The position numbers and the translations under genes were made by a program. Positions 1 through 64,000 of a stretch of 64,000 bases of DNA are shown here, in pieces (the stretch's first letter is position 1; each line of letters starts with the position of its first letter). This stretch comes from Apostichopus japonicus (Eukaryota; Echinodermata; Holothuroidea; Aspidochirotida; Stichopodidae): positions 28,268,501 through 28,332,500 of the forward strand of contig NC_092568.1 in assembly GCF_037975245.1 (NCBI RefSeq), read 5' to 3'. Below the pieces are notes generated by a model. It searched no databases, was not told the origin of the DNA, and worked only from the letters and a program-made list of their open reading frames with translations.

Positions 1-178
1 GCATTCCATTTGAAATGTTTATTATGTTGATCGTAGTGTCACTCTTATCAAGTAATGTTTGCTTTTTTCTATCATTAAAAACGTGTGTTCAGTGTGTGCC
101 TATAAATGCCTGTTGAGCACACACAAGATATTCAAACTGCATATTTGAGGAGAGGGTGGAGAATTACAAACATTACAG

Positions 179-217
179 CAACAGGTTCAAAGTCCGCTTC
201 CAAACCTAAAGTTGTGT
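179..217 (+). CDS. tentative 39-nt micro-exon of gene A
   Basis: A short open segment lies between an acceptor (...cattacag) and a donor (GTAAAC). Its phase is 1 on both sides, so it could splice in frame to the RING exon at 1181. Related sequence lies upstream of gene C (about 26065) and gene D (about 54055). In gene D the donor GT is changed to AT. In gene C a direct join to the RING exon would create a stop. The segment may therefore be only a conserved intronic relic. Confidence 0.25.
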
Positions 218-388
218 GTAAACTACACTAACATGTGACCGTATCCATTGAGTTGATCAATTTGGTTTGAATAAACAAAGCGGTCGTGAAGTCATGATTA
301 CGGTGATGCAAAATATGAATTCTCATCAGGACAATAGTGTAGTTATTGCAGGTATTCTAGTATTAAATACAGTAAACAACCACCTCCT

Positions 389-757
389 CCCATAAAGTGT
401 ATTCATTGTGATGATTTCATTAAAACTGAATTCAATGGTCACGGAATATTTTATTTGATGTTGGATAAGAAATATTTTTCAAAGTAGACAAATTTATCAA
501 ACCCCTTGTAAACTGATTTTACTTTATTTTTTCTTTAGTATACACACTGCATTAATATCTTAAACTATCTCCCATAAAATGTACTCAATACTATTCATTG
601 TAATGATTTCATCAAAACTGAATTCAATGGTCATGGAATACTTTATATGATGTTGGATAAGAAATATTATACAAAGTAGACAAATTTATAAAACCCCTTG
701 TAAACAGGTGTTGCTTTTTCCATATACACACTACATTAATATCTTAAACTATCTTCA
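389..757. repeat. tandem duplication, about 184-bp unit, in gene A intron
   Basis: Two successive diverged copies (about 389-572 and 573-757) share cccataaa, gaattcaatggtca, gttggataagaaatat and ttaatatcttaaactatct. The corresponding introns of genes C and D show a single copy of this sequence, so the duplication is private to gene A. Confidence 0.7.
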
Positions 758-1180
758 GTATTGTACATGTTAGGAAGCCTCAACAGCCATCTCACAAACA
801 TGTAACTCAATAATTTTGCTGAAAGTAGAAACACTTCAGTACTGTTGAAAATATTACATACACAATCTTTTGGGGGGAAAGAAATTGCTTCGAAAGGTAG
901 CAGAAAAGCTTGCTTTTTCTGTGTTTTATCACATAAGTTTCTTATTATTCACATTAAATTTTTTGTGTGGATTACTTCTTACATTGAATGTTATATTTAG
1001 ACGAGGACTATTATTTGATAGGCAAACAGATCATGAACAATAAGGGAAAGACACTCTTTGAAATTGAAACAATCGTTATTTGCTTGTGCAATTATGGTGC
1101 TAATAAATCATATTGGTTGATTTCTTTATATCTTATCTTTAACTCTCACTTATCTTTTGCATATGAAAATTCATCTGCAG

Positions 1181-2796
1181 ACTCCCAAAGAGTGCTTGTG
1201 AACACCATGAGAGATAACCTGCTATGCCCCATTTGTCTTGACCTGCTGGAAAATGCAAAAACACTTCCATGTCAACATGTGGTCTGCAAAACATGCTTAG
1301 AACAATGGGTGACAATGAAGGGTGAGCTGAGATGCCCCACCTGTAATACCAGACAAGAGGAACCAGTTGGTGGAGTCAATGGGTTACCTTCTAACTTTAT
1401 GTTGAACAATCTGGCAGCAGAGATAAGGAAACTAGACACACAGGATGAAACAGAGACAGGTATCTTTGAGGAGGAGGAGGAGGAGGAGGAGGAGGAGGAG
1501 GAGGAGGAGGAGGAGGACAAGGAGGATGAGAAGGAATCAGGGTCTGGCACCCCTCTAGCAGCAGCTTTGTCTCCGACAAATTCATGTGTAGACTTAACTT
1601 CCGGTAACACCGACTGGCAGAGTATTCCTGTGGCAGAGTCAAGTTACTTGGAAATACTGGGAGAGCAATTCAAGCTGAAGGGATCCAGTGTAAAGGTTAA
1701 GCTGCAGTTTTGTGAAGTAGAGGGCCAACCTATTCGAGGCAAATCCAGAGATGGTATTACAGCTGTTGTTGTACATCCGGACAAGGAGAGATTTACGATT
1801 CTAGACGTAGTCTTCAGGAAGAGGAGTGGAGATTTCTCAATCAGTTTTGCAGCAGAGCACATAGGAATACACTTAATTGTGGTAACCCTGAACGGAGAGT
1901 CAGTTGTTGGATCCCCAGCAAAAATTGTGGTACGACCAAACGGGATTATGGTTCGCACACTGAGCCTCAGTTTGTATGAACCCAAGGGAATTTCGGCCAC
2001 ACATGATGAAATTTATGTTACAGACCAAAGTGATAAGGTCTATGTACAAACAGATTGGCATGGTCGTTGGGATCGTTTTGGCATCGGCAAACCATACCAC
2101 AAAGAGGGTACATATATCGCACCCTTTGGTATCGCAAAATACAACGATAAGCTCTTCATCACAGATAGCTTCAACAGTTGCATCTACGTTTATATTCACA
2201 TGGCATGCACGAACAACTTTGGCAAACGAGTACTGGAGAGACCAACTGGAATAGCAGTGAGTAAAGATGGTATCATCTACGTTGCAGACTGCGCATCAAA
2301 TACTATTGAAGTATTTTGGCACAATTATTCCCACATGCATAGCATTGAGGTAAAGGGAAAGGGTATCCTCACACATCTTGCTCTAAACCAATCAGAGGAT
2401 AGAATTATAGTGGCAGACGAAAAGACTAGCGTTATCAAGATCATCGATCTTAACAGGGGAAAGATAGTCAACTTTATTGATACGAGGATCAGTCAAGCAC
2501 CGGCAACTCCTTTTGGTGTTGCATTAGATGATGAGGACAATATATATGTATCAGTGACTTTTGACCCATCAAAGTTGACCAAAAGAAACGAGACAGCTAG
2601 GAATGTCAGGCGAAAAGGAGCTGTAGTAACGTATAATTCGGATGGTTATTTCCTTGGTACGATCGGCGAAAAAGAATTAATAAATCCCAGTGGTATTTGC
2701 TATATCAATGATGATTACGATTCACCTCAACTCTTGGTTGTTGAAGGTGGTGATTATGAATCGCAGTTTAGTTGTGTAAAAGTATTCAGACTGTAA
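1181..2796 (+). CDS. gene A 3' exon: RING-filamin-NHL protein (TRIM-NHL-like E3 ubiquitin ligase)
   Basis: Last exon of a probable RING E3 ubiquitin ligase. From the Met at 1207 it encodes 529 aa. The RING-HC lies at residues 7-46 with spacing C-x2-C-x11-C-x-H-x2-C-x2-C-x12-C-x2-C. An acidic linker at 80-110 contains an uninterrupted Glu run encoded by a (GAG)n tract. A filamin/Ig-like repeat follows at about 155-243, and NHL propeller repeats run from about 255 to the end (PTGIAVSKDG, PFGVALDDEDNIYV). B-box and coiled coil, usual in TRIM2/3/71, are absent. The open frame reaches back to 988, but TCTGCAG at 1174-1180 is a good acceptor and gives phase 1 as in the paralogs, so I start the exon at 1181; upstream exons lie before the window. 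AATAAA overlaps the stop region. Substrates are unknown; in TRIM-NHL proteins the propeller binds RNA or proteins. Confidence 0.85.
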
Positions 2797-2894
2797 TAAA
2801 AACTTAAGCTATCTTCCGAAACTGAACACTGTAAAAGTAACACTACATCATATACTTGTCGGCGTTACGGAACCAAAAGTGCACATATTCCACA

Positions 2895-3780
2895 GAGCAA
2901 TCGTTCAAATACTCAATATAACAATTGTGTAAATACTTCATAACAATCGTTTAATTACATTGAATAACGATTGTTTGAATACTTCATAGAGCAACCGCTT
3001 AATGGTTCTCTATATAATAATATTTTAAAGGCATTGAAGACTCGCCCCAAACCGCGTGCCGCCCTTAACTTTCCGTTGCTTTCAAGTGAAGTTTATTTTC
3101 TTACAAAATGCAGACAGTAATGAAACGTGATACTTTGTTATCTTTTATCTGGATCTGAGATGTCAATCACTGCTATGTACACTGCGTTGTGGGTATTGAC
3201 CGTATAGCTGCATGCAGTAACTGTACACTAGTGTCTAATTACCGACGGTAGCAAGCTGTGCGTGTATTTTCTGGGATTGATGGTGATGTCTAACACTTCT
3301 ATACACCTCATTCGAAACTAGGTCAGATTACCGGCATCAAAAGTTTCTTTGTGCGCGAGTCTTCACTCCCTTTAACTATTTGATGTAACAATCGTTTAAA
3401 TACTCTATGCCACCGTTCTTGAATACCCTAAATACACAATCTTTTAATACTCTATATAACGACTGCTTAAACACTTTAGAAAGCAATATCTTAATGATAC
3501 TCTATATAATAATATTTTAACTACTTGATATAACAATCGCTTAAATACTCTTATATATCACCATTGTTGAAATAATCTATATATAACAATCTTTGAACAC
3601 TGTACAATGATTTTTTTTATACTTTAGAAGCAATCTGTTAATGATATCTTATGTAATAATCTTTTAATTATTATTATGTAATAATCTTTGAACAACACTT
3701 TATGTAGCAATCGATTACTCTATATAGCGAATGTTTAAATACTTTATGAAGTAATCGTTCGATGTCGCTCTATGTATATT
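2895..3780. repeat. degenerate AT-rich minisatellite (unit about 24-28 bp)
   Basis: Many imperfect copies of a motif like ctatataacaatcgtttaaatac run from 2895 to about 3025 and resume from about 3376 to 3780. The array is split by the MITE at 3029-3371. The copies are strongly diverged, which indicates an old array. No gene is seen between 2797 and 4126 on either strand. Confidence 0.7.
3029..3371. mobile_element. 343-bp MITE with TTAA target-site duplication
   Basis: Terminal inverted repeats of 17 bp (left AGGCATTGAAGACTCGC; right end complementary to AGGGAGTGAAGACTCGC, 15/17 identical) are flanked by TTAA at 3025-3028 and 3372-3375. Removing the element restores a minisatellite unit (ctatataataatattttaac...) that occurs uninterrupted near 3500, giving an internal empty site. 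TTAA target sites are typical of piggyBac and Kolobok transposons. There is no coding capacity. Confidence 0.8.
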
Positions 3781-4126
3781 TGAAAGCCTGATATAATAGC
3801 CCGATATACACCCATCAACAATGTTCGTTTGTGGCATCTGGCCGAAACAGAAAGAAATTCAGTAGTGGTCTCTTTTAACCTGAGTAAGCAAATGTTGTCA
3901 GTAGCTTGGTCTACGGCCTGCCAAAGTATAACAGATTTCGTCTTTGCGTTGACTGTTGTGATGGTTGGTGATCGGATCTAACCTATAAAGTGCATATATA
4001 CGATACGATAAAATATGTACATATAGGAATAACTACATCGTTATAGCATGTGAGTACATCTGGCAACGTCGACCGAGCATTTTGATAGCCTCCAACTGAC
4101 TGAGTATCAACAACAGTTAAAGGAAT

Positions 4127-4187
4127 ATGGGGAACAAAAATAGCCGTCAAAGACAAACTGATTATTGTCCTAGTTACACCACTGGGG
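4127..4187 (+). CDS. gene B exon 1 (start exon, N-myristoylation-like)
   Basis: ATG at 4127 opens 20 codons plus one base, ending at a GTAAGT donor (4188). The product begins MGNKNSRQ. Gly2 with Ser6 fits the N-myristoylation consensus, suggesting membrane association. First exons of genes C and D contain related sequence (GNKTS, WNENN) but do not start with Met-Gly. Exon 1 ends in phase 1 and joins the exon at 4756 to form an Asp codon. Confidence 0.55.
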
Positions 4188-4755
4188 GTAAGTTAAACGA
4201 CTGACAACACGATACAGTTATGATCTTAAAGGCCTACGTATGTATGGGTTAATTACACTATGATTTTCCAAAGCTGTTTCAAATGTTGTATACCTAGAAT
4301 AGGCATGTCTTACAAATATTGTAATATGACATCACACGATCATACTGCGATGTCCTTAGAGGGGGTTTACTTTAAGTTCGGCATTATTAATTTGCTGGTA
4401 TCATGATATTGTCGCATATGTCGATAAGTTGTTATGTTGCTACTGTCTCATCTATTGGTAAAAGTATAACTTTCATTCGTAACTAGACGTAACAGCGAAA
4501 CGCTGAATATCCAGAATTGATTTATGATTCGGTGAACTAGCAATGACCTGTTTTACCATCAATTCCATGGTTGCTGTTATTTTGTGTGGATGCACATGTG
4601 TGTGTGTTTGTGCTTTCTTAGTCAAGAAAAACAATACTTTCTTTGTCATACTTCTTTTGTCCTCCTTTATCTTATTAGTCCAACAACCCGTGAGAACGTT
4701 ACATACTAAGCGTGTAGTATTGCAGACCTATTTGTGTTTTCTTCTTCAATTGCAG

Positions 4756-4944
4756 ACCAGTTGCAGCCTAGCCTTATATCAAGGAGACTGTGTTCACTCA
4801 GCCTATGTACGAATTACGAAGATCAAAAAATTGGAAATGGGCTTTGTACCTCATGCAATCAACTATACCGTGTGAATGCCAATTATAGCAGTACACCTAA
4901 CGAAAGCAACCCAAATCAATTGCAAACATTTACGATCACTGAAA
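4756..4944 (+). CDS. gene B exon 2: A20-type zinc finger
   Basis: The acceptor is ...caattgcag (to 4755) and the donor is gaaa|GTAAGC (4945); the exon is 63 codons long with phase 1 on both sides. It contains C-x4-C-x12-C-x2-C with CTNYEDQ after the second Cys and GLC before the third. This is close to the C-x4-C-x11-C-x2-C of A20/TNFAIP3 fingers, which bind ubiquitin or act in ubiquitin ligation. The tail is Asn/Ser/Thr-rich. The A20 assignment rests on Cys spacing, the aromatic residue after the second Cys, and three similar copies in this window. Confidence 0.6.
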
Positions 4945-5234
4945 GTAAGCAACGTCCTTTTTCGAAATGTTCTCAGTCCATATAGATACAGTATCATGTT
5001 ATAAAGGTAGACGATTTTTGCCACACTTCATCAATTGTGCATTTGTACGTTAAAGTATGCTATAAAATTCAACTGATGTATAGCAGGTTAATCGGTTCAT
5101 TCGGCAAAAGTTTCCGTTTTACCGTAATTAAATACTACAGAAACTGTTTATTGTACTTTCTGACCAGAAGTTTTCTTTACCCTCAAACTATCAAATACGT
5201 ATACGATAATTGTCAATCATTATTTCTATTTTAG

Positions 5235-5453
5235 ATGACTGTAACGTGCCTCCACCGTCTACACAAAATGAATGTCTGTGCTCTCAGCCAGGTTGTATCA
5301 ACTATGAAGACAAATCAAATGTTATGTCGTTTTGCACTCAGTGCTATGAGAATTATGAAAAGGTACTTGGCTGTCCTTCAGACACATCACGGTTCCATAG
5401 ATACGATAAAGACCGCACTGAAGCAGTCTCGTCAACCAATATGGCTATTCAAG
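5235..5453 (+). CDS. gene B exon 3: second A20-type zinc finger
   Basis: The acceptor is ttctattttag (to 5234) and the donor is caag|GTAGGA (5454); the exon is 73 codons, phase 1-1. Its finger is CSQPGC-x12-CTQC with INYEDK after the second Cys, paralogous to the exon at 4756. The downstream part (DTSRFHRYDKDRTEA) is found again as a decayed copy at 31533-31616. The exon can join either the 8465 exon or, by skipping, the RING exon at 9946 in frame. Confidence 0.6.
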
Positions 5454-5843
5454 GTAGGAATCAAAACAAAGCCAACATCAAACTCGTCTAAATCATATAA
5501 AGGCCCTATATTTGATGAAGTACATTATAAACTGATAAACCTTTGATCCATTTGTAATAAAACTGTTGTGGGAACTGTGTATTTTCTATCACGTCTTCAG
5601 TTTTACAACGTTTTGCTTGTATTGAGTCACTTTTTTCATTAATGTAAGTGGTTATAAACATTTGTAGCAACTCTTGTGGTATACTGTTTAGAATTGTATG
5701 CAGTCATTATACGAATTGACAGTATTAGAATGGGTACAATCTAATTGAGCTTTGGACTTTACACATATCTCATATGAGATAGATAAACTAATGTGTTTTA
5801 CATCAATTGTACCTTATATTGTAGTTACAATTGGATCACATCA

Positions 5844-5844
<1 letters not shown>

Positions 5845-5901
<57 letters not shown>

Positions 5902-5911
5902 TATATATATT
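5845..5911. repeat. (TA)n microsatellite
   Basis: An almost pure TA dinucleotide run of about 65 bp lies in the large intron between gene B exons 3 and 4. The rest of 5912-6427 shows nothing I can assign. Confidence 0.95.
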
Positions 5912-6427
5912 TACCGTAGTATATAAAGTTCAGTAATATCAATATAGTGCTCGATACAACTGGTGCAGAGCTATATAGATATATGTATAAACACGCTATT
6001 CCATTGCGTTGCCACTTACAGTTTCACGAGCGCAATAAGTTCTTCTCACTGCGGCGATCATCAGGCAACTGTATCTTGCCATGACTAATATTTCCTTACG
6101 GCGCCGTCAGGGGAATTCTTTGAACGGTTGCCATGACGACATTTGAATACAAATTCGCTGCGCTTGTTGATTGCGGTGCAGCTTTTGTCGAATAAAATTG
6201 GTCACTCGATTTCTGTGAAGATACAGAAAAGAGACAATCTGGTGCTAACTCAAGTGAATCGTCCATGAGAAACAAAGAACAGGTTAATGGAAGCGAAATC
6301 CGAATAGTATCTTGTAGAGTTAAATACTTGTTAACTGGCATTTCTACTTCTAGTAATAGCACCGATAAATCCCATCATATTCCCAATAGCTCAATGGGAT
6401 GTATTCGCCAGTACCCATTAGGCGTAT

Positions 6428-7243
6428 GGCGGGCCATCAGTCTCAAATCATGGGAGATCGACTTATACCGATTTAAATCGACATATACCAGTTTCCTTCG
6501 ACCTATACCAGTTTCCAGCAGCTGAAATTAACTTCTACCGATTTAAATCGACATATACCAGTTTCATTATTCATATCATCATGACATATACATTACTTTC
6601 AAAAGTAATTGTTCATAATTACCATTGACATAATCATGATGAACACTCTTGCTAGCTTCGTAATCTTGGAACTATTTAATAATTCGCGCGCTTTGTCAGG
6701 TGACAACACGTGATGTATCTCCACATGTCAATCATCACCGAAATCGGGATTTGGAATATGTTAATAAGCTAAATCGATGATATGTCGATTTAAATAGGTA
6801 TATGCCAATTTGAGTTGCTAGAAACCGGTATAAGTCCACGGAAATTGACTTCTACCGATTTAATTCGACATATCATCGATTTAAATTGGTATATGTCGAT
6901 TTAAGCTGGTATAAATCAAATTTAACTGGTATATGTCGATTTAAATTGACATATACCAGTTTCATTCCACATATCATCGATTTAAATCGACATATACCAG
7001 TTTCATTCGACATATCATCGATTTAAATTGACATATACCGATTTATTTTACTTATTATCGATTTAAATTGGTATATGTCGATTTTGATCGATGATGTGTA
7101 GAATGAAACTGGTATATGTCAATTTAAATCGGTAGAAGTCAACTTCAGCTGCTGGAAACTGGTATAAATCGAAGGAAACTGGTATTTGTCGATTTAAATC
7201 GGTATAAGTCGATCTCCCATGATTTTGAGACTAATGGCCCGCC
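6428..7243. mobile_element. 816-bp foldback-type element with repeat-built terminal inverted repeats
   Basis: The left end (GGCGGGCCATCAGTCTCAAA...) is the inverted match of the right end (...ATTTTGAGACTAATGGCCCGCC). The arms extend well over 100 bp and consist of reiterated atttaaatcgacatatacc-like motifs in both orientations, including palindromic cgatttaaatcg. The centre (about 6565-6770) is unique AT-rich DNA without an ORF. This is the layout of foldback transposons or large non-autonomous MITEs. No convincing target duplication was identified. Confidence 0.75.
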
Positions 7244-8464
7244 AAACAGGCGAACGACGAAAAGAATACGGAGATATGATATTGAATTGAAAAAATAATA
7301 ATGTTGTCCATTTGTAATATCAGATTGTAAGGTATAAGGTTCACTTTCATTTCTAAGGCTGCAACGGCTAGCAAACTATATTACACAAAACATGAAGACA
7401 ATGTACTAACCACGTTTCGAATTGAATATCAACTTGAGAGAAGCAAGACAATTATTGAGGACAGGTTAAAAATTGCCTTGAATTTGTCTCTCACAATTTT
7501 GATTGATCATGTCCACAGACAAACGTAGAACGATAACATGGGCTCAACCATTGTTTACGTTCTTGCCGCCGATTGAAAGATATTCTCCAGCTCAAGCACT
7601 GGAGTTTCGGACAATTTTTGGAGTTCTGATTTAGTTCAATATCTTTACGAGGTTTCCAACAGCAACTTAATTAAATGGACTCGGCGGTTGTTGTTGTGGA
7701 AACAAGTGATTTCATATTAGGATGGGACAGTGGCGGTTAACTTGAACCTTGGTATTACTAAAATATTGAATTCCGATTATTTTCAGCTTCATTGCCGCCT
7801 ACACCCTTCTCTCAGATGTCACTGATAAGAGAAAGAAACCAGCCATGTTCAAGCAAGTTAACATCGTATCATGACAGTAAGTTATTGTCTTCGGACTGGA
7901 AAAGCCAATATCTCGATGTATAAATGCGTGATACATTCCGAGGCTCGTTACATGGAAAGGAATGTAAAGCACTACAACCGACGCGATGTTCAACAGTAGT
8001 TACTTCGTACCAGCGTCGGGTACCTTCAGGATTTAAGAGGGGACCAATTGACTAGACTTGGAGTTGATGAATTCTAACTAAGGATTATCTCTCGCTGAAA
8101 TCAGACCTTGATGTTTGCTCCATTTGCAAATTCTGCCCTTATGAGATCTGGCGGAAAGTAAAACTAAGACATTCATTTAATTGTCTTATGCATACCAATA
8201 AGCGCCATGACCCGGCTACCAGCGTGAAACCCAAAAAGATGTGGGGATATTATCCTCATTTTAAACAGGCTACATTCCCATATAAACAGAACACAAATGT
8301 GATTGATCGTCTGCAAATAAAGCAAATGGGAGTTTAGCCTCTGGGCAATCCTCCTTGGTGCTATCATTGTGGTTGTATTTTTATCATCCCTCCACCCCTT
8401 GCCCTCTGTACCATAACCGTCAAACCATATGGGAGCAAAGTATTTTGTTTTAACATCCCTACAG

Positions 8465-8856
8465 GTGATGATGATTTTGAAATTGTTACAAGCAAAGTAT
8501 TAATACCAGAAGAAAGGGAAACTAGTATTAAAAGTGGTGCAATCACACTACATGAAAGAGAAGCTGGATCCCCGCAGAAGAAGGTCACGTGTGATTTAGA
8601 GAGAGGAAGAAACAGAACCTTTAGAAGTTCGAATACACTGGGCGATCTGAAGAATCCATCAAAGCCAAATTTAACCATGGTTAGTTCAACAAGCCCAAAG
8701 AATCAACCCTTTACAACATCTACCAGTCAACCAAATTCTTCTAGAGGAGCTGATTCAACGGAGGCATCTTTATTCGGTCACAACAAAGGGAGCAGTACTG
8801 GTAACAAGCTATATCAGAATGGTCAGTCTAGCAATCGATCATCTGCTATCATATGA
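8465..8856 (+). CDS. gene B exon 4: Ser/Thr/Asn-rich exon with alternative stop
   Basis: After a TTTTAACATCCCTACAG acceptor, 129 codons stay open (DDDFEIVTSKVLIPEERETS...) to TGA at 8854-8856. The entry phase 1 matches exon 3, forming Gly at the junction. An internal donor CTG|GTAACAAG (8801) would end the exon at 8800, again phase 1, and allow splicing to the RING exon at 9946. The sequence is hydrophilic and rich in Ser, Thr, Asn and basic residues, with no recognised domain; it sits where genes C and D carry their Ser/Thr-rich exons. There is no early ATG, so simple ORF calling misses it. Confidence 0.5.
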
Positions 8857-9945
8857 TAAACTTGGACAAGGAAGAGAACGCTAATACACAGAGAGTTTAT
8901 ACAAATTCGTGACACAAAATAGCTAGGGATGTGTAAGGGTAGACTTATCTATTATGTCGGGCGCTCCAGGTCGCGCAAAATGCACAATTTAATCAACGGT
9001 TTCCTTGAACGTTTACCTTTCGTTTGATGTGTGTGTTCAAAAAAGTGTATATTTTTTTCAAATCAATAAATGCATCGGGTTTCCTTGTAAAATGTGTAGC
9101 TGTGACGTATAATGACAGTGATTTTTTTGTGTTTAAAAACCTCATCGCTTCCAGAGAAATATCATCTGATAAATGCCCAGCTTAAAAGCTCTTTTGTATT
9201 TTCCTCGAAAACCAAACTCAGTTTACAACTTATACGTTATTGATCTGAAATATGCTACAAAGACAAAGATGATCGATTAGGAAAGATCTACACCTGCTGT
9301 ACTGCATCCCAATATGTGTAGATCATTACGATGATTTCTTCCCCTCTTTTTTCTTCTGGAAATACCTAAAAGTTTAGAATCTTATGAAAACACATTGCAG
9401 CACTTAATCCAGTAATGTATGCTCAACTTTCAAACCTTTTCATAACTTTCATTTTACGTAGTTGGCAATGACATTTACAGTTTCGTAATATATTAATTCC
9501 TCACATATGCTTTCAATGGCCTTTTAAAACGTACCATTGGATTGCAGAAATTTGATGTGGTAATGGCCCCTAAAAGCATACTAACAAGTGGTGTACTCTG
9601 TACATGTGCTTTTTGCTTTCTCTTTATATTTTCAATATACGCATATATGGTGATAAGATACAACGACAGGGATAAAGTCCAAATTTTCGCAAACGGTGAT
9701 ATTATTTCAATGTTTGTCTACGAACTTTTATTGAACGCAAGTAAATACTCAGACCTGCTGGTGTTAGATTAAATATTTGTATTGCCTTTAAATATGAGTA
9801 ACTTGAGACAGAAGAAGCCTGCATAAGAATACTGATTGCATAAATAGATCATATGAGAATACCAGGAACCAACCCATATGCTTAAGTAATGAATATCTAA
9901 CATTTCCATGATATTCATTGAATGTTCTCATATTTCAACCAACAG

Positions 9946-10655
9946 ATTCGCAAGGGGTGATCAATGCAATGAGGGATAGCTTGATTTGTCCTATTTGTCT
10001 TGACTTGCTTGAAAACGCAAAAACGCTTCCATGTCAACATGTGGTCTGTAAAGAATGCCTAGAACAATGGATGGCCAGTAAAGGTGAGTTGAGATGCCCC
10101 ACCTGTAATACCAGACAATCGAAACCAGAAAGTGGAGTCAACGGTTTACCTTCTAACTTCATGTTGAACAATCTAGCAGCAGAGATGAAGAAACTAGATC
10201 CACGGAAGGAAACTGATTTGACTGTCGTTGAAGAGGAGGAGAAAGTTCATGAGGAATCCCGCTCTACTTCAGTCGGTACAACTCTTACCAATGAACATAG
10301 TACGCATTCATATCCAGATGATGACGAATGGCAGCGGACACCTGTTGCCGATATGTCATTCTTGGAAATGTTGGGCACGAGAGTTGGCTATCGAAAAGGT
10401 TGTGCAATACAACTGAGAGTTCAGTTATGTAATGCAGAAGGACATCCCATTCGTGGGAGATCCTCTGATATAGTTCATTTTACTGTTTGTGACCCAATGA
10501 ATGAGGAAGTTGATGTTTCTAATGTGAGCCTTAATAAAGGAACTGGAGATATCATTATGAGTTTCATCCCGCAAAGAATTGGTGTACATATGGTCAATGC
10601 ATATCTAGCTGGAGAGGCCATTGTTGGCTCTCCTGCAAAAATTGTGGTCTATTGA
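9946..10655 (+). CDS. gene B RING-filamin exon, truncated before the NHL domain
   Basis: The acceptor aaccaacag precedes 9946, phase 1, and the codons around the junction (DSQ) match gene A. From the Met at 9969 it encodes 228 aa: an intact RING-HC with the same Cys/His spacing as gene A, an acidic linker without the long Glu run, and a complete filamin repeat ending SPAKIVVY followed by TGA (10653-10655). The NHL part is lost to the stop. The product would keep E3 activity but lack the propeller used for target recognition. It could be a regulatory short form or an early-stage pseudogene. Confidence 0.6.
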
Positions 10656-11520
10656 ACCTGGCAAATATATTTGGTATTAGATCATGTGGGATTAAGTCTA
10701 TCAAAAGGAGTTGCATTGCTAGGACTAGAGATATTCATCACAACTAACTTAACTTGGTAATAAAGACAAACTGGTCTTTCGAACACTGAGTGCAAGTTCT
10801 CCGGAACAAACTCACATGTTGGTAGTGACCTGATAAACCCATTTGGCATCACAGAGTACGCTGGGAGATTGTTTATAACAGATTAGAATAGCAAATGCGT
10901 ATATGTGTACGACAGCAAAGGACACCTGCATACATTTGGTAAGGGATGTATAAAAAAATCCAACTGGAATAGCTGTCAGTAAAAATGGCATAATTTACGT
11001 CGCCGATAGTTCATCAAACACCATAAAGGCATTCTCTTCGACCTTCTCGCTCTCTCGTAGCACTGACCTGAACTGACAGATGGGGCTGGAATGCTTTCCG
11101 TCATAACTAGCTTTGAATAAATCAGACAATAAATTTATAGTTGCTGATAACGGTGCTAACCTCATCAGAATTGTCGATCTCGATACGGGTAGGTTTAAAA
11201 TTGTCAAAACAAGGGTACAACAGGGCCCTGTCACACCTTTCGGTGTTGCAGTAGTTCAAGACGACAACATATTTGTTTCATTGACTTTTGATTCGTCTAG
11301 GCTCTCTCAGCACCAAGTGTTTCGAAATAATCAGACACGTAAAACAGGCGGTGCAATTAATATTTATGCTCCTAGTGGATATTATCTGGGAACAATTGGT
11401 TATCAAGATCTGGTACGACCCCGTGGTATTTGCTTTGTCAATGACCCGTCACCGCAGCTCTTGGCGGTTGACGCTGGAAACTCTGAACGGAATCCGTGTA
11501 TAAACATTTACAGAATTTAA
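10656..11520 (+). pseudogene. decayed NHL-repeat region of gene B
   Basis: Downstream of the stop, NHL-coding sequence is recognisable in pieces. NPFGITEYAGRLFITD is followed by an in-frame TAG (10884-10886), then a frameshift near 10950 around a run of A, then IAVSKNGIIYVADSSSN. A cleaner open segment runs from about 11113 to the TAA at 11518-11520, ending with the family's final blades (TPFGVAVVQDDNIFVSLTFD, YYLGTIGYQDLVRPRGICFV). It is a distinct, more diverged lineage than genes A, C and D. Confidence 0.8.
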
Positions 11521-11734
11521 TTGAAGCGTATTGTGATGTAAGTATTTACTTTAAGATTTATTGTAGGAGAGAAAGCTTTCTATAAGAATGAGTGTTTCTA
11601 TTAGTTTGAGGAATCATGCTAAGAAGTAAAAATACACATATTATGATAATATTGTAACGAAAATTTACTTTGTATAGCCTACTTTATTTGTTTACGCCGC
11701 TGGTGGCTTTTCTTGCTAGCAATTCGGTGCATGT

Positions 11735-12035
11735 GCGTGTGGTAGCCAATTGGCTAAGGCGTCGGACTCGTGATCCAAGGATTGCTGGTGCGATCCCTGC
11801 CTAATTCATTACGTTGTGTCCTTGCGCAATATGCTTAATCTCACTTGCCTCTCTCCACCCAGGTTTTAATGGGTACCTGTGAGGTAAGTTTTCATTGGGC
11901 ACAGTATATAACTGCTGCCCACTGGAGGGATTGTCCCTGTGACAGGTTATCATTGAACAGGGTAATATAACGTCTGTAAAGCGCTTTGAGACCTATCGCT
12001 GGTGTAAAGCGCTATATAAAATCAAATAGTAATAG
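11735..12035 (+). mobile_element. tRNA-derived SINE
   Basis: The head carries pol III promoter boxes at tRNA spacing: an A-box-like TAGCCAATTGG at 11743 and a B-box-like GGTGCGATCCC at 11787, 44 bases apart. The body ends in a tail with gtaaagcgctttgagacc and aaagcgctatataaaatc. The paralogous block has uninterrupted sequence at the same place (around 32100), so the insertion postdates the duplication. The tRNA-like head is diverged and is not a functional tRNA gene. Confidence 0.75.
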
Positions 12036-12408
12036 TATAAATGTTTTGTATCTTCTCTCATGTTTAACTTGAACTAACTAATAAGTCACACGTGTAGACA
12101 TAACTGAGGAAGCACAGAGAGCACACGTCAACTGAGGGTCTCCGGATAGTGTCTGCCAATAAAGACAACATAAATGTATTTTCTGAAAGTCCTATGTAAA
12201 AGTCATTGTACATAAATCACTGATAAACATATTTGGGGTGACTGTCGTAATGTTTATCTAATTTTAAGAGAGTTTACGTTGTGAAATGACGTTATTAAGT
12301 CCGTGGTTTTTATCATTGAGATAGCAGTTTGACCGGTCTCGCCCTCTTAGCCTTTCTTGATCTTATAAGAAATAATTTGCAAGTTAATTAAACGAATGAT
12401 CTTACATC

Positions 12409-13590
12409 TAGGCGATGCACAGCTGAACTCGTCTCCGCTTTAAAAGTGCTAGCAGTAAAAGCTATAACATCCGTAGTTTACACTATAAATCTATTGATGC
12501 TAGGTATGAGCAAGGCGTTCGACACAATTCAAAGAAGATCCTTGCTTAATGACCTAGAAAAGGTTCTTGACAACGACGAATTTCACCCGAAATCACTGCT
12601 AATCGATAACGTCTCCTTCACCGTCAAACTAGAGGGCAAACTCGGACTTCCTTTTAACACTAACACTGGTTCACCACAAGGAGACATTGCAAGCGCACTA
12701 TATTTTATAAATTTTCTAGCCAACTCTTTGAAATTAGATGATAACGATATCGAAGCAGTTATCCTGCCATCTCAGTTAGCTGATCATGATTACAGCACAA
12801 CACCAACTCTTTTCTTCACTGTAGACCAACAATACGCTGATGATATCTCTTGGGCATCAACTGTCAGCATATACTGCACGATATCGAAAAACCAGTTTCT
12901 GAGAAACTTACAGGAAGGAATGTGAAAATCAATTGCACAAAAACTGAAAAATTTTCAATCACAAGAAAAGAAAATGAAAGTTGGAAGAAGTGTAAATATG
13001 TTGGAAGCTTGGTGGGGACCAAATTATATTACCGAAGTATTGGTATAACCAACGGTGCTTTCAACACACTGCCAAGTATTTTCAAAAGCAAAAAGATAAC
13101 CGAAACATTAAGCTTAGGATTTTCGAGGCTTTATTAAAGAGTTTATTTATATTTTGTACAATTGCAAACTGTGGGGCACAACGAAGGATCTTGATCGTAA
13201 AATTGACACTTTTCAAAGGAGACTACTTCGTTTTATTTTCAACACTAGATGGACCAATAACAATTGTTTATCAAACGATGAGCTCTACATGAAACCAACC
13301 AAACACCTTGGTCATCCATAGTCGCACATAGAAGATTGAGATTTTTCGGTCATGTAGCAAGACTCCAAGAGTACGCTCCAGCAAAGGTTGCTTTAATAGA
13401 AGCATTGAGACATACTGCTAAACCAGTAGGAAGGCGCGTCACTACCTTGCTTAGAAAATAAAGTCGCCATTTAAGGACGTTAACATTAACAATTTCGAGT
13501 AAGCCATAAACCTTCCACAAGATCGTGATACATGGCGGAGGTTAGTCTGAGCATGTCGGATTGACGAGACTCAACTTACTACTACTTACT
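12409..13590 (+). mobile_element. 5'-truncated non-LTR retrotransposon copy with 10-bp target duplication
   Basis: ATCTTACATC occurs at 12399-12408 and again at 13591-13600. The paralogous block has a single copy there (about 32452-32462) with no insert. The 1182-bp insert encodes a broken reverse transcriptase: SKAFDTI and GSPQGD, the YADD catalytic motif (QYADDISWA, about 12830), then thumb/C-terminal pieces (WKKCKYVGSL, IFRSCSKTPRV) in shifting frames, and a final DRDTWRRLV before a stop near 13547. No endonuclease domain is present. The clade is not certain; this is a dead copy. Confidence 0.8.
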
Positions 13591-13825
13591 ATCTTACATC
13601 AGCTATTCTTTGTGACAAATTTTCTTCAAGCGAAATTTTAACGTAAAATATATGAGTATCAAGCTGGCTTAACTGTACACACAGCCTAGGTACAGTACTG
13701 TGTTCATCGTATAACCTGTCCTAGGAACAAGTCTGAGTATTTGGGAAATTACGTTCTCCCTAAAAGAAAATAAAAACTTATAAATTAGCTTTTGTGACTG
13801 TATTCTAAGTTAAAGATGTTAGATT

Positions 13826-13915
13826 GCGTTATTGACGCAGTGCATTCGTTTTGCGTTATTGACGCAGTGCGCTTGTATTGTGTCTTTGGTGCAGTGCGTC
13901 CAAATTGCGTCGATA
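13826..13915. repeat. minisatellite of ttgcgttattgacgcagtgc units (block 1)
   Basis: Three to four copies of an approximately 28-bp unit contain the near-palindrome TGCG-ttatt-GACGCA. The same array is present in block 2 at 32683-32775. Confidence 0.7.
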
Positions 13916-16900
13916 ATTGTACTGAACTCGTTATGTTAGGCCAAACTGAATTCATCTACTCAGCTAACAAATAATGTATTAGTCTGTTCATATTACTTTG
14001 TCCGTCATTACGCTTGTTCATTAATTATATACTTTGATTCCATTTATCTGTTGAGACAAACTCACTTTGGAAATCAAATGGAGAATCAAATCGAATACAC
14101 ATTATGACATATAAATCCACTGTCTTTATCTCTGTGCTTCATGGGTAACAAGAAGAAGTTTAATTACGGGAAAATGAGATGTCTTGGGGCGGCGGCGTTA
14201 CAGTACCATACAGAAACAGACGTCAAATCAAAGGATAAAACGTTTTGAAAGAGATGTAACCCTTTGTAGTCAATACAAAACCATAATTTCAGTTGAGATC
14301 CAACTGTACCATACGGTAAACGTTTGCCTAACTACGAAACAACGTGGGTTAACATCTGCGTTTATTCACCATTAGATCCAAATGAAAATACATTACAAAT
14401 CTTTTTCGTTTGCTACATATGAATTGTTAAATTATAGAACAGTGTAACAATTCAAGCCCCCAGGGGTATGGTTGCCCTAACCAACTGGGGATATGGACAC
14501 TGATTATATTATGCCCGGAGGTTCGAAACCAGGAAGGAAGGTCGTCTTTTCACTGCATGCCACTTTATCGAACAATACTAGTTCTATTTTAAACCCGAAG
14601 TGGTTTTTGGTAAGTCCTGGCGTGCCGTATAGCAGTTTGACTTTATACAGTTCTATGATGTTTACATTGAATAGTCCGCATCGCAGACGCTTTATTGATG
14701 AATTTGGTCGCTGTAAGACTTGTGCTGCTAGGTGAATTCAATCTCATCGGTAAGATGGAGAAGTTTATCATCATAAACAAAATAACTCTATACACGTCTT
14801 TCGATCAAGCTCGGTGAAAGAAGAACATTCGGGCACAGCCGGAACCCGAATTCGTTACATCCTTTCTCGCTTTAAGCACGTTAACCCACAAAAATGATTT
14901 GGACCTAATAGAGTGAAATTTGATTGTCTCTTTTCCATTCCAAGTTTCGTCCGTTTTATCCAGTAATGCACACATGAAATACTTTCTATGAGTACAGAAA
15001 TTCGTCTATTTGGATGGGCACATATGATTTATTTTGTGAAGACTTTATTTGCTAAGTGAGATACAAGAACGAACTTAAGACGTTTACTCCATTGTATTTG
15101 ATAATTTGGTCTGTATACTTTATAAATAAATAGCTTCAATATGAGAAACAACTTACTTTCATGAAAAATCCACACTTTCATGAACAAGAGCCTTTCCCTG
15201 CATGTACAAACACCTATCAATGAAACGCTATTAAATTCATTTTACCAAAGTTTTTACAGAAAGTATTGCATGTGAGTGTAAACCATGAACTAACAAATGT
15301 ACCACTTCATGCAACGTCATAAACAGGTAACAGTCTGTCAAAACATCCATGTGATTATGTTTTTCTCATTTTTTATTTCCTTTTCGTTAATTGTTCTTAT
15401 CCTTTTTTTCTTTCGGAGGTGAATGGGTTAAGCGATTGAAAGAGGTGTAATAAGATAAAACTATGGTTCTATTCTTTGTGATTCTTTTTCGAAACAAAAC
15501 TTTTCTGATACAAAGTATGCTGCATCTTACTGCTAAAAAAAGAAAAACTTCCTTCTTCCTTCCTGTTTTCGAAAATGTTTAACTTCTTATGTTTAATTTG
15601 TAATTCTGTTATAAATTTACATGACAAATTGACAAAAAATGAATATATTTACCTGTTGAAAGAACTAAAATATGTTTTTTAAGTTCTTGTCTGCTATTTC
15701 TATTACAAAATGCCTAAAACAAAGAAAACATATTCTTTCAGGAACTGGCCTACAATTTATGAAATTCATTAAACCATTTAATGGAACTTAAATCAAAACA
15801 TTTAAAAGAGCAGATAAAAATTGCGCGAGATTTGATCGAGGAGACTGCACAGCAAGTTACACTATTATAAGTTTGGAATACACAGAAAAATATCAGGATT
15901 TTGATGGAGTATGGTACAGACTTTGAGATAAAACACATGCTCTGTAAGTACTGCTACTATACATGAAGAGCAAGTTCGTGATGATGTCAAACACTGATAT
16001 AATAACCCAGCCTAAAGCATAGGCTGAATATCACCATGTTTCAGTAGTATTTTTAATAACTCTAAGGTTCAGCATAAAGGACAAAGATAATTACATTCTC
16101 CGCCTTACAATGCTGACATTTTTCATCAAGTTTAAATCCATATTTGACCGTTTTCCCACTAAAGAAGATTCTTTTGGTCTAGCAGAATTTAAATGCCAGC
16201 GTCATTGACGTGCTTCGGTGCTTGTAAACCTTTCACTCCAGGAGGACGGGTTATAATTCTCCTCTGTTTTCTAAAAGGCATGAAATCATTGCACAGATTC
16301 AACACCAATTGCTGTACGCATAGGCGACGTTGGTTAGTCGCTCTCTAACATAAAATGAGCAAGGACGTATTGATATAGTTAAGAAATATGTTAGAAAAAT
16401 GAGGAGCCCAAATTTGCGTTTAAGCTGCATGGGCCATTGTCTTTCTTTCCTTATTTGGTATGTTTATATTGTTAGTTCGAGTTTAAATGTTCATTTTTAT
16501 GAAACTGTTGAAATTGATTAATATGCATGGTTGACGGGTCTTAATGTTATTTTCTGAAAGAAAGCTTGAAACATGATTCCTCAGAAACAGACTGGGTTAA
16601 TGCCATATGTGGTACACTGATTACCAATAGGCTGCATGTGCGGGCGGTTGCTTTGAGAAGTAATGGCATGCATATAACATGCATACTACATAATGTAAGA
16701 ATCTTTAACTTAAGCGTTCAGAAGTTGACTACGACGTGTTTGCTTCCTTCCATATTTGGTATGTTAATATATTGAGCAAGTTGAGCCCCAGAGGCAGTGG
16801 AGTAAATATGAATCTATCCAAAATATGGAATTGAAAATAGAAGGAAAACCGGTGGCCAGTTTTAGTAACTTCGCATAAAAAATTTCACATTTGTTGATGA

Positions 16901-18813
16901 CACGATCGAAATGCCAATATTTTATCTAAAAAAATCGACTACTTCATCTCAGAATTGTGTTTTTCTTTTCTCAGACACTTTACTTTTTTTCCGGATAATT
17001 TTACTTTCTTTCTCGAAAATTCAACCGTTAATATCTGGAATTCTGCTTTTATCGCACAATTTGTTTTCGGCAGTGTTTTATCAGAAAATTGTGATTACTT
17101 TATTTCAAACGTGAGTCTGTATTTTCCAACTTTCCACCTTTTTTCTGGAATTTTTGACAACTAAATCTCTTTTCTTTAAGTTGAGCTTTGGTTTGCATCT
17201 CAATTTTGCATCTGTTTAATATGATATACTCGACAACCTACTATATTAAGATATGGATATCGCAACCTAATCCTTGAAATGGCAATGCTTAAAATACTAT
17301 TTAATCGCAAAACTGATATTTAGGATTTTGGTAGTAACGGTGGGGTACTACGTAAATAGAATAGCGTAGGCATGTAAGGTGAAACTGTTGAATGATCTCG
17401 GTGATTCAGCTTGATGTAACCTTTTATAGAAATATTGAGGTAAAAGGCAAACCTTCGACAAAATGTCAAGGTTATGGGGTAGTGAAATAATACATTAATT
17501 CATTTGATGGTTAGATGTCATTTCCAGAAACGGTAATTAAAGTGAATCATATGTTTTAAGACGATACCGATGTAAGATAAAATCTTGCTTCCTGTGTAGA
17601 TTTAGGCCTGTTCAAACTGTAAACGATTATAGCCAGTTATCTTTAGTTTATTCGGAAGATTACATTTTGCTGTTTAGTAGTCGTTTTTTTTTCCAAATAC
17701 ATTGTTTGGACATGGTCAAAAGATAATTTTGGAAGTTAAATGTGGGTGAACGTGTACACTTAACACAAAACGTAGGTCAAATGTAACTTTGGTACAAGGG
17801 TCCAAACAGGAAATCCTCCTAGGGTTTTAATATGATCTGGATGAATATTTACAACAGTGATCGGTTGGAAAAGGACCACACAACTTGCACAAAGTTAAGA
17901 GGCCAAAGATCGTTTAAGGTGGTACTAAACTGAAAACGTGAAATGTTAACTGAATCTTCTTTGGTGTGAATACGTGCTTCGTTGAGGTCAAACAGAGTTA
18001 AAGTTCATCACAGTAGCATTGTCGTAGATAAGTTAAGCCCATGGGTTATACTGAGTGCATTTTCATACCATAACTTAAATCGAAACCTTTTTGCTGTGAG
18101 AATGGGCTTGAGTCATTCTGTGTCTCTTCTGATCTACATTAGGAGTTTGTTGCAATACTGTTGGTCGATTCTCTCATGATAAAATCAGTTTATACTTATG
18201 TTTTGCTTGCTGGATATTATACAAGTTTTTATCATGTCTGAGCATAGTTGGAGGTTTTGAAAGTGGAAAATGCAGAAACAATTGGCCATAACTTTTAAAA
18301 TTCTCTGAAAATGTTTTTCCTCCAAAGGGGACATCGTTGTGACAAGAACCAGTCTCTCGGTTCTTTTTTCTCTCTCTTTTTTTTGTCTTAGTGTTTTTCG
18401 AAACATGATAGTTTGTACATATCTCTTGTTTGCAAAAGCCAATTGAGCTACCACATCGCTGATGTTTTAGTTCTTGGTTGTCTTTATTTGAACTGCACCA
18501 TCTGTTGTCGACGAGCCTGCGAATTGGGAATCCCGGTAGTTATGTATAGAATTACCAGCCAGGTAATGTACGCACGTCATAACATATTACTGTACGTTGT
18601 ATGCATTTCTGGTACTAATACTGTACATTGTAGCATAATAATGAATATAATGTGTCATAGTCTATAGTCTAGGCGTGGAATAGTTGCCTTTGTTGTCAGG
18701 AATCCCGTACTCAGTTCAAACAACAAGTTGCCGTTTCAAGCGCGTAACGTATTTCAGAGACAACATTCTATGCGTAGGCACAACTTCTCAATCAAGCCTC
18801 GGTTAGACACTGG

Positions 18814-18820
18814 TATAAAA
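18814..18820 (+). promoter_or_regulatory. candidate TATA box for gene C exon 1
   Basis: TATAAAA lies 123 bases before the exon-1 ATG, in a stretch (about 18780-18945) conserved with the three gene D first-exon copies, where it reads TATCAAA. Conservation of flanking non-coding sequence with exon 1 suggests a promoter/5' UTR module. The exact start site cannot be seen. Confidence 0.3.
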
Positions 18821-18942
18821 CGGATGACTCTGGTAACAGCTACAGCCAGGCTACATTTCTGTATCGACTGGGCCTGACGTTGGTCTACTTTGGTCTAGCA
18901 CATTAGTAATAACATAAGTTAGTCCTAACCTCTTCCCAGAAA

Positions 18943-19021
18943 ATGTCAAGAAAATTGGGGAATAAAACCAGCCAGCCATCGTCTCCTTCTACTCCTACCG
19001 ATGACGTTGTCAGTTCAAACG
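18943..19021 (+). CDS. gene C exon 1 (start exon)
   Basis: ATG at 18943 opens 26 codons plus one base (MSRKLGNKTSQPSSPSTPTD...), followed by the donor AACG|GTAACT. It is homologous to the triplicated gene D first exon and less closely to gene B exon 1. The block that aligns with the myristoylation-like start of gene B (GNKTS) is internal here, behind MSRKL, so no N-myristoylation is expected. The exon ends in phase 1. Confidence 0.5.
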
Positions 19022-20999
19022 GTAACTTAAATCAATTCGTTCATGTATTGCTTAATAATGATAGACTAAAGGCTAGGCTTACAGAGAATCGGTAAAACCA
19101 TCCAGCCTTGCCTAGGCCTAGATGTCTGGATTACGCAGTTTAATATTAATTTAGGATGAGAGATATTCATTCGATCGTTCATGGCGACACTCTAGCTTAT
19201 TCACCCAATCATCGGTTCAATAAGCGTTGTATTGGTGTTTTTTTTTACCGGTTCGTCGGTTACATAAGCAATATACTGCATGGTGCTAATTTACCCAATC
19301 ATGTGTTAATTATATTCCTGATGCAATACCTATTTTAGAGATAAGGATCATGACCAAATATTAGCCAAACATTGCATGTAGACCGTTAGTACAATTCGGC
19401 CTCAACCACCTCAGGGCCACCCCCAACTAACTGCTTACAATTATGCTTCTGACAAAATATATTAAAATTTCTTTTGGTACACACTTTGGTCTTTTATATA
19501 ATACACCGAGACACAAACATAGTATGCTATAATCCGAACAATTAGCGCGGTTCAACTGTTTAGATGAGATACATAGAAAAGTCATAGATGTTTTCATTTA
19601 CACCAGTTGAGAATATATCAAATATTATGTTACGAACTTACGACTTTTGGACATAGAAGTAAGACACTTTTGTTGCTATATTATGAAATTATGTTTATTT
19701 TTGTTATTATGTTGGATATTGTAATATTATTTGTATGTATGCTTCCTGGTTTCCCAAAGGTGTTCCAGATTATGTGTATATTTTCAGTGACAATCAACAT
19801 GCTTGCTTTCAATACTTTATTCTTGGCACTCAGCCAAAATAGGTCTTTACGTTGTTTCTAACCAGTCTGACGGAGTGATCACTGCGTGAATTCATGATGA
19901 ATATATTCCACAAAACAGTGGAGAAAGACTTATTTGGGGCAACCTTTAATGGATTGAATCAGAGCACATACTGTACTAACTTAAAAAGGTTATTTTTCCC
20001 CAGATGAATCACTACTTTTTGACTGAAAGAGATTGTTATTTATGGTGGAGCTCTTGTTTTGTACCTGGTAGGGATATTACACAATCTAAACGGCTTAAAT
20101 GAGATCTAAAGGTTGAAGTATGATAGTGATTCTACCAATACATCACACGAACGGAGGGGTAACATGGAGTAACATTTTGATCGCTTCATTGTTTAAAGTA
20201 TTTAAGAATGAACACTTGACAGTTCATCCACAGGGTGGGTGAAAAATATGCTTAGAAAGGCCGTTTAATTCTAGATTCTACCATACATCATATTACAGTT
20301 CTGTATTACACTCAGACTTCAAAGCAGAGTGTTCATTCATGCACAAAATAAGGAAGACACATCTAGAGTACAACTGACACTTTGCTTGATTTTATTTCAC
20401 TGTCAACATATTGGAAGCTTTCTTAAAGCTGTAAGATGCATTCATCAGACACAACATGATTACGGTATAAGTCTAAGGGATAATGTGGTGACTTTCCGCA
20501 TACGGGAAGCGATTAACAAAAGACATTGAGCTTCTTTTGCAACCCATACAGTCCAACAAAAATCTGTTCTTTATACAAAGTTTCTAAAAACGATTTTGTA
20601 TACCTTTCCTGTTGCTTGAAAATAAGTTTCTTGTGGAAAGTAGCAAACGTCTTTTCAGAGTTCCATCCCGCTACGCGAAAGATTCTGTCACAGGGACTCA
20701 CTTGTTGTGCGCCAGAGAAACTGCAGCTGCCCGCGTATTGTGTGCTTTGTATTTGTCTGTGCATATTCAAGACTGGCACATCCTTTAGCCACCTTGATGT
20801 TTTAAGAGCTGAATGAGCCTATCCAAGTCAGAGTTACAAATACGTAAAATTATTTTATTATCAACCGCACAAGTTCTTGGAACCGAGCCTGCCAAAGTCA
20901 GGACTCTAACAAATTGTGGGCTTATATATACCTAGCCTATGAGCCGTGGTAATGTGATGCATATAAGCTTGTACCAACGCACTTACCAGTTAGGGTTCG

Positions 21000-21840
21000 T
21001 TTAGAGTTCTTACCTACTCTCAAGAGCAGCGTTTTCGTGGAATTGACAGCCTCTTTCTTTCTCTGAGTGATATTAACAGGAATTTACGATAGGATAGCAT
21101 TAGCATGACAACAAACGACCTTCCACTTTGTCAGACGGAATGAAGCACAATACGTACTGGAGCACAGCAAACAAATGACATTGCTCCACATGTGCTGTCA
21201 GACTATGGGAAAAGACTTCTGAGACGTCCGTTCACCTCAAGATCCAACTGTACAATGAAGCGATCAATGAAGCGATCAAAGATCGTTTAGAGTTCTTACC
21301 TACTCTCAAGAGCAGCGTTTTCGTGGAATTGACAGCCTCTTTCTTTCTCTGAGTGATATTAACAGGAATTTACGATAGGATAGCATTAGCATGACAACAA
21401 ACGACCTTCCACTTTGTCAGACGGAATGAAGCACAATACGTACTGGAGCACAGCAAACAAATGACATTGCTCCACATGTGCTGTCAGACTATGGGAAAAG
21501 ACTTCTGAGACGTCCGTTCACCTCAAGATCCAACTGTACAATGAAGCGATCAATGAAGCGATCAAAGATCGTTTAGAGTTCTTACCTACTCTCAAGAGCA
21601 GCGTTTTCGTGGAATTGACAGCCTCTTTCTTTCTCTGAGTGATATTAACAGGAATTTACGATAGGATAGCATTAGCATGACAACAAACGACCTTCCACTT
21701 TGTCAGACGGAATGAAGCACAATACGTACTGGAGCACAGCAAACAAATGACATTGCTCCACATGTGCTGTCAGACTATGGGAAAAGACTTCTGAGACGTC
21801 CGTTCACCTCAAGATCCAACTGTACAATGAAGCGATCAAA
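21000..21840. repeat. 286-bp direct tandem repeat, about three copies
   Basis: Near-identical units start at 21000, 21286 and 21572; the third runs to about 21840. Each unit ends with a smaller duplication of gatcaatgaagc. High identity implies recent expansion or a polymorphic copy number. The array lies in the first intron of gene C. Confidence 0.9.
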
Positions 21841-22544
21841 ATGTAACTCCATGTAATACAGCAGTATAGTGTGATATATGGTAGAATTTACAATTCACCT
21901 GTCCAGTCTGAGCAAAAACATTTCGTGTAGTAAATCATATCTTTGTATTAGAGCTCCAAGAACCATCTGTCCTTATATTTGTGAACTGTTTTTCCTTTTA
22001 AAAAGTCACTCCGGCTTTATCATATGAGAGCAGGACACTTCGCCCAAAAACCATTTCGCCCGACTGCCATTTCGCCAAACCTTACCATTTCGCCCAACCA
22101 GCCTGGTCATTTCGCCCAACCAGCCTGGTCATTTCGCCCAACCAGCCTGGTCATTTCGCCCAACCTTGATTAAATATGATTCTTCAAAAGAAAACGTTGG
22201 GGAATTGTTAACGTGTTAGGGGTTAGGTTTGATAGTAAACGTTCGAATATTAAGGAATAATTGAAACTTGAAGTCCTTTACTTAATATAACTTTAGTAAG
22301 GAAACGTTCGAGAATTTTTAACGTTACAGGATACGAACCGAATATTAAGGAATCTTGAGGATGGATTCAGGTTTATGGGGTTAGATTTGATAATAAACGT
22401 TCGGGAATTGTCAACGTTACGGGATACGAACCGAGCATAAGGAAACTTGAAGTCGTGGTTTAATTGATTACATATGTGATAACATATGTGGTTACATTGA
22501 TTAAATATAGTAGTTCAATATTACGGACGGGTTTTGTATCTATA

Positions 22545-22697
<153 letters not shown>

Positions 22698-22744
22698 ATT
22701 TAATAAGGAAACTTTCGGGAATTGTTAGTCAGTAGGATCGATCA

Positions 22745-23050
22745 GGTTATGTTATTCCACACCGATTCCCTTATGTTTGTATAATAATATAACTTCCATA
22801 TAATAATAATATAACTTCCAATAATATAACCCAAAATAAATGAAATTGAACTAATGAAATAGAAACGGTTATATTATTTAACACCGATTCCCTTATGTTT
22901 GTATAATAATGCAACTTCCATATAATATTAATATAACTTCCAATAATATAACCCAAAATAAATGAAATTGAACTAGTGAAATAGAAACGGTTATATTATT
23001 CCACACCGATTCCCCTTTGTTTGTATGATAATATAACTTCCATTGTATCA
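22745..23050. repeat. 122-bp tandem repeat, 2.5 copies
   Basis: Units begin near 22745, 22867 and 22989, each with a ggttat.ttatt start, accgattccc and cccaaaataaatgaaattgaac. They are internal to the foldback element. Confidence 0.8.
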
Positions 23051-23489
23051 GTAAACGCCTAAAGTAGTGTAATCCTCCCATATACCCGAAATAACTGCTC
23101 AGACTCCGATCGATATCGAGCGGACCTCACTTTATTTACCTATTACGAAGTAACCTAACCCAAAATAAATCAAATTGAACTAGTGGAAAAGAAAAAGTGA
23201 TATTATTCTGACTGAATATTAGTTAAAATAAGGTTGGGCGAAATGACCAACACAGTTGGGCGAAATGACCATGCTGGTTGGGCGAAATGACCAGGCTGGT
23301 TGGGCGAAATGACCAGGCTGGTTGAGCGAAATGGCAGTTGGGCGAAATGGTTGTTGGGCGAAGTGACTAGAAAGCTATCATATTTACTCATCCTTATTCA
23401 TTTATAGTCTCATCTAATCTAGTTTAATTTGCAAAATTGAAAGAATTTTCTCATGGTTGCCTTTTACTTCTCAGGACTATTAGTTTGCT

Positions 23490-23538
23490 ATGCCTGCCAT
23501 TGTTAAGAGTAGCAATAGCTATGAAGTTTCTTCAACGT
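23490..23538 (+). CDS. possible alternative first exon of gene C
   Basis: ATG at 23490 gives MPAIVKSSNSYEVSST in the same frame as the A20 exon. A strong donor GTAAGTATT (23539) and the A20 exon acceptor (TTCTTCCAG) are only 30 bases apart and both phase 1. Whether that 30-base piece is removed or read through (it is open and a multiple of three), the frame is kept. It may be an alternative start or a chance extension. Confidence 0.25.
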
Positions 23539-23568
23539 GTAAGTATTGCAATTTTCAACTTCTTCCAG

Positions 23569-23793
23569 TTCACTACCAGTCAAGGTCATCGGTGGTGAGT
23601 AGCAGAGGAAGATGCTCTCAATCGTATTGTACCAATTATGAAGACCAAGGCAACTATTTGGGATTTTGTGAACAGTGTTGTAGACGGTACAGAAGGTACC
23701 ACTTGGATAACTCCGAAAGTCACGGCTCAGCAACTTCTAGCAGAAGCACTCAAAGAGGCCTCCACCTTGATTCATCTAGCAAGCCCTCACCAG
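23569..23793 (+). CDS. gene C exon 2: A20-type zinc finger
   Basis: The acceptor is CTTCTTCCAG (to 23568) and the donor is CACCAG|GTATTG (23794); the exon is 75 codons, phase 1-1. It contains CSQSYC-x12-CEQC with TNYEDQ after the second Cys and GFC before the third. This is a close paralog of the two gene B fingers and matches the A20/TNFAIP3 finger pattern, ubiquitin-binding in Rabex-5 and A20. A Ser/Arg-rich tail follows. Its position between exon 1 and the Ser-rich exon of gene C places a ubiquitin-binding module ahead of a RING E3. Confidence 0.6.
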
Positions 23794-24497
23794 GTATTGA
23801 ATCTGAAGTATTCAACCAAAATATTAGTTACTTTATAATTATATGTTGTTGAAGGCTTGCCCATGTGTATCCAAAAGGAATTTCAACCGGTTTTCTTAGA
23901 CAATGGTCATTAAATTCATGATAGATTGCATAACACTGGAAATAATTTCAAGTGGAACCATTGATGTCATCATAATAGTCAGTAGAATTGAAAGTTAGGC
24001 CCGGGTCTGTAGGATGTAAATGACCGATAGTGAGTTTAATTATTTGTTTTTGTTATTCACAACCTCACACAGTCGCATATGTAGATAAGATTTGAAATAT
24101 TGGATAAGGAAAAGTCTAAAAAAAGTAATGTGTTTGGTGTGATTTTATGGAAAAGATGCAAGACATTGACAGGAAACTTTTACAGTTTTCATTTTCAAGG
24201 GTGATTTTTCATACATTAAAGAATGTGTGGTTCTGTAATGTTCGTTATTCAATATTAGGTTTACAAACAGGAATTGATTCAAGTTTCCTGCAGTTTCTCC
24301 CATTCTTCGGAAAGAAAACAGTTTCCTCAGTAACAAAAATGAACACTTGTGAGAACGTACTACATAAAAGTTCGACTCTGTATCCAAAGTTATTTGGAAA
24401 GTTCATGAAGTACAATACCTCAATCAGATTGTGTCAGTCGTATGATCAATAGTTTTAACATTTTTAAAATATTGCATCCTCAACCATCTGACTACAG

Positions 24498-24779
24498 AGA
24501 GCCTGAGACTCAGCATACTAGACGCAGTCAGAAGATTTAGGCCTTCAAAAACTGCTGATTCGTCAAGTTCCTTTTCCACCAGCAATAAATCGCACGGCTT
24601 AAGTAATGTGAACAAACCAACTCCAAGTGCAAGTTCTAAAGGTACTGCAGGTGGTGGACATGGTTATTCCAGCAGTGGGAGTGTTACATCTAGTGATAGC
24701 CAACATAATGCATTGTGCCAGCAGAACGCTTACATGAGCAAACAGGAAAATGCAGGTGCACGACCCAAACAATACAAAG
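24498..24779 (+). CDS. gene C exon 3: Ser-rich linker exon
   Basis: The acceptor is ATCTGACTACAG and the donor is TACAAAG|GTATCG (24780); the exon is 94 codons, phase 1-1. It begins with the family motif SLRL and ends ENAGARPKQYK, both shared with the larger gene D exons at 45444 and 47385. The central TRP/TRT-rich stretch of gene D is absent. It is low-complexity and probably disordered. The flanking intron is also similar to the gene D flanks, for example the stretch around acattgacaggaaac upstream. Confidence 0.55.
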
Positions 24780-25678
24780 GTATCGATTTATATAATTCAA
24801 TGGTGATATAGTCTAAGTAAAAGCAAACCCAAACAATAAAAATGTATTGATTTATATTTAAGGGTAAATATAGTTAACGTAAAAGCAAACCCAAACATTT
24901 ATCTGTAGCTTATATGCGATAGTTATTTGCGATGGACAACTCTCCAAAATAGAAGAAAATCACGTTTAACTTTTGTGTGAATATTTGAGTGTTACTAGAC
25001 TTGTAAGGGGCTACCAGTTTGCCACTGTCTGATGTCATACTCCCACTATTTATGTAGGAACGTTATGGTATTGCTTATTCCCTCTGCAATGTTTTCACAA
25101 GTCCATCCCTAAAACAATCTATCACAGAGAAGTGGGCTATTTTTGATGCCATTAGAGATATTACCTGTTGACCCTGTAATTGCTCGGAGTGTGACAACGA
25201 ACAAGGGCCAAATGTGTATATCATTCAACACAGTATCAAGTCTCAAAAAAAATGTTTTAATCTCTTTGACTGAGTATACGCCGTTCAAAATTATTTTAGC
25301 ACATTCAGAAACTGAAAGTTGTCCTAATTATGTTGAACCATGGAGCTATAAACAGATGTTATAGCTCCAAGGTTGAACGTTAAAAGGTCTAACGCCAAAG
25401 AGCTTGAATTTCGACACTGAAGAAAATTGAAAATTGAATGTGATGATCATTGGATAAGGGTCTCAAATGAACTAGTGTGTAACTTTGCTGCTCTTTTCTG
25501 TATTAAACTATATATGTAAAACATAATTGAAAAAAAGGAAATGATTGTTTTAGTTTAAATAATTTAAATAATTGTTTGTTTTTCTTAGTTCTAGTCCTTT
25601 TTTCTTGACAGAATCAAGAACATTTTGTTCTCTCTTAGTATTTGCTTCATTATTTTCTGAACCTTTTATTGTTGACAG

Positions 25679-25732
25679 CAACGAGTAAATTCAAAACTAG
25701 TGAATCTTCCACCAAGAAATCTTCAAAGAAAG
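25679..25732 (+). CDS. gene C exon 4: Lys/Ser linker exon
   Basis: A 54-nt exon lies between acceptor TTGACAG and donor GAAAG|GTAAGT, phase 1-1, encoding TSKFKTSESSTKKSSKK. The same end (STKKTSKKG, donor GTAAGT) closes the fused gene D exon at 53730, supporting it as real coding sequence. It joins the RING exon to form a Gly codon. Confidence 0.5.
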
Positions 25733-26856
25733 GTAAGTAGAATATGTCCAACGAGAAGATTTTTCAATGAAATAAGATAGTAACAAAGTTAATAGTCAGT
25801 GTCTTAGTCAACCTTCTAATCTTGATGTCCACTACTAGTATGCAAGAGAAAGCCAGAGCCAGCTAAGGGAGGTAAAAAAGTTTGTAAATTGAATGTTGAC
25901 CTTTGCACCCATGGAGGGCAGGTAGAAATTTCTCTACTGCTCTGGCTTCTGTCAAAAACGAAAGGTGATTAAAACAACCTTGTTTTGGTTTTTGCACTTT
26001 TCATAACAGAATAATACCTCTTACTCTGATTATTAAGATGTGCTACTAGTGAAAATATTGCAGGTACTCCTAAAGTTGTGTGTAAACTACTGGTCACCTT
26101 TTCAATTGATATGATCAACTTTGTTTCAAAATCCAAAAAGGTTGTGAAGTGTTGAGAACGGTGATGCAAAAATATGAATGCTCTTCAGGACAATAGTGTA
26201 ATGATTGCAGGTACCCTAGCATTAAATTCACTAAACAACCACCTCCTGACAGCTTCCCTTAACTTCACTTATTGTAAATGATTTCATCATGCTGAACTCA
26301 AAGGTCATGGAATACTTTATTTGATGTTGGGTAAGAAATATTACATAAAATGGACAAATTTGTAAAACCCTTTGTAAACAGGTGTAGCTTTCTTCATCAT
26401 ATACACAATACATTTAGAAATTTATCTATCTGCAGTATTGTATGTGTTCAAAAGCTTAAAAGCGCTTCACACAAATGTAAATCAATAATTTTGCTCAAAG
26501 TAGAAACACTTCGGTGCTGTTGCAAATATTACAACAATCTTTGGGGAATAGAAAATGCTAAGGAATGTAGCAGCAAAAGCTTGCCTTTTCTGTGTGTTTT
26601 AATATTAACTTCTTATAATTCACTGTAAAAATTTATGTGGCTAACTTTTTACATTAAATGTTATAGGTAGACTACTGTAGGACTACCGATTGATAGGCAA
26701 ACATATGTCTTGAACAATAAAAGAAACGCACTGTTTGAAGTTGAAGCAAACGTTATTTCCATGTGCAATTATGGTGTTAATAAATCTTATTTGTTGATTT
26801 CTTTTATATCTTATCTCACTAACTCTCATTTTGTTTACGTACATTCCTTCCAAAAG

Positions 26857-28436
26857 GAGTGATTGTGAAAACCATGAGAGATAACCTGCTATGCCCCATT
26901 TGTCTTGACCTGCTGGAAAATGCAAAAACACTTCCATGTCAACATGTGGCCTGCAAAAAATGCTTAGAACCATGGGTGGCTAGTAAAGGTCAGCTGAGAT
27001 GCCCCACTTGTAATACCAGACAAAAGGAACCCGTTGGTGGAGTCCATGGGTTACCTTCTAACTTTATGATGAACAATCTGGCAGCTGAGATGAAGAAACT
27101 GGACACACAGGATGAAATAGAGACAGGTATCTTTGAGGAGGAGGAGGAGGAGGAGGAGGAGGAGGATGAGAAAGAATCAGGGTCTGGCGCCCCTGTAGCA
27201 GCAGCTTTGTCACCTATAAATTCATTTTTAGATTTTACTTTTGATTACACCAGCTGGCAGAGTATTCCAGTGGCTGAGACGAGTTACTTGGAAATACTGG
27301 GGAAACAATTCAAGGTGAAGGGATCCACAGCAAAACTGAAGTTGCAATTTTGTGATGTACAGGGCCAACCCATTCGAGGCAAATCCAGAGATGGTATTAC
27401 AGCTTTTGTAATACATCCGGACGGAGAGAAAATTCCGATTTTAGACGTAGCCTTTAGAAAGAGGACTGGAGATTACACAGTCAGTTTTGCAGCAGAGCAG
27501 ATAGGAACACATTCAGTTGAAGTAACCCTGAACGGGGAGTCAGTTGTTGGATCCCCATCAAAAATTGTGGTACGACCAAACGGGATTATGGATCGCACAC
27601 TGAGCCCCACTTTGCATGCACCCAAGGGAATTTTGGCCACACCTGATGAAATTTATGTCACAGACGAAAGTGACAAGGTCTATGTACAAACAGATTGGCA
27701 GGATGATTGGGATGGTTTTGGCATGGACAAGCCACACCACAAAGAGTTTACACAGATATCACCCTTTGGTATCGCAAAATGCAACGATAAGCTCCTCATC
27801 ACAGATAGCTACAACAATTGCATCTACGTTTATGTTCACATGGTATGCATGACCAACTTTGGGAAACGAGTAATGGAGCAACCAACTGGGATAGCAGTGA
27901 GTAAAGATGGAACAATCTACGTTGCAGACTGCGCATCAAATACTATTGACGTATTCCTGCCCAATTATTCCCACAAAAGAAGCATTGACGCCAAGGGGAA
28001 TGGTTCCCTCAAACATCTTGCCCTAAACCAATCAGAGGATAGAATTATAGTGGCAGACGACAAGACCAGCGTTATTAAGATCATCGATGTTAACAGCGAA
28101 AAGGTGGTTAAATTCATCAAGACGAGGATCAGTCAAGCACTGGCAACTCCTTTTGGTGTTGCATTAGATCATGAGGACAATATATATGTATCAGTGACAT
28201 TTGACCCATCAAAGTTGACCCCCAAAAAAGGAACAGCTAAGCATTTCAGGCGAAAAGGAGCTGTCATGGTATATAATTCAATTGGTTATTTCCTTGGTAC
28301 AATCGGCGAAAAAGAATTAATAAATCCCCGTGGTATTTGCCTTATTAATGATGATGACGATTCACCTCGACTCTTGGTTGTTGAAGGTGGTGATTCTGAA
28401 TCACAGTTTGGGTGTATAAAAGTATTCAGCCTGTAA
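26857..28436 (+). CDS. gene C 3' exon: RING-filamin-NHL protein (TRIM-NHL-like E3 ubiquitin ligase)
   Basis: The acceptor caaaag precedes GAGTGATTGTG, phase 1. From the Met at 26874 it encodes 520 aa with the gene A domain order: RING-HC (residues 7-46, all eight ligands present), acidic linker with a shorter Glu run, filamin repeat (about 145-235), and NHL propeller to the end. There are no stops or frameshifts, and all family motifs are intact (CPICLDLLENAKTL, SPSKIVVRPNG, PFGVALDHEDNIYV). A mature start at 26874 without upstream exons would also give a plausible protein; the upstream modules make the longer form likely. No B-box. Confidence 0.87.
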
Positions 28437-31400
28437 TACAAAATAAGGCTGCCTACATAAAACTAAACACTGTTAAATGAACACTAAATCATATTGGATG
28501 ATTACATATTGTAATAACATCTAGTGTACATAGCAACATGAATTTGAATTACCTTTCATTATCTTAAACGAAATACTATTTCATATGTAACCGTGCCTTA
28601 TATATAAATATTTCCAGTACATGTGTGGATAAGAATATTGGAAGTCATTGATTGCACACATGCATAAATCATTAATTTCTCTGAGACATAAAAACGTTTG
28701 TTTCCAAGACATTTTCCTAAGTCAAGAGGCACCATACCACTTTAAAGGTAAATTACTTTCCTAATACTTACTCGTCTTTATTGATGGAAATCCGTGCTTG
28801 AAGTTATTTTCCAAAAGGGCCCTCTTGCATAAAGAGAAACATGTGGATGCTGAAATAAATTCGTTATGTAAATCTACTCAAAGTTGTATGATTTTCATGT
28901 GTAACATTTTGGATATTCTTTTATAGCTTAGTTTTGGTTCCAATGATTCAAAGGTTCCATGGAACATTGTGGTTTGAGCAAAGCTCATCTACAGTCGGGA
29001 TTATTTTTCTTTTCTTCTTTTTTTGCCACTGTATGCCTACATTCCTTGTTCAGCAGCTGATGATATGATATCATATAAATATAATAATCCACTTTTCTTT
29101 TTTCTTCATGACGGATGTGCAATAGAAGTAAGATCTTTTTTAAGATAAATCTTGATTTTGCGTAGAGTGTACCACTATATGTGGCTCAATACATAGTAAC
29201 CGAAGGTACAATAAAGTTCCTGGTACTGTTAGTATGTTTAATACTCTAGTTACACAAAATTATCAGTGATGATAGAATTGTGCATAGTTTCCGAATGTTT
29301 GCTCAATTCAAAGATAAAGTTTACACTATACTTCCTGTGAGCAAAAATTTCCATTTTAGATACACTGATCCATCCATCCTTCCCTTTCGTTGAGTTGCTT
29401 TCATTTGTCATTTTCTCATTCTCGTCATGTAAATTCAACAAAATATCGTCATTAATGGTTGCCAAATATCGTTCTTGTCCTTTTAAAACATTCTATCAGG
29501 TATAAGGTAGTTCCATGTGTCTTTTACTCATTCATTTCTGATTATCGTGATATTTACCCCACGGGTATATTAATGTCCGCGAAGCTTAAGTTGAAATTTA
29601 ATCATAACTCCTGCAGGCCCATAGCTAGACTTGTTAATTTTTAGTTCACAATAATTGGTTTATTGTTTTCAAATTTCTGCATAAATAATCATCACAATGT
29701 TTATTTAAAAGGGTTAGGCTATTAAAAAGGACACAAGAAGATACTAAGTAATAAAAATGATCAGGTATCTTTCTTGACAATGTTGAAATATGGATCCAGT
29801 TTAGACCAATGAATATTAAACTTAAACGCCATTAGATGGTCACATAATGTCTTTCTAAATATTTTTTTTCTGTGAGCTTTTTGTAGCGTATATCCTTCTT
29901 GATCAAGTAGTCACAAGGGTCGGATTTAGCTTGTGTGTGTTGGGGGGGGGGCAGGCAATGGTTGGGGCCCTTTCAGCAATACCTCCATTTTGTATAGCTA
30001 TTGTTAGCTTAAGTGTAACGACTGCGCTGATTGAGTATCACGTAAACACATCTCGGATGATTCAGATCAAATTAGCGATGAGATTGTCGTAGTGCATATC
30101 GTCTGTATATATATCGCTCATCTCTGAAGACGACGATTTTATATTGAAATATATGGGGACTTCTGAGGAAGAGGGGAGGGGCTTGAAGGGGGGATGTCCG
30201 TCACTGCATGGTAGTCGATTATAAACCTTTGTCATAGTATATAATTGTATTTACTGCAAATAGTTAAACATGAGATTTCGTAGAGCAATAACACAGACTA
30301 TTTTATGATTTCATTTATTTTCGTAAATAAAAATCAACAGTCTGTAATAATGTATGTTTAAGAATCTTCACAACCAGATACGTTAACGTATTACAAAGAC
30401 GGCACCCCGTTTTTTCAATAAGGTGCTCTTCTAATGTAGCTTAAATTTCATGAATAGGAAATTTCCATTATAACTTAGCTTACATGAAACATTTTCATTA
30501 CAATTGAACATGATATCAAGCTGAAAATTCATGAATGAGAATAACATACCAGTTCAAAGCTTACGCTAAATCTGAAGACTAGGGCCACAATTTATAGTAG
30601 AGTGAAACAAAACAATATTTATTACCGAGAGAAGCCCATTTCTTGAAGTCGGGTTCATATATGTTTCTGTCTCTGGATGGTATTAAACTATATAATACGT
30701 GAAAGGAACTATAAACAGATGATTGCTCTGATCACAAGCTAAGATGTTTGGCACTTCTCATAGTCATTGAGGCAGGCAGGCAACAGCCAGATTAAACATA
30801 TTTGAATGTGTAACAATTCCAATCAAAGTTTGCTAGTAAGAGGGGTATTCTGGTGGTTAAAGTTGATCGTGTTTAACTTAAGTTTTGGGAAATCTTCAGC
30901 ACACTTAAGTCAAAAACACATCTTCATTGCATGATGTATGGCAAGCATACAATATTCTGTGAATTCAGCAGCAGCAGAGTGGATGATGTCATAATGGCAA
31001 TGGAGCTGTGCCTTGTGTGTAAGTGTATTTGTTGTTTATGAATTATAAGATAATGCTCCTAGAAATAGGTAAAGGTTTAATGGAATTCTAAATAAATGAT
31101 ACGGTACATTTAGAGCCAAGCAAGTATTTCCAAGTATGATTGCATTTCAAGAAAAACTCATATTGAGAAGAAGTTCGAAGATGGGAAGAATGGAGAACCG
31201 GGGAGGGAATCCATCAACTTAATAATCAGTTCATCCAAATTACATTTCCCATTAAATACATACACAGATGGTTGTCTTTTTGTTGCATGCACTTTAATAG
31301 CAGGACAGGAATACAAGAGAAAACATACTATACTTTAAACACAATTTCCAATACTAATAACACCGAAGGAAAAGTATACAATCCATTGTACCACACAGTA

Positions 31401-31532
31401 AGCTTAGCTAGGGTACATTAAAGTGCCGTGCATAATGTCATTACATGACTACACAAAGGGAAAAGTGTTTGACTAAACTGAATTGAGTAAAAAGTCCCGA
31501 ATATGAGTAAGGAAAATTTATCACATGGAAAA
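28437..31532. other. intergenic region after gene C, no gene seen
   Basis: 28437-29460 is similar to the 3' flank of gene D (56404-57560), so the duplicated unit extends about 1 kb past the stop codon. Beyond that I see only AT-rich sequence, a poly-G run near 29942 and short ORFs without support. Confidence 0.6.
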
Positions 31533-31943
31533 GGTACTTGCATGTCCTTATAATTCAGACACATCATCGTACCATAGATACGATCAAGACCGCACTGCAG
31601 TAGTCTAGTCAACCCAACAGATTTGTCGATCTCGATACGGGTAGGATTAAATTGTCAAAACAAGGGTACAGCAGAACCCTGCCACACCTTTCGGTGTTGC
31701 AGTAGATCAAAAAGACTGACATATTTATTTCATTGACTTTTGATTAAAACCAAGTGTTTGGAAATAATAACACACGCAATTAATATTCATGTTCCTAGTG
31801 GATATTATCTGGGAACAATTGGTGATCAAGATCTGGTACGAACCCGTGGTATTTGCATTGTCAATGACCCATCACCGCAGCTCTTGGTGGTTGAAGCTGG
31901 AAAATCTGAACAGAGTTCATGTATAAATATTTACAGAATTTAA
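31533..31943 (+). pseudogene. relic: A20-exon fragment joined to an NHL fragment
   Basis: 31533-31616 matches the second half of gene B exon 3 (tacttg..tgtcc, cagacacatca, ccatagatacgat.aagaccgcactg). It then continues directly into sequence matching gene B codons from about 11163 onward (tgtcgatctcgatacgggtagg). The terminal NHL blade is legible (YYLGTIGDQDLVRTRGIC...) to TAA at 31943. Several small indels are present. The intervening RING and filamin sequence is deleted. It is followed by block 2, as gene B is followed by block 1. Confidence 0.75.
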
Positions 31944-32682
31944 TTGAAGAGTATTGTGGTAGAAACATTATTGTAGGATCGTTTTCAGCAGGGAAGGCTT
32001 TTTGTTTTAAGAATGAGTGTTTCTGTCAGTTTGAGGAATCGTGGAAATAAGTATTCATACACATACAGCTGGTGGTTTTTCTTGCATATAATTCGGCGCA
32101 TGTATGTATGTTTTTTATCTTCTCTCATGTATAACATAAGAATTAACACTTTAGACCTAAGGAAGCACAGAGAGCACATGTCAACCGATTGTCTCCGGAT
32201 AGTGTCTGCCACTAAAGCCAACATAAACGTATTTTCTGTAAGACCTTTGACAGTTATCGTACATAAATAGTTGATAAACGTATTTGGCGTGACTATCGTA
32301 ATGTTTATGCAATTTTAAGAGTATAAACGATGTTTAAATGACGTAAGGCTAAGCCCGTGGTCATTATAATTGAGACAGCAGTTTGACCTGTCTCGCTTTC
32401 TCAGCCTTTCTTTATCTTAAAAGAAATAATTTGCAAGTTAATTAAACAATGATCTTACATCAATTATTCTTTGGGACGAATTTACTTCAATCGAAGCTTT
32501 AAAGTAAAATATCTGAGGACTAAGCTGGCCTAACTGCACAAACATCCTTTGTACAGTACTGTGTTCATCGTATAACCTGTCCTAGAAACAAGTCTGAGTA
32601 TTTGGGAAATTACGTTCTCCCAAGTAGAGGATAAATCCTTATAAGGTTACCTCTGTGACTGTATTCTAAGTTAAAGACGTTG

Positions 32683-32775
32683 GATTGCGTTATTGACGCA
32701 GTGCTTTCGTTTTGCGGTATTGACGCAGTGCGCTCGTATTGAGTATTTGGTTCAGTGCGTCTAAATTGCGTCGAT
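32683..32775. repeat. minisatellite of ttgcgttattgacgcagtgc units (block 2)
   Basis: Block 2 counterpart of the 13826 array, with three to four diverged copies. Confidence 0.7.
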
Positions 32776-35700
32776 AATTGTTCTGAATTAGTTATGTTAG
32801 GCCAAAACTGAATACATCTACTCAGCTAACATCTAATATATTAGTCTGTTTATATAACTTAGTCCGTCATTACGCTTGTTCGTTGATTCTGCATTTTGAT
32901 TGCATTAATCTGTTGAGACAAATAACTTTGGAAGACAGATGGAGAATAAAACCGAATGAAAGTTATGACATATAAATCCACTGTCTTAATCTCTGTGCTT
33001 CATAGGAAACACGGAGAAGTTTAAAAAAAAAGGGCAAAGCGGAGACGTCTTGGGGCGGCCGACGTTACAGTACCATACAGAAGCATATATAATTCCAAGG
33101 ACAGATTTTTGAAAGAGATGTAACTCATTGAAGTAAAACAAAACCATATTTCAGTTGAGATGCAACTGTTCAATACGGTTAACGTTTGCGGAACTACGAA
33201 ACAACGTGGGTTAGGACGTACGTTTATTCACTATAAGATCCGAATGAAAATACATAACAAATCGTCTTCGTTTGTTACATAAGAAATGTTAAATTCCAAC
33301 ACAGTGTAAAAATTTCCAGGCTCCAGGGTACGGTCGACCTAACCAACTGGGGATATGGACACTGATTATATTATGTCCGGAGGTTCGAAACCATGAAGGA
33401 AGGCCGTCATTCCACTGCATGCCTTGCCACTTATATCGAACAATACTAGTTCTGTTTCATGAAATATTTTGCCTAAATATGGGGATCAATCAAATCAGCC
33501 AACATGAAAACATTTGTAAATCTTAAAGTATTTTAAACCTGAGTGGTTTTGGGAAGTCCTGGCGTGCCGTATGGCAGTTTGACTTTTTACAGTTCTATGA
33601 CGCTAATAGTAAATAGTCCGCTCCGCAGACGCTTTATTTAGGAATTTGGTCGCTGTACGATTTGTGCTGCTAGGTGAATTCAAACTCATCGGTAAGATGA
33701 GGAAGTAAATCATCATAAACAAAATAATTCTACTATCCACGTCTTTCGACCAGGCTCGGTGAAAGAAGAACATTCGGGCGCAGCCGGAACCCGAATTCGT
33801 TACATCCTTTCTCGCTTTAATCAAGTTAACCCCCCCCCCCCCCCAAAAAAAATGATTTGGACCTAATAGAGTGAAATTTGATTTTCATTTTTCACCTTCA
33901 AAGTACGTCCGTTTTATCCAGTATTGCACACATGAAATACTTTCTATGAGTACTGAAGTTCTCCTATTTTGTATGGGCACATATAATTTATTTTGTGAAG
34001 GCTTTATTTGCTAAGTGAGATACAACAAAAGGCTTCAATATGAGAAACAACTTACCTTTTTGAAAAACCGACACTTCCATAACAAGTGCCTTTCCCTGCA
34101 AGTTAAAACACTCATTAATGAAAAGCTTCACATGCAATGAAAATACTAAATTTATTTTACCAAAGTTTTTACAGAAAGTATTGCATGTGAGTGTAAACCA
34201 TGAGCTTAACAAATGTACCACTTCATGCAACGTCATGAACAAGAAACAGTCTGTCAAAACATCCATGTGATTATGTTTTCATTTTTTATGGTTCTATTCT
34301 CTGTGATTCTTTTTCGAAACAAAACTTCTCTGATACAAGGTATACTGAATCTTACTGCTAAAGAAGGAAAAACTCCCTTCTTCATTCCTGTTTCGAAATT
34401 GTTTAACTTCTTATGTTTATTTTGTAATTCTGTTATAAATGAGCATGACAAATTGACAAAAATGTATATATTAACCTGTTGAAAGAATAAGTATGTTTTT
34501 TAAGTTCTTGTCTGCTATTTCTATTACAAGATACCTGAAACAAAGAAAACAATTTTTTTCAGGAACTGGCCTACAATTTATCAAATTCATTAAATCATTT
34601 GATGGATCTTAAATCAAAACATTCACAAGAGAAGAAGACATGCAATTGCGCGAGATTTGATCAAGGAGACTGCATAGTAAGTTACACTACTACAGGTTTG
34701 GAATACACTTAGGAAAAATAAAAGGATTTGGATGGAGTATGGTGCAGACTGCGAAATCAAACACAAACCTTCCTTTGGACTATCTCTTTTAAGTATTGGC
34801 AGTTTAAAGTATTCTGGAACCATCTCTTGTTTGAATCACAAATTGACCTCTGTGTATCTTCTGACTGAGCCCTCTGACTTTAATGGTGGTGGTAGCTTTT
34901 GTCTCTTATCATAGCAGCTTACGAGTATATCTGACGTATTCAGTGTGAAGGGCATCCCCCCCCCCCCCACACACACACACAAACACACCTTCATCCCAAA
35001 CAGCACAGTACCTACTCACTTCACTTGGTCTGAAAAGTTTGGTTTGACGATTTTTGCTTCCAGTGTGCAGCCTAACACAAATGATGTGGGTGATTCCAAT
35101 GCTCTGTAAGTATTGCAACTATACATGAAGAGAAAGTGATGATGTCAAAAACTGATAGATTAACGCGGCCTAAAATAAAGGCTGAATATCACCCTGTTTC
35201 AGTAGTATTTTAATATCCCCAAGGTTCAGCATAAGTGATAAAATAATTACATCCTCTGCAAGCTTTAATGCCTTACACAATGCTGACAACTTTCATGAAG
35301 ATTAAAAGTATATTTAACAGTTTTCTAAAGAAGATTCCTTTGGTCTCGCAGAATTTAAATGGCGGAGTCATTGAGGTGTTTCGGTGCTTGTAAACCTTTC
35401 ACTCCAGGAGGACGGGTTATTCTCCTCTGCTTTCTGAAAAGCATGAAATCATTGCACAGATTCAACACCAGTTGCTGTGCGTATAGGCGACGTTGGTTAG
35501 TTGCTCTCTAACTTCAAATGAACAAGGACGTATAGATATAGTTAAGCAATATGTCAGAGAAATGAGGAGCCCAAATTTGCGTTAAGGCTACATGGGCCAT
35601 CGTCTTTCCTTCCTTATTTGGTATGTTTATATTGTTAGTTCGAGTTTAAATGTTCATTTTTATGAAACTGTTGAAATTGATTTATATGCATGGTTGACGG

Positions 35701-38156
35701 GTCTTAATGTTATTTTCTGAAAGTTTGTAACATGATTCCTCAGGAACGATATATTGGGTTAATGCCATATGTGGTACACTGACAACCAATAGGCTGCATG
35801 TGCGGCTGGTTGCTCTGAGAAGTAATGGCATGCATAAAACATGCATACTAAATAATGTTAGAATCTTTAACTTAAGCGTTCAGAAGTTGACTACGACGTG
35901 TTTGCTTCCTTCCATATATGGTATGTTAATATATTGAGCAAGTGTAGAAGAGTTCTATGAATGAAATATTGGCATTAATATATTTTATATGGAGAAGGAC
36001 GGGATTTCAAGAAACACATTTTGACAAAGTTTTCATACATGCAAGGCACACTATTGCTCTAATTACCTGCACAATTTCTAGCATTCTTGATGGAGGTTGA
36101 GAATAACTTTAGTACATATTTTCCCATTTTTAATCACTGGTAATAGTAAATTAAACTATTGAGTGGGAGGGGCGGACTGACCAATATTTCTCTAACTTTG
36201 TCCCTTGTGATCCAAAAAGCCAACTAGAGCACCAGAGGTAGTGGAGTAAATATGAATCTATCCAAAATATCGAATTGAAAATAGAAGGAAAACCGGTGGC
36301 CAGTTTTAGTAACTTCGCGTAACAAATTTCACATTTGTTGATGACACGATCGAAGTGTCAATATTTTATCTCAAAAAAAAAATCGACTGTTTCATCTCAG
36401 ATTTGAGCTTTTCTTTTCTCAGACATTTGACTTTTGCTGGACAATTTTACTTTCTTTCTCGAAATTTCAACCTGTAGTACCGAAATTTCTGTTTTTATCT
36501 CACAATTTCTATACAAAAAGAAATTTTTTTAGACAGTGTTTTATCTCTAAATTTTGATTATTTTATTTTAAACGTTTCCAACTTTCCACCTTTTTTTCTG
36601 GATTTTTCCACTATTCAATCTCTTTTCTTTTATGTTGAGCTTTGGTTTTGCATCTCACTATTTCAACTATTTAATCTGAAGTAATCAACAACCTACAGTG
36701 TTATGATATGGAAATTGCAAATTATTCCTTGAAATTACAATGCTTAAAATACTATTTAATCTCCAAATACCACCTTTCCTTGATATTTAGGATTAGGATA
36801 GAAACAGTGGGGTAAAATAGAGTAGTGTATGGAATTAAGGTTCAAATAAACGATTGAATGAAATCGGTGTTTCACATATTTCAACTTTTGATAGAAATGT
36901 TCAGGTTTGAAACTTTCGACAGGTTTTTATGATTATGGAGGAGTGAAACAAGGATAAGAGGTCAAAGGTCGTTTCAGGAGGTAATAAGCTGAGAACGTGA
37001 AATATTTTTCAAACAGAATTTTCTTGCTGAAAATAGAATTGTGTGAATGTGATTTTATATCAAAGTTTGTAGCAATAATCAGTTGATAGTGGGTTAAAAG
37101 AATGGGCAAAGGTCAAAAGTCATATGAAGCTATTAGCAACCAAAGGAATAATGCTTCAAGCCTGAGCTCAGATGTTTACGAATAGTGACTCCAGAGTTCA
37201 TTTTAAGCATGGTACAGATAAAAACATGGAATTAGTTGGAGTAAATAGTATATTCTCTCAACAGTTTGTGTCCTCTCTGCTGATATATACTTGTTTCGTT
37301 GAGGTCAATTAAAGGATCACAATTTATCACAGTGTAGCCAAAGCTTTGCCGTAGAAAAGTTCAGCCAGAGGTTACACTGATCGTATGTTTATTCCGTAGT
37401 TAAATGGAAAGATTTTGCTGTGCAAATGGGTTTTAATCATTCTGTTTCTCTATTGATCTAAATTACATAAATCTACATTTTTCCTCCAAAGGATCGAGGC
37501 ATTTACCATTGAAGTTACTTCAAGTTAGTAAGGGGACAGCGTTGTTGCAAAAAGCAGTATCTCAGTTCTTTTCTCTCTTTATTTTCCTTTCATTTTTGTC
37601 ATGGTGTTTTTGAAATATGTCACTTGTTTGCGAAAGTCCATATAGCTACAACATCGTTCATATTCCGGTTCTTGTTTGTCTTTTCTTGAAGTACGCCATA
37701 TGTTGTCGACGAGCCAGCGACTTGGAAATACCCGTAGTTATGAATAGAAATACCAGCCAGGTTATGATTAACGTCATAAACACTTGCTGTACGTTGTTTG
37801 CACTTCCTGTTCCTATTCCTGTACTTAGACTGTACATTGTAGCATAAAAATGTATTTATATGTTTAGGTAGGCGCGGACTAAGTTGCCAATGTTGTCAGG
37901 AGTTCTGCACTCAGTTTAAACAACAAAGTTGTGCTCGTCAGATACTTGTAACTTTTTTTCAGAAACAACATTATATGCTTAGGCATAACTTCTGGATCAA
38001 GCCTCGGTTAGACACTGGTATCAAACGGATGACTGGTAACGGATACAACCAGGCTATAGTTCCGTGTCGTCTGGGCCTAATGTTAGTCTACTGTAGGCTA
38101 GCACAGTAGTAGTAGCACAAGTTAGTCCTAACTTCTTCCAGAAAGGGCTAAGCATA

Positions 38157-38223
38157 ATGTGGAATGAAAACAACCTTTCATCGTCTCTTTCCACTCCTCT
38201 AAATGACGGTGTCCGTTCAAACG
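38157..38223 (+). CDS. gene D first exon, copy 1
   Basis: ATG at 38157 (MWNENNLSSSLSTPLNDGVRSN) ends at donor AACG|GTAACT, 22 codons plus one base, phase 1. It aligns with gene C exon 1, but the gene C ATG position reads GGG here and translation would begin four codons later. Confidence 0.45.
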
Positions 38224-39693
38224 GTAACTTGGATAAGTTTGCTCATGTATGCTAACGAATGATAGACTTAAGGTTAGGCATACAGAGAAACGGTAAAACA
38301 ACACCCGTTCTAGGCCCAGAGGTCTGCAGTAGGCAGCCTAATATTTATTTAGGATGGGATCTATTTATTCGATCGTATGTTCATGGTGTTCTTACTCATT
38401 TACCCGATTGTAGGTTCAAGGATAATTATATAATTACATGGAGTAACAGCTTTATCGCTTCATTTCTTAGAGGTTTTAGGGATGAGGGACTTGACAGTTC
38501 ATCCACAGGGTGGGATATGACTTTGCTTAGGGAGGGTATGTAATCCCTCCGTTCGTGTGATATATGGTAGAATCACTATCAAACTTCAACCCTCTGGTCT
38601 CGTTTAATTTTAAATTCTACCATACATCACATTACACTACGGTAATACATTAAGACTTCAAAACAGAGTGTTACTTCATATAATAAATAAGGAAGACACA
38701 TCTACAGTATAGCTGACACTTTGCTTAATTTTATTTCACTTTCAACATATTGGAAGCATTCCTAAATGTTTTTTATGAATTGGATGTGGGTTTGCATCCT
38801 TTGCGGCTGGGAGTGATAAAGGGCTTTTCCCCTATGGCAAAAGTGATAGTGGATCACAATTTATCACAGTGTAGCCAAAGCTTTGCCGTAGAAAAGTTCA
38901 ACCAGAGGTTACACTGATCGTATGTTTATTCCGTAGTTAAATGGAAAGCTTTTGCTGTGCAAATGGGTTTTAATCATTCTGTTTCTCTATTGATCTAAAT
39001 TACATTAATCTACATTTTTCCTCCAAAGGATCGAGGCATTTACCATTGAAGTTACTTCAAGTTAGTAAGGGGACAGCGTTGTTGCAAAAAGCAGTATCTC
39101 AGTTCTTTTCTCTCTTTTTTTTCCTTTCATTTTTGTCATGGTGTTTTTGAAATATGTCACTTGTTTGCGAAAGTCCATATAGCTACAACATCGTTCATAT
39201 TCCGGTTCTTGTTTGTCTTTTCTTGAAGTACGCCATATGTTGTCGACGAGCCAGCGACTTGGAAATACCCGTAGTTATGAATAGAAATACCAGCCAGGTT
39301 ATGATTAACGTCATAAACACTTGCTGTACGTTGTTTGCACTTCCTGTTCCTATTCCTGTACTTAGACTGTACATTGTAGCATAAAAATGTATTTATATGT
39401 TTAGGTAGGCGCGGACTAAGTTGCCAATGTTGTCAGGAGTTCTGCACTCAGTTTAAACAACAAAGTTGTGCTCGTCAGATACTTGTAACTTTTTTTCAGA
39501 AACAACATTATATGCTTAGGCATAACTTCTGGATCAAGCCTCGGTTAGACACTGGTATCAAACGGATGACTGGTAACGGATACAACCAGGCTATAGTTCC
39601 GTGTCGTCTGGGCCTAATGTTAGTCTACTGTAGGCTAGCACAGTAGTAGTAGCACAAGTTAGTCCTAACTTCTTCCAGAAAGGGCTAAGCATA

Positions 39694-39760
39694 ATGTGGA
39701 ATGAAAACAACCTTTCATCGTCTCTTTCCACTCCTCTAAATGACGGTGTCCGTTCAAACG
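39694..39760 (+). CDS. gene D first exon, copy 2
   Basis: Identical to copy 1 as far as I can see, in the second 1537-bp unit with its own copy of the upstream region. It could serve as an alternative promoter and first exon. Confidence 0.45.
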
Positions 39761-41230
39761 GTAACTTGGATAAGTTTGCTCATGTATGCTAACGAATGAT
39801 AGACTTAAGGTTAGGCATACAGAGAAACGGTAAAACAACACCCGTTCTAGGCCCAGAGGTCTGCAGTAGGCAGCCTAATATTTATTTAGGATGGGATCTA
39901 TTTATTCGATCGTATGTTCATGGTGTTCTTACTCATTTACCCGATTGTAGGTTCAAGGATAATTATATAATTACATGGAGTAACAGCTTTATCGCTTCAT
40001 TTCTTAGAGGTTTTAGGGATGAGGGACTTGACAGTTCATCCACAGGGTGGGATATGACTTTGCTTAGGGAGGGTATGTAATCCCTCCGTTCGTGTGATAT
40101 ATGGTAGAATCACTATCAAACTTCAACCCTCTGGTCTCGTTTAATTTTAAATTCTACCATACATCACATTACACTACGGTAATACATTAAGACTTCAAAA
40201 CAGAGTGTTACTTCATATAATAAATAAGGAAGACACATCTACAGTATAGCTGACACTTTGCTTAATTTTATTTCACTTTCAACATATTGGAAGCATTCCT
40301 AAATGTTTTTTATGAATTGGATGTGGGTTTGCATCCTTTGCGGCTGGGAGTGATAAAGGGCTTTTCCCCTATGGCAAAAGTGATAGTGGATCACAATTTA
40401 TCACAGTGTAGCCAAAGCTTTGCCGTAGAAAAGTTCAACCAGAGGTTACACTGATCGTATGTTTATTCCGTAGTTAAATGGAAAGCTTTTGCTGTGCAAA
40501 TGGGTTTTAATCATTCTGTTTCTCTATTGATCTAAATTACATTAATCTACATTTTTCCTCCAAAGGATCGAGGCATTTACCATTGAAGTTACTTCAAGTT
40601 AGTAAGGGGACAGCGTTGTTGCAAAAAGCAGTATCTCAGTTCTTTTCTCTCTTTTTTTTCCTTTCATTTTTGTCATGGTGTTTTTGAAATATGTCACTTG
40701 TTTGCGAAAGTCCATATAGCTACAACATCGTTCATATTCCGGTTCTTGTTTGTCTTTTCTTGAAGTACGCCATATGTTGTCGACGAGCCAGCGACTTGGA
40801 AATACCCGTAGTTATGAATAGAAATACCAGCCAGGTTATGATTAACGTCATAAACACTTGCTGTACGTTGTTTGCACTTCCTGTTCCTATTCCTGTACTT
40901 AGACTGTACATTGTAGCATAAAAATGTATTTATATGTTTAGGTAGGCGCGGACTAAGTTGCCAATGTTGTCAGGAGTTCTGCACTCAGTTTAAACAACAA
41001 AGTTGTGCTCGTCAGATACTTGTAACTTTTTTTCAGAAACAACATTATATGCTTAGGCATAACTTCTGGATCAAGCCTCGGTTAGACACTGGTATCAAAC
41101 GGATGACTGGTAACGGATACAACCAGGCTATAGTTCCGTGTCGTCTGGGCCTAATGTTAGTCTACTGTAGGCTAGCACAGTAGTAGTAGCACAAGTTAGT
41201 CCTAACTTCTTCCAGAAAGGGCTAAGCATA

Positions 41231-41297
41231 ATGTGGAATGAAAACAACCTTTCATCGTCTCTTTCCACTCCTCTAAATGACGGTGTCCGTTCAAACG
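41231..41297 (+). CDS. gene D first exon, copy 3
   Basis: Third copy, closest to the downstream exons, in the truncated third unit. Same ATG, codons and phase-1 donor. Confidence 0.45.
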
Positions 41298-41992
41298 GTA
41301 ACTTGGATAAGTTTGCTCATGTATGCTAACGAATGATAGACTTAAGGTTAGGCATACAGAGAAACGGTAAAACAACACCCGTTCTAGGCCCAGAGGTCTG
41401 CAGTAGGCAGCCTAATATTTATTTAGGATGGGATCTATTTATTCGATCGTATGTTCATGGTGTTCTTACTCATTTACCCGATTGTCGGTTCAAGGATAAT
41501 TATATAATTACATGGAGTAACAGCTTTATCGCTTCATTTCTTAGAGGTTTTAGGGATGAGGGGCTTGACAGTTCATCCACAGGGTGGGATATGACTTTGC
41601 TTAGGGAGGGTATGTAATCCCTCCGTTCGTGTGATATATGGTAGAATCACTATCAAACTTCAACCCTCTGGTCTCGTTTAATTTTAAATTCTACCATACA
41701 TCACATTACACTACGGTAATACATTAAGACTTCAAAACAGAGTGTTACTTCATATAATAAATAAGGAAGAAACATCTACAGTATAGCTGACACTTTGCTT
41801 AATTTTATTTCACTTTCAACATATTGGAAGCATTCCTAAGCTTCCTGGGGGCCTGTCCGGGAAGCTTATGAATCTTGAATATGAATCTTGAATCTTATTA
41901 CTTGTTCTTGTCACTGGTGCGTGAGATTGCTGGAAACATTCACTTATATACATAGAAACTTTAATTACATAATTTACAGAAGACAGTTCATT

Positions 41993-42724
41993 ATGAGTTT
42001 CGATGAATATATGTGTCATGGTAAGGAACTAGGTCTTACAGGAAAAGAACTATTAGACTTCGCTAGGGAACGGGAACAAATCCAAAGGGAACGTGAAAAA
42101 GTCCAAAGGGACGAACGCCAAGCGCTTAGGGAGCTTGAAGCAAAAGATAAAGAAAGAGAACATGAAACCAAAATGAAAGAGTACGATTTAAGACTGGCAG
42201 AAGAGCGAACAATGGCAGATCGTTCTTTGAACGAACATGAAACAAGTAGAGTTTCAAGGGCTGTTGAAAGTAGTAGATTGCCAAAATTGCCGAGTTTCGA
42301 CGATAAAAATGATAATATAGACAGCTATCTAAGACGTTTTGAGAGATATGCTGAAGCCATGGAATGGGGGAAAGAGGACTGGGCACTGCCACTAGGGGCG
42401 TTGCTCACTGGTAGGGCTCTTGAAGTATATTCCAGGATGGGTGACATAGAGGCAAAAGACTATGACCAATTGAAAACGGCACTTTTGAATAGGTACGAAC
42501 TTAATGAAGAAGGTTATCGCAGGAGATTTCGTACTGCAAGGATCCAAAACGGGGAGACTTATGCGCAGTATGTAGTCAGGTTGAAAGGGTACTTACTGAG
42601 ATGGGTAGACATGGGGAAAGGCACTAGAAACTGTAACACATTGGTTGATTTATTGTTAAAGGAACAATTGAGTAATATGTGTGGTAGAGATTTGTCTTTA
42701 TTTTTGAGGGAAAGATGCCTGTAA
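41993..42724 (+). pseudogene. gag of the LTR element (truncated)
   Basis: ATG at 41993 opens 243 aa. An N-terminal Glu/Arg-rich coiled coil (about residues 25-85) precedes a retrotransposon capsid-like domain (LPSFDDKNDNIDSYLRRFER, about 100-230). The frame stops just where family members continue to a CCHC zinc knuckle, so the C-terminal part appears deleted. An in-frame extension to 41888 lacks a better ATG. Confidence 0.7.
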
Positions 42725-43011
42725 AAAGGGGTTTAGTGAACAAATGTCTGGTGGACGTGTTGAGAGATAGTGGTTGTAGCACAGTGGTAGTGCGCAAGAA
42801 GTTTGTTAACGATGAACAGTTTACAGGTGAAACACAGACTTGTGTATTATTAGATGGTACTGAAAGAGATGTGTCTGTAGCATTAATATCTGTAGATACA
42901 CCATTTTATGTAGGAGAGGTGAAGGCATTGGTAATGGAATGCCCATTGTATGACCTGATTCTAGGAAATATAAGCGGTGTTAGGGATCCGAGTAATCCAA
43001 ATTCAAACTAG
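42715..43011 (+). pseudogene. aspartic protease fragment of the LTR element
   Basis: 98 aa in a different frame from gag. The DSG active-site triad (RDSGCST) lies near residue 18, followed by a flap-like region and LILGN near the end. It is cut off before the expected remainder of pol. Confidence 0.65.
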
Positions 43012-43172
43012 GAGGTCACACAGGTGACCAAAAAGGAAGGTGTAATGGGTGCAGAAGGGGGACTAGCTCAAACACGTAGTCAAAGTGAAGTCAGGAAAGC
43101 ACTTAGGCCTTTGGCTGTAGCGAATGCACCAAGTGTAGTAACAAAGGAGAAATCAAATTAACTTATCAATAT

Positions 43173-44988
43173 GTGTTAGATCTTAAAGAGCGCTTAGAGA
43201 GTACATGTCACCTTGCTCAAGAAGAACTAAGAAACGCATCCAAACGGTATAAGAAGTATTTTGATGCTAGAGCAAGAGATCGTAAACTGAAAATAGGAGA
43301 AATGGTTTTGTTGTTATTGCCATCGAGCAACAACAAACTGCTCATGCAATGGCAAGGTCCTTATAAGGTAACTGACAAATTTGGTAAATACGATTACAAG
43401 GTAGACATGGATGGTAAGATTAAGTCTGTACACATAAATTTGCTAAAGAGGTACGTCACCAGGGGTGAAGTGAGTCAGCGTGAAATTATATCTGCTGGTG
43501 TAGTTGTGAAGGAGGTAGTAGCAAATATGGTAACTGAAGAATCGGACGAAATTGGTGAAATTGATATTATGCCAGTCTCCGCAAGTGAAGGACACGGTGA
43601 TGTAAATGTATCTGATAAATTAAGTACAATTGAATCAGAGGAACTTAGAAACTTGCTTAGTGATTTTCAAACAGTTTTTACCGACCTTCCTGGTTGTACA
43701 AATTTAGTGGAATATACCATCAAACTGACAAGTGAGAAACCATTCAGGAGTAAGCCTTATCCAATGCCTCAGGCATTACGTAACGCGGTGAAAGAGGAAA
43801 TTGACCAAATGAAAGCTATGGGTATCATAAAACCTGCCCAGTCAGCTTATGCGTCACCTATAGTCCTAGTAAGGAAAAAGCGAATGCGATTCTGTATTGA
43901 TTTCCGTAGGTTGAACAACATAACAGTGTTCGATCCCGAACCCATTCCTAATATTGAGGACTTGATGGGACAAATTTCAAAAGGGAGATATTTCTCAAAG
44001 CTCGACCTATCCAAGGTTATTGGCAAATCCCAATAGCAGTGGGAGATAGGGATAAGACTGCGTTTGTTACTAGAGAGGGATTATTTCAATTCAAGGTATT
44101 GCCATTCGGAATGGTAAATGCACCTGCAATTTTTTCTAGAATGATGAGGAGATTATTAGAGGGATGTAATGATGTGGTAAATTACATCGATGATATTTTA
44201 ATATTTACAGAGACTTGGGAACAGCATGTATTGGCATTAAGACGAGTGCTAGACAGGATAAGAGAAGCAGGGTTAGCCATTCGCCCAACCAAATGTTGGT
44301 GTGGTTACGATACTCTCGATTTTTTGGGACATGTGGTAGGAAAAGGGGAATTGCGCCGCCACCAAGGAAAGGTCGAACAAATTTTGGCAGCAAATAGACC
44401 AAAGACCAAAAAGGAAGTAAGATCCTTTATGGGCTTAGTGGGGTATTATAGTCGCTTTATACCCAACTGTGCTGCCATTGCATGTCCTCTGACAGACCTG
44501 ACTAAAGGGGGAAAACCCAATGTCGTGGAATGGGGTCCGGCCCAAGAAGCAGCCTTCAGTACTCTAACATGGAGGTTAGCTGTAGAACCCATACTGCGAT
44601 TACCTGACCCTGATACACCATACATTCTCAGAACTGATGCTTCCGATGTGGGAGTAGGTGCTGTACTTATGCAAGAAGTAGGAGAGCATAAATTCCCTGT
44701 ATCATATGCTAGTAGGAAATTGTTGCCTAGAGAGAAGGCGTATGCCGTTATTGAGAGGGAATGTCTAGCCTTAGTCTGGGCAGTCCACAAGTTCTAATTT
44801 ATCTGTACGGTAAAGAGTTTCTTTTAGAAACCGATCATCACCCACTTGTGTACATAAACAAAACTAAAGTGAGTAATAGTAGAGTAATGAGGTGGGCACT
44901 AGCGTTGCAGCCATACCGATTTGTAATCAAGGCAATAAAGGGAGCTGACAACGTAGGCGCAGATTTTCTAAGCCGTTGTGGAGTGTAG
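43173..44988 (+). pseudogene. pol remnant: integrase C-terminus, reverse transcriptase, RNase H
   Basis: The first 90 residues contain a GPY/F-type integrase C-terminal module (MQWQGPYKV). RT follows (YASPIVLVRKK, FCIDFRRLNN, FSKLDLSK); a one-base loss near 44017 shifts the frame, and RT resumes with PFGMVNAPAIF and the YIDD catalytic motif (about 44190). The RNase H block starts RTDASDVGVGAVL. A second frameshift near 44795 leads to ETDHHPLVYI and ADFLSR, ending at 44988. Two frameshifts and the missing integrase core make it inactive. Confidence 0.8.
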
Positions 44989-45070
44989 AAATTGCGTATT
45001 TAAACGCATTGTATTGTATATTAAGATGTTAGGCTGAAGATTGAAAAGCAATCTTTTAAATGGGGGGTGA

Positions 45071-45288
45071 TGTCAGGGGGTGTAATTTATTTTCTCTTGT
45101 ACTGTTGTAGCTCAATGTGCATGTCGCACGGTATATAGTCTGATAGTAGTCAACAGGAAGGCTGAAATTTACTATTTGCCTCGTGTGTTTATTGCAATTT
45201 CTTAGTATCGAGTGACAAGACAATCAAGTTTCAAAATAATTTAAATGAACCATCGTTGCGCGTGTGACGCAGTGGTCACAACGTGACA
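45071..45288 (+). repeat. 3' long terminal repeat, 218 bp
   Basis: It starts TGTCA and ends TGACA, the inverted TG...CA ends of an LTR, and is preceded by a G-rich purine tract (aaatggggggtga). Immediately downstream, the gene D intron sequence (gtgagaacgta) resumes and matches the paralogous flank at 47228. No second copy exists on the left side of the element. Confidence 0.65.
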
Positions 45289-45443
45289 GTGAGAACGTAT
45301 TACATAATGAGTTCGACTCTATATCCTGAATTTATCTGAACAGTTCATGTAGTACAATGCCTCAATCAGAGCGTGTCAATCGTATGATCATTATTCAAAC
45401 TGACAATTTTTAAACATTCCAATCCCTAACCATCTGCCTACAG

Positions 45444-46004
45444 AGAGCCGGAGACTTAGCAGAGACTTAAACAACATATTGAGGCCTTCAACAACTGCAG
45501 ATAGTTTCAGTGTGGATCTTCTCAGCTCATACAGCACCTCACAGAGGCCTAAACATGACGGTATCAGTGCTGGACCAAGAACCACTGGCACTTCTTACAG
45601 CGGACCCACTTCTACCTCTTCCATCAGGACCACGTTAACCACTTCTTCTAGACCCACTCTTACCTCTTCTACCAGAACCACTGTTACCCCTGTCACTAAA
45701 CCAACTGGTGCCCATACGACTAGACCCACTGGAGCCCCTTACACCAGAACCGCTGCCATGTCTGCTTACACCAAAGCTGCTGTTTCATATCGTTTGTCTT
45801 CCATCATGAATACATTGGACAGCTTAATTAATGTGAACAAACCAACTCCAAGTGCACGATCAAAAGGTATTGCAGGTGATGAATATTGTTATTCCAGCAG
45901 TGGAAGTGTTGCAACTAGTGATAGCCATCACAATGTAACGTGCAAGCTGGAAGATTACAAGAGTTATAAGGAAAATGCTGGTGCACGACCAAAACAATAC
46001 AAAG
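45444..46004 (+). CDS. gene D Thr/Ser-rich exon T1
   Basis: The acceptor is CTGCCTACAG (to 45443) and the donor is CAAAG|GTATTG (46005); the exon is 561 nt, 187 codons, phase 1-1. It encodes a Thr/Ser/Pro/Arg-rich low-complexity region of short repeats (TRPTLTSSTRTTVT, TRPTGAPYTRTAA) between the family start SRRLSRDL and end ENAGARPKQYK. It is likely extended or disordered and could be O-glycosylated or phosphorylated. It is homologous to the shorter gene C exon 3. Confidence 0.55.
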
Positions 46005-47384
46005 GTATTGAATTATATTCAAAAGTAATATAGTTAAAGTAACAGCAAACCAAAGCAATACAAATATATCGAATTATATTCGAGGGTAACGTAGTTTAAA
46101 TAAAAGAAAAAATCAAAACATGATATGTAGCTTATATAGAGTTCTTTGTATGAAAGTTGTGGTATTGCTTAATCACTCTGATATATTTTGACAAAACCAT
46201 TCCTAAAGCAATCTATCACAGAGAAAAAGGCTAATTTTGAGACCATTTTAGATATTACATGTTGACCCAATAATTGCTCGGAGTGTGACAACTAACAAGG
46301 GTCAAGTAGGTCAAACAAAAACTGTTTACATCTCTTTGACTGAGTATGCACTGTTCAAGATTATTTAAGCACTTTCAGAAAGTGGAAGTTGACCAAATTG
46401 TGTTGAGGTCTAAAGCCAAAAAGCTTGAATTTTAACACTGAAAATACTGAATGTATTGATCATTGGGTAAGGTTCACAGTGTTGGAACCTTGGTTTGCCT
46501 ACTTCAAATAGCTCTGTTAGTGCTTTCGTATAATCCCATGAATTTATTTCTAGCCAAAAACTGTCGGACGACCGTGCGTAACCGTTGTCTATAAAAATTA
46601 TTCTTCCGATGAAACTCTGCATAAGCCGAAGCATGATGGCAGAAATCACCTCAGATTTGTCCAAAAAACAAACTAAGCAAATTCTCAATACCCTGGCTAG
46701 CTGAAGAAACTAAGCCCGCTATTTACTTATGAGGCACAAACACTATCTTGAAAACTGGCATAGAAAAAAAAACCTTATATTTGCCATAACAGTCATGTAC
46801 TATGACTTCGGGAATTTCCTAAAATATGTTTGCAGGGTTCACTTATATCCATAATGTCGGATAGAGTCTCTGCCCTATCCCAGATAGTGTCACTGCCCCT
46901 TTCCAGATATTAACTGCTGCTTCTTCTGAGGAGGGAGAGAAGTCAATATGTTGTAGATAAGACTTGAAATATTGGATAAAGAAAAAGGATAAAACAGTTC
47001 TAATAGGTAAAGTAGGATTTCATGGAAAGATGTAAGACATTGACAGGAAACGTTATTTTACAGTTTCCATTTTCAACAGGGATGTTACATTCACTAAAGA
47101 ATGTATGGTTCTGTAATGTTCTTCATTCGATATTATGTTTACAAACAAGAAACATTTATTACAGTTTCTTTATTCTTCGGGGAAAAAACCAGTTTCCTCA
47201 AGAAACAAAACTGAGCACATGGACAGAATGTGAGAACGTAATACATAATGAGTTCGACTCTATATCCTGAAGTTATCTGGACAGTTCATGTAGTACAATG
47301 CCTCAATCACAGTGTGTCAATCGTATGATCATTATTCAAACTGACAATTTTTAAACATTCCAATCTCCAACTATCTGCCTACAG

Positions 47385-47807
47385 AGAGCCGGAGACTCAG
47401 CAGAGACTTAGACAACATATTGAGGCTTTCAACAACTGCAGATAGTTTCAGTGTGGATCTTCTCAGCTCACACAGCACCTCACAAAGGCCTAAACATGAC
47501 GGTATCAGTGCTGGACCAAGAACCACTGGCACTTCTTACAGCGGACCCACTTCTACCTCTTCCATCAGGACCACGTTACCCACTTCTACTAGACCCACTC
47601 TTACCTCTTCTACCAGAACCACTGTTACCCCTGTCACTAAACCAACTGGTGCCCATTCGACTAGACCCACTGGAGCCCCTTACACCAGAACCGCTGCCAT
47701 GTCTGCTTACACCAAAGCTGCTGCTTCATATAGTTCCTCTTCCACCATTAATACATTGAACAGCTTAATTAATGTGAACAAACCAACTCCAAGTTCACGA
47801 TCAAAAG
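47385..47807 (+). pseudogene. gene D Thr/Ser-rich exon T2, 5' part (interrupted by LINE)
   Basis: The acceptor and first 423 nt closely match T1, then a LINE begins after TCAAAAG. The exon continues at 52460. Without the insertion and one target copy the exon would measure 561 nt, the same as T1. A transcript including it would run into LINE sequence and stop codons, so splicing probably skips it. Confidence 0.7.
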
Positions 47808-47915
47808 TACTGTCAGTAGTCAGTAGTCAGTAACTGTCAGCTGTCAGTAGTCAACTGTCAGTAGTCAACTGTCAGTAGTCAACTGTCAGTAGTCAGTAGT
47901 CACCGATAGTAGTCA
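47808..47915. repeat. tandem gtcagtagtcaact repeats in the LINE 5' end
   Basis: About seven iterations of gtcagtagtca(act) units open the element, a possible monomer-type 5' UTR promoter. Confidence 0.75.
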
Positions 47916-48122
47916 GCGTTTTCAGTACCTCATTATTTTCCATTATTTTCCCTATTATATGCACCAACTGATTGGTGCTTTCGACGGAAATTTGTTGGAG
48001 TACTGCCCACACGGTGTCTTGCACCATTATTTTATCATTTCCGGATACTATACGGAATTTATAAATTGTTTAATTTTTGCAACGACGCCTTGCGGCGTTC
48101 GTCTGCCTGACGGTGCATTGAG

Positions 48123-49238
48123 ATGGGTTCCGCGAAACATGAAAGGATGGGTGCATTAAAGGAGTGTAGCGTAAGAGTTATGGACGATTCATATGAAGTC
48201 AAGGATGTGCTGAAATCAATCATTAACGATATTGGGAACGGAAAGATACTAAGCTGTGTGAAGTCATCTGGAAACTGGATAATAACTTTACGAAACAAGG
48301 ATGATGCAGACCTATTAATAGAGACAGGTATAGTTATAAACGACAGCACTTGCAACGTCTATGGAGTGTCGAGATCATTTTTAACTGTGAGTTTATTTGG
48401 TGTTCCGTCCTACATTGACGACGATGAACTCTCAGGAAAACTACTCGAATTTGGCTGTAAACTTAAAGGGAAATGGCACCACAACACATACCCGGAATTT
48501 CCCAATATTGAAAATGGGATTCGTTACATACGACTGGAACTGCCAACCGAATGCAAAAGTCTACCATATGCAATGACACTGAATGGAGTACATATGAGAC
48601 TAAAGCACAATGGACAAACCAGGGTATGTAATTTATGCTTGGAAAATGACCATATTATGCGGAATTGCCCCAAATATGTATGCAGGGAATGTAATTCACA
48701 AGGTCATTGGGAAGCGAAATGTCCACAAGTAAGATGCTTTAAATGTAACGATCTAGGACACAAAAGTTTCAATTGTCCACAAGCCGGAGATGACAACAAT
48801 GATCACCATGGTAACGGTGACCCAGCAACAGGCAGAAACACCATAAACCCACCTAAGCATGCCAACGTCCAACACACTGACCAACCAAAAGATGAAGCCA
48901 TGGACCAGTTATCCCAAACAAAAGGCAGCGCCATTGAGACCAACGAGACTAAAAAGAAGCAAAACGAGAATATAAAGACAACTCAACGGGATGAACAAAG
49001 ACCCACCAAACCAACTCAAGAGGATACTGAGAATACAAAAGCAACTAGAGGAAACAAAGCGACTGAAGCCACTAACTCCACCGGTAACAAAACAACGTCA
49101 GAGGAACCAACCATGGAATTACCTCAACATCTGAAACGACAAATGTCTTATGACGAAGGTGAATTTAGAACTGTTAGACTGAAAAAAAAGTCATTCATCC
49201 CAAATCTGCGAAAAGCCAGGAATTCGCAACCTCGCTAA
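48123..49238 (+). CDS. LINE ORF1, nucleic-acid-binding protein with three CCHC knuckles
   Basis: 371 aa. An N-terminal domain of about 160 residues lacks a motif I can name with certainty (RRM-like is possible). Three CCHC zinc knuckles of C-x2-C-x4-H-x4-C follow (CNLCLENDHIMRNC, CRECNSQGHWEAKC, CFKCNDLGHKSFNC; about residues 160-222), then a Lys/Thr/Asn-rich tail. It would coat element RNA in the ribonucleoprotein particle. It ends 18 bases before ORF2. Confidence 0.85.
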   Translation: MGSAKHERMGALKECSVRVMDDSYEVKDVLKSIINDIGNGKILSCVKSSGNWIITLRNKDDADLLIETGIVINDSTCNVYGVSRSFLTVSLFGVPSYIDDDELSGKLLEFGCKLKGKWHHNTYPEFPNIENGIRYIRLELPTECKSLPYAMTLNGVHMRLKHNGQTRVCNLCLENDHIMRNCPKYVCRECNSQGHWEAKCPQVRCFKCNDLGHKSFNCPQAGDDNNDHHGNGDPATGRNTINPPKHANVQHTDQPKDEAMDQLSQTKGSAIETNETKKKQNENIKTTQRDEQRPTKPTQEDTENTKATRGNKATEATNSTGNKTTSEEPTMELPQHLKRQMSYDEGEFRTVRLKKKSFIPNLRKARNSQPR

Positions 49239-49256
49239 ATAATCAATATTAATTTA

Positions 49257-52184
49257 ATGGATAATGTTTGCGAGGACTCAAATGATAGCAGTGTTCTTTG
49301 TGAGTATTTTGACGTAGATTCTTACAACAGGTTACCACCAAATAATTGCCTATCTATGTTCCATCTAAACAGTCGAAGTCTGAACAAAAATTTCAACGAA
49401 ATAAATACCTTTATTTCACTACTAAAGAATGAATTCTCTGTACTTGGCTTCACCGAAACGTGGCTAAGTGACCACCCATCACCTCTTATTCATATGAAAA
49501 ATTACAAAATTATAGAAAAACATCGTGTTAATAGAAGGGGTGGCGGTGTCTGCTTATATGTGCACAATGGTTTAAACTTTAAACACCAACCAGATCTATC
49601 AACATTTAACGATATCATTGAATCCTTATTTATTGAGGCAAACTTGCCAAATTCTAAAGAGAAAATAATTATTGGTATTGTTTATAGACCTCCAAATGGT
49701 TCTTTAGAACAATTTTATTATAACATGCAAAATATTTGTACTACCATTAATCAGCTAAACTGTACTTCCTACATTATGGGGGATTTTAATATTGATTTGT
49801 TAGATAAAAACAAATCACCAGAGTTTCTAAATAACCTTTACTCAAATGGTTTCTATCCAACAATATCAAGACCAACCAGAGTGAACAGTACCTCTTCAAC
49901 TTTGATTGACAATATTATAACCAATAGTAATTCTAAACTTTCATCAGGTATTTTTGTAACTGATATCACTGATCACTTTCCAGTGTTTGTCAATGCCCTC
50001 GAGACTAATCGCCGACAAAATAATCCCATCTATGCACGTAATTACAGTGATAATAATATAAAAAGTTTCACTTCTGAAATTGGGAAAACTACGTGGGACA
50101 ATGTCCTAAACGAACCAGATGTTAATACTGCTTATAATACATTTTACTATTATTTCAATACTACGTATAATAATTGCTTTCCTACTCAAGTGTTCAATCC
50201 AAAAAAGAAACGTACTAAAAAACATCCCTGGATCACTAAGGGCATTTTAAAATCAATCAAAAGGAAGAACATATTATTTAGACGTTATTTGAAGAATCCT
50301 ACTGAACATACTAAGTCTATTTACAAAATGTACCGTAATAAATTAAACCATGTTATACGATATTCCAAACGATTATACTTTTATGATAAATTCAAGCAGA
50401 GTAGAAACAACGTAAACAGTACTTGGAGTACAATTAATGAAATTCTCAATAAAAACGGTAAAGACTCATCATATCCAGCAACATTTAAAAATGATGATTG
50501 CGAAATTAGCAATGATAATGACATCGCTAGCAACTTTAACAAATACTTTGTAAATCTTGGTTATAACCTCGCTAGTAAGATTAATATTAAACTAAAAGCG
50601 GAACATTTTTTACATAATAATGACAAGGTATGCCATTCCATATTTACATATCCAGTAACAGTAGAAGAAGTTTTAAAAGTTGCTCACACAAATGTGAAAC
50701 CAAACAAAGCAGCAGGCTATGATGACTTTAAGCCAGGTATTATCAAACAAGTTATCCCATACATTGTAAAGCCGTTAACTCATCTCTGCAATATTTCTTT
50801 TAACACCGGCATTTTTCCGGATAAGCTTAAAATAGCAAAGGTAAAACCAATCTTTAAAAAAGGAGACCCCAGCCATTTTGAGAATTACCGCCCTATATCT
50901 TTATTGTCAGTGTTTTCAAAAATCATTGAACGATTAATGTTTAATCGTATATACAGTTTTCTATGTAAATATAATGTTCTTAATAACGAGCAGTACGGAT
51001 TTCGTCCTGACCATTCTACAGAATTAGCTTTAGCAGATGCAGTCAACAATATTTATAATAGTCTTGATAAGAATAATACCTGTGTAGGCGTATTTCTCGA
51101 CCTATCCAAAGCTTTTGACACCATCGATCACAAAATATTACTAAGTAAATTATTTTTTTATGGTATCAGAGGAACAACCCTAAATTGGCTAGATAGTTAT
51201 CTTTCAAATAGATACCAGTACACTTTATATAAAAATTCTAAATCTGAACTTGCTAAAATCGCTTGCGGAGTTCCTCAGGGTTCTATACTAGGTCCATTAC
51301 TATTTATAATTTATGTCAATGATATCGTTAATGTCTCCGATATTGCTAAAACAATATTATTTGCCGACGACACAAATATTTTCTTCGATTCCCAAAATCT
51401 ACTCTCATCACATAAAACTGTTTCTACTGAACTAACTAAATTTTCCAGCTGGTTTGCAGCAAACAAATTATCTCTTAACATAGAAAAAACTAATTATATG
51501 GTGTTTAATGCTAGTCACTCATTCAGATGGGATCACAATATTACCATGAATGATAAAATTATTAATCGGGTTAACACTACTAAGTTCTTGGGTGTACACA
51601 TAGACAATAAACTTTCGTGGCGTGATCACATATCAGCAGTCTGTAACAGAGTGGCTAGAAATACTGGTATTATATGCAAATTAAAACATTATTTACCTCC
51701 AAATATACTCAGAACACTCTATATAACTCTGATTTTACCCCAATTAACTTATTGCACGACTATTTGGTCAGGAACCTATTCTACAAATCTTAATCACCTA
51801 TGTGTCCTCCAGAAGAGAGCTATCCGCCATATATCACATGCTGCACCACGTGATCATACTAGCCCATTATACAAAAGATTAAATTTATTAAAACTAAATG
51901 ATATTATAAGAGTCCAGCTTGCAACATTTGCATACAAAGCATGGAATGGATTGCTACCCGAGGCTTTTAAAGATTTTATATATAGTAATAGACTAATCCA
52001 CAACCATCAAACACGCCATTGTAATAACGCCCATGTTTTATCCCAACAAAGTACTTTAAGTTCTTTTAACCCTCGTATTCGTGCTATAAAAACGTGGAAT
52101 AATCTCCAGGATAATGTTAAGAATAAGCCTTCTTACTCTGTATTCAAAAGGAATCTCCAAACTGTAATTATTTCTCACTATTGA
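49257..52184 (+). CDS. LINE ORF2, endonuclease-reverse transcriptase
   Basis: 975 aa, intact. An APE-type endonuclease occupies about residues 30-245 (FHLNSRSL, GFTETWLSD, IVYRPPNGS, MGDFNIDLL, ITDHFPVF). Reverse transcriptase spans about 480-760 (KPIFKKGD, NYRPISLLS, DLSKAFDTIDH, GVPQGSILGPLLF, FADDTNIFF), followed by a C-terminal domain of about 200 residues. The sequence places it in the CR1/Jockey superfamily. ORF2 is in the same frame as ORF1 after a TAA, so reinitiation or readthrough is possible. Confidence 0.9.
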   Translation: MDNVCEDSNDSSVLCEYFDVDSYNRLPPNNCLSMFHLNSRSLNKNFNEINTFISLLKNEFSVLGFTETWLSDHPSPLIHMKNYKIIEKHRVNRRGGGVCLYVHNGLNFKHQPDLSTFNDIIESLFIEANLPNSKEKIIIGIVYRPPNGSLEQFYYNMQNICTTINQLNCTSYIMGDFNIDLLDKNKSPEFLNNLYSNGFYPTISRPTRVNSTSSTLIDNIITNSNSKLSSGIFVTDITDHFPVFVNALETNRRQNNPIYARNYSDNNIKSFTSEIGKTTWDNVLNEPDVNTAYNTFYYYFNTTYNNCFPTQVFNPKKKRTKKHPWITKGILKSIKRKNILFRRYLKNPTEHTKSIYKMYRNKLNHVIRYSKRLYFYDKFKQSRNNVNSTWSTINEILNKNGKDSSYPATFKNDDCEISNDNDIASNFNKYFVNLGYNLASKINIKLKAEHFLHNNDKVCHSIFTYPVTVEEVLKVAHTNVKPNKAAGYDDFKPGIIKQVIPYIVKPLTHLCNISFNTGIFPDKLKIAKVKPIFKKGDPSHFENYRPISLLSVFSKIIERLMFNRIYSFLCKYNVLNNEQYGFRPDHSTELALADAVNNIYNSLDKNNTCVGVFLDLSKAFDTIDHKILLSKLFFYGIRGTTLNWLDSYLSNRYQYTLYKNSKSELAKIACGVPQGSILGPLLFIIYVNDIVNVSDIAKTILFADDTNIFFDSQNLLSSHKTVSTELTKFSSWFAANKLSLNIEKTNYMVFNASHSFRWDHNITMNDKIINRVNTTKFLGVHIDNKLSWRDHISAVCNRVARNTGIICKLKHYLPPNILRTLYITLILPQLTYCTTIWSGTYSTNLNHLCVLQKRAIRHISHAAPRDHTSPLYKRLNLLKLNDIIRVQLATFAYKAWNGLLPEAFKDFIYSNRLIHNHQTRHCNNAHVLSQQSTLSSFNPRIRAIKTWNNLQDNVKNKPSYSVFKRNLQTVIISHY

Positions 52185-52459
52185 TGGATTTATTCTTGTG
52201 TGTGTTTGCGATTAAGATCATTATAAAGATTGTTAGGATTGCTTATTAGCATTATTAATTTCAAGTAGAGTCAATTCGATTATTTCATCATTGTAGATGC
52301 TACTATTAACTTTTCTTTTTCTATTCTTAAGTTTTTCTTTCTTTTTTCTTTTTGGGGAGTCTCCTACTTTGTTAAGCCTTACAGGCTTTATAGGAGACTT
52401 CCCGTCACACTGTAAATTGTGATTAAACAAATAAATATACAAATACAAATATACAAAAG

Positions 52460-52597
52460 GTATTGCAGGTGATGAATATGGTTATTCCAGCAGTGGAAGT
52501 GTTGCAACTAGTGATAGCCATCACAATGTAACGTGCAAGCTGGAAGATTACAAGAGTTATAAGGAAAATGCTGGTGCACGACCAAAACAATACAAAG
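52460..52597 (+). pseudogene. gene D exon T2, 3' part after the LINE
   Basis: 138 nt matching the end of T1 (GDEYGYSSSGSVATSDSHHN... to KQYK), with an intact donor CAAAG|GTATTG. With the 5' part it makes the 561-nt exon. The following intron to about 53245 duplicates the intron after T1. Confidence 0.7.
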
Positions 52598-53337
52598 GTA
52601 TTGAATTATATTCAAAAGTAATATAGTTAAAGTAACAGCAAACCCAAGCAATACAAATGTATCAAATTATATTCGAGGGTAACGTAGTTTAAATAAAAGA
52701 AAAAATCAAAACATGATATGTAGCTTATATAGAGTTCTTTGTATGAAAGTTGTGGTATTGCTTATTCACTCTGATATATTTTGACAAAACCATTCCTAAA
52801 ACAATCTATCACAGAGGAAAAGGCTAATTTTGAGACCATTTTAGATATTACATGTTGACCCAATAATTGCTCGGAGTGTGACAACTAACAATGGTCAAGT
52901 AAGTCAAACAAAAACTGTTTTCATCTCTTTGACTGAGTATGCACTGTTCAAGATTATTTAAGCACCTTCAGAAACTGGAAGTTGACCAAATTGTGTTGAG
53001 GTCTAAAGCCAAAAAGCTTGAATTTTAACACTGAAAATACTGCATGAATTGATCATTGGGTAAGGTTCACAGTGTTGGAACCTTGGTTTGCCTACTGCAG
53101 AGAGCACTGTTAGTGCTTTCGTATAATCCCATGAATTTATTTCTAGCCACAAACTGTTGGACGACCGTGCGTAACCGGCGTCTACTAAAATTATTCTTCC
53201 GATGAAACTCTGCATAAGCCGAAGCATGATGGCAGAAATCACTCCAGTACAATACCTCAATCAGAGAGTGTCAATCGTATGATCATTATTCAAATTGACA
53301 ATTTTAAAAATTGCAACCCTCAACCATCTGTCTACAG

Positions 53338-53730
53338 AGAGCCAGAGACTCAGCAAGGACACACACAATGGATGTAGGCATACAACAACTGCAGATAGGT
53401 TCAATGTGGATCTTCTCAGCTCACACAGCAGCTCACAATGGCCTACACATGTCGGTATCAGTTCTGGATCAAGAACCACTGGCACTTCTTACAGCGGACC
53501 CCCTTTTAACGATGATCTGGCCGAGTTGCATTATGAAGTTGGAGCAACTGTGCTAAGACATCGAGAGGTTCTGGGTTCGATACCTTGCCAAGGCAAGCCA
53601 AAGGTCCATATGGATAGTGCAGTGAAACCAAAGGAGTCCACTGCCAGAAACACATCTAGTGCAAGTGTTTCAATTTTACCAGGTTGTAAACCAAGTGCAA
53701 CTTCTTCTACCAAGAAGACCTCAAAGAAAG
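53338..53730 (+). CDS. gene D fused exon: Ser/Thr-rich start, tRNA-like insert, Lys linker end
   Basis: The acceptor is TCTGTCTACAG and the donor is AGAAAG|GTAAGT (53731); the exon is 131 codons, phase 1-1, open throughout. The first 60 codons match the start of T1 (TADRFNVDLLSSHSSSQ, TTGTSYSGP). The last part matches the separate linker exon of gene C (STKKTSKKG). Between them lies a segment with tRNA promoter-like boxes. It appears to be two ancestral exons merged through a retroposed tRNA-like piece. Confidence 0.55.
53500..53600 (+). repeat. exonised tRNA-like (SINE head) fragment
   Basis: A-box-like TGGCCGAGTTGC at 53518 and B-box-like GGTTCGATACC at 53574, 56 bases apart, fit a Leu/Ser-type tRNA with a long variable arm. 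The fragment is absent from the homologous T1 and T2 exons and is read in frame here (FNDDLAELHYEVGA...). Confidence 0.5.
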
Positions 53731-54847
53731 GTAAGTAGATGTGTCCAACAAGAAGAATACTTCTTTTTGTAATAAGATGATAAACTGATAGTAACCAGTA
53801 ACATTATAGTAATCTTCGAATCTTGATGTCCACGAATAGAACACTTAGAATGCCGGGAGTTAGCTACAAGAGGTAAAAAGTTTGTGAAGTGGATGTCGCC
53901 CTTCCACTCATGAAGGGCAAGGTATAAATTTCTCTACTGCTCTGGCTTCTGTTAAAACGTATGGTGATTAATATCCACATGTGTTTCTTTTTGCACTTTT
54001 CATGGCAGAATAATACCTCTTACTCTGTGCTGACTAATAGTTTAGTTATTACAGGTACTAAAAAAGTTGTATATAAACTACAGGTCAACTTTTCCATTGA
54101 CATGATCAATTTTGTTTCATATCCAAATAGGTTGTAAAGTGTTGATTACGGTGATGCAAAATATGAATGCTCTTCGGGACAATATTGTAATGATTGCAGG
54201 TACTCTACTATTACAAATCAACCACCTCCTGTCAGCTTATCCTAAACTTTACTCATTGTAAATTATTTCATCATGCTGAACTCAAAGGTCGTGGAATACT
54301 ACTTGATGTTACTATTTATTATACTATTTGATGTTAAATAACAAATATTACATAAAATGGACACATTTTTGAAACCCCTTCAAAACATTTGTATTTTGAT
54401 TTCTTCATATACACGATACATTTATAAATTAAGCTATCTGCAGTATTGTACCTGTTAAAAATAAAAAGCATAAAAGCTACTCCACAAAATGTAAATCACT
54501 AATTTTGCTGGAAGCAGAAGCTCTTCAGTGCTGCTGCAAGCACTAAAAACAATATTTTGGGAAATAGGAGATGCTAAGGAAGGTAGCAGCATAGCTTGCA
54601 TTTTCTGTGTTATCTCATTAATTCACCATTATTAAATGTAAAAATGTATGTGGTTTACTTTTTACATTAAATGATTTACTTAGACCAGGACTACCATTTG
54701 ATAGACAAACAGGTGTCTTGAACAATAAAGGAAAGAAAAAACCGTTGTTTCTCTGTGAAATAATTGTGCTAGTAAATCTGATTTGTTGATTTCTTATATA
54801 TCGTATCTCACTAACTCTTACTTTGTTTACGTACATTTATCCGCAAG

Positions 54848-56403
54848 GAGTGATTGTGAAAACCATGAGAGATAACCTGCTATGCCCCATTTGTCTTGAC
54901 CTGCTGGAAAATGCAAAAACCCTTTCATGTCAACATGTGGTCTGCAAAGAATGCCTAGAACAATGGGTGGCAAGTAGAGGTGAGCTGAGATGCCCCACGT
55001 GTAATACCATACAAAAGAAACCATTTGGTGGAGTCAATGGGTTACCTTCTAACTTTATGTTGAACAATCTAGCAGCAGAGATGAAGAAACTAGACACACA
55101 CGAAACAGAGACAGGTATATTCGAGGAGTGGGAGGAGGAGGAAGAAGTGTCTGGCACCCTTCTAGCAGCAGCTTTGTCTACTACAGATTCAGTTGTACAT
55201 TTTACTTATGGTAACACCAGCTGGAAGAATATTCCTGTGGCTGGGACAAGTTTCTTGGAGATACTGGGAAACCAATGCAAGGTAAAGGGATCCACTGTAA
55301 AGCTTAAGCTGCAATTTTGTAATGTACATGGCCAACCCATTCGAGGCAAATCCAGTGATGGTATTAAAGCTGTTGTTGTACATCCTGACGGAGAAAACAT
55401 TTCGATTTTAGACGTACTCTTCAGGAAGAGGACTGGAGATTTTACAGTCAGTTTTGAAGCAGAGCAGATAGGAATCCATTTAGCTGAGGTAACCATGAAA
55501 GGAGAGTCAGTTGTTGGATCCCCATTAAAAATTGTGGTACGACCAAACGTGATAATGGCTCGCACACTTTGGCCCATTTGGCATGCACCCAATGGAATTT
55601 TGGCCACATCTTCCTACGTTTATGTCACAGACAAAAGTGGCAAGGTCTATATACAACAATGTTGGCATATTGATGGGTATTATGTCGGCGCGGACAAACC
55701 AGACCACAAAGAGGGTATATATATATCACCCTTTGGTATCGCAAAATGCAACGATAAGCTCTTCATCACAGATAGCTACAACAGTTGCGTCTACGTTTAT
55801 GTTCATATGGCATGCACGAACAACTTTGGCAAACGAATACTAGAGAAACCAACTGGGATAGCAGTGAGTAATGATGGTACCATCTACATTGCAGACAGCG
55901 ACGCAAATATTATTGACGTATTCCTGCCTAATTATTCCCACAAAGGAAGCATTGACGTCAAGGGGAAGGGTTCCCTGAAACATCTTGCTCTAAACCAATC
56001 AGAGGATAGAATTATAGTGGCAGACGACAAGACCAACGTTATCAAGATCATCGATATTAAAAGGAAAAAGATGGTCAAATCCATCAAGACTAGGATCAGT
56101 CGAACACCGGCAAATCCTTTTGGTGTTGCATTGGATGATGAGGACAACATATATGTATCAGTGACATTTGACCCATCAAAGTTGACCAAAAGAAGAGAGA
56201 CAGCTAGGAATGTCAGGCGAAAAGGAGCTGTCATTGTGTATAATTCAGATGGTTATTTTCTTGGTACGATCGGCGAAAAAGAATTAATAAATCCCCGTGG
56301 TATTTGCTTTATCAATGAGCATGACACTTCACCTCAATTATTGGTTGTTGATGGTTCTGATTCTGAATCACGGTATGGATGTATTAAAGTATTCAGACTG
56401 TAA
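54848..56403 (+). CDS. gene D 3' exon: RING-filamin-NHL protein (TRIM-NHL-like E3 ubiquitin ligase)
   Basis: The acceptor ccgcaag is followed by GAGTGATTGTG, phase 1, as in gene C. From the Met at 54865 it encodes 512 aa: a RING-HC with all eight ligands (LPC of the paralogs is LSC here, Cys kept), a short acidic linker (EEWEEEEE) in place of the long Glu run, a filamin repeat ending SPLKIVVRPN, and an NHL propeller to the end (PTGIAVSNDGTIYIAD, PFGVALDDEDNIYV). There are no frame disruptions. It is closest in sequence and flanks to gene C. No B-box or coiled coil. Confidence 0.87.
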
Positions 56404-56720
56404 TACAAACTTAAGCTGCCTTCATAAAACCGAACAATCTACTTAAGATTTTTACAAATTTTAAGGGGAATAAGATATTAAATTAAAGTGTGTGTAAAGT
56501 TAACATTAAATCATATTGGATGATGCCATATTGCAAGTACAATCTAGTGTACATAGCAAAATGAATTTGAGTTACCTTCATTATTTGAAGGTACTATATT
56601 ACTCAATTAAGTAGGTTACAATAATCCTTTAAAAAATGACCCAAAAATATTTTTTCCAAAAGCAAAACTTGATGAAACTCAGGAAAGTTAAAACGTAAAC
56701 AAAAATATCTGTTTTAGACT

Positions 56721-56794
56721 GGATTTTATTTAGTTTTTCAAGCATTTTGTGACAACATGCTTGAAAACAAAATGGTAAAACCTAAATAAAATCC
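56721..56794. repeat. nested inverted repeat (hairpin) 3' of gene D
   Basis: GGATTTTATTTAG (56721-56733) pairs perfectly with CTAAATAAAATCC (56782-56794); inside, TTTTCAAGCAT (56735-56745) pairs with ATGCTTGAAAA (56757-56767). It is absent from the gene C flank, so it is probably a small mobile hairpin. Confidence 0.7.
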
Positions 56795-57871
56795 ATTAGC
56801 ACGGACGGGTTGCCAATAACACGTTCTTTCGTTACGAACTAACAGACTAACATGGTGATTTCTTCAGCTGATTCCCACAGTTAAAAATATATTTCTACAG
56901 AGTCCGTATGTATTCTGTCAAATACTGTGAAAATGGGCTGTAATTTTTACCAGCCACTGTCAAGCGGTATCATACAACTTCAAACGTAAATTATGTTCCT
57001 AATATTTGCTCGTCTTTAACAATTGAGGGAAATCCAAGCTTGACGTTGTTCTCCAAAACAGGTGGATGCTGAAATAAATTCGTAGCAAAATATGGAAATC
57101 TACTCAAACATACATGATTTGGAAGTGTAACATTTTGGTAATTCTTTTATAGCTTAGTTTTGGTTACTGTGAATCAAAGGTACACTGGAATCATGTGGTT
57201 TGAGGAAAGCTCTCCTACAGTCGGAATATTTTTTTTTCTTTCCACTGTCTATCCTGCATTCCTTGCTGAGCAACTGATAATATGATATCATAATGATAGA
57301 CCAATCCACTTTTTCTTCATGACGGATGTGCAACGGAAGTAAGGTCTTTAAGAAAATAAAGCTACATTTGCGTATAGTGTACCACAATACTGTGGCTCAA
57401 TACTTGGTAACCGAAGGTAAATCAAGTTCCTGGTAAAGAAATATGTTTAATACTCTAAATCCACAGAATAATCAATATATATATAATTGTGCAAAATCTC
57501 CGAAGGTTTGCTCAATTAAAACATGAAGTGTCACACTATACTTCCTGTGAGCAAAAAGTTCAGATTAAATGGTTTGTAATTGACCTCGTCTATTAAGAGT
57601 TAGAAAGTGTTTGCAACCACATTTATTGCTGGGTAAATTAATGAATAACGAAATATTATATGTCTTGCTGAGGTTGACACACCAGTACGTTATACACCGA
57701 CACCAAATTCTGCTTTTATAGGCAGCTGGTTGTGTTTCTATGGCATCATTTCATGCTAAATATCGTTAGTCAATACAGACTGTATAGTTAGCGTCCTGTA
57801 GTTTTATATGATATACACAATTTTAGAAATATAATATGAGTTGAAGACCATGGGCTAGCATAATTTGCAGA

Positions 57872-59060
57872 AAAACTGAATACATCTACTCAGCTAACAT
57901 CTAATGTATAAGTCTGTTTTTATAACTTAGTCCGTCACTGACTACTCTTGTTCATTGATTCTGCATTTTGATTGCATTAATCTCTTGAGACAAATAAATT
58001 TGGAAGACAGATGGAGAATAAAACCGAATGAAAGTTATGACATATAAATCCACTGTCTTAATCTCTGTGCTTCATAGGAAACACGGAGAAGTTTTAAAAA
58101 AAAAGGGCAAAGCGGAGACGTCTTGGGGCGGCCGACGTTACAGTACCATACAGAAGCATATATAATTCCAAGGACAGATTTTTGAAAGAGATGTAACTCA
58201 TTGAAGTAAAACAAAACCATATTTCAGTTGAGTTGCAACTGTTCAATACGGTTAACGTTTGCTGAACTACGAAACAACGTGGGTTAACATCTACGTTTAT
58301 TCACCATGTGATCCGCTCGTACATATGATTTGTTAAATTTCCAACACAGTGTAAACAATTCCAGCCTTAAGGTGTACTTTAAACCGGTACGCTCACTCTT
58401 CATGCGGTCGCCCTAACCAGCTATGGATATGAACACTGATTATATTATGTCCGTAGGTTCGAAACCAGGAAGAAAGGTCGTCATTCCACTGCATGCCTTG
58501 CCACTTGTATCGAACAATACTAGTTCTGTTTGGTGAAATATTTGCCTAACTGTAAGGATCAATAATAATACCAGCCAACATGAAATCACTTATAAATCTT
58601 AAAGTATTTTAAGTCCGAAGTGGTTTTTGGGGAGTCCTTACTTGCCGTTTTGGCAGTATACAATGCGCCTCGTTGAATGGAACAAATTACATCTTTCAAC
58701 TCATGAAATATTTGCACTATTGCACGAATGGAAACCATTCATTATTAGTTTTATAAAACATATTATATTAAGATGGGTAAAATGCACTCATGCAACAGAT
58801 TGTTTTGAACAGACAGGTTTCTCTGCTCTCTTACCGTTGAAAAAAGTGCTACCAAAAAAGTATAACCCATGGTTCTATTTCATAGAGTGGAATAGAGCGG
58901 ATTTTGCATGCAATCAAGGAGCAATTGACCAATCAAATGACCAGAACACAATTAAGTGTTGTATAATTTTGACTATTTACAGTTCTATGACGTTAGCACT
59001 GAATGGTCCGTCCGCTTCGCAGACTCTTTATTTTAGGAATTTTGTCCCTGTATGATTTGT
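57872..59060. repeat. segmental duplication, partial third copy of blocks 1/2
   Basis: Matches about 32810-33700 closely (ctactcagctaacatctaatg, cgacgttacagtaccatacagaag, gattatattatgtccg.aggttcgaaacca). It begins and ends abruptly and contains the insertion at 58657-58965. Confidence 0.75.
58657..58965. mobile_element. 309-bp insertion in the third block, possible MITE
   Basis: Absent from the otherwise collinear copies at 14630 and 33575. Its ends are TATACAA and TTGTATA in inverted orientation. The overlapping 142-codon frame is not conserved. The superfamily cannot be assigned. Confidence 0.5.
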
Positions 59061-61088
59061 CAAGCTTTTTGGTAAGATGGAGAAGCGTGGGACAATTGAT
59101 GGGACAACTGACACGACGTTGAGGAACTTTGAAGATGTTTAGTGGCGGTTGACCTAGCTTATAGAGTGTAGAATTAAGGGGAAAAAAGAATTATGACAGT
59201 TACGACATCGCCTTCTGCTCCTTCCCCTCAAATAAAAGACTCATAGAATGAGAATGGAATGTTTTACAATCAGGGGAAAGGATTGGCCCACTCCTCCAGG
59301 TATTGCTCTCCCACCCTCACTTTTCAGCCGCACAAAAAAATATATAAGGAGTATTTATTAGTACAAACTTCCATTAAGACCTAATTACAGACCCTAGTTT
59401 AAGGTTTAGAATTTGTTTCACAATGCACCATTTGTCATCTTAATGTTTAATTCTGTGCATGCCCGCCAATGGTATACAACTCCTTACTTCTTTTTGTAGA
59501 TTTTAAATAGTTCACTACAAGCAATTGGAAGTCTTTAAACGTTCAAAGTGATTGATTTAGCACCACTGTGGAGTGTACCCTGAGTGAGAGGGGAATACCA
59601 TACTGACCCCCAATGCTAAGGGGAGAGCAGTTTCCTCTGTGCCCTTAGCAAAACCTGAAACTACCAATCGATTCAGAAATGAGATCCAGATTCAGAAACA
59701 TCGAGACGGTTTCATTACCAGATTCATCCTACGAACCTGGTCAAGAAATAAGGATATGCTTCAAGTTGGTCAGTTTGAGTAGTTTGTACATATGTTTGTT
59801 TTTTAAATATCATATAATTTTCATCTTCTGGTAAAGGCTATGATGAGCACATTGAAGACATGAAGTTACGTTATAGCCGATGCCAAAGGATCTATGGTTA
59901 CATGAGTGGAGTATGTAACTATATGGAATAAAACAGTTACTGGTTATATAGTTAGCAACCTTTTGTTTTCTTCTGATGGACAAAGGGTTGTTACTGATTT
60001 ATAACATTTATGATTTGTAATAACGTCGGAATTAATCTAATCCGATCTTCCTCCCTTACCAAAAGAGGAGTAGGATTGGTCAATATTAGGTCGAACATTA
60101 TCCAACATATATAAGCGTGGAGAGTTCACATCAAGGAAACAAGAGGCTAGAAAATAACTGACTACGCTAACAATGATGCTGTTTCCAATAGTTCGCGGGG
60201 AATGGCATGGAAAGCGCAGGGGAAATGCAGAACTGCAGTTCCTGGAACTCAACTGTTGAGTTGAGGAGATCAGAGTGAAGACAGTCCCAGTTCGATGTAA
60301 GTCTGAGTCAAAATACGGTATATGAAAAAACCTTCACGAAACTGCAGCGCGCCCAGATCCATTAAAAGTGAACATGCTCTTCATGTCATCAGTTTTACAC
60401 ACAAACAGGCGCGTAGCCAGGAATTTGCCAAAAGTCGCAGTATTGCTCACCACTGTCATTACTCCGAAGCAGGGATGCAATAACACTGGGCGGCTGCGCC
60501 CGGTAGTTCTGAATGCCGCCCAGCACAGTAATTTAAATATTTCCACGCGGCACTGTTGTTGATGATTCATGTCACAAATTTTACCAAAACGTTGTACCAG
60601 AATATGGGTAGGTACTCGGCACAGAAGTTTACTCCAGAACCTCCAGCCCACCCCACCCCACCCCCCACCCCGGATCACACTACCGCACATCCGAAATGAA
60701 GAGAGGTAGAATTTGTTGACAAGTACTTTGGAAAGTTTTAGAATAAGTTTTAGATAACTCAAAATTTATGGCAATTTATGAAAAGTGCAGTAGGCTTATT
60801 AGGCAGCAATCAAACAATCCAGGTTTCAAATAAAAGTCGTTAAATATTGAAAACAAAAATACAATAGTACAAAGCAAAAATCTTTAGACACAATTGTTAA
60901 TTTTTATTGCACATAAATTCTTGTACACGTGACTTTTCAGTATGTTTGGAAGCAATATGTATAGAAGAACTCCAATAATAGTAGTAATAGCAACCACGAA
61001 GAATTTCTAGTATTTCTAGTTCCCTGCAATGGTAGGTTAACCTTAGACGAGACACAAACCAATCCATCATCTTTAGCTTTTAGGACAG
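59061..61088. other. no recognisable gene
   Basis: AT-rich sequence with a C-rich stretch near 60650 and a GC-richer patch near 60470-60560. Open frames are short and without domain content on either strand. Confidence 0.6.
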
Positions 61089-61390
61089 AAATTATTGTGA
61101 AGAACAACTTCCCAAGCAGCTAAGAAAATTGATCCTCCGTTTAGGGAGGTATCCTTTTCCTTTTCATATTTTCAAGGTAAAATGTTAACAGTGTAGAATC
61201 TGTAACCAATGCCATCTTAAGGTCATTTCTAGAAACAAAGACATATACAAATAAAGCGTGTGACGAGGTGATGTCATACTTAGACTTAATCAAGTCTTCA
61301 ATCTTTCACCTAAAGGAACATTTAATCTGTGATACCACCAAATGAAATCGAGATTTTTCTTAGCTGCTTGGGAAGTTGTTTATAACAATT
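61089..61390. mobile_element. 302-bp inverted-repeat element (MITE-like)
   Basis: The left arm around aacttcccaagcagctaaga (61106-61125) is matched by the right arm tcttagctgcttgggaagtt (61358-61377), with weaker pairing extending outward (attattgtgaag / tataacaattat). No ORF. Target duplication not resolved. Confidence 0.6.
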
Positions 61391-62708
61391 ATCTCTATCA
61401 TTTATCCAAAAATGATGGTGGAGTTCCTTGAATATCATCTAAGACTTGATATAACGCAAGAGAAACTTTTCTCTTTGGTAACTGCAGTTCCTGACTTTGC
61501 AAACTTTATTGACATAGTATTGCTCTTCTTTTGCTTACTTTACATTTGTACTGATTCATTCATTCGTTACCCCCCCCCTTGGGAGGGGCGTTATTCATTG
61601 CATACATGTTAATTATTTACAAAAATAAAACATAAAACTAAACATCATCAACAGAATTCATGACAGAGATAAATCATCAAGTTCTCATTGCTTGAGAGAT
61701 GGCAAAGCCTACAAAAAAAAAAAGGCTATAAAGGATAAATTTAGTCAGATTTTTTGTCTTGATACCTTCTAGTCCAAGACAAAAGAAATTCTTGGATGTT
61801 GGTAATGTCTCTGTAACTATTCAGCTCTAGCCTGACCTGGCTCTCGACACCTCTGATAATGAACAATAAATTTTGCTCATTTCAATGATATCTACCACAC
61901 CTCTTCTCCATACAGACACATAATCAATGTAATACCACACACAACAACTGTGTGAAATTTCTGCAATTTGAATAAACTTTGTTTAGGTAAATATCAGTAA
62001 TTGAAGAAACCTTTCTACAATGAACATGATATGATTAATGTTCTAATATTTAAGCCAACTTTCACATAATATTGGCATACTGGCTTGGAAGTCATTTAAG
62101 AAGATGAATATTCCACAGATTCCCAAACGTTGAAGCACTACCCGTTGAAATACAGAAAGTGCAACTATTTGGAGATGTTCAACCTATTAACAGACAAAGT
62201 ATGCTGGCTATAGTAAACCAGGGAGCATTTTACATATCAGCCAGTCTGTAGAAGGTTAACTTGTAAAATTGCTTTCTTGTTTGTAATACTTTATGACACC
62301 TCATGTAATAGTATGCACAACGGTAGGCCCAGGAGGCAAGAAGCCTACGTGCAAATTTTACCCACTATGTACCATTTTTTTAAGCACAACTATGTCGTTG
62401 TTCTGTTTTAGAGTATTTAGTGCCAAAAAGACTCTGGCACTAAATGAGGTGGCCCAGAAAATTACAAATTTTCTGGCAAACAAAATACCTGGCATTACTC
62501 CACACCAACCATCTACACTAGTTATTTATGAATGTGAAAGGCAGTCATCGAATATGGTTGTGTAATTTAAGTAATGAAATGCAACCAGATACTTCCATTT
62601 TGTTTCTACTATTCCCCTTACATCTATCTCTTTGTGTTCACCGTGCTCATTAACCTTCTGTATTCTGTGCATGTGTTTGTCCCTTCTGTTACTGTTACTT
62701 GTCATTTA

Positions 62709-62747
62709 GCCTCTGAAGAAGATCCTGCTAGGATCGAAACGTCAGGC
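62709..62747 (+). ncRNA. hammerhead-ribozyme-like motif
   Basis: The core CTGAAGA (62713-62719) fits CUGANGA. Stem II is GATCCT/AGGATC (62721-62726 with 62730-62735). GAAAC follows, then GTC (62741-62743). GCCT/AGGC would form stem I. Stem III is reduced to the palindrome ACGT without a loop, so a monomer may not fold properly and a dimer would be needed. Such minimal motifs are known at the ends of Penelope-like retroelements. No Penelope RT is seen nearby. Confidence 0.4.
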
Positions 62748-63274
62748 CAACTTACTTTTACACATTTTATTACACAGGCTCTCTAGTGGATAAGCAGTTT
62801 GCTAACAGTTTTATTTTATTTTGTTTATATAGAAACAGACTCCCTATGCTACAAATAAGATCATCAGTCAACTGTGCACCCTGCATATACGACACTTGAC
62901 CCTTACATAGGAAAGAATGAGATAAACACTAATGTGTGTGTATCAAACTCCATTGATGGTCAATTTAGCTTTCGGAACAAACAAGAAAAGATATTTCATG
63001 TTTGTTTCATTTTTACCTCTCTTCATGGAGTGTTTCAGAAGAAGGGGGGGAGGAAGGTGGAAGTGGGGAGGAATTAAGGGGACATGATAGGGTGGGGCAC
63101 ATGGTTCAGGTACTCAGTTCAGCATACAGGAAGACCTTAAGAGAATAATACCTGAGACAATGTCATAACCAAAGAGTGACTCAGAAAATTGGTGGGAAAA
63201 AGCAAGATTGTAAAGCAATCACTTAAATCACATTCAGGAAACATCACTTGTTGGTCTTTCCAGTCACAAAACTA

Positions 63275-63463
63275 TTATACCTTATAACTGGACAGAACTG
63301 ATAACTGATGACCGAAATGCCTCCATTCAAATCTGGATATGTCTCATAGCAGATCAGCGGAAAGTCACAAACTTTGATACCTCATAACCGGTCAAAACTG
63401 ATAACTGGTGTCCGAAACACATCGATTCAAATCTGGACATGTCTGATAACAGATCCGCAGAAA
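63275..63463. repeat. 98-bp tandem repeat, two copies
   Basis: Two diverged copies share tgataactg.tg.ccgaaa, attcaaatctgga.atgtct and cagatc.gc.gaaagt. The surrounding 61391-64000 shows no supported gene. Confidence 0.75.
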
Positions 63464-64000
63464 GTTTGAATGTCACTCTCAGGGACTTACAGCCCACTGC
63501 AGTAAGACTGATCCATCTGATAAATTGGTTCCCTCTATTCCCACTGCATCCATCCACACCATAGCCTAGACCATGGAAAGAACTTCCAAGTGTCTCCCTC
63601 TTGAGTGAGAAGATAGCAAAAGATTCAATCTGAGACAGCTATCGTTTTCCAACGGCTCTCACACATCGGCAAACTTCCGTTTCAAGCCAACTGCAAAGAA
63701 TTGTCAAAATGTTCATAGTTAGAATCTCTCTTTGCAACATGCATACAGTCTAGAGAAAAACTAGCCAATACATGGAATGGCTTTTATCACAAGCTACGAT
63801 GCAATGATCACATCAGCTACTCTACTCCCTTGAGAAATCCTGACTGAGATTACTGTTGGTTTGAAAGCAATCTGTATGTTACATTGGCAGAGAAGACTCA
63901 AAGATGGATAACGACTTTCACTCTAGTTTATTTGACACCTTCAGTCTAATAACTTTCAAATCCATTTTATACCAGGCTTGTTTAGTTGGTCGGCTCATAA

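Follow-up and report, generated by a model that had tools for sequence, protein, structure and literature searches.

A predicted family of E3 ligases combining A20-like zinc fingers with RING, filamin and NHL domains in Apostichopus japonicus

Does a single polypeptide encoded in the genome of Apostichopus japonicus carry an A20-like zinc finger ahead of RING, filamin and NHL domains, or do these modules merely lie near one another? The question is raised by a stretch of 64,000 nucleotides (the window) that contains gene C and the relatives that we call A, B and D, further units U1 to U7 lying elsewhere in the same cluster. We consider it probable that gene C is a member of a local family, duplicated recently, in which one or two A20-like fingers and a RING-filamin-NHL part share one chain, most likely an intracellular E3.

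Exon organisation and the surrounding cluster

The five exons of gene C (Table 1) join with all junctions in phase 1 into a frame of 739 open codons and a stop, the first exon opening at a start codon, the fifth closing at the stop and the borders between them being AG/GT. This join, proposed in an initial annotation, is borne out by the open frame, by the borders and by the same exon order in neighbouring units. Against a generic consensus, the splice sites are moderate, with the four donors ranked 1, 12, 41 and 43 of 540 and the four acceptors 20, 30, 50 and 85 of 583. Exon 1 has homologues in gene D, U1, U5 and U6; its ATG is missing from U1 and U6, where a Met occurs four codons on. U1, U5 and U6 retain the positions of the exon-2 acceptor and donor. 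Exon 2 could instead begin at 23490, which would add a CxxC upstream, but this was rejected because that frame contains stops in U1 and U5, though not in U6.

Table 1 Features of the window and their positions
Feature	Position	Strand	Remarks
Gene A RING-filamin-NHL exon	1181..2796	+	957-codon open join
Gene B finger exon 1 (B1), A20-like	4756..4944	+	phase 1-1
Gene B finger exon 2 (B2), A20-like	5235..5453	+	phase 1-1
Gene B Ser/Thr-rich linker exon	8465..8800	+	alternative donor 8821
Gene B RING-filamin exon	9946..10655	+	stop where filamin ends
Gene C exon 1	18943..19021	+	start codon, Ser-rich, phase-1 donor
Gene C exon 2	23569..23793	+	A20-like finger exon, 225 nt, phase 1-1
Gene C Cys4 finger	23613-23678	+	inside exon 2
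Gene C exon 3	24498..24779	+	Ser-rich linker, phase 1-1
Gene C exon 4	25679..25732	+	short basic linker, phase 1-1
Gene C exon 5	26857..28436	+	RING, acidic stretch, filamin, NHL propeller
Gene C RING finger (C3HC4)	26892..27011	+	Pfam PF13923, protein residues 226-265
Gene C filamin/Ig-like domain	27315..27560	+	Pfam PF00630, residues 367-448
Gene C NHL beta-propeller	27627..28433, limits approximate	+	Pfam PF01436, predicted strands, Foldseek
Remnant	31528..32065	+	second-type A20 exon tail adjoining NHL end
Gene D first exon	41231..41297	+	third of 3 copies, spacing 1537 bp
Gene D linker exon	45444..46004	+	
Gene D linker exon	53338..53730	+	
Gene D RING-filamin-NHL exon	54848..56403	+	Pfam

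A search of the 671.6 Mb genome with the gene C finger returned 15 places at E ≤ 10, all 15 of them at C8:27.96-28.30 Mb and on a single strand. The cluster spans about 0.37 Mb and holds 11 RING exons, 10 of them preceded on the same strand by one or two finger exons; because this order repeats, the joined architecture is the better supported. The finger exon is single in C, U1, U5 and U6, double in A, B and U2-U4, degenerate in U7 and absent in D, and 9 of the 11 units have at least one four-cysteine finger. Linker exons were recognised between finger and RING exons in most units, and in U1 and U6 one open 771-nt exon makes up the whole linker, in phase with both sides. Three further copies join into open frames (U1, 932 codons; U6, 933; gene A, 957), and U5 is not joinable in frame, its exon 2 being shifted from the phase by one base and 5 stops lying in its exon 5; these results cover C, U1, U6, A and U5.

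The two A20-like exons of gene A and its linkers lie immediately left of the window (C8:28264570-28267674); its first exon was not found. In gene B, the NHL part that follows the stop is disrupted (10656-11520). An A20-like exon was searched for in gene D and none was found. The other two copies of the gene D first exon are near 38157 and 39694, and a tRNA-derived SINE suggested by eye in one of its linker exons was set aside, having no Rfam support.

The RING-filamin-NHL part

A domain search with the joined gene C protein, for which the initial annotation had expected four domain types, returned RING (1.7e-9), filamin (3.6e-7) and NHL (9.3e-12), all above the curated Pfam cut-off, but was silent for zf-A20. 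In genes A, B and D, filamin (PF00630) is present under the Pfam cut-off. The profile match of the gene C RING extends past the RING itself as in TRIM2, with query positions 7-93 aligned to residues 14-101 of chain 8ams_C. Foldseek placed three LIN41 filamin-NHL structures at the top of the list for gene C, zebrafish LIN41 being the best, and its NHL matches include LIN41, TRIM2, TRIM3, Thin and Brat. The RING-filamin-NHL exons of six paralogues are constrained (dN/dS 0.67, P 0.0002), a comparison that omits the distant U4 and the broken U2, U3, U5 and B. Positive selection on the NHL part was rejected; a raised ratio was confined to the blade-1 segment (dN/dS about 1.5-1.6) and was non-significant.

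The suggestion that gene C lacks a B-box holds in Pfam searches of the whole protein and of the RING-filamin stretch. Pfam gave no B-box in the complete list for gene C (15 families), among the best 25 of 30 families for gene A and the best 25 of 31 for gene D, or in the 100 residues that follow the RING in each of A, C and D, which were searched separately. The AlphaFold2 model has a single helix (67-85) in the stretch from RING to filamin, at low confidence. Viral contigs scanned with the finger and RING-NHL profiles yielded no relative.

Identity of the finger and competing readings

The cluster finger has four Cys in the order C-x4-C-x12-C-x2-C, and the A20-type pattern is C-x2-4-C-x11-C-x2-C, so that the two differ in the central spacing (x12 versus x11). 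The extended signature C-x4-C-x-NYED-x7-C-x2-C was counted 3 times over the six frames of the window versus 0 in 100 first-order Markov windows, and the bare cysteine spacing 3 times versus a mean of 0.08, both patterns having been derived from the same window exons. The Pfam zf-A20 model reported none of the three window finger exons, whole or trimmed, and its 3 places genome-wide include none in the cluster.

Profile-profile comparison nevertheless supports an A20-type finger. Eight cluster fingers scored 81.9% (P 1.1e-5) against four solved A20 fingers and 80.3% against a six-member A20 profile, two members of which come from the genome under study; the latter score was equalled by none of 600 cysteine-preserving shuffles. 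The 11 four-Cys fingers comprise 9 distinct sequences, of which the eight-finger profile takes in 8, to the exclusion of the one-residue variant of U5, two identical copies and 4 degenerate fingers. The three window fingers reached 71.6%, with 2 of 400 shuffles as high, and single fingers 17.4% (gene C), 45.5% (B1) and 71.1% (B2), against 91-98% in leave-one-out comparisons of known A20 fingers. PDB-wide, three-finger profiles put TNFAIP3 at the top without significance (E 0.82 and 1.3), and the eight-finger profile listed no A20 chain, a TRIM2 RING stretch coming first (E 2.8). An HMM of four PDB A20 fingers ranked two finger exons 1st and 6th among 1540 window frames, non-significantly (E 0.38 and 2.8), and the gene C finger was absent among the matches listed (E up to 11). 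The AlphaFold2 model of the finger is poor (pLDDT 50.6), and Foldseek gave 0 matches with it.

The best finger match outside the cluster, on C21 (locus 4.07-4.16 Mb; E 0.007, 48% identity), has the x11 spacing and is preceded, 4.8 kb away on the same strand, by an OTU domain. This bridge finger scored 93.6% against the cluster profile, and the cluster fingers together with it 90.0% against A20; by itself it reached 15.6%, and a PDB search with it listed no A20 chain. No OTU domain match was found within the cluster. The proposal of an A20-type finger in gene C thus stands on profile comparison and on the relative near the OTU domain, but fails by the Pfam zf-A20 model.

It is conceivable that the finger is another Cys4 type, whether NZF/RanBP2-like, half a B-box or a new lineage-specific fold, that does not act in an A20-like manner. 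The silence of Pfam zf-A20, the x12 spacing and the low score of the gene C finger alone would all be in keeping with this, as would a sub-threshold Pfam B-box match of one finger (E 0.023). Yet the finger has four Cys ligands only, without the His set of B-boxes, its relative is linked to an OTU domain, and NZF, RING and zinc-knuckle identities were rejected because their profiles, which are small (2, 3 and 1 sequences, some of them from the window), scored 4.9%, 0.7% and 0.7%, far under A20. We consider such an identity unlikely. A further reading, in which the finger exons form small genes in their own right, interspersed among RING-filamin-NHL genes without a B-box, and a common phase accounts for the open join, would fit the partly weak splice sites, the failure of U5 to join, the lack of a detected finger exon in gene D and the fact that the gene C join is a prediction from DNA. 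It is difficult to reconcile with finger exons preceding a same-strand RING exon in 10 of 11 units, mostly with linkers between, or with the 771-nt exon that joins both sides in phase in U1 and U6. Moreover, no start codon of the finger exon itself is conserved, and in U1 and U5 stops interrupt the frame before its acceptor; separate genes therefore seem to us highly improbable.

The cluster might also be mostly decaying, such that recent copies including gene C may be expressed while their fingers are functionless relics. A zinc ligand is lost in 4 of the 15 cluster fingers, the RING exons of U2, U3, U5 and B (4 of 11) are broken, and pooled pN/pS among recent finger-exon copies is 1.20 for C, 1.41 for B1 and 0.57 for B2, leaving two of the three types unconstrained. 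On the other hand, the C, B1 and B2 fingers compared with one another show pS of 0.83-0.96 versus pN of 0.34-0.42 (Fisher P 8e-5, 1.5e-3 and 2.9e-4), the RING-filamin-NHL exons of six paralogues are under the constraint described above, and in five units (U1, U4, U6, A and C) a four-Cys finger is retained together with an open RING exon. We regard decay as a possible explanation, albeit a somewhat unlikely one.

A putative mechanism and its relation to known ligases

Our preferred reading remains one polypeptide with finger and RING-filamin-NHL part, and we infer both the splicing of gene C into one mRNA and the biochemical steps that follow. The chain would begin with one or two A20-like Cys4 fingers and a probably disordered Ser/Thr-rich linker, and continue with a TRIM-type RING, then filamin and the NHL propeller. 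The RING would recruit E2~ubiquitin, and the filamin-NHL part may choose the target, a protein or an RNA-protein complex. The flexibly tethered finger could make a further contact with ubiquitin, with the E2 or with a partner, which would favour chain building or recruitment to complexes that are already ubiquitinated. In Rabex-5, the A20 finger contacts ubiquitin through an aromatic pair that follows its second Cys. In all 11 four-Cys cluster fingers the first of the two positions is Asn (N-Y), so the aromatic pair is not found there; finger 7 of TNFAIP3 has H-F at the two positions. A symmetric phase-1 exon carries the finger, so that its gain, doubling (A, B), loss (D) or skipping leaves the frame intact.

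More speculatively, and we hold this fuller account to be doubtful, the finger exon may have come from an OTU-A20 gene and been shuffled at phase 1 before a B-box-less RING-filamin-NHL gene, with tandem duplication producing a lineage-specific E3 family. Its divergent A20 finger would read ubiquitin, its RING would write it and its NHL target surface would vary (blade-1), which would be apt for innate immunity or RNA surveillance.

We take the predicted gene C architecture to be real and apparently undescribed, a variant of TRIM-NHL-type E3s. No paper combining an A20 finger with TRIM or NHL was found in the open-licence literature searched, and among the broader matches listed there the domain order is absent from titles and abstract parts, in agreement with the initial annotation, to which no TRIM family with this order was known. 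If transcripts exist, gene C would represent a natural E3 with a candidate ubiquitin-reading finger, a RING writer and an NHL target module in one chain. The array, in which the finger is single, double, degenerate or absent, offers a built-in comparison for the contribution of an A20-type finger to a TRIM-NHL-type ligase, and illustrates how the B-box part of a TRIM-NHL protein can be missing while a phase-1 exon adds a new zinc module.

The closest relatives in the PDB, by sequence and by fold, are TRIM2, TRIM3 and TRIM71 (TRIM-NHL; TRIM subfamily C, class VII), which share RING type, filamin and NHL with gene C. In contrast to these, gene C has no detected B-box and carries a tethered Cys4 finger and a Ser/Thr-rich linker before the RING. 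Judged as a TRIM (RBCC) protein it has the RING and no detected B-box; judged as TRIM-NHL, it has the C-terminal NHL repeats and the filamin domain found in part of the members. Absence of the B-box is shared with the RING-NHL E3 NHLRC1/Malin, which is classed as a TRIM derivative and described as short, with a RING and six NHL repeats, neither a filamin domain nor an A20-like finger being mentioned in that description (PMC3503706). A20/TNFAIP3 and other OTU-A20 proteins have a finger like that of the cluster, and the nearest genomic relative of the finger is downstream of an OTU domain, whereas the cluster has RING-filamin-NHL and no OTU match. HOIL-1L and SHARPIN have ligase roles. They (through NZF) and Rabex-5 (through its A20 finger) contain ubiquitin-binding zinc fingers, and autoubiquitination of Rabex-5 is named in the title of a work cited there (PMC5135002, PMC1832185). 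As in the protein proposed for gene C, a ubiquitin-binding finger and ligase function thereby meet in one protein or complex, and the union of ubiquitin reading and writing in a single protein has precedents in HOIL-1L and Rabex-5; unlike gene C, these proteins use a different finger or ligase class and have no NHL target module.

Gene structure and the cluster on C8

The five exons joined in the initial annotation of gene C are present with AG/GT borders and phase-1 junctions that leave 739 codons open, and Pfam recovered RING (E 1.7e-9), filamin (E 3.6e-7) and NHL (E 9.3e-12) domains from the joined protein, each over its cut-off. The claim that the protein lacks a B-box also stood, since Pfam reported none in gene C or in the region from RING to filamin searched separately, but zf-A20, the remaining domain of the proposed order, was absent from the results. 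The neighbouring RING gene B is preceded in the window by two further finger exons, phase 1-1 as in gene C. Together with a Ser/Thr-rich exon and the RING-filamin exon they read through without a stop for 484 or 491 codons, according to the donor, the frame ending after filamin. The exons of gene D give an 858-codon join without a finger.

The window corresponds to C8:28268501-28332500 in an assembly of 35 contigs and 671.6 Mb. A genome-wide search with the gene C finger scored all 15 of its candidates, and the 15 matches at E<=10 fall without exception on the plus strand of C8:27.96-28.30 Mb; a second finger type gave 17, of which 12 fell in this cluster (two of them remnant tails) and five elsewhere. 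The DNA pattern for C-x-NYED matched 12 times, 11 in the cluster, and a reversed control pattern once. A RING query returned 150 matches (150 of 331 candidates scored), the cluster contributing 12 rows for 11 exons. Related units, U1-U7, accompany the window genes A-D to their left, where 238.5 kb of flank was examined. No match from the searches with both finger types, the C-x-NYED pattern or the RING fell within C8:28140001-28230000. The scored RING matches are spread over many contigs and often bunched, on C1, C9, C10 and C17, a pattern that probably represents a large TRIM expansion.

RING exons of the 11 cluster units on C8, with the state of their reading frames
Unit	Location	RING exon	Frame
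U1	left of window	C8:27968203	open
U2	left of window	C8:27980828	broken
U3	left of window	C8:27997461	broken
U4	left of window	C8:28009901	open
U5	left of window	C8:28027027	broken
U6	left of window	C8:28240502	open
U7	left of window	C8:28255851	open
A	window	C8:28269692	open
B	window	C8:28278457	broken
C	window	C8:28295359	open
D	window	C8:28323350	open

The RING exon is open in seven units. One or two finger exons precede it in ten of the 11, gene D being the sole unit in which none was found upstream, and the four cysteines are kept in 11 of the 15 fingers, so that nine of the 11 units (all except U7 and D) retain at least one four-cysteine finger.

It is very likely that finger and RING exons share one transcript rather than belonging to neighbouring genes, a reading that draws together the splice borders, the joined frames and the sequence ahead of the finger. 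The borders of the finger exon are conserved in U1, U5 and U6. The joined-frame analysis covered U1, U5, U6 and the window genes; joins are open in U1 (932 codons) and U6 (933) as in gene C, and in gene A (957, counted from its first finger exon, its own first exon not having been found), and the linkers, the longest of 771 nt, stay open and in the right phase. U5 has no working join, its exon 2 being one base out of phase and its exon 5 carrying five stops. U1 and U6 lack the ATG that opens the first exon of gene C, and there the next Met follows four codons on. In U1 and U5 a stop stands in frame ahead of the finger acceptor, and the finger there therefore requires an upstream exon.

Affinity of the finger to the A20 family

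Profile comparison by hhalign favours an A20-type finger, but the Pfam A20 model is silent: it reported none of the window's finger exons, and none of its genome-wide matches falls in the cluster. The gene C finger is also not among the matches listed for an HMM built from A20 fingers. Against four solved A20 fingers, the three window fingers reached a probability of 71.6% (P 3.5e-5), with two of 400 cysteine-fixed shuffles equally good, and eight fingers reached 81.9% (P 1.1e-5). Against six A20 fingers the eight scored 80.3%, none of 600 shuffles doing as well, compared with 4.9% for NZF and 0.7% each for RING and knuckle, whose profiles are small. The gene C finger by itself reached 17.4%, against 91-98% when each known A20 finger was withheld and scored, and in PDB-wide profile searches with the fingers A20 hits were weak or absent (E 0.82, E 1.3, none).

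Outside the cluster, the finger matched best (E 0.007, 48% identity) lies on C21; it has the canonical x11 spacing, scores 93.6% against the cluster profile and, when added to it, raises the match to A20 to 90.0%. Alone, this bridge finger reached only 15.6% against A20, received no Pfam name and found no A20 chain in a PDB search. An OTU domain precedes it by 4.8 kb on the same strand. A20 proteins carry the OTU domain first and the fingers after, and the C21 pair, known here as neighbours on one strand only, has the same layout; on C13 an OTU domain stands 1.3 kb ahead of a Pfam-level A20 finger. Three OTU matches on a single strand of C21:4.07-4.16 Mb, near the bridge finger, may represent OTU-A20-like genes in a small array.

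Constraint and rearrangement

Between the C, B1 and B2 finger types, named after gene C and the two finger exons of gene B, synonymous divergence is close to saturation (0.83-0.96), against 0.34-0.42 at nonsynonymous sites, which indicates old constraint at the protein level. Recent copies show no constraint in two of the three types, with pooled pN/pS of 1.20 (C), 1.41 (B1) and 0.57 (B2) from small counts, some B2 copies taking in a few codons beyond the donor. The 3' part of gene C linker exon 3 compared with that of gene D gave 0.94. For six RING-filamin-NHL exons, a set from which the too-distant U4 and the broken exons were dropped, dN/dS was 0.67 (below 1 with P 0.0002), or 0.48 for RING, 0.62 for filamin and 0.71 for NHL; a segment of NHL blade 1 stood at 1.5-1.6, which is not significant.

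Three tandem copies of a 1537 bp unit (window 37314-41839, 99.5-99.8% identical) each contain the first exon of gene D, and between this exon and the linker lie Gypsy-type gag and pol pieces (41885-44797), in the interval that holds the finger exon in other units. A second copy of the gene D linker exon lies in two halves (47711-47806 and 52453-52596), and between them stands a LINE (48111-52184) with a zinc-knuckle ORF and an endonuclease-RT ORF. Intron 1 of gene C contains three direct repeats 286 bp apart (20997-21839) and an element (22036-23365) whose ends are inverted and GGTTGGGCGAAATGACC-like. A tRNA-like match at the Rfam threshold (11736-11808, 29.1 bits), in which ARAGORN found no tRNA, is perhaps a SINE. 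Matching remnants at window 31528-32065 and C8:28031434-28031852, each a finger-exon tail joined to an NHL end, are apparently a single deletion derivative duplicated together with its surroundings.

Comparison with known TRIM and A20 proteins

TRIM derivatives without a B-box are already known, as described for Malin (PMC3503706), which gene C resembles in this respect. Another RING-filamin-NHL exon without a B-box by Pfam lies on the minus strand of C4 (positions 194-1807 of locus L043, C4:22305001-22309000); a His replaces one of the usual cysteines of its RING (CPIH), no finger-like frame was noticed in the 2.2 kb upstream, and genome-wide searches with both finger types gave no match there. 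As read from sequence, the novelty is instead the A20-like finger ahead of RING-filamin-NHL, on a mobile phase-1 exon found in ten of 11 units, an order for which a literature search, its broader queries covering the best-ranked matches, found no published description.

The gene C RING, its C-terminal flank included, is closest to that of TRIM2, and the predicted filamin-NHL structure best matches LIN41/TRIM71, with an overall pLDDT of 51.6 and good values over most of the propeller only. Given these two affinities, the natural reading is that gene C would be an E3 ligase choosing its targets via NHL. A20 fingers vary in partner: in A20 itself mono- and K63-ubiquitin are bound by ZnF4 and Met1 chains by ZnF7, and the Rabex-5 finger binds the Asp58 patch (PMC5135002, PMC1832185). 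At the positions occupied by Y-Y in Rabex-5, F-Y in ZFAND5 and H-F in ZnF7 of A20, the fingers of the cluster have N-Y, and because of this substitution they could possess an altered ubiquitin site or possibly engage a different partner.
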